From: Kocuria sp. cx-455
GTDB lineage: Bacteria > Actinomycetota > Actinomycetes > Actinomycetales > Micrococcaceae
Length of the DNA: 64,000 nucleotides
Assembly (NCBI RefSeq): GCF_014698015.1
Contig: NZ_JACXBS010000003.1
Span: 1-64,000 of the forward strand
Direction of reading: 5' to 3'
Part shown: one piece after another, positions 1 through 64,000 of the stretch
Layout of the letters: each line of letters begins with the position of its first letter
Numbering within the stretch: position 1 is the stretch's first letter
Made by a program: the position numbers and the translations under genes
Notes under the pieces: generated by a model
What the model saw: only the letters and a program-made list of their open reading frames with translations
Told to the model about the DNA's origin: nothing
Database searches by the model: none

Positions 1-116
1 GTGGTTATAGCGTGGGGGAAACGCCCGGTCCCATCCCGAACCCGGAAGCTAAGACCCACAGCGCTGATGGTACTGCACCCGGAAGGGTGTGGGAGAGTAA
101 GACACCGCCGGAACAC
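1..116 (+). rRNA. rrf: 5S ribosomal RNA, 5' end cut by the window edge
   Basis: The stretch carries the conserved 5S core: GGGGGAAACGCCCGGTCCCA near the start, then CCGAACCCGGAAGCTAAG, GATGGTACTGCA and GGGAGAGTA. The closing strand near 103-113 (ACACCGCC) pairs with GTGGTT at the very start, so only about four or five 5' bases are missing. As the last gene of a typical rrs-rrl-rrf operon it places the window immediately downstream of an rRNA operon read left to right. Confidence 0.95.
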
Positions 117-127
117 ACATCAACAGT

Positions 128-163
128 TGAGGGGATGCACACCCACGGGTGAGCATCCCCTCA
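128..163 (+). terminator. rRNA operon terminator hairpin
   Basis: Perfect 11-bp inverted repeat: TGAGGGGATGC (128-138) pairs with GCATCCCCTCA (153-163). The 14-base loop contains a small nested ACCC/GGGT stem. It lies a dozen bases after the 5S RNA, as expected for the end of the rRNA transcript. The downstream tract (ACACATTTAACA) is only weakly T-rich. Confidence 0.8.
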
Positions 164-187
164 ACACATTTAACACCCACAAGTCAG

Positions 188-211
188 GGGGCACCAAGTA
201 GTTGGTGCCCC
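188..211 (+). terminator. Second hairpin behind the rRNA operon
   Basis: Perfect 10-bp stem GGGGCACCAA / TTGGTGCCCC with a four-base loop (GTAG), 25 bases after the first hairpin. Tandem terminators are common after rRNA operons. There is no clear T-run, so the role as a back-up terminator is inferred. Confidence 0.6.
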
Positions 212-536
212 TCACCTGCATTTAACCACCCAGCCCCGGGCTGGTGAGTGCGTCGGCGGCAATCATCGGATCCCCATGGCCTGCCGGGACTGCCGCGCCG
301 GTGGGTGATATTCGAATGCTGGAGTCCCGGCGTGGCCATCGAAATCGGCACTGAGTACTGCCTACCCCGTGCCCGAGTGCGTCCCTGCGCGTCGTCAACT
401 GCATGTAAGCCTGGTGTGTATGCTCTCGACAAGAGGGACCGCGCCCATGCCATGCGCTTGACCGCAGAACACGGCCTCCACAACGAACCGTGAAAGCGAT
501 GGACGCAGTACCTCGGTGACCCGAAGGGACATGTAC
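212..536. other. Intergenic stretch with no recognisable gene
   Basis: About 325 bases between the rRNA terminators and the acetoacetyl-CoA synthetase gene. Open frames here are short and resemble nothing I recognise. A small inverted repeat CCAGCC/GGCTGG sits at 230-244. It presumably contains the promoter of the downstream gene; a TATGCT at 419-424 is a possible -10 element, but no convincing -35 partner is visible. Confidence 0.5.
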
Positions 537-2552
537 ATGAGCACCGAAACGTCGCCTGCCAACCACGAGCGCAAGCTCTTGTGGACTCCCTCGGAGGAAT
601 CCGTCCGCGAGTCCGGGATGTACGACTTCGCGTCGTACGTGGAACGGATCCACGGAATCAAGGCCCCCGATTTTTCATCGCTTCACGCATGGTCGGTGGA
701 TCACCTCGCCGATTTTTGGCGGGCCGTGTGGGATTACTTCGAGGTCATTGCCTCCGAACGCGGGGACGAGGTGTTGATGGGGGAGACGATGCCGGGGACG
801 CAGTGGTTCCCGGGCGCGCGGTTGAACTACGCAGAGAATTCGTTGCGGGCCGCAGCAACGCGTCCGGATGGCGTTGCCATCATTGGCGAGTACGAGGATG
901 CCCCGGCTCGCCACATCACCTGGGCCGAGCTGGAAGCTCAGGTGGCATCCGTGGCTCAGCGGTTGCGCGAACTGGGAGTGAAACCGGGGGACAGGGTGGC
1001 CGGGGTGCTTCCGAACATTCCCGAGACAGTTGTGGCCCTGTTGGCCACCGTTTCCGTGGGAGCAGTGTGGTCGGTGGTCAACACGGACTTCGGACCGGCC
1101 GGCGTGGCCGACCGATTCGGGCAGATCGAACCCAAGATCCTGTTCACCGTGGATGGGTACACATTCGGCGGCAAGCTCAGGGACATGACGGACTCGTACG
1201 CTCCGCTGCGAAACGTGTTGCCCACCGTGGAGCAGCTGATCGTGATTGATCAGCAGCCCCGTGGCACCGTGGGTGAGCTGCCCGGTGACGCCCTGCGTTA
1301 CTCGGACATCATTAAGGAACGTGCCGAGCCGCACTACGAGCAGGTACCGTTCGAGCACCCCCTGTGGATCCTTTACTCATCCGGAACCACCGGCAAGCCC
1401 AAGGGAATTGTGCATTCCCACGGTGGCGTGACACTCGAATTCCTCAAGGCCCTGGGGCTGCATGCGGGGCTGGGCCCCACCGATGTTGCGTATTTCGCCG
1501 TGGCCACCACCTGGATGGTGTGGAACATGTCCGTGGGCATCCTCCTCACGGGCGCCACCATCATCACCTACGACGGCGCTCCCACCTTCGGCGGCCCACA
1601 GAAATCCTTGGAACTGGTGGCCAAGAACAAGGCCACGTTCTTCGGCACGGGCGCGGGTGTCCTCACCATGATTGAGCGATCGGGCGTGGTCCCCAACGCC
1701 CACCAGGACTTCTCCAGCCTGAAGTCCATCCTGGTGACGGGCTCCCCGCTTCCCGACACCACGTGGGACTGGGTGTACGCATCCGTCTCGGAGGACGTGC
1801 GGCTCGGGTCCGACTCCGGCGGAACGGACATCACGAGCGCCTTCATGGGTTCCAACCCTTACCAACCCGTGTATCGCGGCGAACTGCAAGGCCCGTATTT
1901 GGGGGCGGACGTTCAAGCGTGGAACGCTCAGGGTGAACGGGTGTGGGACGAGGTGGGCGAAATGGTTGTCACCAAACCGCTGCCGAGCATGCCGGTGTTT
2001 TTCTGGAACGACCCTGACGGATCTCGTTATCGAAGCGCGTATTTCGAGGTGTTCCCCGGCGTGTGGCGTCATGGGGATTGGGTCACACAATTGACCAGCG
2101 GCCCGTTCGTGGTTCACGGCCGATCGGATTCCACCATCAACCGAGGGGGTATCCGCATGGGCTCCGCGGACATCACCCAGGTGGTGGACCAGGTGGCCGG
2201 AGTGTCGGCGTCCATGGTGATCGGTGCCGAGCTGGCAGGAGGTGACTACTACATGCCCCTCTTTGTGGTTCCGAACCCCGGAACAAAGCTTTCGGATGAA
2301 TTGCGAGCAACTATCGTGGCGGCCATCCGGGAACGGATATCGCCGCGTTACGTACCGGATGAAATCATTGAGGCGCCGGCTGTCCCCAGGACTCGAACGG
2401 GCAAATTACTGGAGATCCCGGTCAAGAAATTGTTCCAAGGCGCGGATTCCAGCAGTCTCAATCGTGCCACCGCCGAGGACACCGAGGTTCTCGACTGGTA
2501 TGCCCGAACCGCCCGTGAGTACACGGAACGGCAAACGCGCCCGGCACGGTGA
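537..2552 (+). CDS. aacS: Acetoacetyl-CoA synthetase (acetoacetate--CoA ligase)
   Basis: ANL-superfamily adenylating enzyme of 671 aa, the usual AacS length. It activates acetoacetate (or related short keto acids) to the CoA thioester in the cytosol. The N-terminal ACAS-type segment is followed by the P-loop YSSGTTGKPKG (about residues 280-290), the hinge motif GRSDSTINRGGIRMGS, and the C-terminal RTGKLLE segment with the catalytic adenylation lysine near residue 623. The ATG at 537 is preferred because GAAGGG lies 8 bases before it; an ATG at 531 and a GTG at 516 are in frame but badly spaced. The gene stands alone, convergent with the flavoenzyme gene that follows. Ketone-body or polyhydroxyalkanoate use is possible but not shown by context. 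Confidence 0.92.
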   Translation: MSTETSPANHERKLLWTPSEESVRESGMYDFASYVERIHGIKAPDFSSLHAWSVDHLADFWRAVWDYFEVIASERGDEVLMGETMPGTQWFPGARLNYAENSLRAAATRPDGVAIIGEYEDAPARHITWAELEAQVASVAQRLRELGVKPGDRVAGVLPNIPETVVALLATVSVGAVWSVVNTDFGPAGVADRFGQIEPKILFTVDGYTFGGKLRDMTDSYAPLRNVLPTVEQLIVIDQQPRGTVGELPGDALRYSDIIKERAEPHYEQVPFEHPLWILYSSGTTGKPKGIVHSHGGVTLEFLKALGLHAGLGPTDVAYFAVATTWMVWNMSVGILLTGATIITYDGAPTFGGPQKSLELVAKNKATFFGTGAGVLTMIERSGVVPNAHQDFSSLKSILVTGSPLPDTTWDWVYASVSEDVRLGSDSGGTDITSAFMGSNPYQPVYRGELQGPYLGADVQAWNAQGERVWDEVGEMVVTKPLPSMPVFFWNDPDGSRYRSAYFEVFPGVWRHGDWVTQLTSGPFVVHGRSDSTINRGGIRMGSADITQVVDQVAGVSASMVIGAELAGGDYYMPLFVVPNPGTKLSDELRATIVAAIRERISPRYVPDEIIEAPAVPRTRTGKLLEIPVKKLFQGADSSSLNRATAEDTEVLDWYARTAREYTERQTRPAR

Positions 2553-2629
2553 TTCGGGCGCTGTGACGCCCGCTCGGTACGGCGGCGCACCGAGCGCCGT
2601 CGACCGAGCGATTACCCGGGAAATGAAGT

Positions 2630-2674
2630 GCTCCCCTGGTGCGAACCGAAGAATCCGGCGCGCACCAGGGGAGC
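2630..2674. terminator. Bidirectional terminator between convergent genes
   Basis: Perfect 14-bp inverted repeat, GCTCCCCTGGTGCG (2630-2643) with CGCACCAGGGGAGC (2661-2674), loop of 17 bases. It lies between the ends of aacS (plus strand) and the flavoenzyme operon (minus strand). No T-run is obvious on either side. Confidence 0.65.
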
Positions 2675-2701
2675 AACCACGGTGGGCGGTAAGACGCCGA
2701 G

Positions 2702-4378
2702 TCAGGAAATGACCTTCCCCGGATTCAAGTTGTTTCCGGGATCCGTGCTGGAAAACAGCGCACGCATGAGGTTCGCGCCCTCCGGGGAGATGTCCTGCGC
2801 CATCCATGGCTGGTGTTCCAGGCCCACACCGTGGTGGTGGGAGAGTGTTCCTCCATTGTCGATGAACGCCTGCTGGATAGCGTTCTTGACGGTGTGGTAT
2901 TCGTCGTACGGGTTCTCGTCGTCATAGACGTAACCGAACGTGAAGTACAGGCACGCCCCGGAGTGATAGGAATGGGACATGTGCGACATGATCCATCCCT
3001 TCTTCCCCAGCGATGCGTAAGCGCGTTCCGCGGCGTCGTAGACGGCCTTGTGCACGGTGGTGAGTTTGGACCACGGAGCAGCGGTTTCGGACACGTCACC
3101 CACGGTGTCCTGCTCGAGCAGGAAGTCACGCAGGTAAGGGGTGTCGAATTTCTTCTGGTCGTACAGGGCACCGGGACCTGAACCGAGCACAATGGCTCCG
3201 TTCTTCTTGGCGATGCCGGCCACCGCCTTCTTGCGTGTCTCCACGTCCTTGGGTGAGCCCTCGAAGCACACGTAGGAGATGCACATGTCATCCGTGTCCC
3301 AACCGCGCTTTCGCATGATGGCCCACAGTGCGTCCTGGCCCTTGGCCGCGAGCTTGCCCTTGCGCGACGTCGGCTTCTTCTGCGTCGCGAGCGAGAACGC
3401 TGTCTCATGGGCGTCCGAGATCCGCGCGAAGGTGAGCGGGATCTCGGCCTCCGTGAATTGCCGGACAGCGGTGAGCGCCTGCTGCCACGTGGGGTACATG
3501 TACGCGATGACCTGGTGCTTTTCCGGCAGCCGGTGCACGTGAACGGTCAGTTCCGTGATGATGCCCAGCCGGCCCTCGGAGCCGATGATCATCTCCCGCA
3601 GGCTCGGACCGGTGGAGGTTGACGGCAACGGACGCAGCACCACGGTGCCCGTGGCCCGGACCATGCGCAGACCGCGAATAATGTCCGCGATGTCCCCGTA
3701 CTTGTCCGATTGCATGCCGGAGGAACGAGTCGCCGCCCAGCCACCGAGGGTGGAGTACGTGAACGAATCGGGGAAGTGGCCCAGGGTCCAACCGCGGGCG
3801 TTGAGTTGCTCCTCCATGTCGGGACCGAGAACGCCGGCTTGAATGGTGGCGAGCCCGGAGGTCTCGTCGATGGCGAGAACCTTGTTGAGCCGCCCCAGGT
3901 CCACGGAGACAATGCACCGCTCCTCCGACGGATCCGGTTGCAGGCTGCGGGAAATGCTGCTGCCGCCACCGAAGGGAATGAGCACCAGATCGTGCTCGAC
4001 GGCCGCGCGCATGAGGGCCGCAATGTCGTCTTCGGTTCCGGGATAGACCACGACGTCCGGGACGCGGTGAAAATCGTTGCGCAGAGTCTGCAGGAGCTCC
4101 ACCACGGATTTGCCGGCCCAGTGGATCACGCGCAGTTTGTCGTCGGTACTGACGTTGTCCGCTCCGTTGATCTCGCGCAGCAGCTCAAGAACATGGTCCG
4201 GAGCCTGGGACACGGGGACGCGCGCGGTCGCGAAGTCCACGGTGTCCCGCTCGCGCGGTCGCAGGGTCACTCCGATGGCTTCCTTGACGAAAGGAGCAAA
4301 GGCGGGCTTGTTCTCGTAATTGAAGAAAACGCCTTCTTCGCCCCAGCCCCACCATTTCTGGTGTTTCACATGTGCCAC
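2702..4378 (-). CDS. FAD-dependent alkyl-DHAP synthase-like oxidase (AGPS family)
   Basis: 558-aa flavoenzyme of the vanillyl-alcohol oxidase/FAD_binding_4 type. The FAD-binding stretch runs from VVVYPGTEDDIAALM to IPFGGGSSISRSL (about 109-146). AGPS-typical features are visible: an N-terminal KWWGWGEEG, the segment YSTLGGWAATRSSGMQ (209-223) followed by KYGDI, and a C-terminal TLSHHHGVG with a triple histidine at about 514-516. In known alkyl-DHAP synthases this His-rich loop is essential for swapping the acyl group of acyl-DHAP for a fatty alcohol. Those features argue against a simple lactate or glycolate dehydrogenase. It is the last gene of a leftward operon, 29 bases after the acyltransferase and behind an SDR reductase, and a fatty-acyl reductase lies in the divergent set. 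An ether-lipid role is inferred. Confidence 0.82.
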   Translation of the reverse strand: MAHVKHQKWWGWGEEGVFFNYENKPAFAPFVKEAIGVTLRPRERDTVDFATARVPVSQAPDHVLELLREINGADNVSTDDKLRVIHWAGKSVVELLQTLRNDFHRVPDVVVYPGTEDDIAALMRAAVEHDLVLIPFGGGSSISRSLQPDPSEERCIVSVDLGRLNKVLAIDETSGLATIQAGVLGPDMEEQLNARGWTLGHFPDSFTYSTLGGWAATRSSGMQSDKYGDIADIIRGLRMVRATGTVVLRPLPSTSTGPSLREMIIGSEGRLGIITELTVHVHRLPEKHQVIAYMYPTWQQALTAVRQFTEAEIPLTFARISDAHETAFSLATQKKPTSRKGKLAAKGQDALWAIMRKRGWDTDDMCISYVCFEGSPKDVETRKKAVAGIAKKNGAIVLGSGPGALYDQKKFDTPYLRDFLLEQDTVGDVSETAAPWSKLTTVHKAVYDAAERAYASLGKKGWIMSHMSHSYHSGACLYFTFGYVYDDENPYDEYHTVKNAIQQAFIDNGGTLSHHHGVGLEHQPWMAQDISPEGANLMRALFSSTDPGNNLNPGKVIS

Positions 4379-4407
4379 TGCCGTGTGACCTCTTTCCTCG
4401 GGGGTGT

Positions 4408-5247
4408 TCAGTCCTGAATCTTGTTCCGATTCGAAGCGTACAGTGCGCGAACCGCCGCTTCGATGCGTTCGTTGAACCCCGTGACTGTTTCGTTTCCGCG
4501 TGCTCGCAAGGGTGCTCCCACCGCCACGACCACGGGTGGCCTACCGGGACGAGGCCAGCTGGAGTCCTTGGGCATGGCCTCGTGAGCGCCGATCAACGCC
4601 ACGGGAACCACGGGAACCTCGAGTGAGTGGGCCAGGCTGGCCGCGCCCACCTTGAAGGGTGCCATCTTGCCGGTCTTGGAACGCGTTCCCTCGGGGAAGA
4701 TCAGGATGGGTATTCCCGCGGCCAGCAACTTCTTGGACAGCCCGCGGTTGGCGCCGGTTCCGGTGCGGTCGATCGGGAAGGCATTGAAAATCAGCTGCGT
4801 GAACAGCTTCTTGTACCACGCCGTGAAGAAGTAGTCGGCGGCCACACCGGTGGCCAAATCACGGGAGATGTAGCGGGGTACGCCGCTCATCACGAGCGGC
4901 GCGTCCAGGTGGCTCGAATGATTGGCCACCACCACGCACCCGCCCTTGACCCCGTAGGCGGCGGGATCCACCACGTCGGTGCGGGTGATCAGGCGGTTGA
5001 CCAGGCCCTTGAAAAAAATGGTCTGCGCACTCTTCCGAGCAATCCTGCGACCCACATGTGTGTAGTAGGCGGTGCCCACCTTGGCGGAATCTGCAGGCGG
5101 AGCGGGGGGCGCGGGGTCGGCCTGGGCCACGGGCCCCTCGAGCGACTCCATGATCTGGGGACGTTCAATGGGCTGGCGAGGTTGCTTGCCGCGCGGGCGG
5201 TTGTTCCCTTCGCGGGGAGCGTCGGACGGCTTGTTGTCGGATGCCAT
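4408..5247 (-). CDS. 1-acyl-glycerol-3-phosphate acyltransferase-like protein (PlsC family)
   Basis: 279-aa LPLAT-superfamily acyltransferase. Block I NHSSHLD (about 109-115) holds the catalytic His-Asp pair and block III FPEGTRS (184-190) binds the glycerol phosphate. The first 60 or so residues are a basic, proline-rich, probably disordered extension not needed by the family. It starts 4 bases after the SDR stop codon and ends 29 bases before the AGPS-like gene, so the three are very likely cotranscribed. Family members acylate lysophosphatidate; in this context it could acylate DHAP or alkyl-glycerol phosphate. The actual acceptor cannot be read from the sequence. Confidence 0.85.
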   Translation of the reverse strand: MASDNKPSDAPREGNNRPRGKQPRQPIERPQIMESLEGPVAQADPAPPAPPADSAKVGTAYYTHVGRRIARKSAQTIFFKGLVNRLITRTDVVDPAAYGVKGGCVVVANHSSHLDAPLVMSGVPRYISRDLATGVAADYFFTAWYKKLFTQLIFNAFPIDRTGTGANRGLSKKLLAAGIPILIFPEGTRSKTGKMAPFKVGAASLAHSLEVPVVPVALIGAHEAMPKDSSWPRPGRPPVVVAVGAPLRARGNETVTGFNERIEAAVRALYASNRNKIQD

Positions 5248-5251
5248 GGGA

Positions 5252-6034
5252 TCAGGCCGCCTTCTCGCGCTTGCGTGCCCCGGAGACCTGACGTGAGATC
5301 CAGCGCACCGCGGGGCGCGGAAGGTGGCGCAGGGCCGTGTACACCGCCTTGTAGCGTGCGGCGGGGATCGAGAGGATCTTGCCCCGGGCGACGTCGTCGA
5401 GGGCCTTGTCCGCGACGACGTCAGCGGTGAGCCACATGAAGTTCGGGATCGAGGACCCTGCGATACCGGCGCGGCTGTGGAACTCCGTGCGCACCCAGCC
5501 CGGCAGAACCGCGGTGACCTGCACTCCCGTGCCGTGCAGCTCGACCGCCAGGGACTCTGTCATGGAGGTCACGTAGGCCTTGATGGCTGAGTACTCACCC
5601 ATGGTGACGCACCCGGCAATGGAGGCGATATTGACGATCCACCCCGTGCCGCGCTCAGTCATGGAACGGCCGGCGGCGCCGGACAGCAGAGCCACGGCGC
5701 GGCACATGACATCCATGCCCGCATCGTGCGGGGAGAAATCCTCGGCCAGGAAGGGGGTGCCCACCGAGAATCCGGCGTTATTGATGAGGAGGTCCACGGG
5801 ACGAGTCGTGTCCGCGAGTCGTTGGGCCACCCGTTCCACATCATGACGGTCGGACAGATCCGCCGCCATGACGTCCACATGAATGCCGTGCTCACCGGTT
5901 AATGCCTCGGAAACTTCTCGAAGTCGATTTTCATTGCGGGCCACCAAGATCAGGTTGAAGCCCTTGCGGGCTAACGAGCGTGCGAACGCGGCTCCCAGGC
6001 CTGACGTTCCACCGGTCACAAGAGCGGTAAGCAT
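5252..6034 (-). CDS. Short-chain dehydrogenase/reductase
   Basis: 260-aa classical SDR. The nucleotide-binding TGGTSGLG (7-14), NNAG (85-88), the active-site Ser in NIASIAG (Ser138) and YSAIK (Tyr148/Lys152) are all intact. A GTG at 6049 would add five residues, but the ATG at 6034 gives the usual MLTALVTGG start. It is first in the leftward operon SDR - acyltransferase - AGPS-like enzyme, the position where a reductase for the keto group of acyl- or alkyl-DHAP would fit; that substrate is an inference. The upstream region is shared with a divergent gene and holds a small inverted repeat. Confidence 0.85.
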   Translation of the reverse strand: MLTALVTGGTSGLGAAFARSLARKGFNLILVARNENRLREVSEALTGEHGIHVDVMAADLSDRHDVERVAQRLADTTRPVDLLINNAGFSVGTPFLAEDFSPHDAGMDVMCRAVALLSGAAGRSMTERGTGWIVNIASIAGCVTMGEYSAIKAYVTSMTESLAVELHGTGVQVTAVLPGWVRTEFHSRAGIAGSSIPNFMWLTADVVADKALDDVARGKILSIPAARYKAVYTALRHLPRPAVRWISRQVSGARKREKAA

Positions 6035-6048
6035 GCCACTAAGATACA

Positions 6049-6063
6049 CTACGGTAGGCGTAG
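6049..6063. promoter_or_regulatory. Candidate operator in the divergent lipid promoter
   Basis: Inverted repeat CTACG-N5-CGTAG between the divergently transcribed SDR and ferritin-like genes. On the minus strand a possible -10 (GTATCT) lies next to it, close to the SDR start codon. A TetR regulator is the last gene of the rightward set, so this is a plausible binding site, but the arms are only 5 bp and no second copy was recognised. Confidence 0.3.
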
Positions 6064-6125
6064 CGATTTGTGTTCATGACCCCCCACGAGCACGCGCGTT
6101 CGCCCCGAATTATCGAGGAGGGACA

Positions 6126-7013
6126 GTGGCAGAGGAGTCCTACCTGGCATTGCACCGAAAGGGCAGGCTCTACGGGCCCACGGACCAGGACCTTGTCCTG
6201 CGAACCCCCTTTGAGGTCCAACAATTCACCATCGACGCGCAGGGCAGTCTGCGCGCAGAAATTGATACGAACGCCTTTCGGAACAACCCGTTGAGCCCCC
6301 AACGGCTCCGGGTACTGCGCTACCTGTGGGAGATCGAACGGTCCACCATGGGTCAGATCCGCCACGTGGTGGTCGGCTACACGAATAAGGAATCGCGAGT
6401 CGCCGCGTTCCTCACCACGTGGGCGTACGAGCGCCACTGGATCGCCGATGCCTATCAGGCCGTCCTCGAGGCTCACGGGGTGGATCTCTCCGATCCCGTG
6501 GACCAGGGCCACCAGTTCCTGGAGCGTGTCGAGAAGTCGCTGGACAACCTGGCACCCATGATCGATTCCGTGTGGACCAATCTTTTCGGCGAGGATGTCG
6601 TGGCCGGGTACATGGCGCGTGGCTGGTCACGCGAAGCCAGTATGCGTGCCGCGCTCGCCGCGTTCGACGCCGTCGCGAGCCACCCGGAGCTCTCGGCTCT
6701 TCTGGAGCGCGTGGCCGAGATCAAGACCGTCCATGAACGGTTCTTCGCCGCGGAGACCAGTGAACGGGGGCGGCACTCACCACGAGCCGCCGCATTCGCC
6801 CGTCGCTACGTGAAGAACGGTTTCAACCCCCTGCGACCGGCGGGTACCTCCAGGAAGAGCTTCCGGGAATTCATTCGGCACGTGTGCCCCACCGTGCGGG
6901 AGACCCGCCTGCTGCTGCACCGCGCGGACGATCCGTTGCAGTACTCGCCGGGGACGGCCGGTACGGAACCGCTGCGCCGAGCCCTCGAACGTGACCACGT
7001 GGTGAACCGCTAG
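6126..7013 (+). CDS. Ferritin-like protein with lost metal ligands (pseudo-enzyme)
   Basis: 295-aa helical protein that aligns by eye with the diiron protein encoded at 9374-10189. The aligned segments are LWEIERST, WAYERHWIADAYQAVLEAHG, MARGWSREAS and LLERVAEIKTVHERFF. Of the six ligands in the partner, Glu71, Glu170 and His203 are kept, but the second-helix ExxH has become Arg103/Ile106 and the last Glu is Lys200. A normal diiron centre is therefore unlikely. The GTG at 6126 is chosen because GAGGAGGGA precedes it at a good distance; the open frame reaches further back only by overlapping the divergent SDR gene. A structural or regulatory partner for the intact paralogue is the favoured reading. 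Confidence 0.7.
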   Translation: MAEESYLALHRKGRLYGPTDQDLVLRTPFEVQQFTIDAQGSLRAEIDTNAFRNNPLSPQRLRVLRYLWEIERSTMGQIRHVVVGYTNKESRVAAFLTTWAYERHWIADAYQAVLEAHGVDLSDPVDQGHQFLERVEKSLDNLAPMIDSVWTNLFGEDVVAGYMARGWSREASMRAALAAFDAVASHPELSALLERVAEIKTVHERFFAAETSERGRHSPRAAAFARRYVKNGFNPLRPAGTSRKSFREFIRHVCPTVRETRLLLHRADDPLQYSPGTAGTEPLRRALERDHVVNR

Positions 7014-7111
7014 GCTCTTTTCTGAATTGATGGATCCCAGGGCCGGTGACTACCCGGTCTGATCTCCACGCGACAATCATGCCCGAACATTCCTACATCC
7101 GGAGGAACCCG

Positions 7112-9370
7112 TTGACCCAGACCACCACCAAGCGCGTCCTGCTCACAGGAGCCACCGGTTTCCTAGGGCAAGCCGTCCTGGAACGCCTGCTGTCCAGCCA
7201 CGAGGATATTCACGTGACCGCGGTGATCCGCGCCAAGGGGTCTTTGTCCGGGCAGGCTCGCCTCAAACAACTGTTGCGTAAGCCGGTGTTCAAGACGTGG
7301 CGTGAATCCGTGGGCAAGGAACGGGCCGAAGAAATCTTCGCAGAGCGCACCAGCGTTCTCGAGGGTGATCTCACGGGCTTGGCCGGGATCACGGAACCGT
7401 TCGACGTGGTGGTCCACTCCGCATCGACCGTGTCCTTCGACCCGCCCATTGACGAAGCCTTCAAGACCAACGTGGGCGGCGCCGTGGGCCTGTACGAATC
7501 CCTGCGCGCAACCGGCCAGGACCCGCACGTGGTGCACGTGTCAACGTGCTACGTGGGTGGTATCGCCAAGGGGTTGCGCCCCGAAGCGCCCGTGGACCAC
7601 AACGTGGACTGGAACGTCGAGTTCGACGCTGCGGTTCGCGCCGCAGACACGGCTCAGGTGGAATCCCGCTCACCCGAACGGTTGCAGTCCTTCATTGGAA
7701 AGGCCACCTCCCAGTTCGGTAAGGAGGGTCCCAAGTCCGTGGCCCGCGCCGCGGAGGAAGCTCGGCAGGCATGGGTTCGGCAACGCCTTGTCGACCACGG
7801 CCGAACCCGTGCACAGTCGTTGGGGTGGACCGATATTTACACCTTCACCAAGGCGCTGGGCGAGCGAGTTGCGGAGGAGAAGTGGGCCGGCGCGGGGCAC
7901 CAACTGTCCATCGTGCGCCCGGCCATCATCGAGTCCGCACTGCGCTACCCGTTCCCCGGCTGGATCGACGGCTACAAGGTGGCCGATCCGCTCATCATGG
8001 CCTATGCCAAGGGCGCACTGCCAGAATTCCCCGGTCTGCCGGATTCCGTGCTCGACGTGATCCCGGTCGATTTCGTGGTCAACGCGATCGTGGCCCTGGT
8101 GACCCAGGGGCACCGCGCGCCCTCGGGCGAGCTGACCGAGGAAACGGATGTGGACCCGCAGGCCGCCTACTACCAAGTGTGCTCGGGTGCGTCGAATCCG
8201 CTGCCGTTCCACCAGATGTACGAAAACGTGCGTGAGTTCTTCCGGGCGCAGCCGCTCGAGGATTCCCACGGCAACCCCATTGCCGTTCCCGAGTGGAAGT
8301 TCCCGGCCAATAACGCGGTGGAGCGCGGGCTCGCTCTCAAGGAGAAACTCGCGGCCGCCGGCGGCAAGCTCAGTGCCGTCCTGCCGGCCACAGCGCGAAC
8401 CCGGGAGTGGACCAACTCCCTGCACCGCATGCAGACGGGCTTGGGCTCACTGCGAACCTACGTGGACCTGTACCAGAACTACACGCGCACCGAGATGATC
8501 TTCGACGACACCCACACGCGTCAATTGGACCGGGCGCTGCCGGAGTCCGCACCCGAGGACCAGCACTTCGATCCGCGGGGCATTGACTGGCGGGACTACT
8601 GGCAGAACGTGCACCTGCCCGCCCTCACCGAAATGACCCGCGCATACGGCCGGTTGAAGGCCGCGTCCCGCAAGCGGGAAACCCGCCCGCGCGCACTCAA
8701 ATCCGGAACCGATGTGGTGGCGGTCTTCGACCTCGAGGGCACCGTGGTGTCCGGCAACATCATCACCCAGTACGCCAAGCTGCGCCGCAGGGAACTCAGC
8801 CCGATGCAGTGGCCCGGTGAGATCACCGAACTGCTCGGCAATGCTCCCACGTACGTCAAGGCCGAACGCCGAGACCGCGGCGAGTTCATCCGCGCGTTTT
8901 TGCGCCGCTACGAAGGCGTGTCCGTGGACCGGGTGGCGGAACTCATGAACGGCTCCATGGGCCGGGCCATGGAGAAGGGCCTGCGACCCGGTGCCCTCGC
9001 CCGAATCGAAGAGCATCGCGCGGCCGGTCACCACACAGTGTTGGTCACCGGTTCCCTGGACCTGCTGGTCAGCCCCATTGCGCACCTGTTCGACCACGTG
9101 GTGGCGGGCCGGATGGAAGTCACCGACGGCAAGCTCACCGGTTACCTGGCCACCCCGCCGCTCGTGGACGAGGCCCGCGCCCAGTGGCTTAAGCGCTACG
9201 CGGAGGAGAACGGGTTCGACCTGAGCCGCTCCTACGGTTACGGAGACTCGGTGGCCGACGCCAGTTGGCTGTCCCAGGTGGCTCACGCGCACGCCGTGAA
9301 CCCCGATCTGCCCTTGTACCGGCGGGCCAAGAAATCGCACTGGCCCATTGAGGACTGGAGGAAAGCCTGA
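7112..9370 (+). CDS. Fatty-acyl-CoA reductase-like extended SDR fused to an HAD-IB phosphatase-like domain
   Basis: 752-aa two-domain protein. Residues about 5-400 form an extended SDR/male-sterility-type reductase: TGATGFLG binds NAD(P)H, and the active-site pattern is YTFTKALGE. From about 530 an HAD-IB domain follows: FDLEGTVVSG (the usual second Asp of DxDxT is Glu), VTGSLDLLVSP and YGYGDSVADASWL. The TTG at 7112 has GGAGGA five bases upstream; an earlier ATG (7079) and GTG (7046) lack such a site. Fatty-acyl reductases of this type make fatty alcohol or aldehyde. The HAD part may remove a phosphate or be structural. It is followed after 3 bases by the diiron protein gene. Confidence 0.78.
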   Translation: MTQTTTKRVLLTGATGFLGQAVLERLLSSHEDIHVTAVIRAKGSLSGQARLKQLLRKPVFKTWRESVGKERAEEIFAERTSVLEGDLTGLAGITEPFDVVVHSASTVSFDPPIDEAFKTNVGGAVGLYESLRATGQDPHVVHVSTCYVGGIAKGLRPEAPVDHNVDWNVEFDAAVRAADTAQVESRSPERLQSFIGKATSQFGKEGPKSVARAAEEARQAWVRQRLVDHGRTRAQSLGWTDIYTFTKALGERVAEEKWAGAGHQLSIVRPAIIESALRYPFPGWIDGYKVADPLIMAYAKGALPEFPGLPDSVLDVIPVDFVVNAIVALVTQGHRAPSGELTEETDVDPQAAYYQVCSGASNPLPFHQMYENVREFFRAQPLEDSHGNPIAVPEWKFPANNAVERGLALKEKLAAAGGKLSAVLPATARTREWTNSLHRMQTGLGSLRTYVDLYQNYTRTEMIFDDTHTRQLDRALPESAPEDQHFDPRGIDWRDYWQNVHLPALTEMTRAYGRLKAASRKRETRPRALKSGTDVVAVFDLEGTVVSGNIITQYAKLRRRELSPMQWPGEITELLGNAPTYVKAERRDRGEFIRAFLRRYEGVSVDRVAELMNGSMGRAMEKGLRPGALARIEEHRAAGHHTVLVTGSLDLLVSPIAHLFDHVVAGRMEVTDGKLTGYLATPPLVDEARAQWLKRYAEENGFDLSRSYGYGDSVADASWLSQVAHAHAVNPDLPLYRRAKKSHWPIEDWRKA

Positions 9371-9373
9371 GCC

Positions 9374-10189
9374 ATGGCCTTCGACATCGACAAGTTCGCA
9401 GAAACATCCCAGCGAGTGAAATGGGCCGACCTGGACATGGGCGAGTTCGTCACTCGTCCGCTGCCCGAGGACACCCTGCGCTGCCTGCGGTACATGTGTG
9501 ATGTGGAGTACCACACCGTGTGTTACATGCGTGACATGTTGGTGACTCCTTCGCACCAGGACAGGGACGTCTCCACGTTCATGACGATGTGGAACCGGGA
9601 AGAGTACTGGCACGGTGAAGCGCTGGCGGAGGTCCTGGGCCTCCACGGCATCGTGGTCGACTACGACGAGCTGAAGGCGAAGCGCATGAAACTCGGTTGG
9701 TCCGAGGCGCTCAAACCCCTCAAACAGTCGTTACTGTCCAACATGGTCGGGGCCGATTTCATTGCAACCCACATGGCGTGGGGCGCGGCCAACGAATGGT
9801 CCGCGGTCGCCGCCTACCGGCGATTGGCGAACCTCGAGAAGCACCCCGTGCTTGCTGTGCTGCTCAACCGGATTGCCGCCCAGGAATCGCGTCACGTGGC
9901 CTTTTACGCGACCCAGGCACGACGCCGCCTGGAATCCTCTCGCAAGGCCCAGCGCCTCACACGGTTCGCCCTGCGAAAATTCTGGGCCCCCGTGGGTTCG
10001 GGCGTCATGGACCCGGGCGAGGTGGACCACGTGATGGGCAAGCTTTTCGGCGGGCCGGACGGCTCCCATGAAATCGATCGACTGGACCATAATATTGCCA
10101 GGTTGCCGGGCATGGCCGGTCTGCGGATCTTCCACGATGCCACCGCTCGCGCCCGCGCGGGCCATCGGACCAGAACCGCCCCGGCCTAA
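9374..10189 (+). CDS. Ferritin-like diiron protein (acyl-desaturase/oxygenase type)
   Basis: 271-aa four-helix-bundle protein with a complete carboxylate-bridged diiron ligand set: Glu45 (DVEYHT), Glu77-x-x-His80 (EYWHGE), Glu141 (AANEWS) and Glu171-x-x-His174 (ESRHVAFY). The spacing of two E + ExxH repeats is that of soluble acyl-ACP desaturases and related oxygen-activating enzymes. The gene starts 3 bases after the reductase/HAD gene with GGAGGAAA upstream, and TetR starts 2 bases after its stop, so coupled translation is likely. O2-dependent desaturation or oxidation of a lipid made by this locus is inferred; the substrate is unknown. Confidence 0.75.
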   Translation: MAFDIDKFAETSQRVKWADLDMGEFVTRPLPEDTLRCLRYMCDVEYHTVCYMRDMLVTPSHQDRDVSTFMTMWNREEYWHGEALAEVLGLHGIVVDYDELKAKRMKLGWSEALKPLKQSLLSNMVGADFIATHMAWGAANEWSAVAAYRRLANLEKHPVLAVLLNRIAAQESRHVAFYATQARRRLESSRKAQRLTRFALRKFWAPVGSGVMDPGEVDHVMGKLFGGPDGSHEIDRLDHNIARLPGMAGLRIFHDATARARAGHRTRTAPA

Positions 10190-10191
10190 GC

Positions 10192-10788
10192 ATGGTGGCT
10201 GATTCCCCGGTGTCCCAGCAGAGCCCGGCACCGGACCCCCGTACCGCTCGCACGGATCGGAAGATCCTGGCGGGTGCGGTGAAGTTGCTGCGAGAGTTCG
10301 GCCCCCAGAAGGTCACGATCGAGGCGGTGGCCGTGATCTCCGGGGTGGCCAAAACCTCGATCTATCGCCGCTACAACAACAGCGACGAATTGCTGGAAGC
10401 CGCCCTGGAGCACGTCAATACCGAACTGCCCCCGGTATCGCCCGGTTCGGGGAATTGGGAGGAGTCCATGCGCTCGGCCATCGAGGTGCTGTTCGAGGAC
10501 ATGGGTAAGGGGTTGGTTCTGACGCTTCTCCAGGACCCGCACTCCACCACCTCGGAGGTCCTGCGGCGAAAAATTATCGGGCCCCGTATGGAACTCCTCA
10601 GGGATCTGTTGCGGCGAGACCAAGAACTCGGCCTGATTCGGAAAAACGTGGACCTGGATGTGGTCATTGATTTCATGCTGGGGGCCTCTTACGCGCACGT
10701 GGCGAGATACGGCAGCCTGGGTGAGGCGTGGCCGAGTCGGGTTCACGCCACACTGGCCAATCTGGTGGCCGTCAAACCCGTTGAATGA
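10192..10788 (+). CDS. TetR/AcrR-family transcriptional regulator
   Basis: 198-aa repressor with the N-terminal TetR helix-turn-helix: ILAGAVKLLREFGPQKVTIE, then VAKTSIYRRYNNSDELL. The C-terminal ligand domain is divergent, as usual. It starts 2 bases after the diiron protein stop codon, so it belongs to the rightward lipid operon and probably controls it and the divergent SDR operon. Acyl-CoA or fatty-acid derived ligands are common for TetR proteins next to lipid genes, but none can be named here. Confidence 0.85.
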   Translation: MVADSPVSQQSPAPDPRTARTDRKILAGAVKLLREFGPQKVTIEAVAVISGVAKTSIYRRYNNSDELLEAALEHVNTELPPVSPGSGNWEESMRSAIEVLFEDMGKGLVLTLLQDPHSTTSEVLRRKIIGPRMELLRDLLRRDQELGLIRKNVDLDVVIDFMLGASYAHVARYGSLGEAWPSRVHATLANLVAVKPVE

Positions 10789-10948
10789 GCGGGATTGCAA
10801 TGCCCGTGATCTCGGGATCAGTGTGACCACGATGACGACTATGAAGTTTTGGGTCGGGCGATTCGATCTCCGCTCCACTGACCTCTTACGGTGAGATGCG
10901 TTGCCGTTGCCGCGGCGACTCCATTCCATGACAGTCCAGGAGTATCGC

Positions 10949-11908
10949 GTGACATCGTCATCCACCGCCGCGCCCGCGGGGACCGAGCAATCGGAGCTAC
11001 CGCCCGTTGAATCGGATCGGCGCCCGGACGCATTGACCGTGGTCCCCACCCGCAACCCATGGCGTTGGGTGGGCACCGCGCTGGTGGCCGTGGTGCTGGT
11101 CGGTATCGGGTGGTCACTGTTCACCAACCCGCGATGGCAGTGGGACGTGGTGGCGCAATGGCTGACCGCCGAATCCGTGATCACCGCCCTGGGCAACACC
11201 TTGCTGCTCACGGCGATCGCGGCCGTGGGCGGATTCGTCCTGGGTTTCTTCCTCGCGCTGATGAGAATGTCCAGCTCGGGTTTGCTGTCCTCGGTGGCGT
11301 GGTTCTACATCTGGATCTTCCGCTCGGTGCCGTTGCTGGTGCAATTACTGCTCTGGTACAACGTGGGGTACCTCTACGAGGTCATCAGTGTGGGCATCCC
11401 CGGAACGGACGTCACGTTCTTCCAGGCGCCGACCACGGACATTGTCAACAAGTTCGGCGCCGCGGTCCTGGGTCTGACGTTGCACCAGGCCGCGTACTCC
11501 GCAGAGATCATCCGCGGTGGCATTCTGGCGGTGGATCAAGGTCAACAGGAGGCGGCGGCGTCGTTGGGTATCCCGCGCTGGCGCCGTTCCACCCACATTG
11601 TGCTGCCCCAGGCGCTGCGGTCCATCCTGCCACCGGCGTTCAACGAGATCATCAGTCTGGTCAAGGGCACCTCGGTGGTTTACGTGCTCGCCTACAACGA
11701 GCTCTTCTACACGATCCAGGTGATCTACGCCCGCACCAACGAGGTCATCCCCATGCTCCTGGTGGCCACGCTGTGGTACGTGATCATCACGACCGTCCTC
11801 AACATCATTCAGTACTACGTGGAGCGACACTTTGCGCGCGGTGCGGTGCGAACTCTTCCGCCCACGCCGCTGCAGCGGCTGCGTTCCCGCCTGGGAGGCG
11901 CACGATGA
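10949..11908 (+). CDS. Polar amino-acid ABC transporter permease
   Basis: 319-aa inner-membrane permease of the HisM/GlnP type. A hydrophilic N-terminal tail of about 35 residues precedes roughly five to six membrane segments. The EAA loop QEAAASLGIPRWRRSTHIVL followed by LPPAFNEIISLVKGTS contacts the ATPase. The GTG at 10949 is favoured (CAGGAG six bases upstream); an ATG at 10928 is possible. It heads an operon with the ATPase (ATGA overlap) and a family 3 binding protein. Confidence 0.88.
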   Translation: MTSSSTAAPAGTEQSELPPVESDRRPDALTVVPTRNPWRWVGTALVAVVLVGIGWSLFTNPRWQWDVVAQWLTAESVITALGNTLLLTAIAAVGGFVLGFFLALMRMSSSGLLSSVAWFYIWIFRSVPLLVQLLLWYNVGYLYEVISVGIPGTDVTFFQAPTTDIVNKFGAAVLGLTLHQAAYSAEIIRGGILAVDQGQQEAAASLGIPRWRRSTHIVLPQALRSILPPAFNEIISLVKGTSVVYVLAYNELFYTIQVIYARTNEVIPMLLVATLWYVIITTVLNIIQYYVERHFARGAVRTLPPTPLQRLRSRLGGAR

Positions 11909-12738
11909 GTTCCACCGCCAAGGATCAGAAGAAAGCGCGCCACCACGATGACCGTCCGACCAAGGGACACGTGGTGATCGAGAACGTCCACAAGTCCTTC
12001 GGGGACGTGCGTGTGCTCAAGGGCGTGAGCCTGGACATCAAACCCGGTGAGGTCGCCGCGATCCTGGGTCCCTCGGGCTCCGGAAAGTCCACTCTGCTGC
12101 GCACGGTCAATCATCTGGAGAACATCGACGCTGGCCGCATCACCATCGACGGCAAAATGGTCGGTTATGAACAGCGCGGTGACAAACTCTACGAATTGCA
12201 CGAAAAGGAGATCCTGCGCCGGCGCACGAACGTGGGTATGGTCTTCCAACAATTCAACTTGTTCCCGCACCTGCGAGTTCTGGACAACGTGATGGAGGCG
12301 CAGGTCTCCGCGCTGGGGCGTTCCAAGGCCGAGGCGCGGGAGAAGGCCCGTGAACTACTCAAGCGCGTGGGCCTGGCGGACAAGGAACGGGCATTCCCCC
12401 GGCAACTCTCCGGTGGTCAACAGCAGCGCGTGGCCATTGCGCGCACCCTCGCCCTGGACCCGGCCGTGGTGCTGTTCGACGAACCCACCTCGGCATTGGA
12501 TCCCGAGCTGGTCGGGGAAGTACTCGATGTGATCCGGGACCTCGCGTCCCAGGGCGTGACCATGCTGGTGGTGACGCACGAGACGAGTTTCGCGCGCGAC
12601 GTCGCCGACACCGTGATCTTCATGTCCGACGGCGTGGTGGTGGAACAAGGACCACCGCGCGAGGTGTTCTCGGCGCCGAAGCACGAACGGACCCGGGCGT
12701 TCCTGGGGTCGGTCCTGGAACCGGCGTACAACCTGTGA
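11905..12738 (+). CDS. Polar amino-acid ABC transporter ATP-binding protein
   Basis: 277-aa ATPase of the GlnQ/HisP family. Walker A GPSGSGKST, signature LSGGQQQR, Walker B VVLFDEPTSALD and the switch histidine (VVTHE) are all canonical. The ATG overlaps the permease stop by four bases (ATGA), with GGGAGG upstream. A longer open frame reaching back inside the permease gene is an artefact of overlapping reading frames. The first 20 residues are a basic tail before the conserved IENVHKSFGD. Confidence 0.93.
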   Translation: MSSTAKDQKKARHHDDRPTKGHVVIENVHKSFGDVRVLKGVSLDIKPGEVAAILGPSGSGKSTLLRTVNHLENIDAGRITIDGKMVGYEQRGDKLYELHEKEILRRRTNVGMVFQQFNLFPHLRVLDNVMEAQVSALGRSKAEAREKARELLKRVGLADKERAFPRQLSGGQQQRVAIARTLALDPAVVLFDEPTSALDPELVGEVLDVIRDLASQGVTMLVVTHETSFARDVADTVIFMSDGVVVEQGPPREVFSAPKHERTRAFLGSVLEPAYNL

Positions 12739-13700
12739 GCCGCGGCATGGACCGTCGCACGGTGCTGCGCGCGGCCGGGCTGGGCGGCCTGGGACTGCTG
12801 AGTCTGGCGGCGTGCACCCAGCCCGAGCAGCCCCAGCCGACCCGCGAGGACGGCGTACCGTTCGACCTGAGTCCCGAACAGAACAGCCGGGTCCGCTCCG
12901 ACGTGGATCCTGCTGCGCGGGCCCTGTTGCCGGAGAGCATTGCCGCCGCCGGTGTGCTCACCGTGGGGGTGCTCAATACCTCGCCGCCGCTCTCGTTCAG
13001 TGCAACCGATGACGTCACACCGATTGGTTCAGAGGTGGATACCGCCTACCTCGTTGCCGACAAATTGGGGCTCGAACTGAACCCGCAAGTGACATCGTGG
13101 GAGAACTGGCCGCTCAAACTGGGTGCCCACGAGTATCACGCGACGTTCGCGAACGTGGGGGTCACCGAGCCCCGGCTCAAACTCTACGATTTTGCGACCT
13201 ACCGCGCGGCCTACATGGGTTTCCTGGCTCGCAAGGGGCAGGGCCCGGTGGTGGAAACCCCGGACGATATCTCCGGACGAAAACTCTCGGTCACACCGGG
13301 CACCAACCAGGAAAAAATCGTGATGGCGTGGAACGAGCAACTGCGGGCGCAGGGCAAGGAACCGGCCGCACTCGACTTGTATCTCGACAACACGAATGCG
13401 GTGCTCGCCCTAGCAGCCGGGCGTATCGACTACTACCTGTCGCCGTTTCCCACGGGCTCGTATTACGCGGCCACCCGCGACGACCTGGAGGTCAGGGGCA
13501 AAATCAGTGCGGGCTGGCCCAAATCCACCCTGGTCGCGGCCACGACCCTCAAGAACTCCGGTTTGGCCAGGCCTTTCCAAGCGGCACTGCAATCGGCGAT
13601 CACGTCCGGTCAATACCGGGCCGCACTCACGCGGTGGGGACTGGAAGAGGAGTTCCTGCCGGAGTCGCTGATCGTCACCGAGAAGACGGGCATGCCCTAG
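12735..13700 (+). CDS. Family 3 amino-acid-binding lipoprotein of the ABC importer
   Basis: 321-aa extracellular solute-binding protein. The N terminus has a twin arginine (DRRTVLRAAG), a hydrophobic stretch and the lipobox LAAC, so it is predicted to be exported (perhaps by Tat) and lipid-anchored. The mature part shows the family 3 pattern LTVGVLNTSPPLSF, ADKLGLE and GRIDYYLSP. The GTG start overlaps the ATPase stop by four bases (GTGA). Linked permease and ATPase of the polar amino-acid class support the role; the actual ligand is unknown. Confidence 0.87.
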   Translation: MSRGMDRRTVLRAAGLGGLGLLSLAACTQPEQPQPTREDGVPFDLSPEQNSRVRSDVDPAARALLPESIAAAGVLTVGVLNTSPPLSFSATDDVTPIGSEVDTAYLVADKLGLELNPQVTSWENWPLKLGAHEYHATFANVGVTEPRLKLYDFATYRAAYMGFLARKGQGPVVETPDDISGRKLSVTPGTNQEKIVMAWNEQLRAQGKEPAALDLYLDNTNAVLALAAGRIDYYLSPFPTGSYYAATRDDLEVRGKISAGWPKSTLVAATTLKNSGLARPFQAALQSAITSGQYRAALTRWGLEEEFLPESLIVTEKTGMP

Positions 13701-13719
13701 CGTTGTGCGGGGCGCAGGG

Positions 13720-14997
13720 CTAGAAGACGTCCTTTTCGTCGGGGCGCGACGACAATTGCGACTTCACGTAGTCCTTGACCGCATTGGGGGTCGCAACGTC
13801 CTTACCCGCTTTTTCGGACATGAACCAACGGTGCTCCAGAACCTCGTGAACAATTTCCGCGGGTTCGAGCTTGCGCCGCATCTCGGCCGGAACCGCCTCC
13901 ATGATGGGTACGAAGATCTCCCGCATCCATAACTGTGCCGTGAGATCCTCGGGAAGCCCCGGGTACAGCGCCTGTCCGAACTGCCCAATGTCCGTGAGGA
14001 TGCGGCGGGCCTGATTCTCGTGGGTGTCCAATCCCGTGAGGTGCAGTAACCGACGCGCATGGTGACCGGGTTCGACCACTCGGGGACGCAAATGCACCTG
14101 CCCCGAATCATCGGACTCCAGCGAGGCCTCCTCCACATCGAAGCCCAGCTCATTCAGCCGCTCCACCCTGGCCTGCACCCGCCACCGCTCATCCAGGGCG
14201 AAACTCTCCTCGGCGGTGAGTTCCTCCCACAGGTTGGTGTAGGTGCTGACCAGGCGGTCCGAGATCTCGAACGGGTCCACGCCGTCCGGGGTCATCCCCG
14301 CGTGTTCGAGCCGGCTCTGCATGTCCTCACCGGCCAGCAGGTCCATGATCTCACCCGCCACATTGGTGCGGGCCAGGTCTATGTCGTAGTCGCGCTGACC
14401 GCGAGAAAGTTCATTGTGGATCTCACCGGTTTCGGCATCCACGAGGTACGCGGCGAAATGCCCGGCGTCGCGGCGGAACAACGTGTTCGACAGGGACACA
14501 TCACCCCAGTAGAACCCTGACAGGTGCAACTGGACGATCAGGGACGCCAAGGCATCCACGAGCAGCTCGACCGTCCACGGTGAGGGGACCTGTTCGAAGA
14601 TCGCCCGGTACGGCAGGGAAAAGCTCAGATGATCCGTCACGAGCGCGGCGGGTAGTGGTTCGCCCTGCTCGGTGAAACGGTTGGTGACCACCGAGTCCGG
14701 TGTGACCGAGGGCGCGCCCATGCGCAACAGCCGCCGCAACAGCCCGTACTCCCGCTGTGCGTAGTGGGGCGTGGTTTCCTTGACCGCCACCACCTTGGAA
14801 CCCACGTGCGCGAACCGCACCACGTGGCGAGAGATCCCTCGGGGATACGCGGCCAGTACCTCGGGCGGCCACTCCTCGAGAGGGACGTGCCACGGCAGAT
14901 CCAACAAAGCCGGGTCAGGGAACGCGGTATTGATCGAGACCCGCCGGGAACCGGGGGACACGGGGGAATCGAGTGGTTGTGCCGGGGAGGCGTTCAT
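13720..14997 (-). CDS. DUF4032 protein with a kinase-like fold, in the trehalose operon
   Basis: 425-aa protein recognised as DUF4032, related to lipopolysaccharide-kinase folds. Kinase-like landmarks are visible: VVAVKETT with a likely ATP-binding Lys, a downstream QREYGLL Glu, a catalytic-loop-like YWGDVSLSNTLF and a metal-binding-like LVDAETGE. The ATG is one base after the otsB stop codon, so it is cotranscribed with otsA and otsB. No substrate is known to me. A sugar kinase or a regulator of trehalose metabolism are both possible. Its end is only 19 bases from the convergent binding-protein gene. Confidence 0.75.
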   Translation of the reverse strand: MNASPAQPLDSPVSPGSRRVSINTAFPDPALLDLPWHVPLEEWPPEVLAAYPRGISRHVVRFAHVGSKVVAVKETTPHYAQREYGLLRRLLRMGAPSVTPDSVVTNRFTEQGEPLPAALVTDHLSFSLPYRAIFEQVPSPWTVELLVDALASLIVQLHLSGFYWGDVSLSNTLFRRDAGHFAAYLVDAETGEIHNELSRGQRDYDIDLARTNVAGEIMDLLAGEDMQSRLEHAGMTPDGVDPFEISDRLVSTYTNLWEELTAEESFALDERWRVQARVERLNELGFDVEEASLESDDSGQVHLRPRVVEPGHHARRLLHLTGLDTHENQARRILTDIGQFGQALYPGLPEDLTAQLWMREIFVPIMEAVPAEMRRKLEPAEIVHEVLEHRWFMSEKAGKDVATPNAVKDYVKSQLSSRPDEKDVF

Positions 14998-14998
14998 G

Positions 14999-15802
14999 TC
15001 ACTTGATGCTAGTCACCATGCGCGCTCGTTGGTCGGCAAAAGCGCGCAAAAGGTCGGCGAGTTCCTCCGGCCCACTGACGCGTTGACGTGCCACGGACTC
15101 CTTATCGCCCACTTTGATCCCCAGGTCGTTCACGGTCAGCAGTTCCATGGCGTCTTCATCGGTGACGTCATCACCGGCGAAGACAACGACGTCCGGTGAC
15201 GCTGCCGCCTTGATGATTCGCAACCCGTCCCCCTTGGTTGCGCTCAGCACCGAGCACTCCACCACTCGTTGTCCGGGGGTGATCCGCAACCCGTCCAGCT
15301 CCGCATAGGCGCGAGTCATCTCGTCCAACGCCTGATCCGAGACCCGCGGGTCCTTGATGGGACGGGTGTGAAAACACACCCCGGCGGGTTTCAGTTCGGC
15401 GCGGGAGCCAGGATATCGGGACACCAATTTCTCAGTCTCGTCCACCGCATGGTCCAGGAGGTTCAACTGCTCCACCGTCAGATGAATGTCGTGCTCGGCG
15501 TCCTCCGGCAGATCGGGCAACGCCGCCAAATCCATTTCCGCACCGTGGGAGCCCGACAGCACCATGCGGCGAGCGGGATCGACCACCGCGCGCAAGAACT
15601 CGAGCGGCCGGCCGGAAATGATCGCCACCGTGGTGCGGGGCAGATCCGCAAGGGCGTCCAGCGCCTCGCGAGCGGCGGGGAGGGGACGGGAATCCGCGGG
15701 GTCCTCCGTGAAGGGGGCCAGGGTGCCGTCAAAATCCAACGCCACCAAGAGGCGGTTCGCCCCGGCGGTGCGACTCAAAGCATCACTGAGCGTTTCGGTC
15801 AT
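14999..15802 (-). CDS. otsB: Trehalose-6-phosphate phosphatase
   Basis: 267-aa HAD-superfamily enzyme that dephosphorylates trehalose 6-phosphate to trehalose. Motif I ALDFDGTLAPF contains the nucleophile Asp, motif II is AIISGRP, and FAGDDVTDEDAM near the C terminus is the metal-binding motif typical of OtsB. The ATG at 15802 has AGGGAG eight bases upstream; a GTG at 15811 is also in frame. The start lies inside the end of otsA (20-base overlap), implying translational coupling. otsA, otsB and the DUF4032 gene form one operon. Confidence 0.92.
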   Translation of the reverse strand: MTETLSDALSRTAGANRLLVALDFDGTLAPFTEDPADSRPLPAAREALDALADLPRTTVAIISGRPLEFLRAVVDPARRMVLSGSHGAEMDLAALPDLPEDAEHDIHLTVEQLNLLDHAVDETEKLVSRYPGSRAELKPAGVCFHTRPIKDPRVSDQALDEMTRAYAELDGLRITPGQRVVECSVLSATKGDGLRIIKAAASPDVVVFAGDDVTDEDAMELLTVNDLGIKVGDKESVARQRVSGPEELADLLRAFADQRARMVTSIK

Positions 15803-17330
15803 TGGTGTCACTCCCTACCGATTGCCCGCCGTACGAGGCGAGGTCCTCCAGAAAACGTTGGGACCAGTCCACCACATCGTGGGTGAGCACCTGGCGGCGC
15901 ATGGAACTCATCCGCTTCTTGGCTTCCGAACCGGGCATGTCACGGGCGTGGAGCATTGCTTCCTTGAGCCCGTCAATGTCGTGTGGATTGACCAGGATGG
16001 CCTGCTTAAGTTGTTCGGCCGCCCCCGTGAACTCGGAGAGCACCAACGTTCCCGAGCGATCCTGTTTGGCGGCCACATACTCCTTGGCCACCAAATTCAT
16101 CCCGTCGCGCAACGCGGTCACGAGCATGACGTCCGCGGCCATGTACAGGGCCACCATTTCCTCGAACGGGTAGCCGTGGTGCAAATACCGAACGGCAGTG
16201 TTGGCCATGGTGTCGAATTGGCCGTTGATCCGACCCACTATGCCCTCCACCTGCTCGCGCAACTGGATGTAGGACTCCACGCGCTCGCGGGACGGGCTGG
16301 CCACCTGGATCAAAGCGGAGTTCTCGACCGAGAGCTTCTCGTCCTCGAGGAGCTCGCCGTAGGCCTTGAGGCGATGCAGGATGCCCTTGGTGTAGTCCAG
16401 TCGGTCCACGCCCAGGTAAACGGTCTCCGGGTCACCCAGTTCCTGCCGGATCTCCCGGGCACGTTTCTTGGTCGCCGGGTTCGACGCCAGTTCCCGGATC
16501 GCCTCCACGTCAATGGAAATGGGGTAGGCGGCGGCGTGAACGGTCCATGACGTCCGTCCGTCCTCGCGGTCGCTCGCTGCCCGGCCCGGCGCGGACGACG
16601 ACGCCGCGGCGTCGGCGAGGGTCGCCTCGGTGAACTCGGCGGCGCCGTTGGTGAAGCGGACGCCCAGGAACTTGCGCACACACCGTTGAAAGTTCTGAGC
16701 GTCACCGGGACGCTGGAACCCGATCAGGTCCGCGCCGGTGAGACCTTCCAGGACGGCCTTGCGCCACGGTAGCTGCGAGTAGATCTCGGTGGGAGGGAAC
16801 GGAATGTGATTGAAGAAACCGACGGTGACGTCCGGGCGGAGCTTGCGCAGCATGCGCGGTACCAGCTGAAGCTGGTAGTCCTGAACCCACACCGTGGCTT
16901 CGGGGGCTGCCGTTTCGGCGGCCATGCGGGCGAAGCGTTCGTTGACGCGACGATAGGCGTACCACCAGGTTCGGTGGAACTCGGGTGGGGCGATCACGTC
17001 GTGGTAGAGCGGCCACAGTGTGGCATTGGAAAAGCCCTCATAATATCGCTTGACCTCGAGCTCGGACAGACCCACAGGAACCAGGTGGAACACGTCGTGG
17101 TCGAACGGCTCGAGGGTTTCGTCCGGGGCGCCGTGCCATCCGACCCAGGCGCCGTCGTGCTTGGCCATGACCGGGGCCAACGCGCTCACCAGGCCACCGG
17201 GGGAACGGCGCCACGTGCTGTCACCGTTCTCGTCGACATCACGGTCCACGGGAAGCCGGTTGGACACCACCACGAAGTCGTACCCCTCCCGGGGCACCGC
17301 CACCTGGTGATCGGATTGGTCTGCTAGCAC
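15783..17330 (-). CDS. otsA: Trehalose-6-phosphate synthase (GT20)
   Basis: 515-aa glycosyltransferase that makes trehalose 6-phosphate from nucleotide-glucose and glucose 6-phosphate. Family landmarks: VVSNRLPV with SPGGLVSAL at the N terminus, WVQDYQLQLVPRMLR, FFNHIPFPPTEI, LGVDRLDYTKGILHRL, TALRDGMNLVAKEYVA and LSEFTGAAEQL. An acidic/Ser-rich insertion (ADAAASSSAPGRAASDREDG) lies between the two Rossmann domains. The GTG start has AAGGAG seven bases upstream. It is first in the operon and divergent from the DsbA-like gene. Confidence 0.95.
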   Translation of the reverse strand: MLADQSDHQVAVPREGYDFVVVSNRLPVDRDVDENGDSTWRRSPGGLVSALAPVMAKHDGAWVGWHGAPDETLEPFDHDVFHLVPVGLSELEVKRYYEGFSNATLWPLYHDVIAPPEFHRTWWYAYRRVNERFARMAAETAAPEATVWVQDYQLQLVPRMLRKLRPDVTVGFFNHIPFPPTEIYSQLPWRKAVLEGLTGADLIGFQRPGDAQNFQRCVRKFLGVRFTNGAAEFTEATLADAAASSSAPGRAASDREDGRTSWTVHAAAYPISIDVEAIRELASNPATKKRAREIRQELGDPETVYLGVDRLDYTKGILHRLKAYGELLEDEKLSVENSALIQVASPSRERVESYIQLREQVEGIVGRINGQFDTMANTAVRYLHHGYPFEEMVALYMAADVMLVTALRDGMNLVAKEYVAAKQDRSGTLVLSEFTGAAEQLKQAILVNPHDIDGLKEAMLHARDMPGSEAKKRMSSMRRQVLTHDVVDWSQRFLEDLASYGGQSVGSDTNDRNAQ

Positions 17331-17523
17331 AACGAGCTCCTTCCGCCCACGGATTAGGGTTCGTGACCATTCTAAGGTTGCGTACTAACCATGGGGGTGG
17401 CAGTAGAAAGTGCGACCCCGTGTGAAGCGGCAACTTTCTGGACAACTCCTGAATCGTGGTGGCCGTGGGGTCCGGGTAATCTGAACGAGACACAGCATTT
17501 GACCGGAAGGAATCACGGACTCC

Positions 17524-18399
17524 ATGGCTTCCCAGAAAAAGACGGCCGGATCCACGACCGCGGATCAGGCGCGAGAACGTGCCCGTCAGATCGCCGACCG
17601 TGAGGCGCGTAGATCCAACGGCAAGCCCAAGGGTCTGATCGCGGGCATCATTGCCCTGCTGCTGGTGATCGGACTGATCATTGCGCTGGTGATCTGGCAG
17701 AACAACAAGAACACGATTCCCGAAGCCGGGCCGGTGCCCGCCAGCGCAAACCAGTACGGTGGTATCCAGCTCAACGAGTCGCAGATCCTGCAGGACACCT
17801 CGGACGTGGACGAGCGTGACATCAATGATGTGCCCCCGCGTCCGGACACCGTGGACGAGTCCAAGACCCCGCCGGGCATCGTGAATGCCAGCGAGGCCAA
17901 GAACAACGACGAACCGGTGCAGCTCGTGATTTTCCAGGACTTCGAGTGCGTGCACTGCGCCGAATTCGAGGCCGAGAACTCCGATCTGATCAAGGAAAAG
18001 GTGCTCTCCGGGGACGTGACCCTGGAGAACCGCAACCTGAACTTCCTGGACAGCGGTAGCCCCGACGCCTATTCCTCGCGTGCCTCCAACGCCGCCTACC
18101 TGGTGGCCGAGCAGGTCGACCCGGAGCAGTACTTGGACTTCACCAAGGAGCTCTTCTCCCACCAGGGCACCGGTGGTTTGAGCAACGACGAGATCGCTGA
18201 GATCGCGTCCAAACACGGCGCCAACGTGAGCGCCGATCAACTGGGCGAGAACACCTACCGGCCCATGGTCGACATCATGGCCCAGGAGTCCGTTGCGAAC
18301 GGGATCGCCGGAACACCCACGATCTTTGTGGATGGCGAACGCTACGCGCAGGGCGATTTCGAGAAGGCCCTCAACGACGCCATCGAGGCCAAGAAGTAG
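17524..18399 (+). CDS. Membrane-anchored DsbA-like thioredoxin-fold protein
   Basis: 291 aa. A charged N-terminal cytoplasmic tail (about 35 residues) and one membrane segment (LIAGIIALLLVIGLIIALVI) anchor an extracellular thioredoxin-fold domain. The active site is FECVHC (CxxC) and the cis-proline loop is GIAGTPTIFVDG, both as in DsbA/thioredoxin_4 proteins. It probably forms or isomerises disulfides in exported proteins. GGAAGG lies about 13 bases before the ATG, rather far, and TAATCT at 17477-17482 is a possible -10. A clear terminator follows. Confidence 0.87.
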   Translation: MASQKKTAGSTTADQARERARQIADREARRSNGKPKGLIAGIIALLLVIGLIIALVIWQNNKNTIPEAGPVPASANQYGGIQLNESQILQDTSDVDERDINDVPPRPDTVDESKTPPGIVNASEAKNNDEPVQLVIFQDFECVHCAEFEAENSDLIKEKVLSGDVTLENRNLNFLDSGSPDAYSSRASNAAYLVAEQVDPEQYLDFTKELFSHQGTGGLSNDEIAEIASKHGANVSADQLGENTYRPMVDIMAQESVANGIAGTPTIFVDGERYAQGDFEKALNDAIEAKK

Positions 18400-18438
18400 G
18401 GTCGCACGCGGGTTCACCGAACGTCTGTGAGCCCCTCC

Positions 18439-18475
18439 GAAGCGGGTCCGTCACCTCAGGGTGCGGGCCCGCTTC
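18439..18475 (+). terminator. Terminator after the DsbA-like gene
   Basis: 12-bp stem with one G-T pair: GAAGCGGGTCCG (18439-18450) and CGGGCCCGCTTC (18464-18475), followed by TTCGTTGT. It ends the upstream gene before the alcohol dehydrogenase promoter. Confidence 0.7.
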
Positions 18476-18560
18476 TTCGTTGTCGCTGTGATGTCGGTCT
18501 TATAGACTGAAAATCCGCTCAGGCGGTTTCATCAGGAGCATCGTGCAAAGGAGCATGAGG

Positions 18561-19586
18561 ATGAGTTCGACTTTCCAAGCAGCCGTGGTTCACAAGTTCG
18601 GTGATGAGCTCACCATCGACGAGGTCGAGGTTCCCCAGCCGGGGCCGGGACAGGTGCTCGTCAGACTGATCGCGTCCGGTGTGTGCCACACGGACCTGCA
18701 CGCGGCCCAGGGCGATTGGCCGGTGAAGCCCACGCTTCCTCTCATCCCCGGACACGAGGGTGTGGGTACCGTGGTCGCCGTGGGGGAGGGGGTGGCTGAC
18801 CTCAAGGAAGGTGACCTGGTAGGCAACGCCTGGCTGGGCAGTTCCTGCGGCAACTGCCAGTACTGTCGGGCCGGGTGGGAGACGTTGTGCGAGGAACAAA
18901 CCAACTCGGGGTATTCGTCGAACGGTTCATTCGGTGAGTACATGCTGGTGGACGCCAAATTCGCGGCCCGCATTCCCGAGGGTGCAGATCCGTACGAAGT
19001 GGCGCCGGTCCTGTGCGCCGGGGTCACCGTGTACAAGGGACTCAAGGAAACGGAGGTGCGCCCCGGTGAATGGGTTGTGATCTCCGGCATCGGCGGCCTG
19101 GGACACCTTGCCGTGCAGTACGCGGTGGCCATGGGCATGCGGGTTGCCGCCGTGGACGTGGCGGACGACAAGCTCGCGTTGGCCAAGAAGCACGGTGCCG
19201 AAGTCACGGTCAACGCGTTCGCCGCTGACCCGGCCGAGGCCATTCAGAAGGAGATCGGCGGCGCCCACGGCGTGCTGGTCACGGCCGTGCACCCGGATGC
19301 CTTCGGCCAGGCCATTGGTATGACCCGGCGCAAAGGAACCATCGTGTTCAACGGCCTGCCCCCGGGAGAATTCCCCGCCCCCATTTTCGACATCGTGCTC
19401 AAACGGCTCACGATTCGCGGTTCCATCGTGGGGACGCGCAAGGACATGGAGGAGGCCCTGGACTTCTATGCCCGCGGTTTGATTCATCCGACCTTCCACA
19501 CGCGTGAGCTCGGGGAGATCAACCAGATCTTCGACGAGATGCATCACGCCAAGATCGACGGCCGCGTGGTGATCAAGTACCAGTAG
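18561..19586 (+). CDS. adhP: Zinc-dependent alcohol dehydrogenase (AdhP type)
   Basis: 341-aa medium-chain dehydrogenase interconverting alcohols and aldehydes with NAD(H). Catalytic zinc ligands are in SGVCHTDLH and GHEGVG; the structural zinc lobe is CGNCQYCRAGWETLC with four Cys; the Rossmann motif is GIGGLGHLAVQ. The length and GRVVIKY C terminus match AdhP/AdhA ethanol dehydrogenases. The ATG at 18561 has AAAGGAGC at the right distance; an ATG at 18555 and a GTG at 18543 are closer to or inside that site. It is a single gene. Confidence 0.92.
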   Translation: MSSTFQAAVVHKFGDELTIDEVEVPQPGPGQVLVRLIASGVCHTDLHAAQGDWPVKPTLPLIPGHEGVGTVVAVGEGVADLKEGDLVGNAWLGSSCGNCQYCRAGWETLCEEQTNSGYSSNGSFGEYMLVDAKFAARIPEGADPYEVAPVLCAGVTVYKGLKETEVRPGEWVVISGIGGLGHLAVQYAVAMGMRVAAVDVADDKLALAKKHGAEVTVNAFAADPAEAIQKEIGGAHGVLVTAVHPDAFGQAIGMTRRKGTIVFNGLPPGEFPAPIFDIVLKRLTIRGSIVGTRKDMEEALDFYARGLIHPTFHTRELGEINQIFDEMHHAKIDGRVVIKYQ

Positions 19587-19595
19587 GCCGCCGGC

Positions 19596-20134
19596 CTATT
19601 CGGTGGTGGGCAGGGCCGGGCGCGCCAGAATTTCGGTGTGCAGCATCGCGAACCACGCGTCCGGCTCACCGGACCAGGCCTTCCACGCTGCCGATATCCC
19701 GTCGAGTTGCGGCTGCGTACTCAGTCTCGGCTCGAGGGCCCGGTCCCCGTACGACGACGCCCGCACCCGGTCCGCCCACGACTCACCCCACCAACGGGTT
19801 GCCCGTGGCGAGGCGTCGCACCACGTCAAAGTTGCCCTCCTCGAAGGGAAGGGCGTAAACATCGGCGAACATGAAGGTGACGTTGGGCAACCCCCGCTCC
19901 CGGGCGGCGTCGGCGGCCGAAGAGATGGCCCGCCGCGACTGGTCGATGCCGATCACCCCGCCCGGGGCCACCGTCTCAGCCAGGTCCAGTGTGATGGCTC
20001 CTGGCCCGCAGCCGATATCCAGGCGAGATACGCCGGGGCTGAGCTCGGGCAACAGTCAGGCCGCGGAATCCGCAGCGCGCCGGGTGCCGTGGGACGCCAG
20101 GACCGAGGGCGCATGACCGTGGGGGTAGAAGCTC
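19596..20134 (-). pseudogene. Broken SAM-dependent methyltransferase (nonsense codon plus internal deletion)
   Basis: Two frames on the minus strand hold pieces of one UbiE/class I methyltransferase. From the ATG at 20134 the frame reads MSFYPHGHAPSVLASHGT to SAA, then TGA, then LLPELSPGVSRLDIGCGPG (SAM motif I) and on to FDVV before running out. A second frame resumes with WWGESWADRVRASSYGD and ends PDAWFAMLHTEILARP, a typical family C terminus. The stop replaces what is usually an aromatic codon (TGG to TGA is the simplest change). Roughly 80 residues between FDVV and WWGE appear to be missing with a frame change. The gene cannot make the full enzyme. Confidence 0.8.
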
Positions 20135-20173
20135 ATGGCAACGGTTTACCATTCGGTCACGGGAGACAAAAGT

Positions 20174-20207
20174 ACCGCCCGGATGCTGGAACGAGCATCC
20201 GGGCGGT
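20174..20207 (-). terminator. Terminator of the tRNA-Thr transcript
   Basis: Perfect 14-bp stem (ACCGCCCGGATGCT / AGCATCCGGGCGGT) with a six-base loop. Read on the minus strand it is followed by ACTTTTGTC, a T-run expected of a rho-independent terminator. It starts eight bases after the tRNA. Confidence 0.85.
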
Positions 20208-20214
20208 GCAATGG

Positions 20215-20291
20215 TGGAGCCCCCTGCCGGATTCGAACCGGCGACCCTCTGTTTACAAGACAGATGCTCTGGCCATCTGAGCTAAGGGGGC
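20215..20291 (-). tRNA. tRNA-Thr (anticodon UGU)
   Basis: The reverse complement folds as a canonical cloverleaf. The acceptor stem is GCCCCCT/AGGGGGC and the D arm is GCTCAGATGGCCAGAGC. The anticodon stem-loop CTGT-CTTGTAA-ACAG has anticodon TGT. The T arm is GCCGG-TTCGAAT-CCGGC, the discriminator is U and CCA is encoded. No integrase or attachment-site duplication is seen beside it. Confidence 0.96.
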
Positions 20292-20465
20292 GTGCCCGTT
20301 GCCGGGCGCCGGGGCGCCGCGGTGGGACCGCTCCATGGTACTGGACAACTCCGGTTTGGACGAACCGCAGGCCCGTGGTGGGAGATCGGCGGCACCGAGG
20401 ACGCCCGTACTGAGTTAGGAATTACTCACTATCGGGTAGCACTCAAACGTGCTTTCATAACAGTC

Positions 20466-20972
20466 ATGGAAATCAAGGGAAAACTCGCCCAAGCCATCAA
20501 CGATCAAATCACCATGGAGCTGCAGGCCACGGTCGTGTACCGTCAGCTCGCCATTGAAATGGACGTTGCGAGCCTGCCCGGATTCGCCACGTGGTTCCGC
20601 GCCCAGGCAGCCGAGGAAATCACGCACGCCGAGAAGTTCATCGACCACATGGTCGACCGCGGCGGGGATCCGCAAATCGGCGACATGGCCGGGCCCGATA
20701 TCCGGGACAAGTCCGTCCTGGGTTGTTTCGAGTCCGCACTCAACCACGAGCGCAGGGTTTCCGAGTCGATCCGCAACTTGTACCGTCTGGCGCAGGAAGA
20801 AGGCGATATCGACTCCATGCCGTTGCTGCACTGGTTCATCAGTGAGCAGGTCGAGGAGGAAGCCACGGTCGAGGAAATCTGCGATCAGGTGCGCCTGGTC
20901 CACAATGACGGCCCGGGTCTGCTCCGTCTGGACACCGAACTCGGTTCTCGTAAGGCACCGACCGTCGCATAG
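20466..20972 (+). CDS. Ferritin
   Basis: 168-aa iron-storage protein of the Ftn family; 24 copies form a shell that oxidises and stores iron. Ferroxidase ligands are recognisable: Glu in INDQITMELQATVVYRQ, EEITHAEKF (ExxH), Glu in NHERRVSESI and the late-helix SEQVEEEATVEE. The length is normal. The start is the ATG at 20466; the frame continues upstream across the tRNA only by chance. There is no good ribosome-binding site, so the mRNA may be leaderless or short-leadered. A small AGCAC/GTGCT repeat lies about 20 bases upstream. Confidence 0.92.
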   Translation: MEIKGKLAQAINDQITMELQATVVYRQLAIEMDVASLPGFATWFRAQAAEEITHAEKFIDHMVDRGGDPQIGDMAGPDIRDKSVLGCFESALNHERRVSESIRNLYRLAQEEGDIDSMPLLHWFISEQVEEEATVEEICDQVRLVHNDGPGLLRLDTELGSRKAPTVA

Positions 20973-20998
20973 CTAAACCGCACGTGGGCTGAGCGTGG

Positions 20999-21034
20999 AA
21001 GGGCCGACACCGTCTAGTCGCGGTGTCGGCCCTT
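20999..21034. terminator. Bidirectional terminator between ferritin and the TIGR03085 gene
   Basis: 14-bp perfect stem AAGGGCCGACACCG / CGGTGTCGGCCCTT with an eight-base loop, between two convergent genes. The downstream base run (CGCCTTTCC) is only moderately T-rich. Confidence 0.75.
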
Positions 21035-21086
21035 CGCCTTTCCGTCTCGGTTTGCCCAGTGGGCGTGTCCGAGACGGCCGGAGTGG

Positions 21087-21689
21087 TTACTCCTGAGTGA
21101 TCTGCACGTCCGCCTGTTCCTGACGGCCGAAGGCCCACAACAGCAACTCGGACGGTTCACCGCGTACGAGGTCCACGTGACGGGCGGAACGCTTGCCGCC
21201 GCGCACGGCACCGAAGCCATTGGCCAACAACACCACCGAGTTGGATTCCTTGCGCAGCAGTGCGGAACCCATGAGCTTGAGGGTGTTCCAAAGATCCTTC
21301 TGCTCGTCGTGGAGCAGTTGACGCGCATGCCACTGCGGCTGGGCGCGGCGGACGTCCTCGTGGTGGACGAAGAACTCGCTGGTGTTCATGCGCTTGTCCA
21401 CGGGGGACCAGCGACCGGGGGAGTACAGCGGCGGGCGCTCCACCAGATCCACCAGTTCTTCCCAGGGCATGTCGTTGTACTTGTTCGCTACGGATTTGAA
21501 GTGAGAACCCAATACCGGAAGCTTGGGGGCGAGGATGCCCACGGCGGCGTCGGGACGGCCATCACGAATGACCAGGTGAACGGCAAGATCGCGCGCCTTC
21601 CAACCTTCGCACAGTGTGGGTGCGTCGGGACCGACGCGGCGCAGCAGAGCGGCCAAGTGGCGGCGTTCGACATTGGCAAAGTTAGTCAT
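21087..21689 (-). CDS. TIGR03085 family metal-binding protein (DinB/maleylpyruvate isomerase-like)
   Basis: 200-aa actinobacterial protein. The N terminus resembles the mycothiol-dependent maleylpyruvate isomerase/DinB fold: FANVERRHLAALLRRVGPDA, CEGWKARDLAVHLVIRDGRP and, later, SEFFVHHEDVRRAQP. Conserved histidines at these three places are the probable metal ligands. No reaction is established for this subfamily; a link to mycothiol chemistry is inferred from the fold. The ATG at 21689 is used; the frame also has a TTG three bases earlier. Confidence 0.8.
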   Translation of the reverse strand: MTNFANVERRHLAALLRRVGPDAPTLCEGWKARDLAVHLVIRDGRPDAAVGILAPKLPVLGSHFKSVANKYNDMPWEELVDLVERPPLYSPGRWSPVDKRMNTSEFFVHHEDVRRAQPQWHARQLLHDEQKDLWNTLKLMGSALLRKESNSVVLLANGFGAVRGGKRSARHVDLVRGEPSELLLWAFGRQEQADVQITQE

Positions 21690-21752
21690 CAAGAATCCGT
21701 TCTAGCGGTGCGTACGGTCATCACCCACGGTAGACGCGCGGGATGCTGATTT

Positions 21753-23732
21753 CTAGCGACCGTCGGGTGGGACTTCTTGGGCGGTGTTCAGCTCGAGTGC
21801 CTGTTCCGGATGATCGAGCGGCGCTTTCGGAGCGTTGAACTGTGAATCGTACAGAGCGGAGTAGTGACCGCCCATGGCGATCAGGTCATCGTGAGATCCC
21901 TGTTCGACGATCTGGCCGGAATCCATCACCAGGATGGTGTCCGCATCGCGGATCGTGGACAGTCGGTGGGCAATCACGAACGAGGTCCGCTGGGCTCGCA
22001 GTGCGGCCATGGCGTGCTGCACCAATAGTTCCGTGCGGGTGTCCACCGAGGACGTCGCCTCGTCCAGGATCAGCAGGGACGGCTGTGCCAAGAAGGCGCG
22101 GGCAATGGTGATCAGCTGCTTCTCGCCCACGGAGATGCTGCCACCCTCTTCATCGATCACGGTGTCGTACCCATCGGGAAGGGCGCGCACGAAACGATCG
22201 ACGTACGTGGCCTTGGCGGCCTCGATGACCTCGTGGTCGGTTGCTTCCTGGCGGCCGTAACGAATGTTCTCCATGATGGTGCCCGAGAACAACCACGCGT
22301 CCTGGAGCACCATGCCCACCTGAGAACGCAACTCGTCACGGGCCAGATCCCGGATATCAATGCCGTCCAGGGTGATAGACCCATCGTCGATCTCGTAGAA
22401 ACGCAGGATCAAGTTGACCAGCGTGGTCTTTCCGGCTCCCGTGTGACCCACGATCGCCACAGTGTGACCCGGGCGAGCCTCGAAGGAGAGGTTTTCGATG
22501 AGCGCTCGAGCGCCATGGGCAAGTGCCTGCTTGTCGTAGGAGAAGCTCACGTTCTCGAACCGCACGTGGCCGTTGGCGCGTTCCGGAAGCTCACGGGTAG
22601 CGGTTTCCGGGTCCTGTTCCTGCGCGTCAAGCAACTCAAAGGTGCGTTCGGCGGAGGCCACACCGGACTGCAACTGGGTGGCCATCCCGGCCACTTGCGA
22701 CAGCGGTTGTGTGAACTCGCGTGAGTACTGGATGAACGCCGTGGCGTCACCCAGGGTCATTTGTCCGGTCGCCACGCGGAGACCGCCGAGCACGGCGATC
22801 CCCACGTAGGACAGGTACGAAATGAACTGCATGATCGGCATGATGGTTCCGGACATGAATTGCGCCCCGAAGGACGCCTTGAAGAGTTTGGCGTTGCGCT
22901 CGTCGAAGATGGCGTCCATGTCGTGTTGCCGGCCGTACGCGTGAACCAGTTCATGTCCCGAGAAGGACTCCTCTACATGACCGTTGAGATGACCCGTGGC
23001 CTCCCATTGTTGGGCATAGAGCTTTTGCGCACGGGTTCCGATGAACCCGGCGGCCACTGCGGACAGGGGTAGGGCAATCATGGCCACCAGAGCCAACTGC
23101 CAGGAGACGATGAACATCATCACGGCGATCCCGATCACCGTGAGCACACTCTGGACCAGTTGGGAAAACGCTTGCTGCAGGGCTGTCTGAATATTGTCCA
23201 CGTCATTGGTGACGCGGGACATCACGTCCCCGCGTTGGCGGGAATCGAAGTAACTCAGGGGCAGGGCATTGATTTTTCGCTCCACCTCGGCGCGCAGATT
23301 GTACACCACGCGCATCACCACGATGTTCAGGACGTAGCCCTGTAACCACATGAGCAGGGACGCGATCGCGTACATGCCCAGTACCGTGAGGATCAGCGTA
23401 CCCAGCAGGGTGAAGTCCACACCCTGACCCGGCACCAAGGTCATGGCAGACAACATGTCTGCCAAGTTGTCCTGCCCTTGCGCGCGCAGTCCATCAACGA
23501 TTTGTGTTTTGTCGGCGCCCGGGGGAAGTTGCTGACCGATCACTCCGGCAAAGATCACGTCCATGGCGCGGCCCAGCACGCGTGGCGCGTACACGCTGAG
23601 CACCACCGAGACGATCACGGCTGAGAAGACCACGGTGAGCGCCAATTTGTGAGGGAAAAGCAGCTTGACCAGGCGGGTCGCGGAGGGCCAGAACTCGCGC
23701 GGTTTCTTGGCGGGGGCCTGCATGTCGCTCAT
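21753..23732 (-). CDS. ABC exporter half-transporter, intact-Walker-B partner of a heterodimer
   Basis: 659-aa ABC-B type exporter with a six-helix membrane domain then an ATPase domain. Walker A is GHTGAGKTT and Walker B LLILDEATSSVD with the catalytic Glu. The signature is deviant (ISVGEKQ instead of LSGGQ). The ATG overlaps the stop of the upstream half-transporter by four bases, so the two are made together and probably form one heterodimeric drug or lipid exporter like TM287/288 or BmrCD. The C-terminal 40 residues are an acidic tail. Confidence 0.9.
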   Translation of the reverse strand: MSDMQAPAKKPREFWPSATRLVKLLFPHKLALTVVFSAVIVSVVLSVYAPRVLGRAMDVIFAGVIGQQLPPGADKTQIVDGLRAQGQDNLADMLSAMTLVPGQGVDFTLLGTLILTVLGMYAIASLLMWLQGYVLNIVVMRVVYNLRAEVERKINALPLSYFDSRQRGDVMSRVTNDVDNIQTALQQAFSQLVQSVLTVIGIAVMMFIVSWQLALVAMIALPLSAVAAGFIGTRAQKLYAQQWEATGHLNGHVEESFSGHELVHAYGRQHDMDAIFDERNAKLFKASFGAQFMSGTIMPIMQFISYLSYVGIAVLGGLRVATGQMTLGDATAFIQYSREFTQPLSQVAGMATQLQSGVASAERTFELLDAQEQDPETATRELPERANGHVRFENVSFSYDKQALAHGARALIENLSFEARPGHTVAIVGHTGAGKTTLVNLILRFYEIDDGSITLDGIDIRDLARDELRSQVGMVLQDAWLFSGTIMENIRYGRQEATDHEVIEAAKATYVDRFVRALPDGYDTVIDEEGGSISVGEKQLITIARAFLAQPSLLILDEATSSVDTRTELLVQHAMAALRAQRTSFVIAHRLSTIRDADTILVMDSGQIVEQGSHDDLIAMGGHYSALYDSQFNAPKAPLDHPEQALELNTAQEVPPDGR

Positions 23733-25474
23733 CGCGAACCTCCCAAACTCTGTTCCGCGCTGAGCTGGGACTCGACGATCTCTCGATAGGTCTCACTGAA
23801 ATTCAGCAGTTCGTGATGCGTGCCGCGGGCGGTGATCCGACCGTGTTCCAGGACCAGGATCTGATCGGCGCCGGTGATCGTGGAGACGCGCTGGGCCACC
23901 GTGATCACGGTGGAATTGCGGGTCACCGGTTGCAGCGCCTCGCGCAGTTTCACGTCCGTGGTGACATCCAATGCGGAGAACGAGTCGTCGAAAACGTATA
24001 CGCGCGGAGCGGTGACGATGGCTCGAGCGATGCACAGCCGTTGTCGCTGTCCGCCGGAGACATTGGTGCCGCCCTGTGAAATGGGCGAGGCCAACCCCTC
24101 GGGCCTCTCACGCACGAAGTGGTCCGCCTGCGCCACGGTAAGGGCCGCCCACAGTTCCTCGTCCGTTGCGTCCTGGCGACCGAAACGCAGGTTGGAGGCG
24201 ATGGTGCCCGAGAAGAGGAACGGCTTCTGCGGGACCAGCCCCACGCTCGAGGCCAGCTCCCGGGGCGGATATTCGGTCAGGGGCACTCCGTCCAGGGTGA
24301 CCTTGCCGGCTGCCGGGTCGAACAATCGCGGGATCAAGTTGATGAGTGAGGACTTGCCCGACCCGGTGGCGCCGATGATGGCGAGGGTCTGTCCGGGGAC
24401 GGCCGAGAAACTGATCCGGTCCAACACCGGTGCCTCCGCGCCCGGGTACTGGAACGTGACGTCGTGGAATTCCAGCCGGCCGTTGCGATCCTCGGGATCC
24501 ACGGGGTGGCTCGGTGCCCGCATGGTGGGCGCGGTGTCGAGCACCTCGGTGATGCGCTCGGCGCAGACCACGGCGCGGGGCACCATCATCATCATGAACG
24601 TTCCCATCATGACCGCCATGAGGATCTGCAACAGGTACTGCAGAAACGCGGTGAGGGAACCCACGTCGATCAGACCTTGGTCCACGCGGTGGCCACCGAA
24701 CCACAGGACGGCGGCGGTGGCGATGTGCATGATCATGTTGATGATGGGGAACATGAGGACGAACAGTGAACCGATCTGCACGGAAATGTCCGTGAGCTGC
24801 CGGTTGGCGTGAGCAAAACGTTCGGTCTCGTGACGTTCTTTGACGAAGGCGCGAATCACACGGATGCCGGTGATCTGCTCGCGAAGCACACCGTTGAGGC
24901 CGTCGATGCGGTTCTGCATGATGCGGAACCACGGCATCAGCTTGGCCACGATGGCTCCCAGAAGGACACCCATGACGGGGATGGACACCCACACGAGCCA
25001 CGAGAGTCCCGGGTCCTCACGCAGCGCCATGACAATGCCTCCCACGCACATGATGGGGGCCATGACCATGAAATTGAGACCCATGAGCGTGAGCATCTGG
25101 ATCTGCTGCACGTCATTGGTGTTGCGGGTGATGAGCGTGGGCGCACCGAATTTGCCCACTTCGCGAGCGCTGAAGGCCCCCACGTGACGGTAAACCGTGC
25201 GGCGGACGTCCCGGCCCAGGGCCATGGCGGCCCGGGAGCCGCAGTAGACGGCAATCACGGCCGCGATGACCTGAACGAACGCGACTCCGAGCATCACGGC
25301 ACCGGTGCGCCAAATGAAATCGGTGTCACCGCGGGCAACGCCCTGATCAATGATCCGCGCGTTGAGACTCGGTAAATAGAGAGTGGCGATGGTGGCCGTC
25401 AACTGGAAAATCAGTACGGCAATGATCCAAGGCCGGTAGGCGCGGGAATAGGTGCGCAATAAACGCAGCAGCAT
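23729..25474 (-). CDS. ABC exporter half-transporter, degenerate-site partner
   Basis: 581-aa membrane domain plus ATPase domain, first gene of the exporter pair. Walker A GATGSGKSS and the signature VSGGQRQR are normal, but Walker B is VYVFDDSFSALD with Asp in place of the catalytic Glu. This change, together with the non-standard signature of its partner, predicts one catalytic and one degenerate ATP site, as in other heterodimeric exporters. It is divergent from the NRAMP gene; the substrate is unknown. Confidence 0.9.
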   Translation of the reverse strand: MLLRLLRTYSRAYRPWIIAVLIFQLTATIATLYLPSLNARIIDQGVARGDTDFIWRTGAVMLGVAFVQVIAAVIAVYCGSRAAMALGRDVRRTVYRHVGAFSAREVGKFGAPTLITRNTNDVQQIQMLTLMGLNFMVMAPIMCVGGIVMALREDPGLSWLVWVSIPVMGVLLGAIVAKLMPWFRIMQNRIDGLNGVLREQITGIRVIRAFVKERHETERFAHANRQLTDISVQIGSLFVLMFPIINMIMHIATAAVLWFGGHRVDQGLIDVGSLTAFLQYLLQILMAVMMGTFMMMMVPRAVVCAERITEVLDTAPTMRAPSHPVDPEDRNGRLEFHDVTFQYPGAEAPVLDRISFSAVPGQTLAIIGATGSGKSSLINLIPRLFDPAAGKVTLDGVPLTEYPPRELASSVGLVPQKPFLFSGTIASNLRFGRQDATDEELWAALTVAQADHFVRERPEGLASPISQGGTNVSGGQRQRLCIARAIVTAPRVYVFDDSFSALDVTTDVKLREALQPVTRNSTVITVAQRVSTITGADQILVLEHGRITARGTHHELLNFSETYREIVESQLSAEQSLGGSR

Positions 25475-25558
25475 GTGGGGTCCTGACTGTGTTCCTAGCG
25501 AGCGACGCTCGGCTATGTCACACAGGATACGCCTGGGCTCAGACGCGAAAACCGGCTA

Positions 25559-25580
25559 AAGTTTCGGTACACCGAAACTT
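25559..25580. promoter_or_regulatory. Palindromic operator before the NRAMP gene
   Basis: 10-bp perfect arms AAGTTTCGGT and ACCGAAACTT separated by AC, 22 bp in all, ending 22 bases before the mntH start codon. The position suggests metal-dependent repression of the importer. DtxR/MntR-family regulators bind palindromes of about this size, but which regulator acts here is an inference. Confidence 0.7.
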
Positions 25581-25602
25581 CAGTCGACTCGAAGGAGCCG
25601 CC

Positions 25603-26850
25603 ATGCTCAACCGCAGAGCCCGGGTCCGGGCGCGGCCGACGAACAGCCACGTAGTAACGGCGCTGGGCCCGGCATTCGTGGCGGCCATTGCCTATGTGGA
25701 TCCGGGAAATGTGGCCGCCAACGTGAGTGCGGGCGCAAGTTTTGGGTATTTGTTGGTCTGGGTGCTCGTGATCGCCAACGTGATGGCCATGGTGATCCAG
25801 TACCTCTCGGCCAAGCTGGGCATTGTCACGGGGAAATCCCTTCCGGAGGTCGTGGGGGAGTCGCTGCCCCGCAAGGCGCGCCTGGCCTATTGGGTCCAGG
25901 CCGAGTTGATGGCGGTGGCCACGGACGTCGCGGAAGTAATCGGCGGAGCGCTTGCCCTGTGGCTGCTGTTCGGGGTTCCCTTGCCGCTGGGTGGTGTGCT
26001 TGTCGCCGTGATGTCAATGACCGTGTTGTCCGTTCAGAATCGTCGAGGGCAGCGGGTGTTCGAAACGGTCATCTTGTCCATGCTGGGCATCATCACGGCG
26101 GGATTCCTCGCGGGACTGGTGGTGGCGCCACCCGAGGCGGGGGGAGTTCTGGGCGGGATGGTACCGCGGTTGGAAGGCTCGCAATCCCTGGTGCTGGCGG
26201 CGAGCATGTTGGGGGCCACGGTCATGCCCCACGCGATTTATCTCCATTCGGCCCTGTCCCGTGACCGGCACGGAGGAGCTCACGGCGCGCAACACACGCG
26301 GTACTTGTTGCGGGCCACCCGAGCGGATGTGGTGATCGCCTTGCTTGTCGCCGGCTCGGTCAACATGGGCATGTTGCTGTTGGCGGCGCGCAATCTCTAC
26401 GGGGTGGACGGCACCGACACGATCGAGGGCGCTCATGCGGCGATCGCGGAGGCCCTCGGGCCTGTCGTCGGCATAGTTTTCGCGATGGGTTTATTGGCCT
26501 CCGGGCTGGCATCCACGGCGGTGGGTTCCTACGCCGGCGACGTGGTGACGGCGGGTTTACTGCACCGGCGCATCCCGTTGTTCGCTCGGCGGGGCTTCAC
26601 CATGATTCCGGCGGTGATCCTGCTTGCGGTGGGGGTCGAGCCCACGGCGGCGCTCGTGGGTAGCCAGGTGGTTCTGAGCTTCGGGATCGCGTTCGCGTTG
26701 ATCCCGCTCGTCTGGTTCACCGGACGACGCCGCCTGCTCGGGCAGTTCACGAACGGCCCGTTGCTCTCGGGCGTGGGGTGGGCCAGCGCCGGGATCGTGG
26801 TGGTGCTCAACGTCGTCTTATTGGGACTCATGGCAATCGATCTGGCCTAG
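25603..26850 (+). CDS. mntH: NRAMP-family divalent metal (Mn2+) importer
   Basis: 415-aa membrane protein with about 11 membrane segments, proton-coupled uptake of Mn2+/Fe2+. The metal-site motif DPGN on helix 1 is present (YVDPGNVAAN, about residues 31-34). The second site on helix 6 reads MPHAIYLHSAL, matching the family MPH motif. AAGGAG lies six bases before the ATG. A perfect palindromic operator sits upstream. An IdeR/DtxR-type regulator is encoded in this window at 51350, though its Cys ligand suggests iron rather than manganese sensing. Confidence 0.93.
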   Translation: MLNRRARVRARPTNSHVVTALGPAFVAAIAYVDPGNVAANVSAGASFGYLLVWVLVIANVMAMVIQYLSAKLGIVTGKSLPEVVGESLPRKARLAYWVQAELMAVATDVAEVIGGALALWLLFGVPLPLGGVLVAVMSMTVLSVQNRRGQRVFETVILSMLGIITAGFLAGLVVAPPEAGGVLGGMVPRLEGSQSLVLAASMLGATVMPHAIYLHSALSRDRHGGAHGAQHTRYLLRATRADVVIALLVAGSVNMGMLLLAARNLYGVDGTDTIEGAHAAIAEALGPVVGIVFAMGLLASGLASTAVGSYAGDVVTAGLLHRRIPLFARRGFTMIPAVILLAVGVEPTAALVGSQVVLSFGIAFALIPLVWFTGRRRLLGQFTNGPLLSGVGWASAGIVVVLNVVLLGLMAIDLA

Positions 26851-26863
26851 GGGCTAGTAAAAC

Positions 26864-26890
26864 CACATAAACACACATAAGCTCACATCA
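26864..26890 (+). promoter_or_regulatory. Three direct repeats at 10-bp spacing upstream of fruR
   Basis: CACATAA at 26864, CACATAA at 26874 and CACATCA at 26884 recur every 10 bp, one helical turn. They lie 46 to 72 bases before the fruR start codon and just after mntH. DeoR-type regulators such as FruR often bind repeated sites in their own promoter, so this is a candidate autoregulatory operator. Confidence 0.5.
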
Positions 26891-26935
26891 CAGAGCGGGG
26901 AGTCATTGTCGCAGGCCCCCAACCGTGAGGTGAAA

Positions 26936-27727
26936 ATGTTCGCTGAGGAACGTCAAGAAGAGATCGCCCGTCTCGTGGCCCAGTCCCGTCGTGTCAACGG
27001 AGCGGAGTTGGCCAAACGATTCTCGGTGACCATGGAAACCGTGCGGCGCGATCTTGCGGTGCTCGAAAAGACCGGAAAGTTGCGACGCGTGCACGGGGGT
27101 GCCGTGTCCGCGGATCAGTCCACCAGTGGTGAACAGGGGATTGATTCGCGCCAGCGCATTAACGCCGCGGAGAAACGGAGGATCGCGGCGGCCACCCTCG
27201 ACGTGTTGGACGATTCGGGTGCCGGCGCGGTGGTGCTGGACGCCGGATCCACCGTGGAGATGGTGGCCGACCTCCTGCTGAGCCGGGACAACGGGTTGGC
27301 GGGCGGTCAGGAACGGCTGATCATCACCCACGCCTTGCACATCGCGGCCAAGCTCGCTGACACGGACGGTATCGGGTTGGAGCTGGTGGGTGGGCGGATT
27401 CGCAAACTGACGTGGGCGGCCACCGGCGCGCGAGCCAGCCAGCACTACGAACAACTGCGCCCGGATATCGCTGTCGTGGGGTGCAACGGTATCCACGCCC
27501 AATTCGGACTTTCCACCCCGGACCCCATTGAAGCCGTGGTGAAGACGGCCATCGTGCGGGGCGCTCGACGGGTCGTGGCCGTCTGCGACCACAGCAAACA
27601 GGACAGGGAAACCCTCATGAAGTTCTGTTCCCTGCCTGAAATAGACACTCTTATCACCGATCGAGCCCCGGGAGTCGAACTCTCCCGCGCGCTCGAAGAA
27701 GCCAATGTGGAGGTGATTGTCGCGTGA
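26936..27727 (+). CDS. fruR: DeoR-family regulator of fructose utilisation
   Basis: 263 aa. The N-terminal winged helix is typical DeoR: FAEERQEEIARLV, then VNGAELAKRFSVTMETVRRDL and LRRVHGGAV. The C-terminal sugar-phosphate sensor domain has VLDAGSTVEMVADLL and VVAVCDHSK. The ATG at 26936 is preceded by GAGG; TTG/GTG codons upstream are less well placed. Its last codons overlap the fruK start (GTGA), and the operon continues to fruA, so fructose-1-phosphate-responsive repression of the whole set is the likely job. Confidence 0.9.
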   Translation: MFAEERQEEIARLVAQSRRVNGAELAKRFSVTMETVRRDLAVLEKTGKLRRVHGGAVSADQSTSGEQGIDSRQRINAAEKRRIAAATLDVLDDSGAGAVVLDAGSTVEMVADLLLSRDNGLAGGQERLIITHALHIAAKLADTDGIGLELVGGRIRKLTWAATGARASQHYEQLRPDIAVVGCNGIHAQFGLSTPDPIEAVVKTAIVRGARRVVAVCDHSKQDRETLMKFCSLPEIDTLITDRAPGVELSRALEEANVEVIVA

Positions 27728-28689
27728 TCATCACCGTGACACTCAACCCGTCAATCGATCGCGCCGTTGAGCTGGACGCGCCGTTGCGGCGCGGTCAGGT
27801 GCAACGCGCCGTGGGGACCCGCCAGGATCCCGGAGGCAAGGGGGTGAACATCTCCCGAGCATTGGAGCTCAGCGGGGAACCGACCCTGGCCGTGGTTCCC
27901 GGTGACAGCACCGACCCGCTGTTGACCGGGTTGGATCAGGCGGGTGTGCGCTATGAGGCGGTCTCGATAGGCGCGCCGTTGCGGTCCAACATCACCGTGA
28001 CCGAACCGGACGGCACCACGACCAAGATCAACGAGCCCGGCCCCGAGCTGGATTCCAGCACCGTGGACCGCATCATTGACCAGTTGATCGCCCGCGGTGC
28101 CGGAGCCCAGTGGCTGGTACTGGCCGGATCGATCCCGCCCGGACCCGCTCCCAACATCTACGCGGAGATCATCAACCGCGTGCGTGCGGGCCTGGGTAGT
28201 GCAGCACCGCGAATCGCAGTGGACACGTCCGGGCGCCCGATGGCCGAAGCGGTGTCCGAAACCGCGGACGCCCTGCCGGACATCGTCAAGCCCAACGGCG
28301 AGGAACTGGCCGAACTGCTGGGCCGGACGGACGGTGACGTTCTCGAAGCGGACCCGGCCGCGGCGGCGTCGGCAGCGCACGCCCTGATCGAACGGGGAGT
28401 GCGCGCCGTGTTGTGCACCCTGGGGGGCAACGGGGCGGTCCTGGTGACACGGGACGGCGCCTGGCACGCGGTGCACCGACCCGTGGCCGTGAAATCCACG
28501 GTGGGTGCGGGAGACAGCGCGCTGACCGGTTACCTCATCGCCCATGTGCGGGGGGAATCGCCGCAGCACTGCCTCCGCCAGGCAGTGGCACACGGATCCG
28601 CGGCGGCAGCTCTGCCCGGTACCGAAATGCCATCACTTGAGCACACCACACCGCACGCCGTGACCGTGACGGCCTTGCAACTGACCTAG
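27724..28689 (+). CDS. fruK: 1-phosphofructokinase
   Basis: 321-aa PfkB-family kinase converting fructose 1-phosphate to fructose 1,6-bisphosphate. It begins MIITVTLNPSIDRAVELD and has the substrate-side motif DPGGKGVNISRAL and the C-terminal catalytic motif TVGAGDSALTGYL with the catalytic Asp. The GTG start overlaps fruR by four bases. fruA follows, which fixes the substrate as PTS-delivered fructose 1-phosphate. Confidence 0.94.
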   Translation: MIITVTLNPSIDRAVELDAPLRRGQVQRAVGTRQDPGGKGVNISRALELSGEPTLAVVPGDSTDPLLTGLDQAGVRYEAVSIGAPLRSNITVTEPDGTTTKINEPGPELDSSTVDRIIDQLIARGAGAQWLVLAGSIPPGPAPNIYAEIINRVRAGLGSAAPRIAVDTSGRPMAEAVSETADALPDIVKPNGEELAELLGRTDGDVLEADPAAAASAAHALIERGVRAVLCTLGGNGAVLVTRDGAWHAVHRPVAVKSTVGAGDSALTGYLIAHVRGESPQHCLRQAVAHGSAAAALPGTEMPSLEHTTPHAVTVTALQLT

Positions 28690-28728
28690 GGCCGGCCGGC
28701 CCGTCCACGCACACCTCAAGGAGCAGCT

Positions 28729-30819
28729 ATGTCGGATCTCATCAACCCCGGGTTGGTCTTGCTGGACCAAGACCTGGGTAACACCACGGAAGACGTGATT
28801 CGCGTCCTCGCGAACACGGTTCACAGCGAAGGCCGGGCCGAGAATGCGGACGCGCTGGCTGCCGATGCCCTGGCCCGAGAGGCCAAGAACGCCACCGGCA
28901 TCCCGGGTGGCATCGGCATTCCGCACTGCCGTTCCGAGGCCGTCACACAGGCCACCCTGGTCATGGCGCGGTTGCACCCGCCCGTCGATTTCGGCGCCAA
29001 GGACGGGCCCGCGGATATCCTGTTCTTCATTGCAGCGCCCGCCGGCGCCGATCAGGCCCACCTCAAACTGCTGTCCAAGTTGGCGCGCTCGCTCATGAAG
29101 AAGCCGTTCGTGGCCTCGCTGCGAGAAGCCGAGACACCCGAGCGCGTGGTCGAGCTCGTGGATGACGCCCTGGGCCTGGGCGCACCCGCCGACGCCGCTC
29201 CGACCGCCGACGGCGCTGTGGCGGGTTCCACCGCTGCCGCTACGGCGGTGGCCGGGCCCAACGCCGTAGCGCAGGACAACGCCTCTCGGAGCGCTGCACC
29301 GCAGGGCGCGGGTGGCCCCCGCAGACTCGTGGCGGTCACTGCCTGCCCCACCGGCATCGCTCACACCTACATGGCGGCAGATTCGCTCAAGAATACCGCG
29401 GACGACATGGGTGTGGAGCTGCAGGTCGAGACCCAGGGTTCGGGGGGTGCCGCTCGGTTGGACCCGGCCGTCATCCGCAACGCGGAAGCCGTCATTTTCG
29501 CGACCGACGTGGACGTGCGCGAGCGCTCCCGGTTCGCGGGGCTGCCCTACATCGCCTCGGCGGTTAAACGCGGTATCGACGAGCCCCGGGAAATGATTGA
29601 CGAGGCGTTGGCCGCCGCGGACAATCCCGATGCCAAGCGCGTCAGTGGTGACCAGGCGAGCGCAAGTCAGACCCCGGACGCCGCTGAGGGGTGGGGCACC
29701 CGCATCCGCAAGGCCGTGATGACCGGTGTCAGCTACATGATCCCGTTCGTGGCCGCGGGCGGTCTGCTCATGGCCCTCTCGTTCATCATCGGCGACCCCA
29801 TTGCGGTGGCTGAGCAAGCGGACACGATTCTCACGACCTCGTCGCTGGGCAACCTGGGTGACGTCTCGCTGGGAATGTACATTGCGGCGGTGCTGTTCAA
29901 GATCGGCAACCTGTCCATGAGTTTGCTGGTCCCGGCACTGGCGGCGTACATCGCCTACGGGCTGGCCGACCGCCCCGGTATCGCTCCGGGCTTCACCGTG
30001 GGTCTGGTCGCGAACTTCATGGGCGCCGGTTTCATCGGCGGAATCGCGGGCGGCTTGCTGGCGGGCCTGTGCGCCTACTGGCTCACGTTGCCCAGGTTGC
30101 CGCGCTGGCTGGGCTCGCTCATGCCCGTGGTGATCATCCCGCTGTTGGCCACGCTGTTCGCCGGTGGCCTCATGTTCTTCCTCATCGGTGGGCCCATCGC
30201 TCTGTTCATGGAGTGGCTGACGTCCCTGCTGACCGGAATGACGGGCGCCTCCGCGATTGCTCTGGGCGCGGTGCTCGGGCTGATGATGTGCTCCGACCTG
30301 GGTGGGCCCATCAACAAGGTGGCCTATTCGTTCGCCGCAGCAGGCCTGGGCGCCGCGACCGTTGCCAACACCGCTCCGCAGGAAATCATGGCGACCGTGA
30401 TGGCGGCGGGCATGGTACCCCCGTTGGGTCTGGCGCTGGCTTCCACGGTGCTCGGTCGCAAGTACTTCACGGAGCAGGAGCGCGAGAACGGCAAGGCCTC
30501 GTGGCTGCTGGGAGCATCCTTCATCTCCGAGGGCGCCATCCCGTTCGCCGCGGCTGATCCGTTGCGTGTCCTGCCCGCATCCATGCTGGGTGGGGTGGTC
30601 ACCGGCGCGATGACCATGGCCTTCGGGGTGACCTCCGCTGCACCGCACGGTGGCATCTGGGTCTTCCTGGTGATCGGTAACTTCCTCGGATTCATTGCCG
30701 CGATCCTGGCGGGCACCGTCGTCACGGCTGTTACCGTGATCGCGTTCAAGCACATCGGTAACGCGCGCAAGCGCGTTGCCGAGGCCACCGTTTCCGAACC
30801 AGCTCCTGTCAACGCATAA
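28729..30819 (+). CDS. fruA: Fructose PTS transporter, EIIA-EIIB-EIIC fusion
   Basis: 696-aa fusion that imports fructose and phosphorylates it at C1. EIIA (about 1-150) has the phospho-histidine His66 in GIGIPHCRS. An Ala-rich linker follows. EIIB starts near 200 with the phospho-cysteine Cys206 in VAVTACPTGIAHTYMAAD. EIIC (about 325-680) supplies the membrane channel, with PFVAAGGLLMAL and GGPINKVAYSF. All phosphorylation residues are intact. It is flanked by fruK and ptsI. Confidence 0.95.
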   Translation: MSDLINPGLVLLDQDLGNTTEDVIRVLANTVHSEGRAENADALAADALAREAKNATGIPGGIGIPHCRSEAVTQATLVMARLHPPVDFGAKDGPADILFFIAAPAGADQAHLKLLSKLARSLMKKPFVASLREAETPERVVELVDDALGLGAPADAAPTADGAVAGSTAAATAVAGPNAVAQDNASRSAAPQGAGGPRRLVAVTACPTGIAHTYMAADSLKNTADDMGVELQVETQGSGGAARLDPAVIRNAEAVIFATDVDVRERSRFAGLPYIASAVKRGIDEPREMIDEALAAADNPDAKRVSGDQASASQTPDAAEGWGTRIRKAVMTGVSYMIPFVAAGGLLMALSFIIGDPIAVAEQADTILTTSSLGNLGDVSLGMYIAAVLFKIGNLSMSLLVPALAAYIAYGLADRPGIAPGFTVGLVANFMGAGFIGGIAGGLLAGLCAYWLTLPRLPRWLGSLMPVVIIPLLATLFAGGLMFFLIGGPIALFMEWLTSLLTGMTGASAIALGAVLGLMMCSDLGGPINKVAYSFAAAGLGAATVANTAPQEIMATVMAAGMVPPLGLALASTVLGRKYFTEQERENGKASWLLGASFISEGAIPFAAADPLRVLPASMLGGVVTGAMTMAFGVTSAAPHGGIWVFLVIGNFLGFIAAILAGTVVTAVTVIAFKHIGNARKRVAEATVSEPAPVNA

Positions 30820-30832
30820 AGGTGTGAACGAC

Positions 30833-32563
30833 ATGGATTACTCACCGTCCGAAACCAGCACCGCGCAGCTGCGCTACACGGGCGTGGGCGTCAGCCCCGG
30901 CCGAGTGATCGCGCCACTGATCCCCATGGCCCCGCCCGTCGCGGCGCCCCCGGAGGGAGAGCCGCTTGAGGGAGACCCCGAGAGCGCCGTCGAGCGTCTG
31001 AGCCAGGCCGCGGCGTCGGTGAAAACCGAGTTGCAGCAACGCGCCGAGCGGGCCCGTTCCGACGCCGCCGCGGAGGTCCTCAAGGCCACCGCGCTCATGG
31101 CGGGGGACAAAGCCCTCATCAAGAACGCCGCCAAGCTGGTGCGCAATCAGTCCCTGAGCCCGGAACGCGCCCTGTGGGACGCCGCATCCGGGTACGCGGA
31201 CCAGATGCGTGCCATGGGCGGATACATGGCCGAGCGCGCGGCGGACATCGAGGATGTGCGCGCCCGCATCGTGGCCGAACTGCGAGGAATGCCTGCCCCG
31301 GGGGTGCCACAACGCACCGAACCTTTCGTACTGGCTGCGGAGGACCTCGCCCCGGCAGACACCGCCGTGCTCGATCCGGAGACGGTGGTCGCACTGGTCA
31401 CGTCATCGGGCGGACCGCAGTCACACACCGCGATCCTGGCTCGCAACCTGGGCCTGCCCGCCGTGGTCGCGGCCACCGGTGTGACCGACATCGAGCCCGG
31501 CACCCCCGTGTTCGTGGACGGATCGGCCGGATCGATCGTGTCCCATCCGGGAACCGAGCACGAGCAAGCGGTCGCCGCGTGGCACAGGGTGTCGGAGCAG
31601 TTGGCGAGCTTCGACGGCCACGGCGCGCTCGCGGACGGCACCGACGTCCCGCTGCTCGCCAACGTGGGAACCGCCGACGACGCTCGGGCGGCCGCGGCCG
31701 CCGGAGCCCAGGGTGTGGGGTTGTTACGCACCGAGTTCTGTTTCCTGGGCCGGGACGCCGAGCCCACCGTCCAGGAGCAGACCGAGGCCTACGTGGAAAT
31801 TTTCCGGGCCTTCGGGTCGGCCAAGATCGTGGTGCGCACCTTGGACGCCGGGGCGGACAAGCCCCTGCCGTTCCTCACGGACACCACCGAGCCCAACCCC
31901 GCGTTGGGTGTGCGCGGCTACCGCACGGACTGGACCACCCCCGGTGTGCTGGAACGACAGTTGCAAGCCATTGCGGCCGCCGCGCAGCAGACCGAGGCCA
32001 CCGTGTGGGTCATGGCGCCCATGATTTCCACGGCGGGGGAGTCGGCGCATTTCGCCCAGCTCGTCCACGCGGCGGGGTTGGAGGTCTCCGGTGTGATGGT
32101 CGAGACCCCGGCTGCCGCGATCACGGCCGAGCAGATCCTGGACCGGGTGGACTTCGTGTCCCTGGGCACCAATGACCTCACCCAGTACACGATGGCCGCG
32201 GACCGCATGCTCGGTTCGTTGGCGGAGCTCAACTCGCCGTGGCAGCCGGCCGTGTTGCGCATGATCGAGCGCACCGCGGCGGGCGCGCGGGCGGCGTCGT
32301 CGGAATCGGGTGTCCACAAGAACGTGGGCGTATGCGGTGAAGCCGCCGCGGACCCGGCGCTGGCCGTGGTTCTGGTTGGTCTGGGTGTGGACACCCTGTC
32401 CATGAGCCCGCGCTCGCTGGCGGCCGTGGCCGCGGTGCTGGCCCGTGTGGATCTCGATCGTGCTCGCGTCGTGGCGCACACCGCGTTGCACGCGGCGAGC
32501 GCCCGCGAAGCACGCGACGCGGTTCGTGCCCAATTGCCCGTCCTGGAAGAACTGGGACTCTGA
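30833..32563 (+). CDS. ptsI: PTS enzyme I (phosphoenolpyruvate--protein phosphotransferase)
   Basis: 576-aa general PTS component that takes phosphate from PEP and passes it to HPr. The phospho-histidine lies in SSGGPQSHTAILARNLGLP; the PEP-binding barrel shows GVGLLRTEFCFLGR, SLGTNDLTQYTMAADR and the active-site GVCGEAAADP. The ATG at 30833 has AAAGGTG upstream, 13 bases after the fruA stop. Being in the fru operon, ptsI and ptsH are probably induced by fructose. Confidence 0.94.
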   Translation: MDYSPSETSTAQLRYTGVGVSPGRVIAPLIPMAPPVAAPPEGEPLEGDPESAVERLSQAAASVKTELQQRAERARSDAAAEVLKATALMAGDKALIKNAAKLVRNQSLSPERALWDAASGYADQMRAMGGYMAERAADIEDVRARIVAELRGMPAPGVPQRTEPFVLAAEDLAPADTAVLDPETVVALVTSSGGPQSHTAILARNLGLPAVVAATGVTDIEPGTPVFVDGSAGSIVSHPGTEHEQAVAAWHRVSEQLASFDGHGALADGTDVPLLANVGTADDARAAAAAGAQGVGLLRTEFCFLGRDAEPTVQEQTEAYVEIFRAFGSAKIVVRTLDAGADKPLPFLTDTTEPNPALGVRGYRTDWTTPGVLERQLQAIAAAAQQTEATVWVMAPMISTAGESAHFAQLVHAAGLEVSGVMVETPAAAITAEQILDRVDFVSLGTNDLTQYTMAADRMLGSLAELNSPWQPAVLRMIERTAAGARAASSESGVHKNVGVCGEAAADPALAVVLVGLGVDTLSMSPRSLAAVAAVLARVDLDRARVVAHTALHAASAREARDAVRAQLPVLEELGL

Positions 32564-32670
32564 GGCAACCATGAGGTGTGCGCGGAGACATCTGCGGACA
32601 AACCGAACACAATGAAAACCACGTCTTGCCCGGGGCCTGCCCGGACGAGCGCCGACAATGAGGAGTTGCA

Positions 32671-32952
32671 ATGGCAGAACGCACGGCAACCGTGGCCTCA
32701 CGAGTGGGGCTGCACGCACGGCCGGCCGCGATTTTCGCGGAGGCCGCCGGTGAGTACGAGAACCTGGAAATCACCATCCGCTCCGAGGGAGAGGACGTCG
32801 AGGACGGCATGGACGCCGCTTCGGTGCTGTCCTTGATGTCCCTGGGAGCGTCCCACGGGGACAAGGTGATTCTCGCTGCGGACGGCGACGGCGCCGACGA
32901 GGCCCTCGATCACCTGGTCTCCATCATCGAGACCGATCACGATGCGGAATAG
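32671..32952 (+). CDS. ptsH: Phosphocarrier protein HPr
   Basis: 93 aa, normal HPr size. The active-site His15 lies in GLHARPA. The segment ASVLSLMSLGA places Ser51 where the regulatory serine (Ser46 of Bacillus HPr) sits, so HPr-kinase-type control would be structurally possible, though no HPr kinase is in the window. GAGGAG lies just upstream. It is separated from ptsI by 107 bases. Confidence 0.94.
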   Translation: MAERTATVASRVGLHARPAAIFAEAAGEYENLEITIRSEGEDVEDGMDAASVLSLMSLGASHGDKVILAADGDGADEALDHLVSIIETDHDAE

Positions 32953-33020
32953 TATTTTCGGTCAGTAGATCACCCACGCCGTAACAAGTCGGGCACTGCG
33001 CATTGCAGGGCCCGACCTGT

Positions 33021-33047
33021 CGTGCGGGCGGTCACACCGCCCGCACG
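33021..33047 (+). terminator. Hairpin closing the fructose PTS operon
   Basis: Perfect 12-bp stem CGTGCGGGCGGT / ACCGCCCGCACG with a three-base loop. A weaker GTCGGGC/GCCCGAC stem lies just upstream (32988-33016). There is no T-run, so efficiency is uncertain. The next gene starts 26 bases later. Confidence 0.6.
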
Positions 33048-33073
33048 GTCCGATTCGGGAGTACGGTGATGCC

Positions 33074-34966
33074 ATGGTGCGAATTCTCATTTTGGCTGCC
33101 CTCGTCGTGGCGGTGCTCGTCACCGTGACGGCCGCGGTGTTCGGCCCCTGGGGATGGTGGATCCCCGCCGTGATTTTCATCCTGCTGCTGCTCGTGGGGA
33201 TCCGTGACGCCACCCAACGGCGGCACGCGATCCTGCGGAATTTTCCGGTGCTTGGGCGTGCGCGGTTCTTCCTGGAGGAGATCCGTCCCGAAATCCAGCA
33301 GTACTTCATTGAGCGCAACTGGGACGGCAAACCGTTCAACCGCGATCAGCGCTCGCTGATCTACTCGCGCGCCAAGGGTTTCAAGGGCGACAAGGCCTTC
33401 GGCACGGAACTCAATGTCAATCAGCCCGGTTACGAATATTTCGTCCAGTCCATTGCGCCCAAGGCCGCTCCCGAAGTGGAGCACCGCGTGCGCTTGGGTG
33501 GTCCGGACTGCACACAGCCCTACGACGCGTCACTGCTCAACATTTCCTCCATGAGCTTCGGATCGCTGTCCAAGAACGCGGTGCTCGCCATGAACAAGGG
33601 CGCTGCGCAGGGAGGTTTTGCGCAGGAAACCGGTGAAGGCGGGCTCACCAAGTACCACCTGCAGTACGGCGCCGACCTCATCTGGGAATTCGGCTCCGGG
33701 TACTTCGGCGCTCGCACCGCGGACGGCCACTTCGACCCGGAGAAGTTCCGGGAGAAGTCCAACACGGAACAGGTCAAGGCCGTTACCATCAAGCTGTCCC
33801 AGGGTGCCAAGCCGGGCCTGGGCGGCGTGCTGCCCGGTACCAAGGTCACCGCGGAGATTGCCGAAGCTCGCGGGGTACCCGAGGGGGAGACCTGTATTTC
33901 CCCGGCCAGCCACTCCGCCTTCACCACACCCCGTGAGCTGGTGCGCTTCATTGCGCAGCTGCGTGAGCTGTCCAACGGAAAGCCCATCGGCTTCAAGCTG
34001 TGCATCGGTTCACGCGTGGAGATCCTGGCCATCTGCAAGGCCATGATCGAGGAGAAGATCACCCCGGACTTCATTATTGTCGATGGTTCCGAGGGCGGCA
34101 CCGGCGCCGCCCCTCTCGAGTACCAGGATCACGTGGGTACACCGCTGACCGAGGGTGTCATCCTGCTGCACAACGCCCTGGTCGGTTCCGGTCTGCGCGA
34201 CCGGATCAAGATCGGCGCCGCGGGGAAGGTCATCTCCGGACACGACATTGTGCGTCACATCATTCAGGGCGCGGACTTCTGCATGAGCGCCCGCGCCATG
34301 ATGATGGCCGTCGGTTGCATCCAGGCTCAGAAATGTCACACGAACAAGTGCCCCGTGGGCGTGGCGACTCAGGATCCGCGGCTGTACCAGGCCTTGGACG
34401 TCGATTCCAAGGGTGACCGGGTGGAGCGCTACCACCGCCTGACCGTTGAAGAGACCGGGCAGATCATCGCCACCATGGGCTGTGAGCGCCCGGAGCAGAT
34501 GACCCGCGAGATGCTGCGCCGTCGGATCACCGCGACGGAGAGTATCTCCTACGAATCGCTGTATCGCTGGCTCGGACGCGGTGAACTGTTCGAGGGCGTG
34601 GAAGGTGGCTGGGGCGAGGACTGGGATTACGCCAGCCCGGATCGTTTCACCGCCGGGCATCCGGGCAAATATGTGTACAACGACCGCACCGAATTCACGG
34701 GCCGGGGCGAAGCCGCGGCGGGCCGCGACATGGCCATGGCCGGCGCGAACCAGGGTTCCGTCTCGGCCACCGCGCGCGGCCGGGCCGCCGCACCAACGCG
34801 GGCGGCGGCTCAGGGCACGGGGCAGAGCAATGCGGGCGCGACCAACCGCCCCGAGGGACAGCCCGGCACGGTGTCCGGTGCCCAGCACACGGTGCAGGAC
34901 CCCGGTACTAGTGAGGACCACGTGGATCCCGGGGACGAGGACAGCGTCAGCCCGGACGTAGACTAG
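33074..34966 (+). CDS. Membrane-anchored glutamate synthase-like FMN/Fe-S protein
   Basis: 630 aa. Two N-terminal membrane segments (about 4-42) precede a domain of the GltB FMN-binding family: NISSMSFGSLSKNAV, GEGGLTKYHL, KPGLGGVLPG, VDGSEGGTGAAPLEY and GKVISGHDIV. The Fe-S motif CIQAQKCHTNKCPVGVAT provides the three cysteines of a 3Fe-4S cluster. There is no glutaminase (class II amidotransferase) domain, so it is not a complete glutamate synthase. It belongs to the FMN-binding glutamate synthase-related family, whose function is poorly defined. The last 100 residues are Ala/Gly/Thr-rich and probably disordered. It appears to be monocistronic. Confidence 0.85.
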   Translation: MVRILILAALVVAVLVTVTAAVFGPWGWWIPAVIFILLLLVGIRDATQRRHAILRNFPVLGRARFFLEEIRPEIQQYFIERNWDGKPFNRDQRSLIYSRAKGFKGDKAFGTELNVNQPGYEYFVQSIAPKAAPEVEHRVRLGGPDCTQPYDASLLNISSMSFGSLSKNAVLAMNKGAAQGGFAQETGEGGLTKYHLQYGADLIWEFGSGYFGARTADGHFDPEKFREKSNTEQVKAVTIKLSQGAKPGLGGVLPGTKVTAEIAEARGVPEGETCISPASHSAFTTPRELVRFIAQLRELSNGKPIGFKLCIGSRVEILAICKAMIEEKITPDFIIVDGSEGGTGAAPLEYQDHVGTPLTEGVILLHNALVGSGLRDRIKIGAAGKVISGHDIVRHIIQGADFCMSARAMMMAVGCIQAQKCHTNKCPVGVATQDPRLYQALDVDSKGDRVERYHRLTVEETGQIIATMGCERPEQMTREMLRRRITATESISYESLYRWLGRGELFEGVEGGWGEDWDYASPDRFTAGHPGKYVYNDRTEFTGRGEAAAGRDMAMAGANQGSVSATARGRAAAPTRAAAQGTGQSNAGATNRPEGQPGTVSGAQHTVQDPGTSEDHVDPGDEDSVSPDVD

Positions 34967-35057
34967 AGTCCTGTCAGCCACTCGGAGGCGGCGTCGCTGA
35001 CTGCGGCGTCGCCTCCGGTGCTGCGTCATCAGTCACAGAACCAGGATTGAGAGAGCC

Positions 35058-36140
35058 TTGCGAGAATTCACGGCACGCTTTGCCACCGATGAAGAAATCC
35101 GCGGGTGGGACTCCCACGTCACGGCCAATCCCTCCGGCGGCAACTTGTTGCAGTCGCGGGCTTTCGCGGAGGTCAAGAAGGACCACGGGTGGGCGCCGCG
35201 CTACGTGGTCTACGAAGCCACGGACGGTTCTCAGCCCAGCTACAATCTGGCCCTCGAGAAGCGCGTCCCGGCACTGGGCAAGATCTGGTACATGATCAAG
35301 GGCCCGGATGTGGAATCCATTGACGACATGCCCGCAATCGTCGAGGCCAACAAGAAGTTCGTGGCGGGTGCCGCCAAGGGCGTGTTCGCCATCAAGTACG
35401 AACCGGAGATCCTGGCCTCCGACTACGCGAGCGGTCTGCTCGCTCGCTGCGGGCTCGTGAAGTCCTTCGAGATCCAGCCCAACGATTCCACCGCTGTCCT
35501 TGACACCACCCTGGACGAGAAAGCGCTGCTCAAATCCCTGCACTCGCGTGGGCGTAACGCCGTGCGCCGCGCCACCCGCGAGGGGTGTGAGGTGGAGCGT
35601 GTGGAGCTCACCGAAGAGAACATGCGCGCCATGTACGTGCTCATGGACTCCGTGGGTCAGGGACACGCCAAGGTCACGCTGCGTTCCTATGAGTACTACC
35701 GCGCGTTCTGGACCAATTTTGCCGAACGGGGCCAGGGGCGGCTGTACTTCACCTACGAGGACAACGAGCCCGCCGTGGGGGCGTACGTGATCGCGTACGG
35801 CTCCAAGGGCACGTACAAGGACGGCGGTTCTAAACCGCGCCGCAAGCAGTACGGCGATTCCCACCTGGTGCAATGGCAGGCCGTTCTGGACCTCAAGGAC
35901 GAGTACGGCATCGAACAGTATGACTTCTGCGGCACCCCGCCCAGCGATCAGCTCAAGAACAAAAATCACCATTACTACGGTCTCGGTCTGTTCAAGACGA
36001 GCTTCACCAAGACGGTCGTGGACTACGTAGGAGTGTGGGATCAGCCCCTCAACAAGGCCAAGTATGCGGTGTGGGCCAACATCGGTGAGAAGGTACAGCG
36101 ACAGCTGTGGGTACGCCGCACCGGGCAGCCGTTCTACTGA
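35058..36140 (+). CDS. FemX/MurM-type peptidoglycan interpeptide-bridge aminoacyltransferase
   Basis: 360-aa Fem-family protein with two GNAT-like halves. Visible marks are NLLQSRAFAEVKKDHGW, LLKSLHSRGRNAVRRATREG and the C-terminal YDFCGTPPSDQLKNKNHHYYGLGLFKTSF. Such enzymes add amino acids from aminoacyl-tRNA to lipid II to build the bridge (an L-Ala-type bridge is common in this family of bacteria). The start is a TTG at 35058 with GAGAGAG before it. It is a lone gene. Confidence 0.88.
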   Translation: MREFTARFATDEEIRGWDSHVTANPSGGNLLQSRAFAEVKKDHGWAPRYVVYEATDGSQPSYNLALEKRVPALGKIWYMIKGPDVESIDDMPAIVEANKKFVAGAAKGVFAIKYEPEILASDYASGLLARCGLVKSFEIQPNDSTAVLDTTLDEKALLKSLHSRGRNAVRRATREGCEVERVELTEENMRAMYVLMDSVGQGHAKVTLRSYEYYRAFWTNFAERGQGRLYFTYEDNEPAVGAYVIAYGSKGTYKDGGSKPRRKQYGDSHLVQWQAVLDLKDEYGIEQYDFCGTPPSDQLKNKNHHYYGLGLFKTSFTKTVVDYVGVWDQPLNKAKYAVWANIGEKVQRQLWVRRTGQPFY

Positions 36141-36219
36141 TCCGGGACCGCTGGAAACTCGTCCGTACACCGTAAGACATCACTAGCAGTACCCGCGGGG
36201 TCAGGGAGGTCCAACGATT

Positions 36220-38238
36220 GTGAGCGTGACCGAACAACTTCGGGAGCTTTCCCATCACGGGTACCCGGCGTCGGGGGCCGCCGCGGGCCTCGATTTCCAA
36301 GACGGGGAACCGTTCGGACCCGGTGGTGACACGTCCTTGACCAGTGCAGCACGCCCGGTCACCATGCATGGATTCCCGGCCGCATCGGTCAGACCCACGG
36401 AGACCCAGGCCGCCCAGGCGCAAACCCGCGCTCGGCTCGCGACCGAGTTGCAGTGGGCGGTCTCGCCCCACCAATCCACTGCCGCACAGGACGGGGCGAT
36501 GTCCGCCCATGTCGGTGCGCTGCCGGTCCTCACTCCCAGCCAGATCGAGGCGGACAAGGCCCGGGCGACACCGCGTACGCAAGCTGCCGCCGCCACCAAG
36601 CCCGTCACCCAGATTTCTCGCCGTGGGTCCGGGCAAACCACCGCCGTGGAGCGGCCAGAGACATCGGGCGTGCCCCACGAGCCGGCCCCCGCCACCACCA
36701 CGGTGCTGCGGGGCACCTACCCCTCGACCCGAACACGGGCCGTGCAGTCCTCCAAGGAGAAATTGCGGTCCATCATTCGGGGCGACGCCGCCCCGACCGC
36801 GCCCATGCGCGTGGTGGACAGACTCACGGCTACGCCGTTCCACAACCTCAGACGGTTCGGGGACAGCAGCGACCGGCAGGCTCGACGCACCTTGAATTTC
36901 GCGCTGCGGCTGGCCGAGACCATGTTCCACTACGGTGCCGACGCCCTGGACGTGGAGAACGCGATCATTGCCGTCTGCGCGACCTACGGGGTGGAAAATC
37001 TTGAGGTCGACATCACCAACCAGTCGGTGACCATCAACTACGTCGCCGAAATCACCGAGACGGGAAAGCTGACCGCGGACGGTCGCAACACGGGGGGCAC
37101 GGGACAGGTCGGCGGACCCCGGACCAGCCAGGATGTCCTGGACGACCCCAACACCTACAGTCACACGGTCATGCGTGTGGTGCGTTCGTGGACGGACAAC
37201 TACGCGGGTCTGGCCAATTCGCACCAACTGGTGACACGCATCATTGAGGGGACCATGCCGCTCAAGGAAGCCGAGCGGCAACTGTCGGACATCAATTCCA
37301 AACCCAAGCCGTATCCCAAGTGGACCGTGTGGCTGGCCACCGTGGTCGCGGCCGCTACCATCACCATGGCGATCGGCGGCGGGGCTGCCGGTGCCCTGGT
37401 GGCGTCGATTTCCTCGGTGCTCGTTCAAGTGGTGTCCGCGAAACTCGGTGCCTGGCGTATTCCCGAGTTCTTCGCCCTGGCCGCGAACGCATTGATCGTG
37501 ACGCTGGCGGCCATGGGAATTTCCGCCCTGGGCGTGGATCTGTCACCACCCAGGGTTATCGCGGGCGGCATCATCATGCTGCTGCCCACCACCCGCATGG
37601 TCTCGACCATGCAGGACGCCATCAATGGTTTCCCCGTGACCGCGGTGGGCCGCTTGCTGTCCACGTCATTGGCGTTCCTGGGAATTATCGCCGGGATTGC
37701 CGTGGGTATCGCGGTGGCCGGCTACCTGGGCGTGCCACGCATCGATGTGTCGCAATCATCGTTCACCTCCCCGGATGCGGTGACCAATACGGTCTTCATG
37801 CTCATCTCCACGGCACTGGTTGCCGTGACCATGCAGGCCAAACCACGGCACATCCTCCCGGCGGTTCTTGCCGCCCTGGCAGGGTTGTTGGTGTTTCATG
37901 TGGGGGGCGAGTACGGAATGGGCGCGCGTCTGGACACCGGCCTCGGCGCGGTGACCACCGGCTGCGTTGCCGCTTTGCTGGCCGCTCGTTCACGGATTCC
38001 GCAGACCATTCTGGCCATCCCCGCGATGACCTACTTGCTGCCGGGGTTGTCCATTTTCCGCGGAATGTACGCAATAACCGTAGAGGCGGACACCGCGGGC
38101 ACCGGCTTTACCGGGTTGATCAACGCCATGGCATCGATTGTCATGATGGCATCGGGTGTGGTGCTCGGAAACTACCTGATGCGCCCGTTCCTGGAGCGCA
38201 TGCAGATCTTCTCGCACCGGCGGAACCGGCGCCGCTGA
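36220..38238 (+). CDS. Threonine/serine exporter of the ThrE family with a long N-terminal extension
   Basis: 672 aa. Residues from about 205 form the DUF1212/ThrE unit: NFALRLAETMFHYGADALDV, then TVMRVVRSWTDNYAGL, followed by about ten membrane segments in two blocks (ThrE and ThrE-2 halves fused). C. glutamicum ThrE exports threonine and serine. The first 190 or so residues are Ala/Pro/Thr-rich and lack recognisable domains. The GTG start at 36220 has AGGGAGGT nine bases upstream. The stop lies three bases from the convergent reductase gene. Confidence 0.88.
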   Translation: MSVTEQLRELSHHGYPASGAAAGLDFQDGEPFGPGGDTSLTSAARPVTMHGFPAASVRPTETQAAQAQTRARLATELQWAVSPHQSTAAQDGAMSAHVGALPVLTPSQIEADKARATPRTQAAAATKPVTQISRRGSGQTTAVERPETSGVPHEPAPATTTVLRGTYPSTRTRAVQSSKEKLRSIIRGDAAPTAPMRVVDRLTATPFHNLRRFGDSSDRQARRTLNFALRLAETMFHYGADALDVENAIIAVCATYGVENLEVDITNQSVTINYVAEITETGKLTADGRNTGGTGQVGGPRTSQDVLDDPNTYSHTVMRVVRSWTDNYAGLANSHQLVTRIIEGTMPLKEAERQLSDINSKPKPYPKWTVWLATVVAAATITMAIGGGAAGALVASISSVLVQVVSAKLGAWRIPEFFALAANALIVTLAAMGISALGVDLSPPRVIAGGIIMLLPTTRMVSTMQDAINGFPVTAVGRLLSTSLAFLGIIAGIAVGIAVAGYLGVPRIDVSQSSFTSPDAVTNTVFMLISTALVAVTMQAKPRHILPAVLAALAGLLVFHVGGEYGMGARLDTGLGAVTTGCVAALLAARSRIPQTILAIPAMTYLLPGLSIFRGMYAITVEADTAGTGFTGLINAMASIVMMASGVVLGNYLMRPFLERMQIFSHRRNRRR

Positions 38239-38241
38239 GGG

Positions 38242-39096
38242 CTAGAGAATCTTCCCCACGGGGAGCTTCTTCTCGGCCTGGAACAGGTCCTCCGTACGGC
38301 CCGCGGCCCAGTACCCGGACAGCGATACCTGAGAGCGGTCCAGGTTGCGGCGGTCGAACAACTCCTTGCGAACCTCTTTCATGGCCTCGCGCTCGCCGTG
38401 CACGAAGACTTGAACGCCGGACAGGTCCTCGGGCCACGGAGCTGTGGACACGGCCGATACGAGGGCGCGTTCATCCTGCTGATGGCTTGAACGGTAGACC
38501 CACTGGATCCCCACGCCCTCCGGCACGCTGATGTCGCTGAGATCGTGGCGGTGCGCGGGATCCTGCACCTCGAGAATCGCCAATCCCTTCGCTGTGTCGG
38601 GGAGGGATTCCACATTGGCGAGCACTGCGGGGATCGCAGCCTCGTCCCCGGCCAGCAGCGTCCAGGAGGCATCCGGTTCCGGTACCCATTTTCCACCCGG
38701 CCCCACGGCCACGAGCCGGTCGCCGGGCTTGGCCGTTGCGGCCCACGGCCCCGCATGCCCCTCCGTGCCGTGCAGGGCGACGTCGATCCACACGGCGCCG
38801 GCGGCGGCGTCGTACCGGCGCAGCGTCATATGCCGGGTGACCGGGAGGTCCTCGGGTGCGGCGCCATCGCGCAGGCTCCAGTAATCGGGGAATTCCCCGG
38901 CGGCAATCTCGGCCAGCGTGGCGTCGGAGAAGAACACCAGTTTGACGTACTTCTCCGGGGGAGCGATGTCCTGGTAATCCTCGTGATTGGTGATCCTGCA
39001 CACCACGCGGACCATGCCCGGGGACAACTCCCGGCGCCCGGTCACCTCCAGGTTGAGCTGTGGTTTCCGTGGCTTGCGCGCAGTGGTCTTCTCCAT
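38242..39096 (-). CDS. Siderophore-interacting FAD-dependent ferric reductase (SIP family)
   Basis: 284 aa. FAD-binding residues in TRHMTLRRYD, HGTEGHAGPWAATAKPGD and the C-terminal SGYWAAGRTED are hallmarks of ViuB/SIP proteins, which reduce Fe(III)-siderophores in the cytosol. LLAGDEAAIPA marks the NAD(P)H-binding half. No siderophore synthesis or uptake genes are beside it. It starts 19 bases after the ung stop codon, so ung and this gene may share a transcript. Confidence 0.9.
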   Translation of the reverse strand: MEKTTARKPRKPQLNLEVTGRRELSPGMVRVVCRITNHEDYQDIAPPEKYVKLVFFSDATLAEIAAGEFPDYWSLRDGAAPEDLPVTRHMTLRRYDAAAGAVWIDVALHGTEGHAGPWAATAKPGDRLVAVGPGGKWVPEPDASWTLLAGDEAAIPAVLANVESLPDTAKGLAILEVQDPAHRHDLSDISVPEGVGIQWVYRSSHQQDERALVSAVSTAPWPEDLSGVQVFVHGEREAMKEVRKELFDRRNLDRSQVSLSGYWAAGRTEDLFQAEKKLPVGKIL

Positions 39097-39115
39097 CTTC
39101 CCAGCCTAGGTGATC

Positions 39116-39799
39116 CTATTGGGCGATCGTCCAGTTGACGGGTTGCGCACCCTGCTTCTCGAGAAGCTCGTTGGTTCGGGAAAACGGGCGCGAACCGAAG
39201 AATCCCCGCGCCGCGGACAGCGGGGAGGGGTGCACTGATTCGACCGTGGGCGCCCCTGCCAACCACTGTTTGGTGTCGCGGGCGTCGCGGCCCCACAAAA
39301 TTCCGACCAAGGGGGTTTCTCGTTGGGCCAGGGCCTTGATCGCGCATTCCGTGACGGTTTCCCACCCCTTGCCACGGTGGGATGCGGGAGCACCCTCGCG
39401 CACGGTCAGGGCCCTGTTCAAGAGCATGACCCCCTGCTCGGACCACGACGAGAGGTCGCCGTGCTCCGGCGGGGTGATCCCCAGATCGGTGCTCAGCTCC
39501 TTGTAAATGTTCTGCAGGGACCTGGGGATGGGACGAACCTGCGGTTGCACCGAGAAGGAGAGCCCCATGGCATGTCCCGGGGTCGGGTACGGATCCTGCC
39601 CCACGATCAAGACCTTTACCCGGGACATCGGTTCGTGAAAGGCGCGAAAGATGTTGTCCCCACTCGGGAAGGTGCGATGTCCGGCAGCATGCTCGGCTCG
39701 CAGGAATTCCCCCATCTCACGAATGGTGGACTCCACGGGCTGCAACGCCCGGGCCCAGTCATCACTCATGATCTCGTGCAAGGGACGAGGTTCTGACAT
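39116..39799 (-). CDS. ung: Uracil-DNA glycosylase
   Basis: 227-aa family 1 enzyme that removes uracil from DNA. The water-activating loop [16 protein letters not shown], the LLNRALTV segment and the HPSPLSA loop that inserts into the minor groove are intact. The ATG at 39799 has GGAG eight bases upstream; an in-frame TTG lies 18 bases earlier. It is divergent from the DUF3263 gene. Confidence 0.95.
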
Positions 39800-39865
39800 G
39801 AGCTGGTCTCCGATCAAGGGCGGGTGCGGATAACGGGTACGAGATTACCGGTTATGGTGGCTCTC

Positions 39866-40090
39866 ATGGCTGAACCGGACAACGGGCTCAATGCACTGGA
39901 CCAGGCCATCCTGCAGCTCGAAGCCGAACACTGGAAATATCGGGGGGCCAAAGAGTCGGCCATTCGGCAACGGCTGGGGCTCAGCCCCGTCAATTACTAC
40001 CAGCGTCTCAACGCGCTGATCGACCGTGACGACGCCGCCCGGTTCGCGCCCATACTCATTTCTCGATTACGCCGGGCCAGGCAGCGTTGA
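39866..40090 (+). CDS. DUF3263 protein
   Basis: 74-aa actinobacterial protein: LNALDQAILQLEAEHWKYRG, then KESAIRQRLGLSPVNYYQRL and a basic tail RLRRARQR. The middle reads like a helix-turn-helix, so DNA binding is possible, but no role is established. An in-frame ATG at 39854 would add MVAL; neither start has a strong ribosome-binding site, and a TATGGT overlapping the first could be a -10 for a leaderless mRNA. Confidence 0.8.
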   Translation: MAEPDNGLNALDQAILQLEAEHWKYRGAKESAIRQRLGLSPVNYYQRLNALIDRDDAARFAPILISRLRRARQR

Positions 40091-40157
40091 CGGGTGGGAC
40101 AACACCCGCGGCCGTGGGATAGTAGAGGCAAATCGTGGCTGACCGGAAGTATGGACA

Positions 40158-40796
40158 ATGAGTGAATACCCCCGTGACGAATTCGACGACGTTCCCGAGG
40201 ACGGAATGCGTCAAGGTGCCCACCGGGGTCACAACCCGCGGGCGCGCACCGGTTCCCGTAAAGGATTCCTCGCCATTGTCGGAGCGGGAATTCTGGCGCT
40301 CGCCGTCGGAGCGGTCGCGTTCGTGAACGCACCACGCACAGCCCAGGACGCAGTGGAGAACTCTCCTGCGCCCTCGGGCAACATCACAACCAGCACCACC
40401 GAACCCACTCCGTCCCAGAGCCCCACGGCGCCACCGGAACAGTCGGCAACACCGGCGGCCCCTGAAGCGCCCGTTGCTCCGAACACCGGGGTCCAGCCCG
40501 GTCCGGAACAGCCCGCAGCGCCGGAAGTGCCCGCCGCGCCGCCGGTGTTAGAGGTCCCCGCCGCGCCTCCCGAGGTCCCGTCCCAACCGGATGCTCCCGC
40601 GGAACAATTTTTCGTACCGGATACCGGCGACGGCGCGGGGGACGAATCGGGCATGCGGGAAGAACCCGGTTCGACCGGGGACACCGTACCGGGGGCCGGC
40701 GCGCAGTCGGGCAACGTTCCGGGTGGGCAAGCCGGGGGTCGCGAGGGCACCGGGCAGGAACCCGCAACGGTGGCGGCAGTTACGCCGAGCAATTGA
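40158..40796 (+). CDS. Membrane-anchored Pro/Ala-rich extracellular protein
   Basis: 212 aa. A basic cytoplasmic N terminus (about 35 residues) and one membrane helix (GFLAIVGAGILALAVGAVAF) are followed by some 150 residues dominated by Pro, Ala, Thr, Ser and Glu, with repeats such as PAAPEVPAAPP. In related actinobacteria the gene next to DUF3263 often encodes a LytR_C-domain protein; no such domain is visible here. It may be a cell-wall-spanning spacer. I do not recognise a function. Confidence 0.7.
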   Translation: MSEYPRDEFDDVPEDGMRQGAHRGHNPRARTGSRKGFLAIVGAGILALAVGAVAFVNAPRTAQDAVENSPAPSGNITTSTTEPTPSQSPTAPPEQSATPAAPEAPVAPNTGVQPGPEQPAAPEVPAAPPVLEVPAAPPEVPSQPDAPAEQFFVPDTGDGAGDESGMREEPGSTGDTVPGAGAQSGNVPGGQAGGREGTGQEPATVAAVTPSN

Positions 40797-40890
40797 CCGG
40801 TGACACCCGCGATTCTTCAGCCTCTGACGAAACCTGAGTTTTCTTGACTCAAGGTGTTTGCACTCTCCGTGGTCGAGTGCCAGTATTGAC

Positions 40891-40917
40891 TTAGCACTCA
40901 GTTGAGTGGACTGCTAA
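40891..40917. promoter_or_regulatory. CIRCE element (HrcA operator) of groEL, one mismatch
   Basis: TTAGCACTC at 40891-40899, a nine-base spacer, and GACTGCTAA at 40909-40917. The consensus is TTAGCACTC-N9-GAGTGCTAA, so the right arm differs at one base. A TTGACT that runs into the left arm (40886-40891) may be a -35. It lies about 160 bases before groEL and indicates heat-shock control by HrcA. Confidence 0.88.
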
Positions 40918-41035
40918 ACCCGGGTCCGGGGGAGGCCCACTCACAAGAATGGGTGAATACCATCCATCACGGTGAGGTGAGTTCACGCGGGTGAGGATCC
41001 GTGCGAACCATCGTCCGTCGCGGGCATCGTGATGA

Positions 41036-42706
<1,671 letters not shown>

Positions 42707-42749
42707 GTAGTGCCCCCAGGGCACGCTCGATCGCCTCGCGCGGTCCAGC

Positions 42750-42803
42750 CATGACAAGGCCCCCGGAACGCCGGCTCAATGGCGTTCCGGGGGCCTTGTC
42801 ATG
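42750..42803 (+). terminator. Very long terminator hairpin after groEL
   Basis: A perfect 23-bp inverted repeat (42750-42772 with 42781-42803) around an eight-base loop. The arms start CATGACAAGGCC and end GGCCTTGTCATG. It lies 43 bases after the groEL stop and 33 before the MgtC start. The size is unusual for a simple terminator. Confidence 0.8.
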
Positions 42804-42836
42804 CGCCTATGATCGAACCTGAACAGGAGGTGCGCC

Positions 42837-43541
42837 GTGTGGGAATTGGACGATCACGTCTGGGCCCAGGTGAGCGCGGTGTTGCTGGCCTTCGGATTGT
42901 GCACCGTCATGGGCACGGAACGGCAGCTCCGGCGCAAATCCGCCGGTATGCGCACGCACGCTCTGGTAGGTTCCGGCTCGGCCATCCTCACTCTTGTGTC
43001 CGCCTACGGATTTCAACCCTTACCGGGTATTGACCAGCTGCCACCGGACCCGTCCCGGATTGCCGCCCAGGTCGTTACGGGTATCGGATTCCTGGGGGCA
43101 GGCATCATTTTTCTCCGCAAGGAGGTCGTGCACGGTCTGACCACCGCCGCCAGCGTATGGGTTGCTGCGGCGGTGGGCATCGCATGTGGAGCCGGACTCT
43201 TCCCGCTGGCAGTTGTCGGCACGCTGATCCAATTGACCGTGGCGTTACTCCTCACACCGTTATCAGCGTTCCTGTTGAAATTCCCCGGACATCAAACCAT
43301 AGAGCTGCGTTACGAGGACGGCAAAGGTGTGCTGCGGGCGGTCTTGACGGCCGCCACGGACCTGGACCTGGCGGTCAGGGTGGTGCGAACGGACCGCGTG
43401 TACACGCGAGCCGGTGCGGAAGTTGTCATGGTGCTCAAGATGTTGGGGCGCACCGACGCTCACCGTGCCGTGGTGGAGTTCTCGGAGGTCCCCGGCGTCG
43501 TATCCGCCGCCGCCATGCCCGAACCGGAAGCGGACGAGTAG
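42837..43541 (+). CDS. MgtC/SapB-family membrane protein
   Basis: 234 aa. Four membrane segments form the MgtC domain: LLAFGLCTVMGTERQLRRKSAG, then GSGSAILTLVSAYG and VVTGIGFLGAGIIF, followed by GLTTAASVWVAAAVGIACGAG. A soluble, ACT-like C-terminal domain of about 75 residues follows. Family members affect Mg2+ homeostasis, membrane potential or F-type ATPase activity; transport itself is not proven. The GTG start has AGGAGG upstream. Confidence 0.88.
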   Translation: MWELDDHVWAQVSAVLLAFGLCTVMGTERQLRRKSAGMRTHALVGSGSAILTLVSAYGFQPLPGIDQLPPDPSRIAAQVVTGIGFLGAGIIFLRKEVVHGLTTAASVWVAAAVGIACGAGLFPLAVVGTLIQLTVALLLTPLSAFLLKFPGHQTIELRYEDGKGVLRAVLTAATDLDLAVRVVRTDRVYTRAGAEVVMVLKMLGRTDAHRAVVEFSEVPGVVSAAAMPEPEADE

Positions 43542-43581
43542 CGAGTTACTGCCTGTCGGAGGCGTTTGCGAAGATGATCGC

Positions 43582-44622
43582 ATGACAATTATTGCTGCGG
43601 CGGACGGTTCTGCCCTGGGAAATCCCGGCCCCGCCGGATGGGCCTGGTTCATCGACGAGAACACGTGGCGCGCCGGTGGCTGGGACCACGGCACCAACAA
43701 CATGGGTGAACTCACCGCGGTCTTGAACCTTCTGCAATCAACACGTCACATACCGGACGAGCCCCTCAAGATTCTGTGCGACAGCCAGTACGTCATTAAT
43801 TCCATCACCAAGTGGATGCCGGGATGGAAGAAGAAGGGCTGGAAGAAAAGGGACGGCAAACCCGTCCTCAACGTGGAGATCATGAAAGCCCTGGATCGTG
43901 AACTGGCAGGGCGCACCGTGGACTTCGAGTGGGTCAAGGGTCACGCGGGTCATGAACTCAACGAAGCCGCCGATGAACGCGCCCGGGCCATGGCCTCGGC
44001 GTACCAGGCAGGTCACGCGAAACACGAGATGCCGGTGGGCCCCGGATTCGGCGGCGCCTGTGATCCGGTGCCGGAACCACAGCCCGGGGGAACGCACCAG
44101 CCCGAACAGGGGACCCTGCCATCGGCGGAACCCCGCGCTGCGGCGGCCGGGCACGGCGTACGGCCAACCGAACCCGAAGCGGATCCGGATTTATTTTCGG
44201 AGCTGTGGGGGCGGGAGGAGGACCCGGTGTTCGAGGGTACCCGCCCGGAGGAACGCATTGCCCGGCAGGCTGATCCGGTGCACCAGGTTCAGGCACTGGA
44301 GGCCACGCTGCTAGCCCCGGGCACCCCGGAGGAACGTCGCCTGGAACTGTTCCACGAGGACTTCGAATACGTTGCCCGGGACGGCTCGGTCGGTGGCGCT
44401 CGGGGATTCATTTCGGACCACCAGGGGCCCCGTGAACGCCACGAATCGGATCTGAGCCACAACTGGGCGTTACCACTGGGATCCACGGCCTACCACCTGA
44501 CGTACCGACTCACGGACAGCTCCGCCGTGACCCGGCGCAGCTCGCTGTGGCTGCGGGAGGACCACCACAACGAAATGGGGCCGTGGCTGCTGCGCTACCA
44601 CCAGGTCACCACGGAGAGCTGA
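43582..44622 (+). CDS. RNase H domain fused to a C-terminal SnoaL/DUF4440-like domain
   Basis: 346 aa. Residues 1-145 form an RNase HI fold with the carboxylate set visible in AAADGSALGNPGP, NNMGELTAVL, LCDSQYVINSI and the late NEAADERARAMA, plus the basic KKGWKKRDGK handle, so nuclease activity is expected. A 90-residue Pro/Gly/Glu-rich linker follows. The last 110 residues (LEATLLAPGTPEERRLELFH to WLLRYHQVTTES) resemble the NTF2-like DUF4440 fold. The start is the ATG at 43582, where the conserved MTIIAAADGSA begins. The fusion is uncommon in characterised RNases H. Confidence 0.82.
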   Translation: MTIIAAADGSALGNPGPAGWAWFIDENTWRAGGWDHGTNNMGELTAVLNLLQSTRHIPDEPLKILCDSQYVINSITKWMPGWKKKGWKKRDGKPVLNVEIMKALDRELAGRTVDFEWVKGHAGHELNEAADERARAMASAYQAGHAKHEMPVGPGFGGACDPVPEPQPGGTHQPEQGTLPSAEPRAAAAGHGVRPTEPEADPDLFSELWGREEDPVFEGTRPEERIARQADPVHQVQALEATLLAPGTPEERRLELFHEDFEYVARDGSVGGARGFISDHQGPRERHESDLSHNWALPLGSTAYHLTYRLTDSSAVTRRSSLWLREDHHNEMGPWLLRYHQVTTES

Positions 44623-44628
44623 TACGGC

Positions 44629-44919
44629 TCAGCCCGCGAACATTCTGGCGTTGGCGGCCTCGGTTTCCGCGTACTGGTTACCGGCTGCGGACAGGGCCTG
44701 ATTGATCTGCGCCATGGCCTGTTCCATCTGAGCCTGCGCGGCACGCCATGATCGGAAGGCCTCCTGGAAATTGGCTGATGCAGTGCCGGTCCACGAATTC
44801 TGCAGATCGGTGAGGGTCGAGGTCATGCCGTTGACCTCGCCGGTCAAGCGCTCGATGTGCCCCTGCGCTTGTTGGGATTTGGCGGCAATGGTGTCGCTGT
44901 CGACCACGAACTGTGCCAT
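44629..44919 (-). CDS. WXG100-family (EsxA/ESAT-6-like) protein
   Basis: 96-aa helical hairpin protein with the central Trp-x-Gly turn in LQNSWTGTASANF, typical length and no signal peptide. Such proteins are secreted by type VII (ESX) systems as dimers. GAGGAGAT lies just before the ATG at 44919. A longer frame upstream overlaps the sensor-kinase gene and is not real. No EccC ATPase or other ESX component is in the window, so this is an orphan copy. It lies downstream of a sensor kinase on the same strand. Confidence 0.9.
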   Translation of the reverse strand: MAQFVVDSDTIAAKSQQAQGHIERLTGEVNGMTSTLTDLQNSWTGTASANFQEAFRSWRAAQAQMEQAMAQINQALSAAGNQYAETEAANARMFAG

Positions 44920-45022
44920 GGTTATCTCCTCGCTGTGAGTGTGAACGCCGGAGTAGTCCCGGCTCTGCACAGCGTAGGCAGCGGTTCGGTCATTTTCAGC
45001 GCGGGCTCTGGGTCCGGTGGGT

Positions 45023-46495
45023 TCATCCGACGGTTGGCGGATTGTCCACAGGCTCGCTGTGCGGCACCCGCACGGTGAACGTCGCCCCACCCCCGGGGGT
45101 TTCCTCCAACTTGACGGCGCCGTCGTGCTGTTCCACGATCGCCGCCACAATGGACAGGCCCAAACCGGTGCCGCCGGTTTCCCGCGTGCGGGACGAGTCG
45201 GCACGGTAGAAGCGCTCGAACACACGATCCGCATCCACACCGTGAATGCCGGGGCCGTGATCGCGCACCTGCAAAACGGCGGTGGAGGCCCCATCCACGC
45301 TCGGCTCCAGCCCCACGGCCAACTCGACGGGGGTTCCTGCGGGGGTGTAGCGCAGGGCATTCGTCAGCAGGTTCGCCACCACCTGCCTCAGTTTGGACTC
45401 GTCGCCGTACGTCCAGGCCTGCTCCGGGGTGATGTCCTCCAGGCCCACCACCTGCATCATCCGATCGGGCGCCGTGGCGTGGGCGTCCGAGGCGGCGTCG
45501 TAGGCGAGGTGCATCAGATCCATGTGCTGCATAGTGGCCGGCCGGCGTTCGTCCAGGCGGGCCAGGGTGAGCAGATCCTCGACCAGCTGGGTCATCCGCT
45601 TGGCCTCCGATTCAATCCGGTTCATGGCCTTGCCCACGTCTTCGGGCTGCTGCAGTGCGCCGTGGCGATAGAGCTCCGAGTAGCCGCGGATGGACACCAA
45701 AGGTGTGCGGAGTTCGTGAGATGCGTCCGCCACGAATCGGCGCAGTTTGGTCTCCGACCGAGTGCGTGCTTCGAAGGCGTCCTCAATGTGCCCGAGCATG
45801 GCGTTGAGTGACATGGACAGTTGTCCGATTTCGGTTTGGGAGTTGTACCCCTCCATACGCTGCGACAAGTCACCTTCGGCAATCCGGGCGGCGGTGGATT
45901 CCACTTCTCGCAAGGGCGCGAAAGCCCGGGTCACCAGGACCCAGCCCACGGCCATCGCGGCCAGCAGGGTGGCCAGTCCGAAACTGAAGGTCAGTAACGA
46001 CACCGCTGAAATTATGGAGTTTGTTCGGTCCAGGGGCTGGGCAACGACCACGGCCATGTCGTAGTGCTGCAGCTTGGCCGGTATGACCCGCCATTTCCGT
46101 TCGGGGGCTCCGACCGCGGACACCGTGGTGGGCTCCAGGTTGTGGGACACCACGTAGGACAGGTCCATTCCGGTCAGGTCCGGTGCGGGCCGGGTGACGC
46201 TGGAGTCCTGGCTGTTCTCCGCAGCCGCGATCACGTTTCCCTGGGCATCCAGCAAATAGCCGGCGTGCGGGACAGGAGTGGCGATGGTCCCCTCGAGCTC
46301 GTCCAGCAGCACCGTGGACACCGAGGACACGGACTGCCCCAGTTCTTGATCCGTGTTGTCGACCAGGGCATCGCGCAGCACGGAAATGGCCACCAGCGAC
46401 GTCACGAGGATGCTGATGGCCAGCAGCAGGCCGGTGAGGACCATCAGCTGCGAGCGCAGTGACGCGGAACGCCACCTGCGGGAAATCCGGGTCAA
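45023..46495 (-). CDS. Two-component sensor histidine kinase
   Basis: 490-aa membrane kinase. Membrane helices near 20-42 and about 160-185 bracket an extracellular sensor of about 120 residues. A HAMP linker follows (TRAFAPLREVESTAARIAEG), then the phospho-acceptor FVADASHELRTPLVS and the ATPase boxes NLLTNALRYTP, VRDHGPGIHG and GGTGLGLSIV. The start is uncertain: the TTG at 46495 lies 4 bases after the regulator stop codon; a GTG at 46543 would overlap the regulator gene. It is cotranscribed with the response regulator. Confidence 0.9.
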   Translation of the reverse strand: MTRISRRWRSASLRSQLMVLTGLLLAISILVTSLVAISVLRDALVDNTDQELGQSVSSVSTVLLDELEGTIATPVPHAGYLLDAQGNVIAAAENSQDSSVTRPAPDLTGMDLSYVVSHNLEPTTVSAVGAPERKWRVIPAKLQHYDMAVVVAQPLDRTNSIISAVSLLTFSFGLATLLAAMAVGWVLVTRAFAPLREVESTAARIAEGDLSQRMEGYNSQTEIGQLSMSLNAMLGHIEDAFEARTRSETKLRRFVADASHELRTPLVSIRGYSELYRHGALQQPEDVGKAMNRIESEAKRMTQLVEDLLTLARLDERRPATMQHMDLMHLAYDAASDAHATAPDRMMQVVGLEDITPEQAWTYGDESKLRQVVANLLTNALRYTPAGTPVELAVGLEPSVDGASTAVLQVRDHGPGIHGVDADRVFERFYRADSSRTRETGGTGLGLSIVAAIVEQHDGAVKLEETPGGGATFTVRVPHSEPVDNPPTVG

Positions 46496-46499
46496 GGGA

Positions 46500-47213
46500 T
46501 CAGTGGCGCTTGTCGGACGAGCGCAACAGGTACCCCACACCACGCTTGGTGTGGATTAACGGCGTCTGCTCTGGGTCGTTGTCGATCTTGCGTCGAAGGT
46601 AGGAGATGTACGACTCCACAATGGAGGCATCCCCGTTGAAGTCGTACTCCCACACGTGGTCCAGGATCTGCGCCTTGGACAGCACGCGATTGGGGTTGAG
46701 CATCAGGTAGCGCAGGAGCTTGAACTCGGTGGGGGACAGGTCGATCTCGCGATCGCCGCGGAAGACCTCATGGGCGTCGTCGTCGAGCACCAGATCGCCC
46801 ACGTGCAACCGGGAGTCCTCTTCCTCGATGGGTTGAGTGCGGCGCAGTACGGCGCGGATCCGGGCGACCACCTCGTCGAGGCTGAAGGGCTTGGTCACGT
46901 AGTCGTCACCACCCACGGTCAAACCGGTGACCTTGTCATCGGTGTCGTCCTTGGCGGTGAGAAAAAGGATCGGGAAGTGCCGGCCGGCAGCTCGTAGCTT
47001 CCGGGTCACGGAGAATCCGTCCATGTCCGGGAGCATGACGTCCAGGACCGCGAGGTCCGGGTTCTCGGCCTCGGCCTTCAGAAGAGCGTCACGCCCGTTG
47101 GCGGCGGTCACCACCTCGAAGCCGGCGAAGCGCAGTGATGTCGCCAGCAGCTCAAGGATGTTGGGTTCGTCGTCCACGACGAGCAGTTTGGCCTCAGGAG
47201 TCTTATCGTTCAC
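46500..47213 (-). CDS. OmpR/PhoB-family response regulator
   Basis: 237 aa. Receiver domain: LLVVDDEPNILELLATSLRF, phospho-acceptor Asp in LAVLDVMLPDMDG, FLTAKD and the conserved Lys in YVTKPF. The winged-helix domain has LSPTEFKLLRYLMLNPNRVL and the ending YISYLRRKIDN with RGVGYLL. The GTG at 47213 gives the usual short N terminus; the frame runs further upstream without a start site of any quality. Resembles mycobacterial TrcR/MprA-type regulators. Paired with the sensor kinase immediately downstream. Confidence 0.9.
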   Translation of the reverse strand: MNDKTPEAKLLVVDDEPNILELLATSLRFAGFEVVTAANGRDALLKAEAENPDLAVLDVMLPDMDGFSVTRKLRAAGRHFPILFLTAKDDTDDKVTGLTVGGDDYVTKPFSLDEVVARIRAVLRRTQPIEEEDSRLHVGDLVLDDDAHEVFRGDREIDLSPTEFKLLRYLMLNPNRVLSKAQILDHVWEYDFNGDASIVESYISYLRRKIDNDPEQTPLIHTKRGVGYLLRSSDKRH

Positions 47214-47299
47214 AGGCACCAGTGTCTCGGAGTTACCTGAACGCAGACTGAGGCAATTCCAGAGATTTTCTGTACGGTTTCGACATCGCTCGGGCGGGG

Positions 47300-47557
47300 T
47301 CAGCGGCGGCGTCGCCGCAGCGCGGTCCGGGCCAGCTCGACACACATGAGCATGAAGGCCACGGGGAAGAAGACAGCGGGGAAAATCGTGAAGCCACTCC
47401 AGAGGACCTGACCCATGAGTGCGGCTATCAGGACGATCACCAACGACACCGAGCTCAGGGCGGCCAGGACCAGGGCGACCAGTCCCAGTGTGGAGAGGGT
47501 GCCGACCCGGACCGGTCGGGCGGGGCGGGGGCGTTCCTGGAACGTGGGATCAGACAT
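47300..47557 (-). CDS. Small membrane protein, function unknown
   Basis: 85 aa: a hydrophilic Pro/Arg-rich N terminus, two membrane segments (LGLVALVLAALSSVSLVIVL and FPAVFFPVAFMLMCVELA) and a basic RRRRR end. The ATG at 47557 is the first that gives a sensible protein. It is divergent from the cold-shock gene and upstream of the response regulator on the same strand. Not recognised. Confidence 0.6.
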   Translation of the reverse strand: MSDPTFQERPRPARPVRVGTLSTLGLVALVLAALSSVSLVIVLIAALMGQVLWSGFTIFPAVFFPVAFMLMCVELARTALRRRRR

Positions 47558-47706
47558 GATCACCAAGGTACCAATTCCACTCATGCGGTGGATGAACAGC
47601 GCATTCGACCATGCCGGGGAGAGGATAGACTCAAGAGTTCTTAGATGACCGTGAATCCCCGCCCACCAGGGCTCGGAGTAAGACAAGAGAAACTGAGGTG
47701 ATCCGC

Positions 47707-48090
47707 GTGCCCACGGGCAAAGTCAAGTGGTTCGATTCCGAGAAGGGTTTCGGCTTCCTGGCAACGGATGATGGGCAGGAAGTGTTTTTGCATTCCTCCG
47801 CCCTGCCGCAGGGCGTCACCACGGTGAAACCGGGAACCCGTATGGACTTCGGCATAGCGGCCGGTCGCCGTGGCGCGCAGGCGTTGTCCGCCACAATCAT
47901 CAGCAAGCCGCCCTCCGTGGCTCGCAACACTCGTAAACCGGCCGAGGAAATGGCTGTGTTGACCGAGGATCTGATTCGGCTCCTGGACGGGATGTCCAAC
48001 GGTCTGCGTAAGGGCCGCTACCCGGACCGCACCCACGGGCGCAAGATCGCCTCCATCCTCCGTACCGTGGCGGATGAGCTCGATGTCTGA
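47707..48090 (+). CDS. Cold-shock domain protein with a C-terminal extension
   Basis: 127 aa. The first 67 residues are a CspA-type OB fold: GKVKWFDSEKGFGFLATDDG contains RNP1, and VFLHSSAL is RNP2, so single-stranded RNA/DNA binding is expected. A helical extension of about 60 residues follows (EEMAVLTEDLIRLLDGMSNG), typical of an actinobacterial subgroup. The GTG at 47707 has GAGGTG upstream. The stop overlaps the DUF3027 start region, so the two are translated together. Confidence 0.9.
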   Translation: MPTGKVKWFDSEKGFGFLATDDGQEVFLHSSALPQGVTTVKPGTRMDFGIAAGRRGAQALSATIISKPPSVARNTRKPAEEMAVLTEDLIRLLDGMSNGLRKGRYPDRTHGRKIASILRTVADELDV

Positions 48091-48643
48091 GGGGAGCACC
48101 AACCAGACGGAAGGTGTTGCCCGGGTCACCGAACAGCCCGCACTCGTGGCGACAGCGCGGCGTCGTACCCCCAAGCAGGACCCCACTCTGGCCCAGGCCG
48201 TCGAGACCGCCCGTAAGGCGGTCGTGGAGTCCGCGGGCGAGGAGAACATCGGGGGGCACCTGAGTATCGAGGTCCACGAGGACCGTCTGCTGACTCATCT
48301 CTTCGAGTGCACCATGGCCGGGTATCCCGGGTGGACGTGGTTCGCCACGGTGGCCAGGGCACCTCGGACCAAATTGGTGACCGTGTGTGAGGTCGGGTTG
48401 TTGGCCGGCGAGAAGTCATTGTTGGCCCCGGACTGGGTTCCGTGGGAGGAGCGTATGCAGGCGGTCAACGATCAGCACGATGCCGAGGGCGAGGAATTCC
48501 CGATCGAGTCGTCGTCCGAGAACACCGACGCCACGGAGGACCCGCGTGCCTCCGTGACCGCGGATGAGGACCCCGTTGCGGACGCCCCGTCGGAGCACGC
48601 GGAGGACGATCGGGCCCAGCACCGGAACGAGGAATCGTCGTAA
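48083..48643 (+). CDS. DUF3027 protein
   Basis: 186-aa actinobacterial protein recognised from AVETARKAVVESAGEENIGG, then FECTMAGYPGWTWFATVARA and APDWVPWEERM. The C-terminal 60 residues are acidic and disordered. The ATG at 48083 lies inside the cold-shock gene's end; an in-frame ATG at 48074 is equally possible. The coupling of a cold-shock protein with DUF3027 is seen in other actinobacteria and suggests a nucleic-acid-related role, which is not proven. Confidence 0.82.
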   Translation: MSEGSTNQTEGVARVTEQPALVATARRRTPKQDPTLAQAVETARKAVVESAGEENIGGHLSIEVHEDRLLTHLFECTMAGYPGWTWFATVARAPRTKLVTVCEVGLLAGEKSLLAPDWVPWEERMQAVNDQHDAEGEEFPIESSSENTDATEDPRASVTADEDPVADAPSEHAEDDRAQHRNEESS

Positions 48644-48657
48644 CACCCCGACCGGCC

Positions 48658-49947
48658 GTGGATTCAGGCAGCGAGCGACCGTACCCGGAGGAATCTTCGG
48701 GTACGGGGATGTTTCGTTCCTTGAAGATCCGTAATTACCGACTATGGTTCACCGGCGCGCTGGTTTCCAATATCGGAACTTGGATGCAGCGCACTGCCCA
48801 GTCCTGGCTGGTTTTCGACGAACTCACGGATCATGACGCCACGGCCATGGGTGTGGTCATGGCATTGCAGTTCCTGCCCCAACTGCTGTTGGCTCCGTAC
48901 GCCGGCGTCACCGCCGACCGGTACGACCGACGCAAGATTCTGCTGGTGACGCAGACCCTCATGGGTCTGCTGGCCGCGGGCCTGGGTCTCTTGGTGTTGT
49001 TCGGGGTTGCCGAATTGTTCACCGTGTACGCGTTCGCGTTGGGTCTCGGCATTGTGGCCACCTTCGACGCACCGGTTCGGCAGACGTTCGTCTCGGAAAT
49101 GGTTCCGGACACCCACCTCTCCAATGCGGTGGCTTTGAACTCCACGTCATTCAACTCCGCCCGGTTGATCGGCCCGGCGGTTGCCGGCGTTCTGGTGGCC
49201 GCAATTGGTTCCGGCTGGGTGTTCTTGTTGAACACCGTGACGTTCGCGGCCATGATCGCCGCGATCCTGGCCATAGATGACAACCAATTACGGTTGATGC
49301 CCAAGACCAAGCGCGGCCGGGGTCAGATCCACGAGGGCATGGCGTACGTGGTGCATCGACCGGACCTGGTGGCGGTCATGGCCACCATTTTCATGATCGG
49401 CACCTTCGGCATGAACTTCGCGGTCTACCTTGCGGCCATGGCGGGCTCCGAGTTCGGCCGCGGCTCACAGGAATTCGGTGTGCTCAATTCGGTGCTCGCT
49501 GTCGGCACCGTCACGGGAGCGCTGCTGGCAGCCAAGCGCGCGCGAGCCCGCTTGCGGTTCCTCTATGCGGGCTGCATGGCATTCGGCCTGTCCACGCTGG
49601 GCGCAGCCACGGCTCCCACTCTGCTCATCTTCGCGCTGTGGCTCATCCCGAGTGGTGTTTCGGCCATGACGATCATGACCACGGCCAATGCCTACGTCCA
49701 GACGACCACGTCACCGGTGATGCGCGGACGCGTGATGAGCCTCTACATGGCCATCTTCATGGGTGGCACGCCCCTGGGCGCGCCCGCGGTCGGTTGGCTC
49801 ACGGACACGTTGGGCGCTCGCTGGGGTATGGGATCCGCAGTGGCCGCGGGTGTGAGCGGCGCGCTGATCGGCGCGTGGTTCTTCTGGCGCCTGCGCACGG
49901 AACGCACGGAACGGGACAGGACCGCTCGGGGAGGAGCGGCCGGCTGA
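48658..49947 (+). CDS. Major facilitator superfamily exporter (MFS_3/EntS-like)
   Basis: 429 aa with about 12 membrane segments. LKIRNYRLWFTGALVSNIGTW starts the fold and the loop 2-3 motif is AGVTADRYDRRKILL. FDAPVRQTFVSEMVP is characteristic of the MFS_3/enterobactin-exporter group. It starts at a GTG 15 bases after DUF3027, so may be cotranscribed. The substrate is unknown. The terminus is followed by a strong terminator. Confidence 0.87.
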   Translation: MDSGSERPYPEESSGTGMFRSLKIRNYRLWFTGALVSNIGTWMQRTAQSWLVFDELTDHDATAMGVVMALQFLPQLLLAPYAGVTADRYDRRKILLVTQTLMGLLAAGLGLLVLFGVAELFTVYAFALGLGIVATFDAPVRQTFVSEMVPDTHLSNAVALNSTSFNSARLIGPAVAGVLVAAIGSGWVFLLNTVTFAAMIAAILAIDDNQLRLMPKTKRGRGQIHEGMAYVVHRPDLVAVMATIFMIGTFGMNFAVYLAAMAGSEFGRGSQEFGVLNSVLAVGTVTGALLAAKRARARLRFLYAGCMAFGLSTLGAATAPTLLIFALWLIPSGVSAMTIMTTANAYVQTTTSPVMRGRVMSLYMAIFMGGTPLGAPAVGWLTDTLGARWGMGSAVAAGVSGALIGAWFFWRLRTERTERDRTARGGAAG

Positions 49948-49966
49948 GCAAGCACTGCCGGGATCG

Positions 49967-50012
49967 GCAGCGGGCGGCGTCGTGAACCAACGACGCCGCC
50001 CGCTGCGGTTTT
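49967..50012 (+). terminator. Rho-independent terminator after the MFS gene
   Basis: Perfect 17-bp stem (GCAGCGGGCGGCGTCGT with its complement at 49990-50006), six-base loop, then GGTTTT. Placed between the convergent MFS and serC genes, it may serve both. Confidence 0.88.
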
Positions 50013-50029
50013 CCGGGACAGCCGCCCCG

Positions 50030-51160
50030 TCAGGACAAGGCGTTCTCCAGCGTCCAGTCGATGCACGCGAGCAGGGCTTCGACGTCACCAGCGGGGACCG
50101 AAGCGAACGTGGCGATGCGCAATTGGTTGCGCCCCAGTTTCCGGTAGGGGTCCACGTCCACCACGCCGTTGGCGCGCAGGACGGACAACACCCGTGCGGT
50201 GTCCACGGAGTCGTCGAAATCAATGGTGCAGACCACGGGGGAGCGGTGCGCGGGGTCGGCCACGAACGGTGTGGCGGGCGGGGTTCGCTCGGCCCAGTCG
50301 TACACGAGCGAGGATGTCGCCCGGGTGTGGCCGGCCGCCCACTTCATGCCACCGTTGTCGTTGAGCCAACGCACCTGCTGGTCGAGCATGACCAACCCGG
50401 CCAGCGCCGGTGTGTTGTAGGTCTGGTTCTTGCGGGCATTCTCCACCGCCGTGGCCAGGGACAATACGTCGGGAATCCAGCGATCGGAGCGGGCGATCTC
50501 CGAGATGCGTTCCAGTGCAGCGGGGGATACGGCGGCGAACCAGATACCGCCGTCGGAGCCGAAATTTTTCTGCGGGGAGAAGTAGTAGACATCGGTCTGC
50601 GATGCGTCCACGTGCATTCCGCCGGCCGCCGACGTCGCGTCGATCACCGTGAGGGCGCCCGCGTCCGTTCCGACCGGGCGGGCCACGTCCATGATCACGC
50701 CCGTGGACGTCTCGTTCTGCGGCCACGCGTAGACGTCGATCCCCTCCCGAGGTTCGGGGCCGGTCGGACGGGAACCGGGTTCGGCCCGGAGGATGTCCGA
50801 GGGGTCCAAATGCGGTGCTTTGTCGGTAACCTGCGCGAACTTGGAGCCGAACTCACCGAATGACAGGTGCTGTGCGCGGCGTCGAACCAGGCTGAATGCG
50901 GCACTGTCCCAGAAGGTGCTCGCGCCTCCCAGGCCGAGGATGATTTCGTAACCGTCGGGAAGATCAAAGAATTCGGCGAGCCCCTCACGAATCCTGCCCA
51001 CGAGATGACGCACCGGGGCCTGTCGGTGTGATGTGCCCAGCAGGGTTGAGCCCGCACTGATCAGGGCGTCGATTTGGTCGGGGCGCACACGTGAGGGGCC
51101 CGCACCAAAACGCCCGTCGGTGGGCAGCAGGGACGCGGGAAGGACAGGCAACTCGGACAC
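50030..51160 (-). CDS. serC: Phosphoserine aminotransferase
   Basis: 376-aa PLP enzyme of serine biosynthesis, 3-phosphohydroxypyruvate to phosphoserine. FGAGPSRVRPDQ at the N terminus, GLGGASTFWDSAAF, VIDATSAAGG and the PLP-lysine motif YYFSPQKNFGSDGG identify the actinobacterial SerC type. The GTG at 51160 has TAGGAG five bases upstream; an ATG 15 bases earlier is in frame. It is divergent from the DtxR-type regulator gene. Confidence 0.93.
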   Translation of the reverse strand: MSELPVLPASLLPTDGRFGAGPSRVRPDQIDALISAGSTLLGTSHRQAPVRHLVGRIREGLAEFFDLPDGYEIILGLGGASTFWDSAAFSLVRRRAQHLSFGEFGSKFAQVTDKAPHLDPSDILRAEPGSRPTGPEPREGIDVYAWPQNETSTGVIMDVARPVGTDAGALTVIDATSAAGGMHVDASQTDVYYFSPQKNFGSDGGIWFAAVSPAALERISEIARSDRWIPDVLSLATAVENARKNQTYNTPALAGLVMLDQQVRWLNDNGGMKWAAGHTRATSSLVYDWAERTPPATPFVADPAHRSPVVCTIDFDDSVDTARVLSVLRANGVVDVDPYRKLGRNQLRIATFASVPAGDVEALLACIDWTLENALS

Positions 51161-51275
51161 GGAGGCTCCTAGCATGATGGATCATTGGGGCTGACTCCAT
51201 TGTGCCCCCGGTGCTATCGCCGAGGTCGCAGCCCGATGGAGCGGGTCATCCTGTCGGATCGGACCGATATGCTTA

Positions 51276-51292
51276 TCGTGAATCATTCACGA
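51276..51292. promoter_or_regulatory. Palindrome in the promoter of the DtxR-type regulator
   Basis: TCGTGAAT-C-ATTCACGA, 8-bp perfect arms around one base, with a possible -10 (TATGCT, 51269-51274) just upstream. It does not match the iron-box consensus (TTAGG-N9-CCTAA), so either another regulator binds here or the local box differs. Confidence 0.45.
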
Positions 51293-51349
51293 AACCCCTG
51301 TGAGAGCGCACCCACTCGACGCGCCCCCAGATTCCTCAAAGGATGGACC

Positions 51350-52066
51350 ATGAGCGGCGATTTAATCGACACCACCGAGATGTACCTGCGCACTGTGCTC
51401 GAGCTGGAGGAAGAGGGCATCGTGCCCATGCGTGCGCGCATCGTGGAGCGGCTTGAGCACTCCGGCCCCACGGTGTCGCAAACCGTGTCACGCATGGAGC
51501 GGGACGGACTGCTCGAGGTGCTCAAGGACCGCTCTCTGTCGTTGACGGACACCGGGCGGGCCAGGGCCATCGAGGTCATGCGCAAACACCGCTTGGCCGA
51601 ACGACTCCTGGCGGATGTCGTGGGCCTTGATATGGCCTACGTGCACGAAGAAGCATGCCGGTGGGAGCACGTCATGAGCGAACGAGTGGAGCGGCGACTC
51701 ATGGCGCTGTTGGACGAACCCCGGTATTCGCCCTACGGGACGCCCATTCCCGGGATGGGTGCCATTGGTGGCCCTCAAGTGGGTGCGGAACGATTCAAGG
51801 GGATGAACCTGCTGGATGCCGCGAGTCAGGACCGTGCCGCGACATTCATCGTGCGTCTGCTGCCCGAGGTGATCCAGGCCGATCAGGACATGATCGAGAC
51901 TCTCAGCTCGGCGGGAGTGCTCAATGGCGCCCGGGTCACCGTGGCTCCCTTGGAGTCCGATGCTGAGCGTGTCCTGGTCACGGTCTCCGCCACCGGGCAC
52001 AGCGTGGAACTGGACCGTGCGAGCGCAAAGGCGATCCGCGTGGACCTCGACCAGGACCGTGTCTGA
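51350..52066 (+). CDS. Iron-dependent regulator of the DtxR/IdeR family
   Basis: 238 aa with all three DtxR domains. The N-terminal helix-turn-helix has HSGPTVSQTVSRMERDGLL. Both metal sites are complete with an offset of one from C. diphtheriae DtxR: Met11, Cys103, Glu106, His107 and His80, Glu84, His99 (RKHRLAE, VHEEACRWEH). SPYGTPIPGMG precedes the SH3-like C-terminal domain. The cysteine ligand points to Fe(II) rather than Mn(II) sensing. Targets likely include iron uptake and storage genes, perhaps the ferritin and SIP genes in this window. Confidence 0.92.
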   Translation: MSGDLIDTTEMYLRTVLELEEEGIVPMRARIVERLEHSGPTVSQTVSRMERDGLLEVLKDRSLSLTDTGRARAIEVMRKHRLAERLLADVVGLDMAYVHEEACRWEHVMSERVERRLMALLDEPRYSPYGTPIPGMGAIGGPQVGAERFKGMNLLDAASQDRAATFIVRLLPEVIQADQDMIETLSSAGVLNGARVTVAPLESDAERVLVTVSATGHSVELDRASAKAIRVDLDQDRV

Positions 52067-52119
52067 TAACAATTTTCGGGGCGCCCCCCAATGTGTGGAT
52101 CATCACGATGTGTACTACC

Positions 52120-52135
52120 TGTGAAACACATCACA
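52120..52135. promoter_or_regulatory. CRP/GlxR-type binding site
   Basis: TGTGA-AACACA-TCACA is a perfect match to the TGTGA-N6-TCACA consensus of CRP-family regulators. It lies in the long leader region upstream of the riboswitch-controlled NlpC/P60 gene. CRP/GlxR control of resuscitation and cell-wall hydrolase genes is known in mycobacteria and corynebacteria; the link here is inferred. Confidence 0.72.
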
Positions 52136-52373
52136 TACCCAGCAGTAGCCGGTGTTAGTACAGGTCAGCACCGTTTTAATGGGGTCGTTGCACGCGGACT
52201 GCACAGCTGAATAAGGCAGCCATTAATTATGTACAACGTCTCAATACCCGCCCACTAATCCACACCTGCGGCCCTTCCGTGACCTGTCGTAATCAAAACG
52301 TGACAATTTCGTTATCTGTCATGTACTGTTCTTCTCGTGCCGATCGCTGGTCGGATCGGCGCTCACACGCGTA

Positions 52374-52550
52374 CCGCCTAGTTCTGCCATCGCGTGTGAT
52401 CCGTACACACATCCGCAAGGCAGAAGCGGGGGAACCACCTTCGGGCCCATCACGTTTCACGGGTCCTTGGGGTTAAGTCGCACCGACGCCACAAGCAGAC
52501 GTGCGGCCGGATGACTCCCATCCGAACCCGACAGCTCACCTCGTAGGCGC
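52374..52550 (+). ncRNA. c-di-AMP riboswitch (ydaO-yuaA type)
   Basis: The conserved blocks are present in order: GCGGGGGAACCACC (52427-52439), CTTGGGGTTAAGTCGC, and CCGAACCCGACAGCTCACC (52522-52540) followed by TCGTAGGCG. The P1 stem closes as CGCCTA (52375-52380) with TAGGCG (52544-52549). An upstream helix TCTGCC/GGCAGA carries a GTGTG/CACAC hairpin. The ribosome-binding site GGGAGG starts two bases after the element. This class binds cyclic di-AMP, usually turns genes off, and often sits before cell-wall hydrolase genes in actinobacteria. Confidence 0.95.
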
Positions 52551-52566
52551 AGGGAGGAAAACCGAC

Positions 52567-53238
52567 ATGATTTTCGTTAAGAAGAACTCTGCTCGTCACC
52601 GCGCCGAGTCCGCATCGCACGCGGTCCGCAACACCTCCATCGCAGCTGCTGCTGCCGGTGTCGCAGTGGCAGGCATCGTGGCTCCGGCTCAGGCCAGCAG
52701 CGACCTCATTGATTTGGGTGGCACCACCTCTTACGGTACCCAGTCCGAGTCCTCCTGGGACTCCGCGGCCGGTAACAGCTACTCCTGGACCTCTGAAGCA
52801 ACTGCCTCCGTGCAGACTCCGGCCGTCTCCGCCGACAGCGGCGTGGCGCAGGCTTCCAGCAACACCCAGCAGGACTCGGGCGTTTCCACCCAGTCCAATT
52901 CTTCCGCCAGCGGCATGGCCGGCACCGCCTACCAGGGCCTGGGTGGCGCCTACGTCCTGGGCGGCACGGATTTCAAGAGCTGGGACTGCTCCGGCTTCAC
53001 CCAGTGGGTTTACGCGCAGAACGGCATCGACCTGCCGCGCGTGAGCTGGGCTCAGATCGCCGCAGGCACCCCCACGTCCAACCCCCAGCCGGGCGATCTG
53101 GTTTCCCAGAACGGCGGCGGCCACGTTGGTATCTACATCGGCAATGGCCAGATGATCTCCGCGCTGAACCCCTCGCAGGGCACCGCAGTGCACTCCGTGA
53201 ACGCCATGCAGCTGGACGGTTACTACACCTTCCGCTGA
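52567..53238 (+). CDS. Secreted NlpC/P60 peptidoglycan endopeptidase
   Basis: 223 aa. Signal peptide with cleavage probably after APAQA (about residue 43), a Ser/Thr/Gln-rich spacer, then a C-terminal NlpC/P60 domain with the catalytic Cys141 in WDCSGFTQWVY and His186 in GGHVGIYIG. It should cleave stem peptides in peptidoglycan during growth or separation. The ATG follows the riboswitch and GGGAGG. The unusual 500-base upstream region carries a CRP-type site and the c-di-AMP riboswitch. Confidence 0.92.
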   Translation: MIFVKKNSARHRAESASHAVRNTSIAAAAAGVAVAGIVAPAQASSDLIDLGGTTSYGTQSESSWDSAAGNSYSWTSEATASVQTPAVSADSGVAQASSNTQQDSGVSTQSNSSASGMAGTAYQGLGGAYVLGGTDFKSWDCSGFTQWVYAQNGIDLPRVSWAQIAAGTPTSNPQPGDLVSQNGGGHVGIYIGNGQMISALNPSQGTAVHSVNAMQLDGYYTFR

Positions 53239-53247
53239 TCCGCATGA

Positions 53248-53276
53248 GCTGGGCGGCGGCCCCGTTCCCGCCCAGC
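53248..53276 (+). terminator. Terminator after the NlpC/P60 gene
   Basis: 9-bp stem GCTGGGCGG / CCGCCCAGC with an 11-base loop, followed by TTCTGCGTGTCTT. It lies nine bases after the stop codon. Confidence 0.7.
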
Positions 53277-53287
53277 TTCTGCGTGTC

Positions 53288-53316
53288 TTGACGGGTACGT
53301 GATGTAGCACTACACC
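53288..53316 (+). promoter_or_regulatory. Possible promoter of the second secreted protein
   Basis: TTGACG, a 17-base spacer and TACACC resemble a -35/-10 pair. The leader of about 150 bases that follows contains an 8-bp hairpin CGATGGGC/GCCCATCG (53392-53421) but none of the conserved blocks of the ydaO riboswitch. Confidence 0.4.
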
Positions 53317-53474
53317 GTCAGTCGGGTCCCTCGATGGACCCCCCGTTATCTGATCTCCGGCACGTTGTGCCTCCCCGTCCGAATTCTTGACCGATGGGCT
53401 CGCGATTTAGTGCGCCCATCGTCAGCACACACCCGTGCCCGGACGGTCCTCGAACGCGTAAGGAACCCTGACGT

Positions 53475-54479
53475 ATGTCGCCCGAAACGAACACCCAGAC
53501 TCGCGCCGGCCTCTTCGCCGGCAAGGCCCGCACCGTGGCCGCCGTTGCCGCATTCTCCGGTTTGGCCCTGGCCACCACCGTGTCCGTGCAGGCAACTCAG
53601 AACGCATCCGAGCAGAGCCCCGCGGCCGTTGTGGCCGAGGCTCCCGCCGCGGAGCAGACCGTGACTGCAGAGCCGGCCGCCAAGTCCGACTCCTCCAAGG
53701 CAGAGAAGGCCGAGAAGAAGGAAGAGAAGGCAGCACCCAAGGCTGAGGTTGCCCCCGCAGCTCCCGCCGCTGTGCAGGCTGTGCCCGCTGCGGACGTTGC
53801 CCCGGCCGCCGAGGCACCCAAGGCCGAGGCTGCCCCGGCTGCTCAGGCTCCCGCCGCCGAAGCCGCTTCCCTCAACGTTGCTCCCGCTTCCGAGAACGTG
53901 ACCCCGATCGCCCCGGCTGCACCCGCTGCCGAGGCTCCCGCTGCTCAGGGTCGCCATGCCGCTCCGGCCACCGCCGAGACCCAGGCTCGTGAAGCCGCCG
54001 CCGCTCAGGATGCCGGTGTCGCCTACGAGGCCCCCGCCGCTCCGGCTGCAAAGGCCCCTGAGGCTCCGGCTGCAAAGGCCCCTGAGGCTCCGGCTGCAAC
54101 GGCTGAGAAGTCCACGACCGTTGCCCCGCAGTCCTCGAACACTGCGTCCAGCTCCAAGGGCCAGGCCATTCTGGGCGCCGCTGAAGCTCAGATCGGTGTC
54201 ACCCAGGACTGCACCATGCTGGTGACCAACTCCCTGAAGGCTGTTGGCATCAACCACCACGGCTGGCCCGAGAGCTACAAGTCGTTGGGCACCCAGGTCT
54301 CTGCTGCTGAGGCCAAGGCCGGCGACATCGCCTACTACGCCAACGGCGGTGCCGGTGCCGCACACGTGGCCATTTACGCCGGCAACGGCCAGGCCATCCA
54401 CGGTGGTTGGAACGGCAACCAGACCGTGAAGCAGACCGTCAACGTGGGCTCCGGCCCCGAATTCATCCGCGTGAGCTGA
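53475..54479 (+). CDS. Secreted Ala/Pro/Glu-rich protein with a C-terminal NlpC/P60-like domain
   Basis: 334 aa. An N-terminal export signal (TVAAVAAFSGLALATTVSVQA) precedes about 180 residues rich in Ala, Pro, Glu and Lys that likely span or bind the wall. The last 105 residues form a papain-like fold with the probable catalytic Cys near 245 (VTQDCTMLVTNSL) and His near 297 (GAAHVAIYAGNGQ). The usual DCSG is replaced by DCTM, so peptidase activity is less certain than in the gene before it. A 24-bp tandem repeat encodes AAKAPEAP. Confidence 0.82.
   Translation: MSPETNTQTRAGLFAGKARTVAAVAAFSGLALATTVSVQATQNASEQSPAAVVAEAPAAEQTVTAEPAAKSDSSKAEKAEKKEEKAAPKAEVAPAAPAAVQAVPAADVAPAAEAPKAEAAPAAQAPAAEAASLNVAPASENVTPIAPAAPAAEAPAAQGRHAAPATAETQAREAAAAQDAGVAYEAPAAPAAKAPEAPAAKAPEAPAATAEKSTTVAPQSSNTASSSKGQAILGAAEAQIGVTQDCTMLVTNSLKAVGINHHGWPESYKSLGTQVSAAEAKAGDIAYYANGGAGAAHVAIYAGNGQAIHGGWNGNQTVKQTVNVGSGPEFIRVS
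54039..54099 (+). repeat. 24-bp tandem repeat, 2.5 copies, within the secreted protein gene
   Basis: Units start GCTCCGGCTGCAAAGG and end CCCCTGAG; copies are 54039-54062 and 54063-54086 with a 13-base partial third. They encode repeated APAAKAPE. Exact identity at DNA level suggests recent slippage and possible length variation between strains. Confidence 0.85.
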
Positions 54480-54579
54480 GTAGGAACACTCACTTTTCCG
54501 CGGTAGGTTCCCGTTCCTGGCGGGGCCACGCATCGAGTCGGGACCGGTTGTGTACCCGGCCCCGGTGAGAGACAGCAAG

Positions 54580-54620
54580 AACACACGAACCCCGCCGACC
54601 ACGGGGTTCGTGTGTTTTTT
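54580..54620 (+). terminator. Strong rho-independent terminator
   Basis: 15-bp perfect stem AACACACGAACCCCG / CGGGGTTCGTGTGTT, seven-base loop, ending in a run of six T (54615-54620). It ends the secreted protein transcript. Confidence 0.92.
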
Positions 54621-54691
54621 GCGTTGTACGTGCGAGGTCGTCACGGGCAACCCCCACGCGGCACTCAGTGATTCCGCCTAAAATAGGACTC

Positions 54692-54964
54692 ATGCCCACC
54701 GATTACTCGAGCGCCGCCCGCACGCCTCTGGACCAGGAATTCACGTATCTCGCCATCGGCATGGTGACCGGTGCGGTCCCCGGCATCATTGTGGGGTTCA
54801 TTGTGGCCGCCTTTGTGGGCCACGCCGCCATGTGGCTGTCGGTGTTCGGCGGCGTGGGCATTGTCGTGGGCCTGGTGGCCGCCACGCTTCTTTTCCGACG
54901 ACGCCGTGCCAAGGCCGCCTCGCAGGCACCGCACTCAGGTCCGGGCGAGGGCCTTCAACGCTGA
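54692..54964 (+). CDS. Small membrane protein, function unknown
   Basis: 90 aa with two membrane segments (YLAIGMVTGAVPGIIVGFIV and MWLSVFGGVGIVVGLVAATL) and a basic RRRRAK tail. TAAAAT (54679-54684) lies seven bases before the ATG, so the message is probably leaderless. Its last 30 bases overlap the 3' end of the convergent DUF4031-HD gene. Not recognised. Confidence 0.68.
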   Translation: MPTDYSSAARTPLDQEFTYLAIGMVTGAVPGIIVGFIVAAFVGHAAMWLSVFGGVGIVVGLVAATLLFRRRRAKAASQAPHSGPGEGLQR

Positions 54965-55825
54965 GATCTCCCGACGCACATTGATTCGTGCCCGTTCCTC
55001 CCACAGCACGGAGCCCCGTTCGGTGTGGAACAGAGCGGGTTTGTCCAGTAGTCGGGACAGGATTTCCACTCGAGCCGGCGCGAAATCCCGATCGGGGACG
55101 TGCCGGTATTCGTCACGTACCTCACGCGCGTACTCCTGATACGTCGCGTCGTCCGTTCCCAGGATCGACAGATCCGCGTCCACCAACACCTGCGCATCGG
55201 CGTCGTCCGCGTCCGGCGTGTGATCGAGTGTGGCGAGGACCAGTCGGGCCACGCGATCGCATGCGCTGCGGCTGTAGCCGGCCATCTTGAGCCGGTTCCG
55301 GGCCAGGTCCGCCGACTGCCGTTCGTCCGTGCCGGCCCGGCCCTGATGAACGGCGTCGTGAAACCACGCCGCGGCCACGAGTTCGGGGTGTTCACGTGCC
55401 GCCACGAGAGCGTCGATGGCTTCGAGCACTCGTAGTAGATGACTGAGATCGTGGTAACTGCGATGCGGTTCGCTCCAGCGTTCCACGAGTTCCTCACCGA
55501 GCCACGCCATGGCGGGGAACGTGCTGTTCCAACGCTGCCGGAGCGTGGAGGCCAACCGTTTGGGGCGGCGTCGTGCGGGTACCCGCATACCGCTGGCCAC
55601 AAGGATTTTGACCAGCTCTTTGCCGTCCACCGGGACCGCCCCGGCACCCACGGCATCCGCGTGGCGGTGCGCCGGGACGTCGTAGTGGTCCAGGTCGAAG
55701 GCGCGAGGGGAGATGCCCAGGGCCGCCGCGAAGGTGTGCAGCTCGGCTACGGAGGTGTCGGAGACGAGATGCGAGAAGACTGTGCCGTGCGCGGGCCATC
55801 TGGGCGGGTCGATAAACAAGGTCAT
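54935..55825 (-). CDS. DUF4031 domain fused to an HD-domain phosphohydrolase-like region
   Basis: 296 aa. Residues 1-80 are DUF4031 (FIDPPRWPAHGTVFSHLVSD, then ELHTFAAALGISPRAFDLDH). Residues about 95-290 form an HD-type fold: WLGEELVERWSEPHRSYHDL, AAAWFHDAVHQG with the HD pair, RLVLATLDH and VLVDADLSILG with a further Asp. Nucleotide or phosphate hydrolysis is plausible for the HD part; DUF4031 has no known role. The 3' end overlaps the opposite-strand small membrane protein gene by 30 bases. Confidence 0.83.
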   Translation of the reverse strand: MTLFIDPPRWPAHGTVFSHLVSDTSVAELHTFAAALGISPRAFDLDHYDVPAHRHADAVGAGAVPVDGKELVKILVASGMRVPARRRPKRLASTLRQRWNSTFPAMAWLGEELVERWSEPHRSYHDLSHLLRVLEAIDALVAAREHPELVAAAWFHDAVHQGRAGTDERQSADLARNRLKMAGYSRSACDRVARLVLATLDHTPDADDADAQVLVDADLSILGTDDATYQEYAREVRDEYRHVPDRDFAPARVEILSRLLDKPALFHTERGSVLWEERARINVRREISALKALART

Positions 55826-55888
55826 GGGTCCATTGTGGGGGTTCCAACTCGCGGCCGGCGCTCACGCGGCATAAACTAAGTTCTCGTT

Positions 55889-55961
55889 GCCCTCGTAGCT
55901 CAGGGGATAGAGCACGGCTCTCCTAAAGCCGGTGTCGTTGGTTCGAATCCAATCGAGGGCA
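55889..55961 (+). tRNA. tRNA-Arg (anticodon CCU)
   Basis: Cloverleaf: acceptor GCCCTCG/CGAGGGC, D arm GCTCAGGGGATAGAGC, anticodon stem-loop CGGCT-CTCCTAA-AGCCG with anticodon CCT, T arm TTGG-TTCGAAT-CCAA, discriminator A. CCA is not encoded. Confidence 0.95.
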
Positions 55962-55964
55962 CGA

Positions 55965-55994
55965 AAAAGTCCCGCCGGATCCGGTGGGACTTTT
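55965..55994. terminator. Bidirectional terminator after tRNA-Arg
   Basis: Stem AAAAGTCCC...GGGACTTTT, extending inward through CCGG/CCGG with one G-T pair. T-runs appear on both strands, so it can end the tRNA (plus) and the membrane-protein gene at 56007 (minus). Confidence 0.88.
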
Positions 55995-56006
55995 GCGTCT
56001 TCGGGA

Positions 56007-56717
56007 TCAGTCGCGCGGTCGTTGGCCGGGCAGCTTGCCCTCGGCGAAGTCATTGAGTTTACGACGCACGATCATGATGTTGACGATCAGCGCCACGACG
56101 ACCACCGCTGCCAACAGTGCCCAGCGGGCCATCACGAGCCCCGACGCTGCGGCCACCAACGAGGCGTCCTCGGGAGTCGCCACGGCGGCCTCCAAGGTGC
56201 GGTTTCCCACCACGAAGACCACTGCGTAGGCCAACGCCACCAGCCAGAATGACCATTTGAGCACCCTCTCGGGGGTGTTCAAGCCGAAGAACAACACCAT
56301 GCCCAGGGCGAAGAGCAGTGGGGCGAACAAGCCGGTGGTCGCGTGAACGCCGGTGTAATCGGCCAGCCCGGTTTCTCCCAGTGCCCGCGAGAACTGCGTC
56401 ATGTACTGCTGGTCCACTCCGTTCAACTGCATTTCGGGGACCGGCATGCCGCCCGCAGCAGCGGCGCTGAAGCCCGGGAGGACCACAAAGGTGTAATACG
56501 CCCAGATTGCAATACCGATGATCAGGGCCGCCCCGACCACGATGGCCGCGGACGAAGCCTTCCCCGGCTCGGCTCTGAGTGCGCCATTGGGCATTTCATG
56601 CACGTGCTGCCCGCGACGAGCGGGCCGGGCCGCCCGCGGATCAGCACCCCCGGGAGTGTCACTCGATGCCCCGTACTTCTTGGCCTTTTGTGAATTGGTC
56701 ATGCCCATGCCGTTCAT
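56007..56717 (-). CDS. Membrane protein of unknown function
   Basis: 236 aa from the ATG at 56717. A basic, Ala/Arg-rich cytoplasmic N terminus (about 55 residues) precedes four membrane segments: AAIVVGAALIIGIAIWAYYT, TTGLFAPLLFALGMVLFF, WSFWLVALAYAVVFVV and WALLAAVVVVALIVNIMIV. Other starts are 56708 and 56702. A GATAAT overlapping the first ATG looks like a -10 and would make a leaderless mRNA starting at 56708. No family recognised. Confidence 0.68.
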   Translation of the reverse strand: MNGMGMTNSQKAKKYGASSDTPGGADPRAARPARRGQHVHEMPNGALRAEPGKASSAAIVVGAALIIGIAIWAYYTFVVLPGFSAAAAGGMPVPEMQLNGVDQQYMTQFSRALGETGLADYTGVHATTGLFAPLLFALGMVLFFGLNTPERVLKWSFWLVALAYAVVFVVGNRTLEAAVATPEDASLVAAASGLVMARWALLAAVVVVALIVNIMIVRRKLNDFAEGKLPGQRPRD

Positions 56718-56866
56718 TATCCCCGTTGTGCGTGCGCGACGGCGGTTCACCGCTGTCGAGGACATGCAGAGACCGTGGGAGTAGGCTTTGTGACTACGGG
56801 TACACACCGGGCAACGGCCGGTGGGAGAAGGTGCCCTGCGGGCACCGCGGAAGGATGGTGACGGTT

Positions 56867-57598
56867 GTGGAACTTTCCATTGGCCTACCGGACGGGTTGC
56901 TCATGCGCGTGCAGCAAGGGACATCCCTCACACTGTACGAAGCCGATCACGCCACGGTTCGGCGGAGCATTGATTGCTCCTGCCTGGACGGGGCCGAGAT
57001 CGTCGATATCGTGTGGTCCCACAAGCTGTCCGCGGTCATTGCGGCTGTTCCCCTCCGGCACCAGTTGTTCCGTTGGGACGCGTACACCGACACCCTCCAG
57101 GAATACGCCGGAACCGGGGAGAAGGGTCGCCGGGACGGTCGCATTGCACAGGCCAAATTCGCTTCCACGGTGTCCATCACCGAATCCGGCGACGGTCGAT
57201 TGTGGTTCGTCGACAAGGATTCGTCCTCGTTGCGCTACATCGAGATCGACACCGACCGACCCGACGGAGGGCCACAGGTGGTCACGGTGATCGGACGGCA
57301 CGGCGCCGGGTATCAGGACGGCCCGGCGGACGAGGCCCAGTTGAACCATCCGGAAGATCTGCAAGTCCTCTACGACGGTTCGATCGTGGTGGCGGACACC
57401 GGCAATCATGCCATCCGTCACCTGGACATCCACGAAATGGAAGTCTTCACCACCTACGGTGGACCTGACCAGGACCCCGACGAGTTCGACGAGGACGACT
57501 TCCAGTTGGAGGCCCCGGTGCGGGTGACCGTGGCCGATTCACAATTGTGGGTTGATGACGCCAATGGACGGCACATGTTGGAGCCCAAGTACGTGTGA
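56867..57598 (+). CDS. NHL-repeat-like beta-propeller protein
   Basis: 243 aa. Blade-like repeats include GRRDGRIAQAKFASTVSITE, then DGRLWFVDKDSSSLRYIE, and the NHL-type NHPEDLQVLYDGSIVVADTG followed by NHAIRHLD. There is no signal peptide, so it is probably cytoplasmic. The start is uncertain: the GTG at 56867 is preferred because the purine-rich GGAAGG sits right against the ATG at 56855. Function is unknown; related redox-type NHL proteins are bigger. Confidence 0.68.
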   Translation: MELSIGLPDGLLMRVQQGTSLTLYEADHATVRRSIDCSCLDGAEIVDIVWSHKLSAVIAAVPLRHQLFRWDAYTDTLQEYAGTGEKGRRDGRIAQAKFASTVSITESGDGRLWFVDKDSSSLRYIEIDTDRPDGGPQVVTVIGRHGAGYQDGPADEAQLNHPEDLQVLYDGSIVVADTGNHAIRHLDIHEMEVFTTYGGPDQDPDEFDEDDFQLEAPVRVTVADSQLWVDDANGRHMLEPKYV

Positions 57599-57651
57599 GA
57601 TAACACCTCTACTTATTGGGTGTCCGACGGCCTGGATACACTGAGCCCATC

Positions 57652-60105
57652 ATGGATTACCTCGCAGACAACCCCTTGCTCTCAGCCGCTTCCGTGCGTT
57701 CGGACACCACGCCCGTCAAACCCGCTCACGCGGGTGCTTCCACCGAGCAACTGGTGGCGGGATTGAACGAGCCGCAGCGCGCAGCAGTGGTACACGCGGG
57801 CTCCCCGTTGTTGATCGTGGCGGGCGCGGGATCGGGGAAGACACGAGTTCTCACGCATCGGCTCGCGTATCTTCTGGCGTCCGGGCGCGCGAATCGCGGG
57901 GAAATCCTGGCCATCACATTCACCAACAAGGCCGCGGCCGAAATGCGGGAGCGCATTGTGGATCTCGTGGGGGACTCGGCCCGTTCCATGTGGATCTCCA
58001 CGTTCCACTCCCTGTGCGTACGGATTCTGCGCCGCGAGGCCAAGACGCTGGGCCTCACCGCCAATTTTTCGATTTACGACGCCGCCGATTCCTTACGTTT
58101 GATCACCCAGGTGGCCAAGCAGCACGAATTGGACCCCAAACGATTTGCTCCCAAGGCCATTCAGCACAAGATTTCCGCTCTCAAGAACGAGCTCGTGGAC
58201 GATGAATCGTTTCTCGCCCGCGCTAACAGCACCGACCCGTTCGAGATGGCAGTGGCCGAGGTGTACCGGGGCTACACGCAGCGGTTGCGCGCCGCCAACG
58301 CCCTGGACTTCGACGATCTCATCGGGGAAACGGTGCATATGTTCCGCGCATTCCCGCAGGTTCTCGAGTACTACCGGCGCCGCTTCAAGCACATCCTGGT
58401 GGACGAGTACCAGGACACCAACCATGCCCAGTACGCCCTGGTGCGGGAACTCGTGGGAGGCACCTCCGAGACGTACCGTGATGAGACCGGCCTGCCCCCG
58501 GCGGAGCTGACGGTCGTGGGCGATTCGGATCAGTCCATTTATGCGTTCCGCGGCGCAGACATTCGCAATATCACCGATTTCGAGCGCGATTTCCCATCCG
58601 CCCGCACCATTCTTCTGGAGCAGAATTACCGCTCCACTCAGAACATCCTCTCGGCGGCCAACTCCGTGATCTCGCAGAATTCGGGTCGTCGGGACAAAAA
58701 ACTTTGGACGGCCGAGGGCAGCGGAGCGCCCATCATCGGTTACGCCGCGGAGAACGAACACGAAGAAGCCCGGTTCATTGCAGAGGAGATCGACCGGCTG
58801 CAGGATGATCACGGAGTCCGCCCCGGTGACGTGGCGGTCTTTTACCGCACCAATGCGCAGTCACGCTCCCTCGAAGAGATCCTCATGCGCGTGGGGCTGC
58901 CCTACAAGGTGGTTGGCGGCACACGCTTCTACGAGCGCAAGGAAATCAAGGACGTCATCTCGTACTTGCGGGCCATTGCGAATCCCGCGGACGACATCAA
59001 CGTCCGGAGGGTGATCAACGAGCCCAAGCGGGGTATCGGTGACCGCGCACAGGGCGCGATTGCAGTCCTCGCGGACCGCGAGGGGATCAGCTTCAGCCAG
59101 GCCATGCATCGCCTGGACGAGGCCCCCGGGCTGGCCAAGCGCTCCGCCAATGCCGTGGAGAAGTTCGTGCAGCTCATGGACGACCTCGCGGAGCTGTCCC
59201 GCACCTCCTCGGTGACCACCGTGGTCGAGGCAGTCCTGGAACAATCCGGGTACTTGGAGTCGTTGCGCTCTTCCAACGACCCCCAGGACGAGTCCCGCGT
59301 GGAGAACCTGGCCGAACTCGTGGCCGTGGTCCGCGAGTTCGAGAGGGACAACCCCGATGCGGGGCTGGGGCAGTTCCTGGAACACGTGGCTCTCGTGGCG
59401 GATGCGGATCAGATTCCGCAGCAGCCGGAACCCGCGGACGGCGCGGTCAGCGCTCAGCAGATCGCCAAGGAAGTGGCGGAGGCTCGGTCACAGGGTGTGG
59501 TGACCCTGATGACGCTGCACACCGCCAAGGGGTTGGAGTTCCCGGTCGTGTTCCTCACCGGCATGGAGCACGGCATCTTCCCGCATCAACGCAGTTTCCT
59601 GGACCCCTCCAGCATGGAGGAAGAACGCCGCCTGGCGTACGTGGGCATCACCCGTGCCCGGCAGCGGTTGTACCTCACGCGCGCGGAATCCCGATCCATG
59701 TGGGGTCAATCCCAGTTCAACCCGCCCAGTCCGTTCCTCGAGGAGATCCCCGCCGACCTACTGGACTGGAAGCGAGAGGGCTCCGCCTCCGGGAGCATGG
59801 GTTGGGGGTCGCCCATTCACGCGGGCGGTGATCGCCGCGACGCCATGCGGGGTTCGTCCTGGGCCGCGGGTGCCGGTTCGGGGGCGTCGTTCTCCAGGCT
59901 CGCCGCGGCGTCGGCGGGGCGGGTGCAACCGCGCAAGGAGATTCCCGCGCTGTCCGTGGGGGATAGCGTGGAACACACGGCGTTCGGTAGAGGTTCCGTG
60001 ATCTCACTCGAAGGCTCGGGGGACAAGACGGTGGCCAAGGTGCGCTTCGGCTCGGAGGAGAAGCGGTTACTCCTGCGCTATGCCCCCATCAAAAAGGTCG
60101 AGTGA
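57652..60105 (+). CDS. pcrA: ATP-dependent DNA helicase PcrA (UvrD/Rep family)
   Basis: 817-aa superfamily 1A helicase for repair and replication. Motif I VAGAGSGKTRVLTHR, motif Ia ITFTNKAAAEMRERI, motif II VDEYQDTNHAQY, motif III GDSDQSIYAFRGAD, motif IV LLEQNYRSTQNIL, motif V LMTLHTAKGLEFPVVF and motif VI YVGITRARQRLYLT are all intact. The C-terminal SVGDSVEHTAFGRGSVISLE to KKVE is the Tudor-like RNA-polymerase-binding domain. The ATG at 57652 has no clear ribosome-binding site and may be leaderless. Confidence 0.95.
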   Translation: MDYLADNPLLSAASVRSDTTPVKPAHAGASTEQLVAGLNEPQRAAVVHAGSPLLIVAGAGSGKTRVLTHRLAYLLASGRANRGEILAITFTNKAAAEMRERIVDLVGDSARSMWISTFHSLCVRILRREAKTLGLTANFSIYDAADSLRLITQVAKQHELDPKRFAPKAIQHKISALKNELVDDESFLARANSTDPFEMAVAEVYRGYTQRLRAANALDFDDLIGETVHMFRAFPQVLEYYRRRFKHILVDEYQDTNHAQYALVRELVGGTSETYRDETGLPPAELTVVGDSDQSIYAFRGADIRNITDFERDFPSARTILLEQNYRSTQNILSAANSVISQNSGRRDKKLWTAEGSGAPIIGYAAENEHEEARFIAEEIDRLQDDHGVRPGDVAVFYRTNAQSRSLEEILMRVGLPYKVVGGTRFYERKEIKDVISYLRAIANPADDINVRRVINEPKRGIGDRAQGAIAVLADREGISFSQAMHRLDEAPGLAKRSANAVEKFVQLMDDLAELSRTSSVTTVVEAVLEQSGYLESLRSSNDPQDESRVENLAELVAVVREFERDNPDAGLGQFLEHVALVADADQIPQQPEPADGAVSAQQIAKEVAEARSQGVVTLMTLHTAKGLEFPVVFLTGMEHGIFPHQRSFLDPSSMEEERRLAYVGITRARQRLYLTRAESRSMWGQSQFNPPSPFLEEIPADLLDWKREGSASGSMGWGSPIHAGGDRRDAMRGSSWAAGAGSGASFSRLAAASAGRVQPRKEIPALSVGDSVEHTAFGRGSVISLEGSGDKTVAKVRFGSEEKRLLLRYAPIKKVE

Positions 60106-60111
60106 GCGAAC

Positions 60112-60846
60112 CTAAAGAAACAGGAAAACCAGCGCAATGAACACCGCGGTGATGCGTAGCGACTCTCCATTAAGCACATGAATGATTCCCAGCAGCACCG
60201 TACTGACCGTGCTGGCCAGGGCCACGGCCGGTCCGGCCGCGAGGAACATGACGGCGCCCAGCACGGCTCCCGCCACCAGTCCACCCCAGGGAACGTGACG
60301 TGCGGCGGGGAACGTGAGGCGCAACAGCAAGGCCCGGTGGGCATAGGCCAGCAGACTTGCAACCAGACAGGCCCGGCCCACGTGATAAACCAGCCAGGCG
60401 AGCATGGGCAGCCACGCGATCGGCCCGTGCATGCTGTAGAGCTCGAAGTAAACGCGGACCGGGGTCATGCTCCAAGAATCCGCTATGGACACCGGCAGCA
60501 CGATGGCGGCGAGCACGGCGACCACGAAGCAGACAAAGATGCTGGACCATCTCCGGTGGCTCAGAACGGTGGTGAACCGTGAGGGCAGTGGATCCACCCC
60601 GCGTCTGCATGACCAACCGACCAATGACCGCGCCAGGACGAACCACGCCAGGCCCAGTCCCACCCAGAACAGCATTTGCCATCCCAGCGGATAATAGGCG
60701 GCAATGTCGCCGGTGACGGTCAGCACCGACCCGTCGACCACGAGTTCGAGTCCCAGCGCCACGAAGGACAGGGTGGCCAGGGCGGTCATGAACCCCCGGT
60801 CGGCAGGGCGGGCATCCCATACATCCGCACGTTCCACGCTACGCAT
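60112..60846 (-). CDS. Multi-pass membrane protein of unknown function
   Basis: 244 aa with about seven membrane segments, among them ATLSFVALGLELVVDGSVLT and IFVCFVVAVLAAIVLPVSI. The C-terminal 80 residues (VPWGGLVAGAVLGAVMFLAA to VFLFL) form a hydrophobic hairpin pair. It is convergent with pcrA (six bases between stops) and divergent from sucC. No family recognised. Confidence 0.65.
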   Translation of the reverse strand: MRSVERADVWDARPADRGFMTALATLSFVALGLELVVDGSVLTVTGDIAAYYPLGWQMLFWVGLGLAWFVLARSLVGWSCRRGVDPLPSRFTTVLSHRRWSSIFVCFVVAVLAAIVLPVSIADSWSMTPVRVYFELYSMHGPIAWLPMLAWLVYHVGRACLVASLLAYAHRALLLRLTFPAARHVPWGGLVAGAVLGAVMFLAAGPAVALASTVSTVLLGIIHVLNGESLRITAVFIALVFLFL

Positions 60847-61073
60847 GGGGACCAGTCAATCAGCCGCGGGGGCGGAATCCACGAATTGCGGCACCCCCGC
60901 AGCTTTGCATCTACTGAAGTGTGACGCGAGCTATCGAATACATGGACTAAAATCACCCTGAGGGCACTATGGCCGCGCGCACGTGCGGCCAACCCCGATT
61001 TATCAGGTCGATCCGCTGAAGCATCGAGCTTGGGCGGATCGACACAACACCTCGACGCAAAGGACACTTATCC

Positions 61074-62243
61074 GTGGACCTGTTTGAGTACCAGGCACGC
61101 GACCTGTTCGAAAAGCACGGTGTCCCCGTGCTGGCCGGCATTGTCGCCACCACCCCCGAAGAAGCCAAGGCAGCAGCAGAGAAGATCGGCGGCGTGACCG
61201 TCGTCAAGGCGCAGGTCAAGGTAGGCGGTCGCGGCAAGGCCGGCGGTGTGAAGGTCGCCAAGACCGCCGATGAGGCCTACCAGTACGCCCAGGACATCCT
61301 TGGCATGGACATCAAGGGTCACACCGTCCACCGCGTCATGATCGCCGAAGGTGCAGACATTGCCGAGGAGTACTACTTCTCGGTGCTGCTGGACCGCGCC
61401 AACCGCTCCTACCTCGCCATGTGCTCCGTCGAGGGCGGCATGGAGATCGAGCAGTTGGCCGTTGAGCGCCCCGAGGCCCTGGCCCGCGTGGACGTGAACC
61501 CGGCGGAAGGCATCACCGAGGCCAAGGCCCGCGAGATCGTGGAGCAGGCCAAGTTCGATTCCGAGACCGCGGAGAAGATCGTTCCCGTTCTCGTGAAGCT
61601 GGGCGAGGTCTACACCAAGGAAGACGCCACCCTGGTGGAGGTCAACCCGCTGGTCAAGACGGGTAACGGTGAAGTCCTGGCTTTGGACGGCAAGGTCTCC
61701 CTGGATGACAACGCCGAGTTCCGTCACGAGGACCACGCCGGCCTGGCCGACAAGTCCTCGGCCGACCCCCTGGAGGAGAAGGCCAAGGAGAACGACCTCA
61801 ACTACGTGAAGCTCGACGGCGAAGTGGGCATCATCGGCAACGGTGCCGGTCTCGTGATGTCCACGCTGGACGTCGTGGCCTACGCCGGTGAGAAACACGG
61901 CAATGTGAAGCCCGCCAACTTCTTGGACATCGGTGGTGGCGCCTCCGCGGAGGTCATGGCTGCCGGCCTGGACGTCATCCTCAACGACCCGCAGGTCAAG
62001 TCCGTGTTCGTCAACGTGTTCGGCGGCATCACCGCGTGTGACGCGGTGGCCAACGGCATCGTGAAGGCCCTGGAAATCCTGGGTGATTCCGCCACCAAGC
62101 CCATCGTGGTTCGTCTGGACGGTAATAATGTCGACGAGGGCCGCCAGATCCTCGCCGACGCCAATCACCCGCTGGTCACCTCCGCGGAGACCATGGACTC
62201 CGGCGCCGACAAGGCCGCCGAGTTGGCCAACTCCGCCAAGTAA
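61074..62243 (+). CDS. sucC: Succinate--CoA ligase, beta subunit
   Basis: 389 aa, standard length. The ATP-grasp domain starts [20 protein letters not shown] and includes [20 protein letters not shown] for nucleotide binding and [10 protein letters not shown] for Mg2+. The C-terminal CoA-ligase half has [13 protein letters not shown] and [13 protein letters not shown]. It is the nucleotide-binding subunit of the TCA-cycle enzyme. The GTG start has AAAGGACA upstream. sucD follows after 32 bases. Confidence 0.96.
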
Positions 62244-62275
62244 TCGCCCACGCGCAGAGCTATCAGGAAGAAGAT

Positions 62276-63193
62276 ATGTCGATCTTTTTGAACAAGGACT
62301 CCAAGGTCATCGTTCAGGGCATCACCGGCGGCGAAGGCACCAAGCACACCGCCCGTATGCTCGCAGCCGGCACCCAGGTGCTCGGCGGTGTCAACGCCCG
62401 CAAGGCCGGCACCACGGTGAACCACAAGGACAAGGACGGTCAGGACGTCGAGCTGCCCGTGTTCGGTTCCGTCACCGAAGCGGTGTCCGCGACCGGCGCG
62501 AACGCGTCCATCGTGTTCGTGCCGCCGGCCTTCTGCAAGGACGCCGTGATCGAGGCCATTGACGCCGAGGTTCCGCTCATCGTTGTCATCACCGAAGGCA
62601 TCCCGGTTCAGGACTCCGCGGAGTTCTGGGCACACGCCAAGGCGAACACCGGCGCGGACGGTAAGCCCAAGTCCCGCATCATCGGCCCCAACTGCCCCGG
62701 TATCATCTCCCCCGAGGAGTCCCTGCTGGGCATTACTCCGGCAAACATCACCGGCAAGGGCAAGCTGGGTCTGGTCTCCAAGTCCGGCACCCTGACCTAC
62801 CAGATGATGTACGAATTGCGTGATCTGGGTTTCACCTCCGCCATCGGTATCGGCGGGGACCCGGTCATCGGCACCACGCACATCGACGCTCTGGAGGCCT
62901 TCGAGGCTGATCCGGAGACCGAGGCCATCGTGATGATCGGTGAGATCGGCGGCGATGCGGAGGAGCGCGCCGCTGACTTCATCAAGGCCAACGTGACCAA
63001 GCCGGTCGTCGGCTACGTTGCGGGCTTCACCGCTCCCGAGGGCAAGACCATGGGCCATGCGGGTGCCATTGTCTCGGGCTCCTCGGGAACCGCTGAGGCC
63101 AAGAAGGAAGCCCTTGAGGCCGCCGGCGTGAAGGTGGGCAAGACGCCCTCCGAAACGGCACAGCTCATGCGCGAGATCTTCGAAGGCAAGTAA
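62276..63193 (+). CDS. sucD: Succinate--CoA ligase, alpha subunit
   Basis: 305 aa. Starts [20 protein letters not shown] (CoA-binding Rossmann motif) and carries [29 protein letters not shown] and the phospho-histidine in [18 protein letters not shown]. It forms the CoA-binding, phosphorylated subunit with SucC. GAAGAAG upstream serves as ribosome-binding site. It ends the sucCD operon. Confidence 0.97.
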
Positions 63194-63226
63194 GCAGCGC
63201 CCGGCCGGTTGATCCGGCCCGCAACA

Positions 63227-63273
63227 CGCCGACGCCGCTCGCCCACTTCGGTGGGGGAGCGGCGTCGGCGTTT
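63227..63273 (+). terminator. Terminator of the sucCD operon
   Basis: 14-bp stem CGCCGACGCCGCTC (63227-63240) with GAGCGGCGTCGGCG (63257-63270); the loop itself contains a CCAC-TTCG-GTGG mini-stem. A short TTT follows. Confidence 0.82.
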
Positions 63274-63297
63274 GTGCGGCACGTCGTGGGGGCGCTG

Positions 63298-64000
63298 TCA
63301 GGCGAGCACGATGGTGCGGTTACCCGAAATCACCACGCGGCCCTCCGCGTGCCATTTGACGGCGCGGGACAGCGCCTGGGTCTCGGCGTCGGAACCGGCC
63401 GCCACCAGATCGCTGGGAGTGTGGGCGTGATCCACGGGGATCACGCGCTGGACGATGATGGGTCCCTCGTCCAGGTCCGACGTGACGTAGTGGGCCGTGG
63501 CTCCCACCATTTTCACGCCGCGATCGTAGGCCTGGTGATAGGGTTTCGCGCCCTTGAACGAGGGTAGGAACGAGTGGTGGATATTGATGCACTTGCCGGA
63601 CAGGGCACGGGTGAGATCGTCGGAGAGAATTTGCATGTACCGGGCGAGCACCACGAGTTCGGTGTCGTAGTGCTCTACCAGTTCGAGCAGTTCCGCCTCC
63701 GCCGTGGGCTTGGAATCCTTGGTCACGGGAATGTGATGGAACGGAATGCCGTAGAAGTCCACGAGCGGCTGAAGGTCGGTGTGGTTGGACACGACCGCGA
63801 CGATCTCAATGGGCAGCGAGTTGACCCGCTGGCGGTGCAGCAGGTCCGTGAGACAGTGCGAAATCTTGGAGACCATGATCAGCACGCGAGTCTTCTTGCG
63901 GGCGTTGACCAGACGAAAGCGCATGCGGTGCTGGTCGGCCACCGGTTGGAAACCTTCGATGAGGGACTCCGTGGTGACGGCACCGGGGTTGCTCATGGTG
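63298..64000 (-). CDS. purU: Formyltetrahydrofolate deformylase, N terminus beyond the window
   Basis: The visible 234 residues hold the whole formyltransferase-like domain: TRVLIMVSKISHCLTDLL, AVVSNHTDLQPLVDFYGIPF, the active-site INIHHSFLPSFKGA and DEGPIIVQRV. PurU proteins carry an N-terminal ACT domain of about 80 residues, and here the frame is still open at 64000, so the 5' end is cut off. An ATG at 63996 is internal by this reading. The enzyme releases formate from 10-formyl-THF. Confidence 0.9.
   Translation of the reverse strand, partial: TMSNPGAVTTESLIEGFQPVADQHRMRFRLVNARKKTRVLIMVSKISHCLTDLLHRQRVNSLPIEIVAVVSNHTDLQPLVDFYGIPFHHIPVTKDSKPTAEAELLELVEHYDTELVVLARYMQILSDDLTRALSGKCINIHHSFLPSFKGAKPYHQAYDRGVKMVGATAHYVTSDLDEGPIIVQRVIPVDHAHTPSDLVAAGSDAETQALSRAVKWHAEGRVVISGNRTIVLA

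What the first reader, a model, noticed from the sequence alone, without database searches (positions are those of the whole stretch)
2702..10788. Candidate aerobic ether-lipid biosynthesis locus in an actinobacterium
Seen: an alkyl-DHAP-synthase-like flavoenzyme with the AGPS-type SHHHGVG and GGWAATRSSGM segments, a PlsC acyltransferase and an SDR in one tight leftward operon. Divergent from it: a fatty-acyl-reductase/HAD fusion, an intact ferritin-like diiron protein, a degenerate paralogue and TetR. Known: animal peroxisomal ether-lipid synthesis needs an acyltransferase (GNPAT), AGPS, a fatty-acyl reductase (FAR1) and an acyl/alkyl-DHAP reductase; each has a counterpart here. Inference: the locus makes alkyl-glycerol lipids, and the diiron protein could add the desaturation made in animals by an unrelated enzyme. 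I know of no described actinobacterial cluster with this set.
Basis: partly seen in the sequence, partly recalled or inferred. Interest (0 to 1): 0.82.

Follow-up and report, generated by a model that had tools for sequence, protein, structure and literature searches.

The report
Actinobacterial aerobic ether-lipid gene cluster
This stretch of a Kocuria genome carries counterparts of the enzymes that animals use to build ether lipids, plus an unfamiliar pair of iron-enzyme-like proteins that may turn those lipids into plasmalogens, which can be tested directly.

Summary
The window (Kocuria) has a divergent locus: SDR–PlsC–AGPS leftward, di1–FAR/HAD–di2–TetR rightward. The flavoenzyme is an AGPS: its best solved relatives are Dictyostelium and mammalian AGPS, mutagenesis-tested residues and the HHH motif are conserved, and a tree separates it from glycolate/lactate-type enzymes. 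In 80 related actinobacterial loci SDR (79), FAR-HAD (76) and PlsC (73) lie with AGPS, so an alkyl-glycerolipid pathway is very likely.

The diiron part is the new element. di2 keeps all six ligands and models nearest to soluble acyl-ACP desaturases. di1 is not decaying: it is conserved with several ligands replaced, and accompanies every di2 found in these loci (43 of 43). Three Subtercola species, Frigoribacterium faeni and Agreia, for which dimethyl acetals (the usual sign of plasmalogens) are reported, carry the whole set and lack the PlsA marker. I therefore propose that di1/di2 make the vinyl ether. This is unproven: di2 also occurs in genomes without AGPS, no Kocuria lipid data were found, the CarF search lacks a working control, and acetals can come from free aldehydes. 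A conserved operator-like palindrome lies upstream of the SDR in all 16 Kocuria loci.

The parts
2702..4378 (-). alkyl-DHAP synthase (AGPS)-like FAD enzyme, 558 aa
   Evidence: Best PDB matches Dictyostelium AGPS 368 bits and mammalian AGPS 278 bits, versus 85 bits for glycolate oxidase; R319, R417, Y478, HHH 514-516 conserved and tree placement
4408..5247 (-). PlsC-type acyltransferase, 279 aa (GNPAT-like role inferred)
   Evidence: PF01553 75.6 bits; match over 90 bits in 73 of 80 AGPS loci
5252..6034 (-). short-chain dehydrogenase, 260 aa (acyl/alkyl-DHAP reductase role inferred)
   Evidence: adh_short; best-scoring NCBIfam model is mycolate reductase, far below its cut-off; within 3 kb of AGPS in 79 of 80 loci; 59% identical to the Subtercola counterpart
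6047..6065 (.). operator-like palindrome CACTACG-N5-CGTAGCG in the divergent promoter; TetR target inferred
   Evidence: 20 of 80 loci with at most one mismatch (16 of 16 Kocuria plus 4 others with a related TetR), none in one set of shuffled loci; one of two exact sites in the whole genome
6126..7013 (+). di1: conserved diiron-fold paralogue with ligand positions replaced, 295 aa
7046..9370 (+). fatty-acyl reductase (NAD_binding_4/Sterile-like) fused to a HAD-IB phosphatase-like domain, 774 aa
   Evidence: PF07993 155.9 bits, PF12710 117.6 bits; best PDB 7eoz fatty acyl-CoA reductase 169 bits; 53% identical to the Subtercola fusion
9374..10189 (+). di2: soluble diiron protein, ligands E45, E77, H80, E141, E171, H174, 271 aa; candidate alkyl-ether desaturase
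10192..10788 (+). TetR-type regulator, 198 aa
   Evidence: PF00440 36.1 bits, PF16859 33.3 bits

Best explanation
The locus makes 1-O-alkyl glycerolipids by an animal-like, DHAP-based aerobic route. The FAR domain reduces a branched fatty acyl thioester to the alcohol, PlsC acylates DHAP, AGPS swaps the acyl group for the alcohol to give alkyl-DHAP, and the SDR reduces it to alkyl-G3P for phospholipid synthesis. The HAD domain is a lipid-phosphate phosphatase of unknown place. In strains that have it, di2 (catalytic) with di1 (partner with a broken metal site) then desaturates the alkyl chain, most likely at carbon 1' to give plasmalogens. TetR acts at the palindrome between the two operons. 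Shown by sequence: gene identities, AGPS residues, ligand conservation, co-occurrence. Inferred: every enzymatic step, the di1/di2 complex, its substrate, the operator. My estimates: 0.85 that the locus makes alkyl ether lipids, about 0.4 that di2 makes the vinyl ether.
For: AGPS: (24 of 24 AGPS-side rows keep R352, R447, Y508 [Dictyostelium numbering] and HHH; of these the 6 GlcD-side rows keep only the last H). Gene set: SDR near AGPS in 79 of 80 loci, FAR-HAD in 76 and PlsC in 73. Subtercola's locus adds a DagK-type kinase, a second PlsC and a Lar_N protein. di2: ligands 44 of 44, fold nearest soluble acyl-ACP desaturases. di1 with di2 in 43 of 43 di2-bearing loci; two triplets and one pair of locus/elsewhere copies group alike in the di1 and di2 parts of the tree. 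Dimethyl acetals: S. vilae DB165T, the strain of locus L045, and S. boreus, S. lobariae, S. frigoramans (PMC5945732, passages); Agreia at 4% or less (same paper); F. faeni (PMC12823222, passages). The PlsA marker PF09989 is absent from the five Subtercola, one F. faeni and two Agreia genomes tested, although the search rings in 4 of 14 controls. Co-occurrence in 296 genomes: AGPS orthologue in 21 of 32 di2 genomes versus 14 of 264 others; by genus 6 of 12 versus 3 of 103.
Against: 6 of 32 di2 genomes gave no AGPS-like gene at E 1e-50 (G064, G080, G130, G142, G207, G278; one search scored only 4 candidates a genome, but, scoring all, agrees for G064 and G080). Four of those six have a full FAR-HAD, so di2 may be tied to the fatty alcohol or another lipid. 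G207 has di2-PlsC-Lar_N-FAR together without AGPS. Four of 80 AGPS loci lack FAR-HAD and seven lack a PlsC match; 35 lack di1/di2. No lipid analysis of any Kocuria was found. No species with a measured absence of acetals was matched to a genome. Dimethyl acetals can also arise from free aldehydes (F. faeni's peak is named aldehyde/DMA). The association tests ignore phylogeny beyond genus. CarF absence rests on searches whose controls did not ring above cut-off.
Confidence: 0.72

Rival explanations
1. The core makes saturated alkyl ether lipids, but di1/di2 desaturate or oxidise something else, for example mid-chain positions of branched acyl or alkyl chains carried on ACP, CoA or a phospholipid.
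For: Closest folds are acyl-ACP desaturases, which act mid-chain (mid-chain recalled). di2 occurs without AGPS in 6 of 32 genomes and sits away from the AGPS locus in several. Anteiso-15:1 is reported in Kineococcus (PMC7472656, passages).
Against: Acetals are reported in taxa carrying the full locus, with the PlsA marker absent, so some other enzyme would still be needed for a vinyl ether. Several stand-alone pairs nest among locus pairs in the tree, and those of K. rosea and Brachybacterium endophyticum complement an AGPS locus in the same genome.
Confidence: 0.33
2. FAR plus di2 is a hydrocarbon or aldehyde pathway, like the cyanobacterial acyl reductase/aldehyde-deformylating oxygenase pair, and the acetals come from free aldehydes.
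For: FAR-HAD and di2 occur together without AGPS in four sampled genomes. The ligand pattern of ferritin-like oxygenases is shared (recalled).
Against: FAR-HAD lies with AGPS in 76 of 80 loci, 31 of which have no di1/di2 there. The FAR family matched is the Male-sterility type, which is alcohol-forming (recalled). No deformylating oxygenase appeared among the 50 fold rows shown, which does not exclude one.
Confidence: 0.07
3. The flavoenzyme is a hydroxy-acid dehydrogenase and the cluster is a general lipid operon.
For: It shares FAD_binding_4/FAD-oxidase_C with GlcD, and the best NCBIfam hit is GlcD, far below its cut-off, 142 versus 568 bits.
Against: 368 versus 85 bits against PDB chains, tree split 100/100 and conserved AGPS residues.
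Confidence: 0.03
4. Vinyl ethers in these genera are made by an unseen CarF/PEDS1 or PlsA/R enzyme and the locus only supplies alkyl ethers or nothing.
For: The CarF model had no positive control above cut-off. Propioniciclava tarda has AGPS and the PlsA marker together.
Against: PlsA marker absent from the other 23 of 24 genomes, with controls ringing; CarF model found in 0 of 296 and 0 of 10 genomes.
Confidence: 0.1

Closest known systems
Animal peroxisomal ether-lipid pathway (GNPAT, AGPS, FAR1, PexRAP, then PEDS1/TMEM189; PMC9131029, passages)
   Same: AGPS homologue with conserved catalytic residues; a FAR-family reductase, an acyltransferase and an SDR with it
   Different: One bacterial locus; acyltransferase is PlsC-type; FAR fused to HAD; no PEDS1-type (PF10520) match; soluble desaturase-fold pair instead
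Myxococcus xanthus MXAN_1676-1674 and elb operons with CarF (PMC9131029, passages)
   Same: AGPS with FAR and acyltransferase domains in an aerobic bacterium; HAD protein in the elb operon
   Different: There FAR is joined to acyltransferase or to ACS/ACP/AT (ElbD) and desaturation is by CarF; here FAR is joined to HAD and the candidate is di1/di2
Anaerobic PlsA/PlsR plasmalogen route (PMC9702350, passages)
   Same: End product plasmalogen (for the proposed role)
   Different: No PF09989 match in the window genome; DHAP/AGPS-based instead of acyl reduction
Soluble acyl-ACP desaturases (1afr, 4v0j, 1za0)
   Same: Predicted fold; diiron ligand pattern (theirs recalled)
   Different: 14-19% identity; below the Pfam cut-off; di2 of AGPS loci has a constant partner with a broken metal site
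Multicomponent monooxygenases (phenol hydroxylase, toluene/o-xylene monooxygenase)
   Same: Catalytic subunit with a metal-free paralogue of the same fold (recalled); chains 2inp_D and 1t0q_B are among di1's fold rows (that these are the metal-free chains is recalled)
   Different: Desaturase fold ranks first; no gamma subunit or coupling protein recognised in the locus

Membership tests
Alkyl-DHAP synthase (AGPS) | Sequence closer to AGPS than to other VAO-type flavoenzymes | tested here: met
   368 and 278 bits against AGPS, 85 against the next enzyme; tree split 100/100
Alkyl-DHAP synthase (AGPS) | R352, R447, Y508 (Dictyostelium; PMC3509576, passages) and the HHH segment | tested here: met
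   R319, R417, Y478, HHH 514-516
Alkyl-DHAP synthase (AGPS) | Exchange of acyl for alkyl on DHAP | not testable with these tools
   needs enzyme assay
Fatty acyl-CoA reductase (FAR) | NAD_binding_4 domain | tested here: met
   155.9 bits, cut-off 20.1
Fatty acyl-CoA reductase (FAR) | C-terminal Sterile domain | tested here: inconclusive
   32.3 bits, below cut-off 35.4
GNPAT (DHAP acyltransferase) | Closer to DHAP acyltransferases than to AGPAT/PlsC | tested here: inconclusive
   PF01553 only; TIGR00530 66.4 bits, below cut-off 102.95
Acyl/alkyl-DHAP reductase (DHRS7B type) | SDR acting on the DHAP ketone | tested here: inconclusive
   SDR family only; best PDB matches are generic SDRs
Soluble acyl-ACP desaturase | Fold and diiron ligand set | tested here: met
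Soluble acyl-ACP desaturase | Score over the Pfam FA_desaturase_2 cut-off | tested here: not met
   20.2 bits, cut-off 22.7; so not filed as a member
PEDS1/CarF plasmanyl desaturase | Lipid_desat domain PF10520 in di1 or di2 | tested here: not met
   P0005 and di1 do not match it; the genome search was negative but its control did not ring
PlsA/PlsR plasmalogen synthase | PF09989 region of PlsA (assignment of this domain to PlsA is recalled) | tested here: not met
   0 in the window genome, 1 of 24 genomes overall, controls ring in 4 of 14

The most novel reading that the evidence does not exclude
di1/di2 is a third, independent kind of plasmalogen-forming enzyme: a soluble, acyl-ACP-desaturase-fold diiron protein paired with a paralogue whose metal site is broken, which introduces the 1' double bond into AGPS-made alkyl lipids. 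It would explain the dimethyl acetals reported for aerobic Actinobacteria such as Subtercola since 2000, whose tested genomes carry no PlsA marker and gave no match to the CarF model.
Probability: 0.38. Interest if true: 0.87.

Novelty: new variant of a known kind. Interest (0 to 1): 0.72.

Why it matters
Aerobic plasmalogen synthesis is credited to animals, myxobacteria and perhaps Leptospira, through CarF/PEDS1 (PMC9131029, passages). A complete AGPS-based locus spread across many actinobacterial genera would widen that picture. It offers a named, deletable gene pair for vinyl-ether formation in organisms where acetals were reported and for which I saw no gene proposed. The pattern within Kocuria (AGPS with di2 in 15, AGPS without di2 in 9 of 27 genomes) is a ready natural experiment. 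Acetal peaks may also be hidden in routine fatty-acid tables as '14:0 2-OH' (PMC7472656, passages).

Tried and rejected
Rejected: flavoenzyme as GlcD/lactate type; di1 as a decaying pseudogene; AGPS locus as Kocuria-only.

Led nowhere or weak: the CarF/PEDS1 model PF10520 gave no match in the own genome, 296 class genomes or 10 Subtercola, Frigoribacterium and Agreia genomes, but no control rang above cut-off, so absence is not proven. Profile search of PDB with A1 gave nothing significant. Aldehyde-deformylating oxygenase did not show among the fold rows listed, which excludes nothing. Plasmid search found AGPS in 4 records and di2 in 1, a large Streptomyces replicon that holds both. Paper search for Kocuria with acetals or ether lipids: none of the 15 listed of 1,507 mentions Kocuria; the rest were not seen. 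Searches for actinobacterial AGPS or a diiron plasmalogen enzyme gave no description of this cluster among the papers listed; the library holds open-licence papers only. A large actinobacterial taxonomy paper (first 300,000 characters held) has no mention of acetals or plasmalogens (PMC6113628, term search).

Errors of my own: the window SDR query was cut out of frame, so labels from it are void; a pattern count (58 of 80) was also too narrow. Searches (its Subtercola query; in-frame window query) replace them. ORF calling was contaminated by antisense frames; one search replaced it. One search was a syntax error. The trees carry long-branch warnings (guinea-pig AGPS; window di1 and others). 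The shuffles keep base composition only.

Rows dropped before a count: one search returned the best 80 of 309 relatives and all locus counts are of those 80; loci that end at contig ends count as lacking genes that may lie beyond (for example L023, L035). In the 296-genome count three weaker di2 matches (G226, G310, G354) were left out, and AGPS meant E 1e-190 or better; match lists were cut, so genome rows were used.
Full report
WHAT IS THERE. The window is the start of contig 3 of a 3.06-Mb genome of Kocuria (nearest named relatives a Kocuria MAG and K. carniphila, 96 and 95% at the AGPS protein). Seven genes form two divergent runs. Leftward: SDR (5252-6034), PlsC (4408-5247), AGPS-like flavoenzyme (2702-4378). 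Rightward: di1 (6126-7013), FAR-HAD fusion (7046-9370), di2 (9374-10189), TetR (10192-10788).

THE FLAVOENZYME IS AN AGPS. Against solved structures it scores 368 bits with Dictyostelium AGPS and 278 with mammalian AGPS, against 85 for glycolate oxidase. A review states that R352, R447 and Y508 of the Dictyostelium enzyme matter by mutagenesis (PMC3509576, passages). These are R319, R417 and Y478 here. They and HHH 514-516 are kept in all 24 AGPS-side rows of a 30-row tree; of these positions the 6 GlcD-side rows share only the last His. The split between the two sides has 100/100 support. The place of the animal row inside the AGPS side is unsure because of long branches.

THE CORE SET STAYS TOGETHER. 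A scan of named genomes found 309 relatives, of which the best 80 were kept. Among these 80 loci an SDR like the window's lies within 3 kb of AGPS in 79, FAR-HAD occurs in the fetched stretch in 76 and PlsC in 73. They span Kocuria, Propioniciclava, Frigoribacterium, Streptomyces, Brachybacterium, Subtercola, Agreia, Brevibacterium, Jiangella, Salinibacterium, Microlunatus and others. Subtercola adds a DagK-type kinase, a second PlsC and a Lar_N protein. Each step of the animal route thus has a candidate, but the GNPAT and reductase roles rest on superfamily only.

LINK TO KNOWN LIPIDS. Dimethyl acetals, the methanolysis product of plasmalogens, are reported for Subtercola vilae DB165T (17.0% i-16:0, 3.2% a-15:0, 1.9% a-17:0 DMA), S. 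frigoramans, S. boreus and S. lobariae, and for Agreia at 4% or less (PMC5945732, passages; its Table 3 gives ND for Agreia acetals over 5%). L045 is that S. vilae strain; L040/L047/L050, L051 and L055 are S. boreus, S. lobariae and Agreia pratensis (strain identity with the analysed strains not checked). F. faeni is said to have a 15:0 anteiso aldehyde/DMA peak (PMC12823222, passages) and is L041. These loci hold AGPS, PlsC, SDR, FAR-HAD, di1 and di2. Kineococcus rubinsiae has GC-MS-identified a-15:0 DMA, and its authors warn that the usual software called it 14:0 2-OH (PMC7472656, passages); I could not test its genome. The PlsA marker is absent from the eight genomes of these taxa tested. 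The CarF model found nothing, but without a control above cut-off.

CONTRARY EVIDENCE. In 296 genomes of the class, AGPS orthologues (E 1e-190 or better) occur in 35, di2 (E 1e-75 or better) in 32, both in 21 (Fisher p 2e-15, not corrected for descent; by genus 6 shared of 9 and 12 among 115, p 2e-5). Three weaker di2 matches were left out. Eleven di2 genomes lack the orthologue. Six of these (G064, G080, G130, G142, G207, G278) gave no AGPS-like gene at 1e-50; that search scored four candidates a genome, scoring all, agrees for G064 and G080. Of the eleven, seven have a full FAR-HAD, two only a weak HAD-region match and two none. So di2 is not bound to AGPS, and its ancestral substrate may be another FAR-derived or acyl lipid. 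No Kocuria lipid report was found. No acetal-negative species was matched to a genome. F. endophyticum and F. salinisoli, reported without the acetal, were not among the named loci.

REGULATION. A palindrome CRCTACG-N5-CGTAGYG lies in the divergent promoter at 6047-6065. With up to one mismatch it is found in 20 of 80 loci: all 16 Kocuria loci (L005-L020) and L059, L062, L065, L076; none in one set of composition shuffles. Those four are loci with a TetR relative of 77-81 bits, and L062 has a second site near that TetR. Three other loci with a TetR relative (L042, L045, L083) lack the motif. In the whole genome only one further exact site exists, C5:171550. With two mismatches the pattern is not enriched, in the window or the genome (31 sites against 82 for the reversed control), so the evidence is conservation, not number.

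VERDICT. An aerobic ether-lipid locus: very likely. A new plasmalogen-forming diiron pair: plausible, directly testable, unproven. AGPS homologues in Actinobacteria from environmental genomes have been noted before (PMC11868695, passages), and PlsA/R in other Actinobacteria (PMC9702350, passages). I saw no description of this cluster or of di1/di2 in the lists of searches.

Noticed in passing
G000 contig 6, 33014-34560 (L120 7015-8600): A second di2/di1 pair in the same genome, 62% identical at di2, with no AGPS, FAR or PlsC gene recognised among the neighbours examined.
   Followed up: partly
L051 1-4025 (and L045, L132): In Subtercola the locus also holds a DagK-type kinase, a second PlsC and a protein with a lactate-racemase N-terminal domain (Lar_N); L132 (G207) keeps di2-PlsC-Lar_N with FAR-HAD but no AGPS found in the genome.
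   Followed up: partly
Literature: Kineococcus rubinsiae paper PMC7472656: A peak named 14:0 2-OH by the MIDI software was anteiso-15:0 dimethyl acetal; high '14:0 2-OH' values in other actinobacterial descriptions may be hidden plasmalogens.
   Followed up: no
L049 genome (Propioniciclava tarda, G119 contig 2, 264959): Carries both an AGPS/FAR-HAD locus and a PF09989 (PlsA-type) gene, so two ether-lipid routes may coexist.
   Followed up: no
NZ_CP109481.1, Streptomyces sp. NBC_01450, 1074780-1082732: AGPS and di2 lie within 8 kb on a 2.35-Mb replicon listed as a plasmid, suggesting the locus can move.
   Followed up: no
window 1-2700 and L006-L020: In 15 Kocuria loci the contig ends 0.1-4 kb beyond the AGPS gene; the window itself begins at a contig end.
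   Followed up: no
window 13720-14997: A DUF4032 protein with a weak kinase-like (Kdo/WaaP) match follows an ABC transporter with a family-3 solute-binding protein (10901-13700).
   Followed up: no
Kocuria genus sample, G000-G026: AGPS is in 24 of 27 genomes but di2 in only 16 (15 with AGPS), a within-genus contrast.
   Followed up: partly
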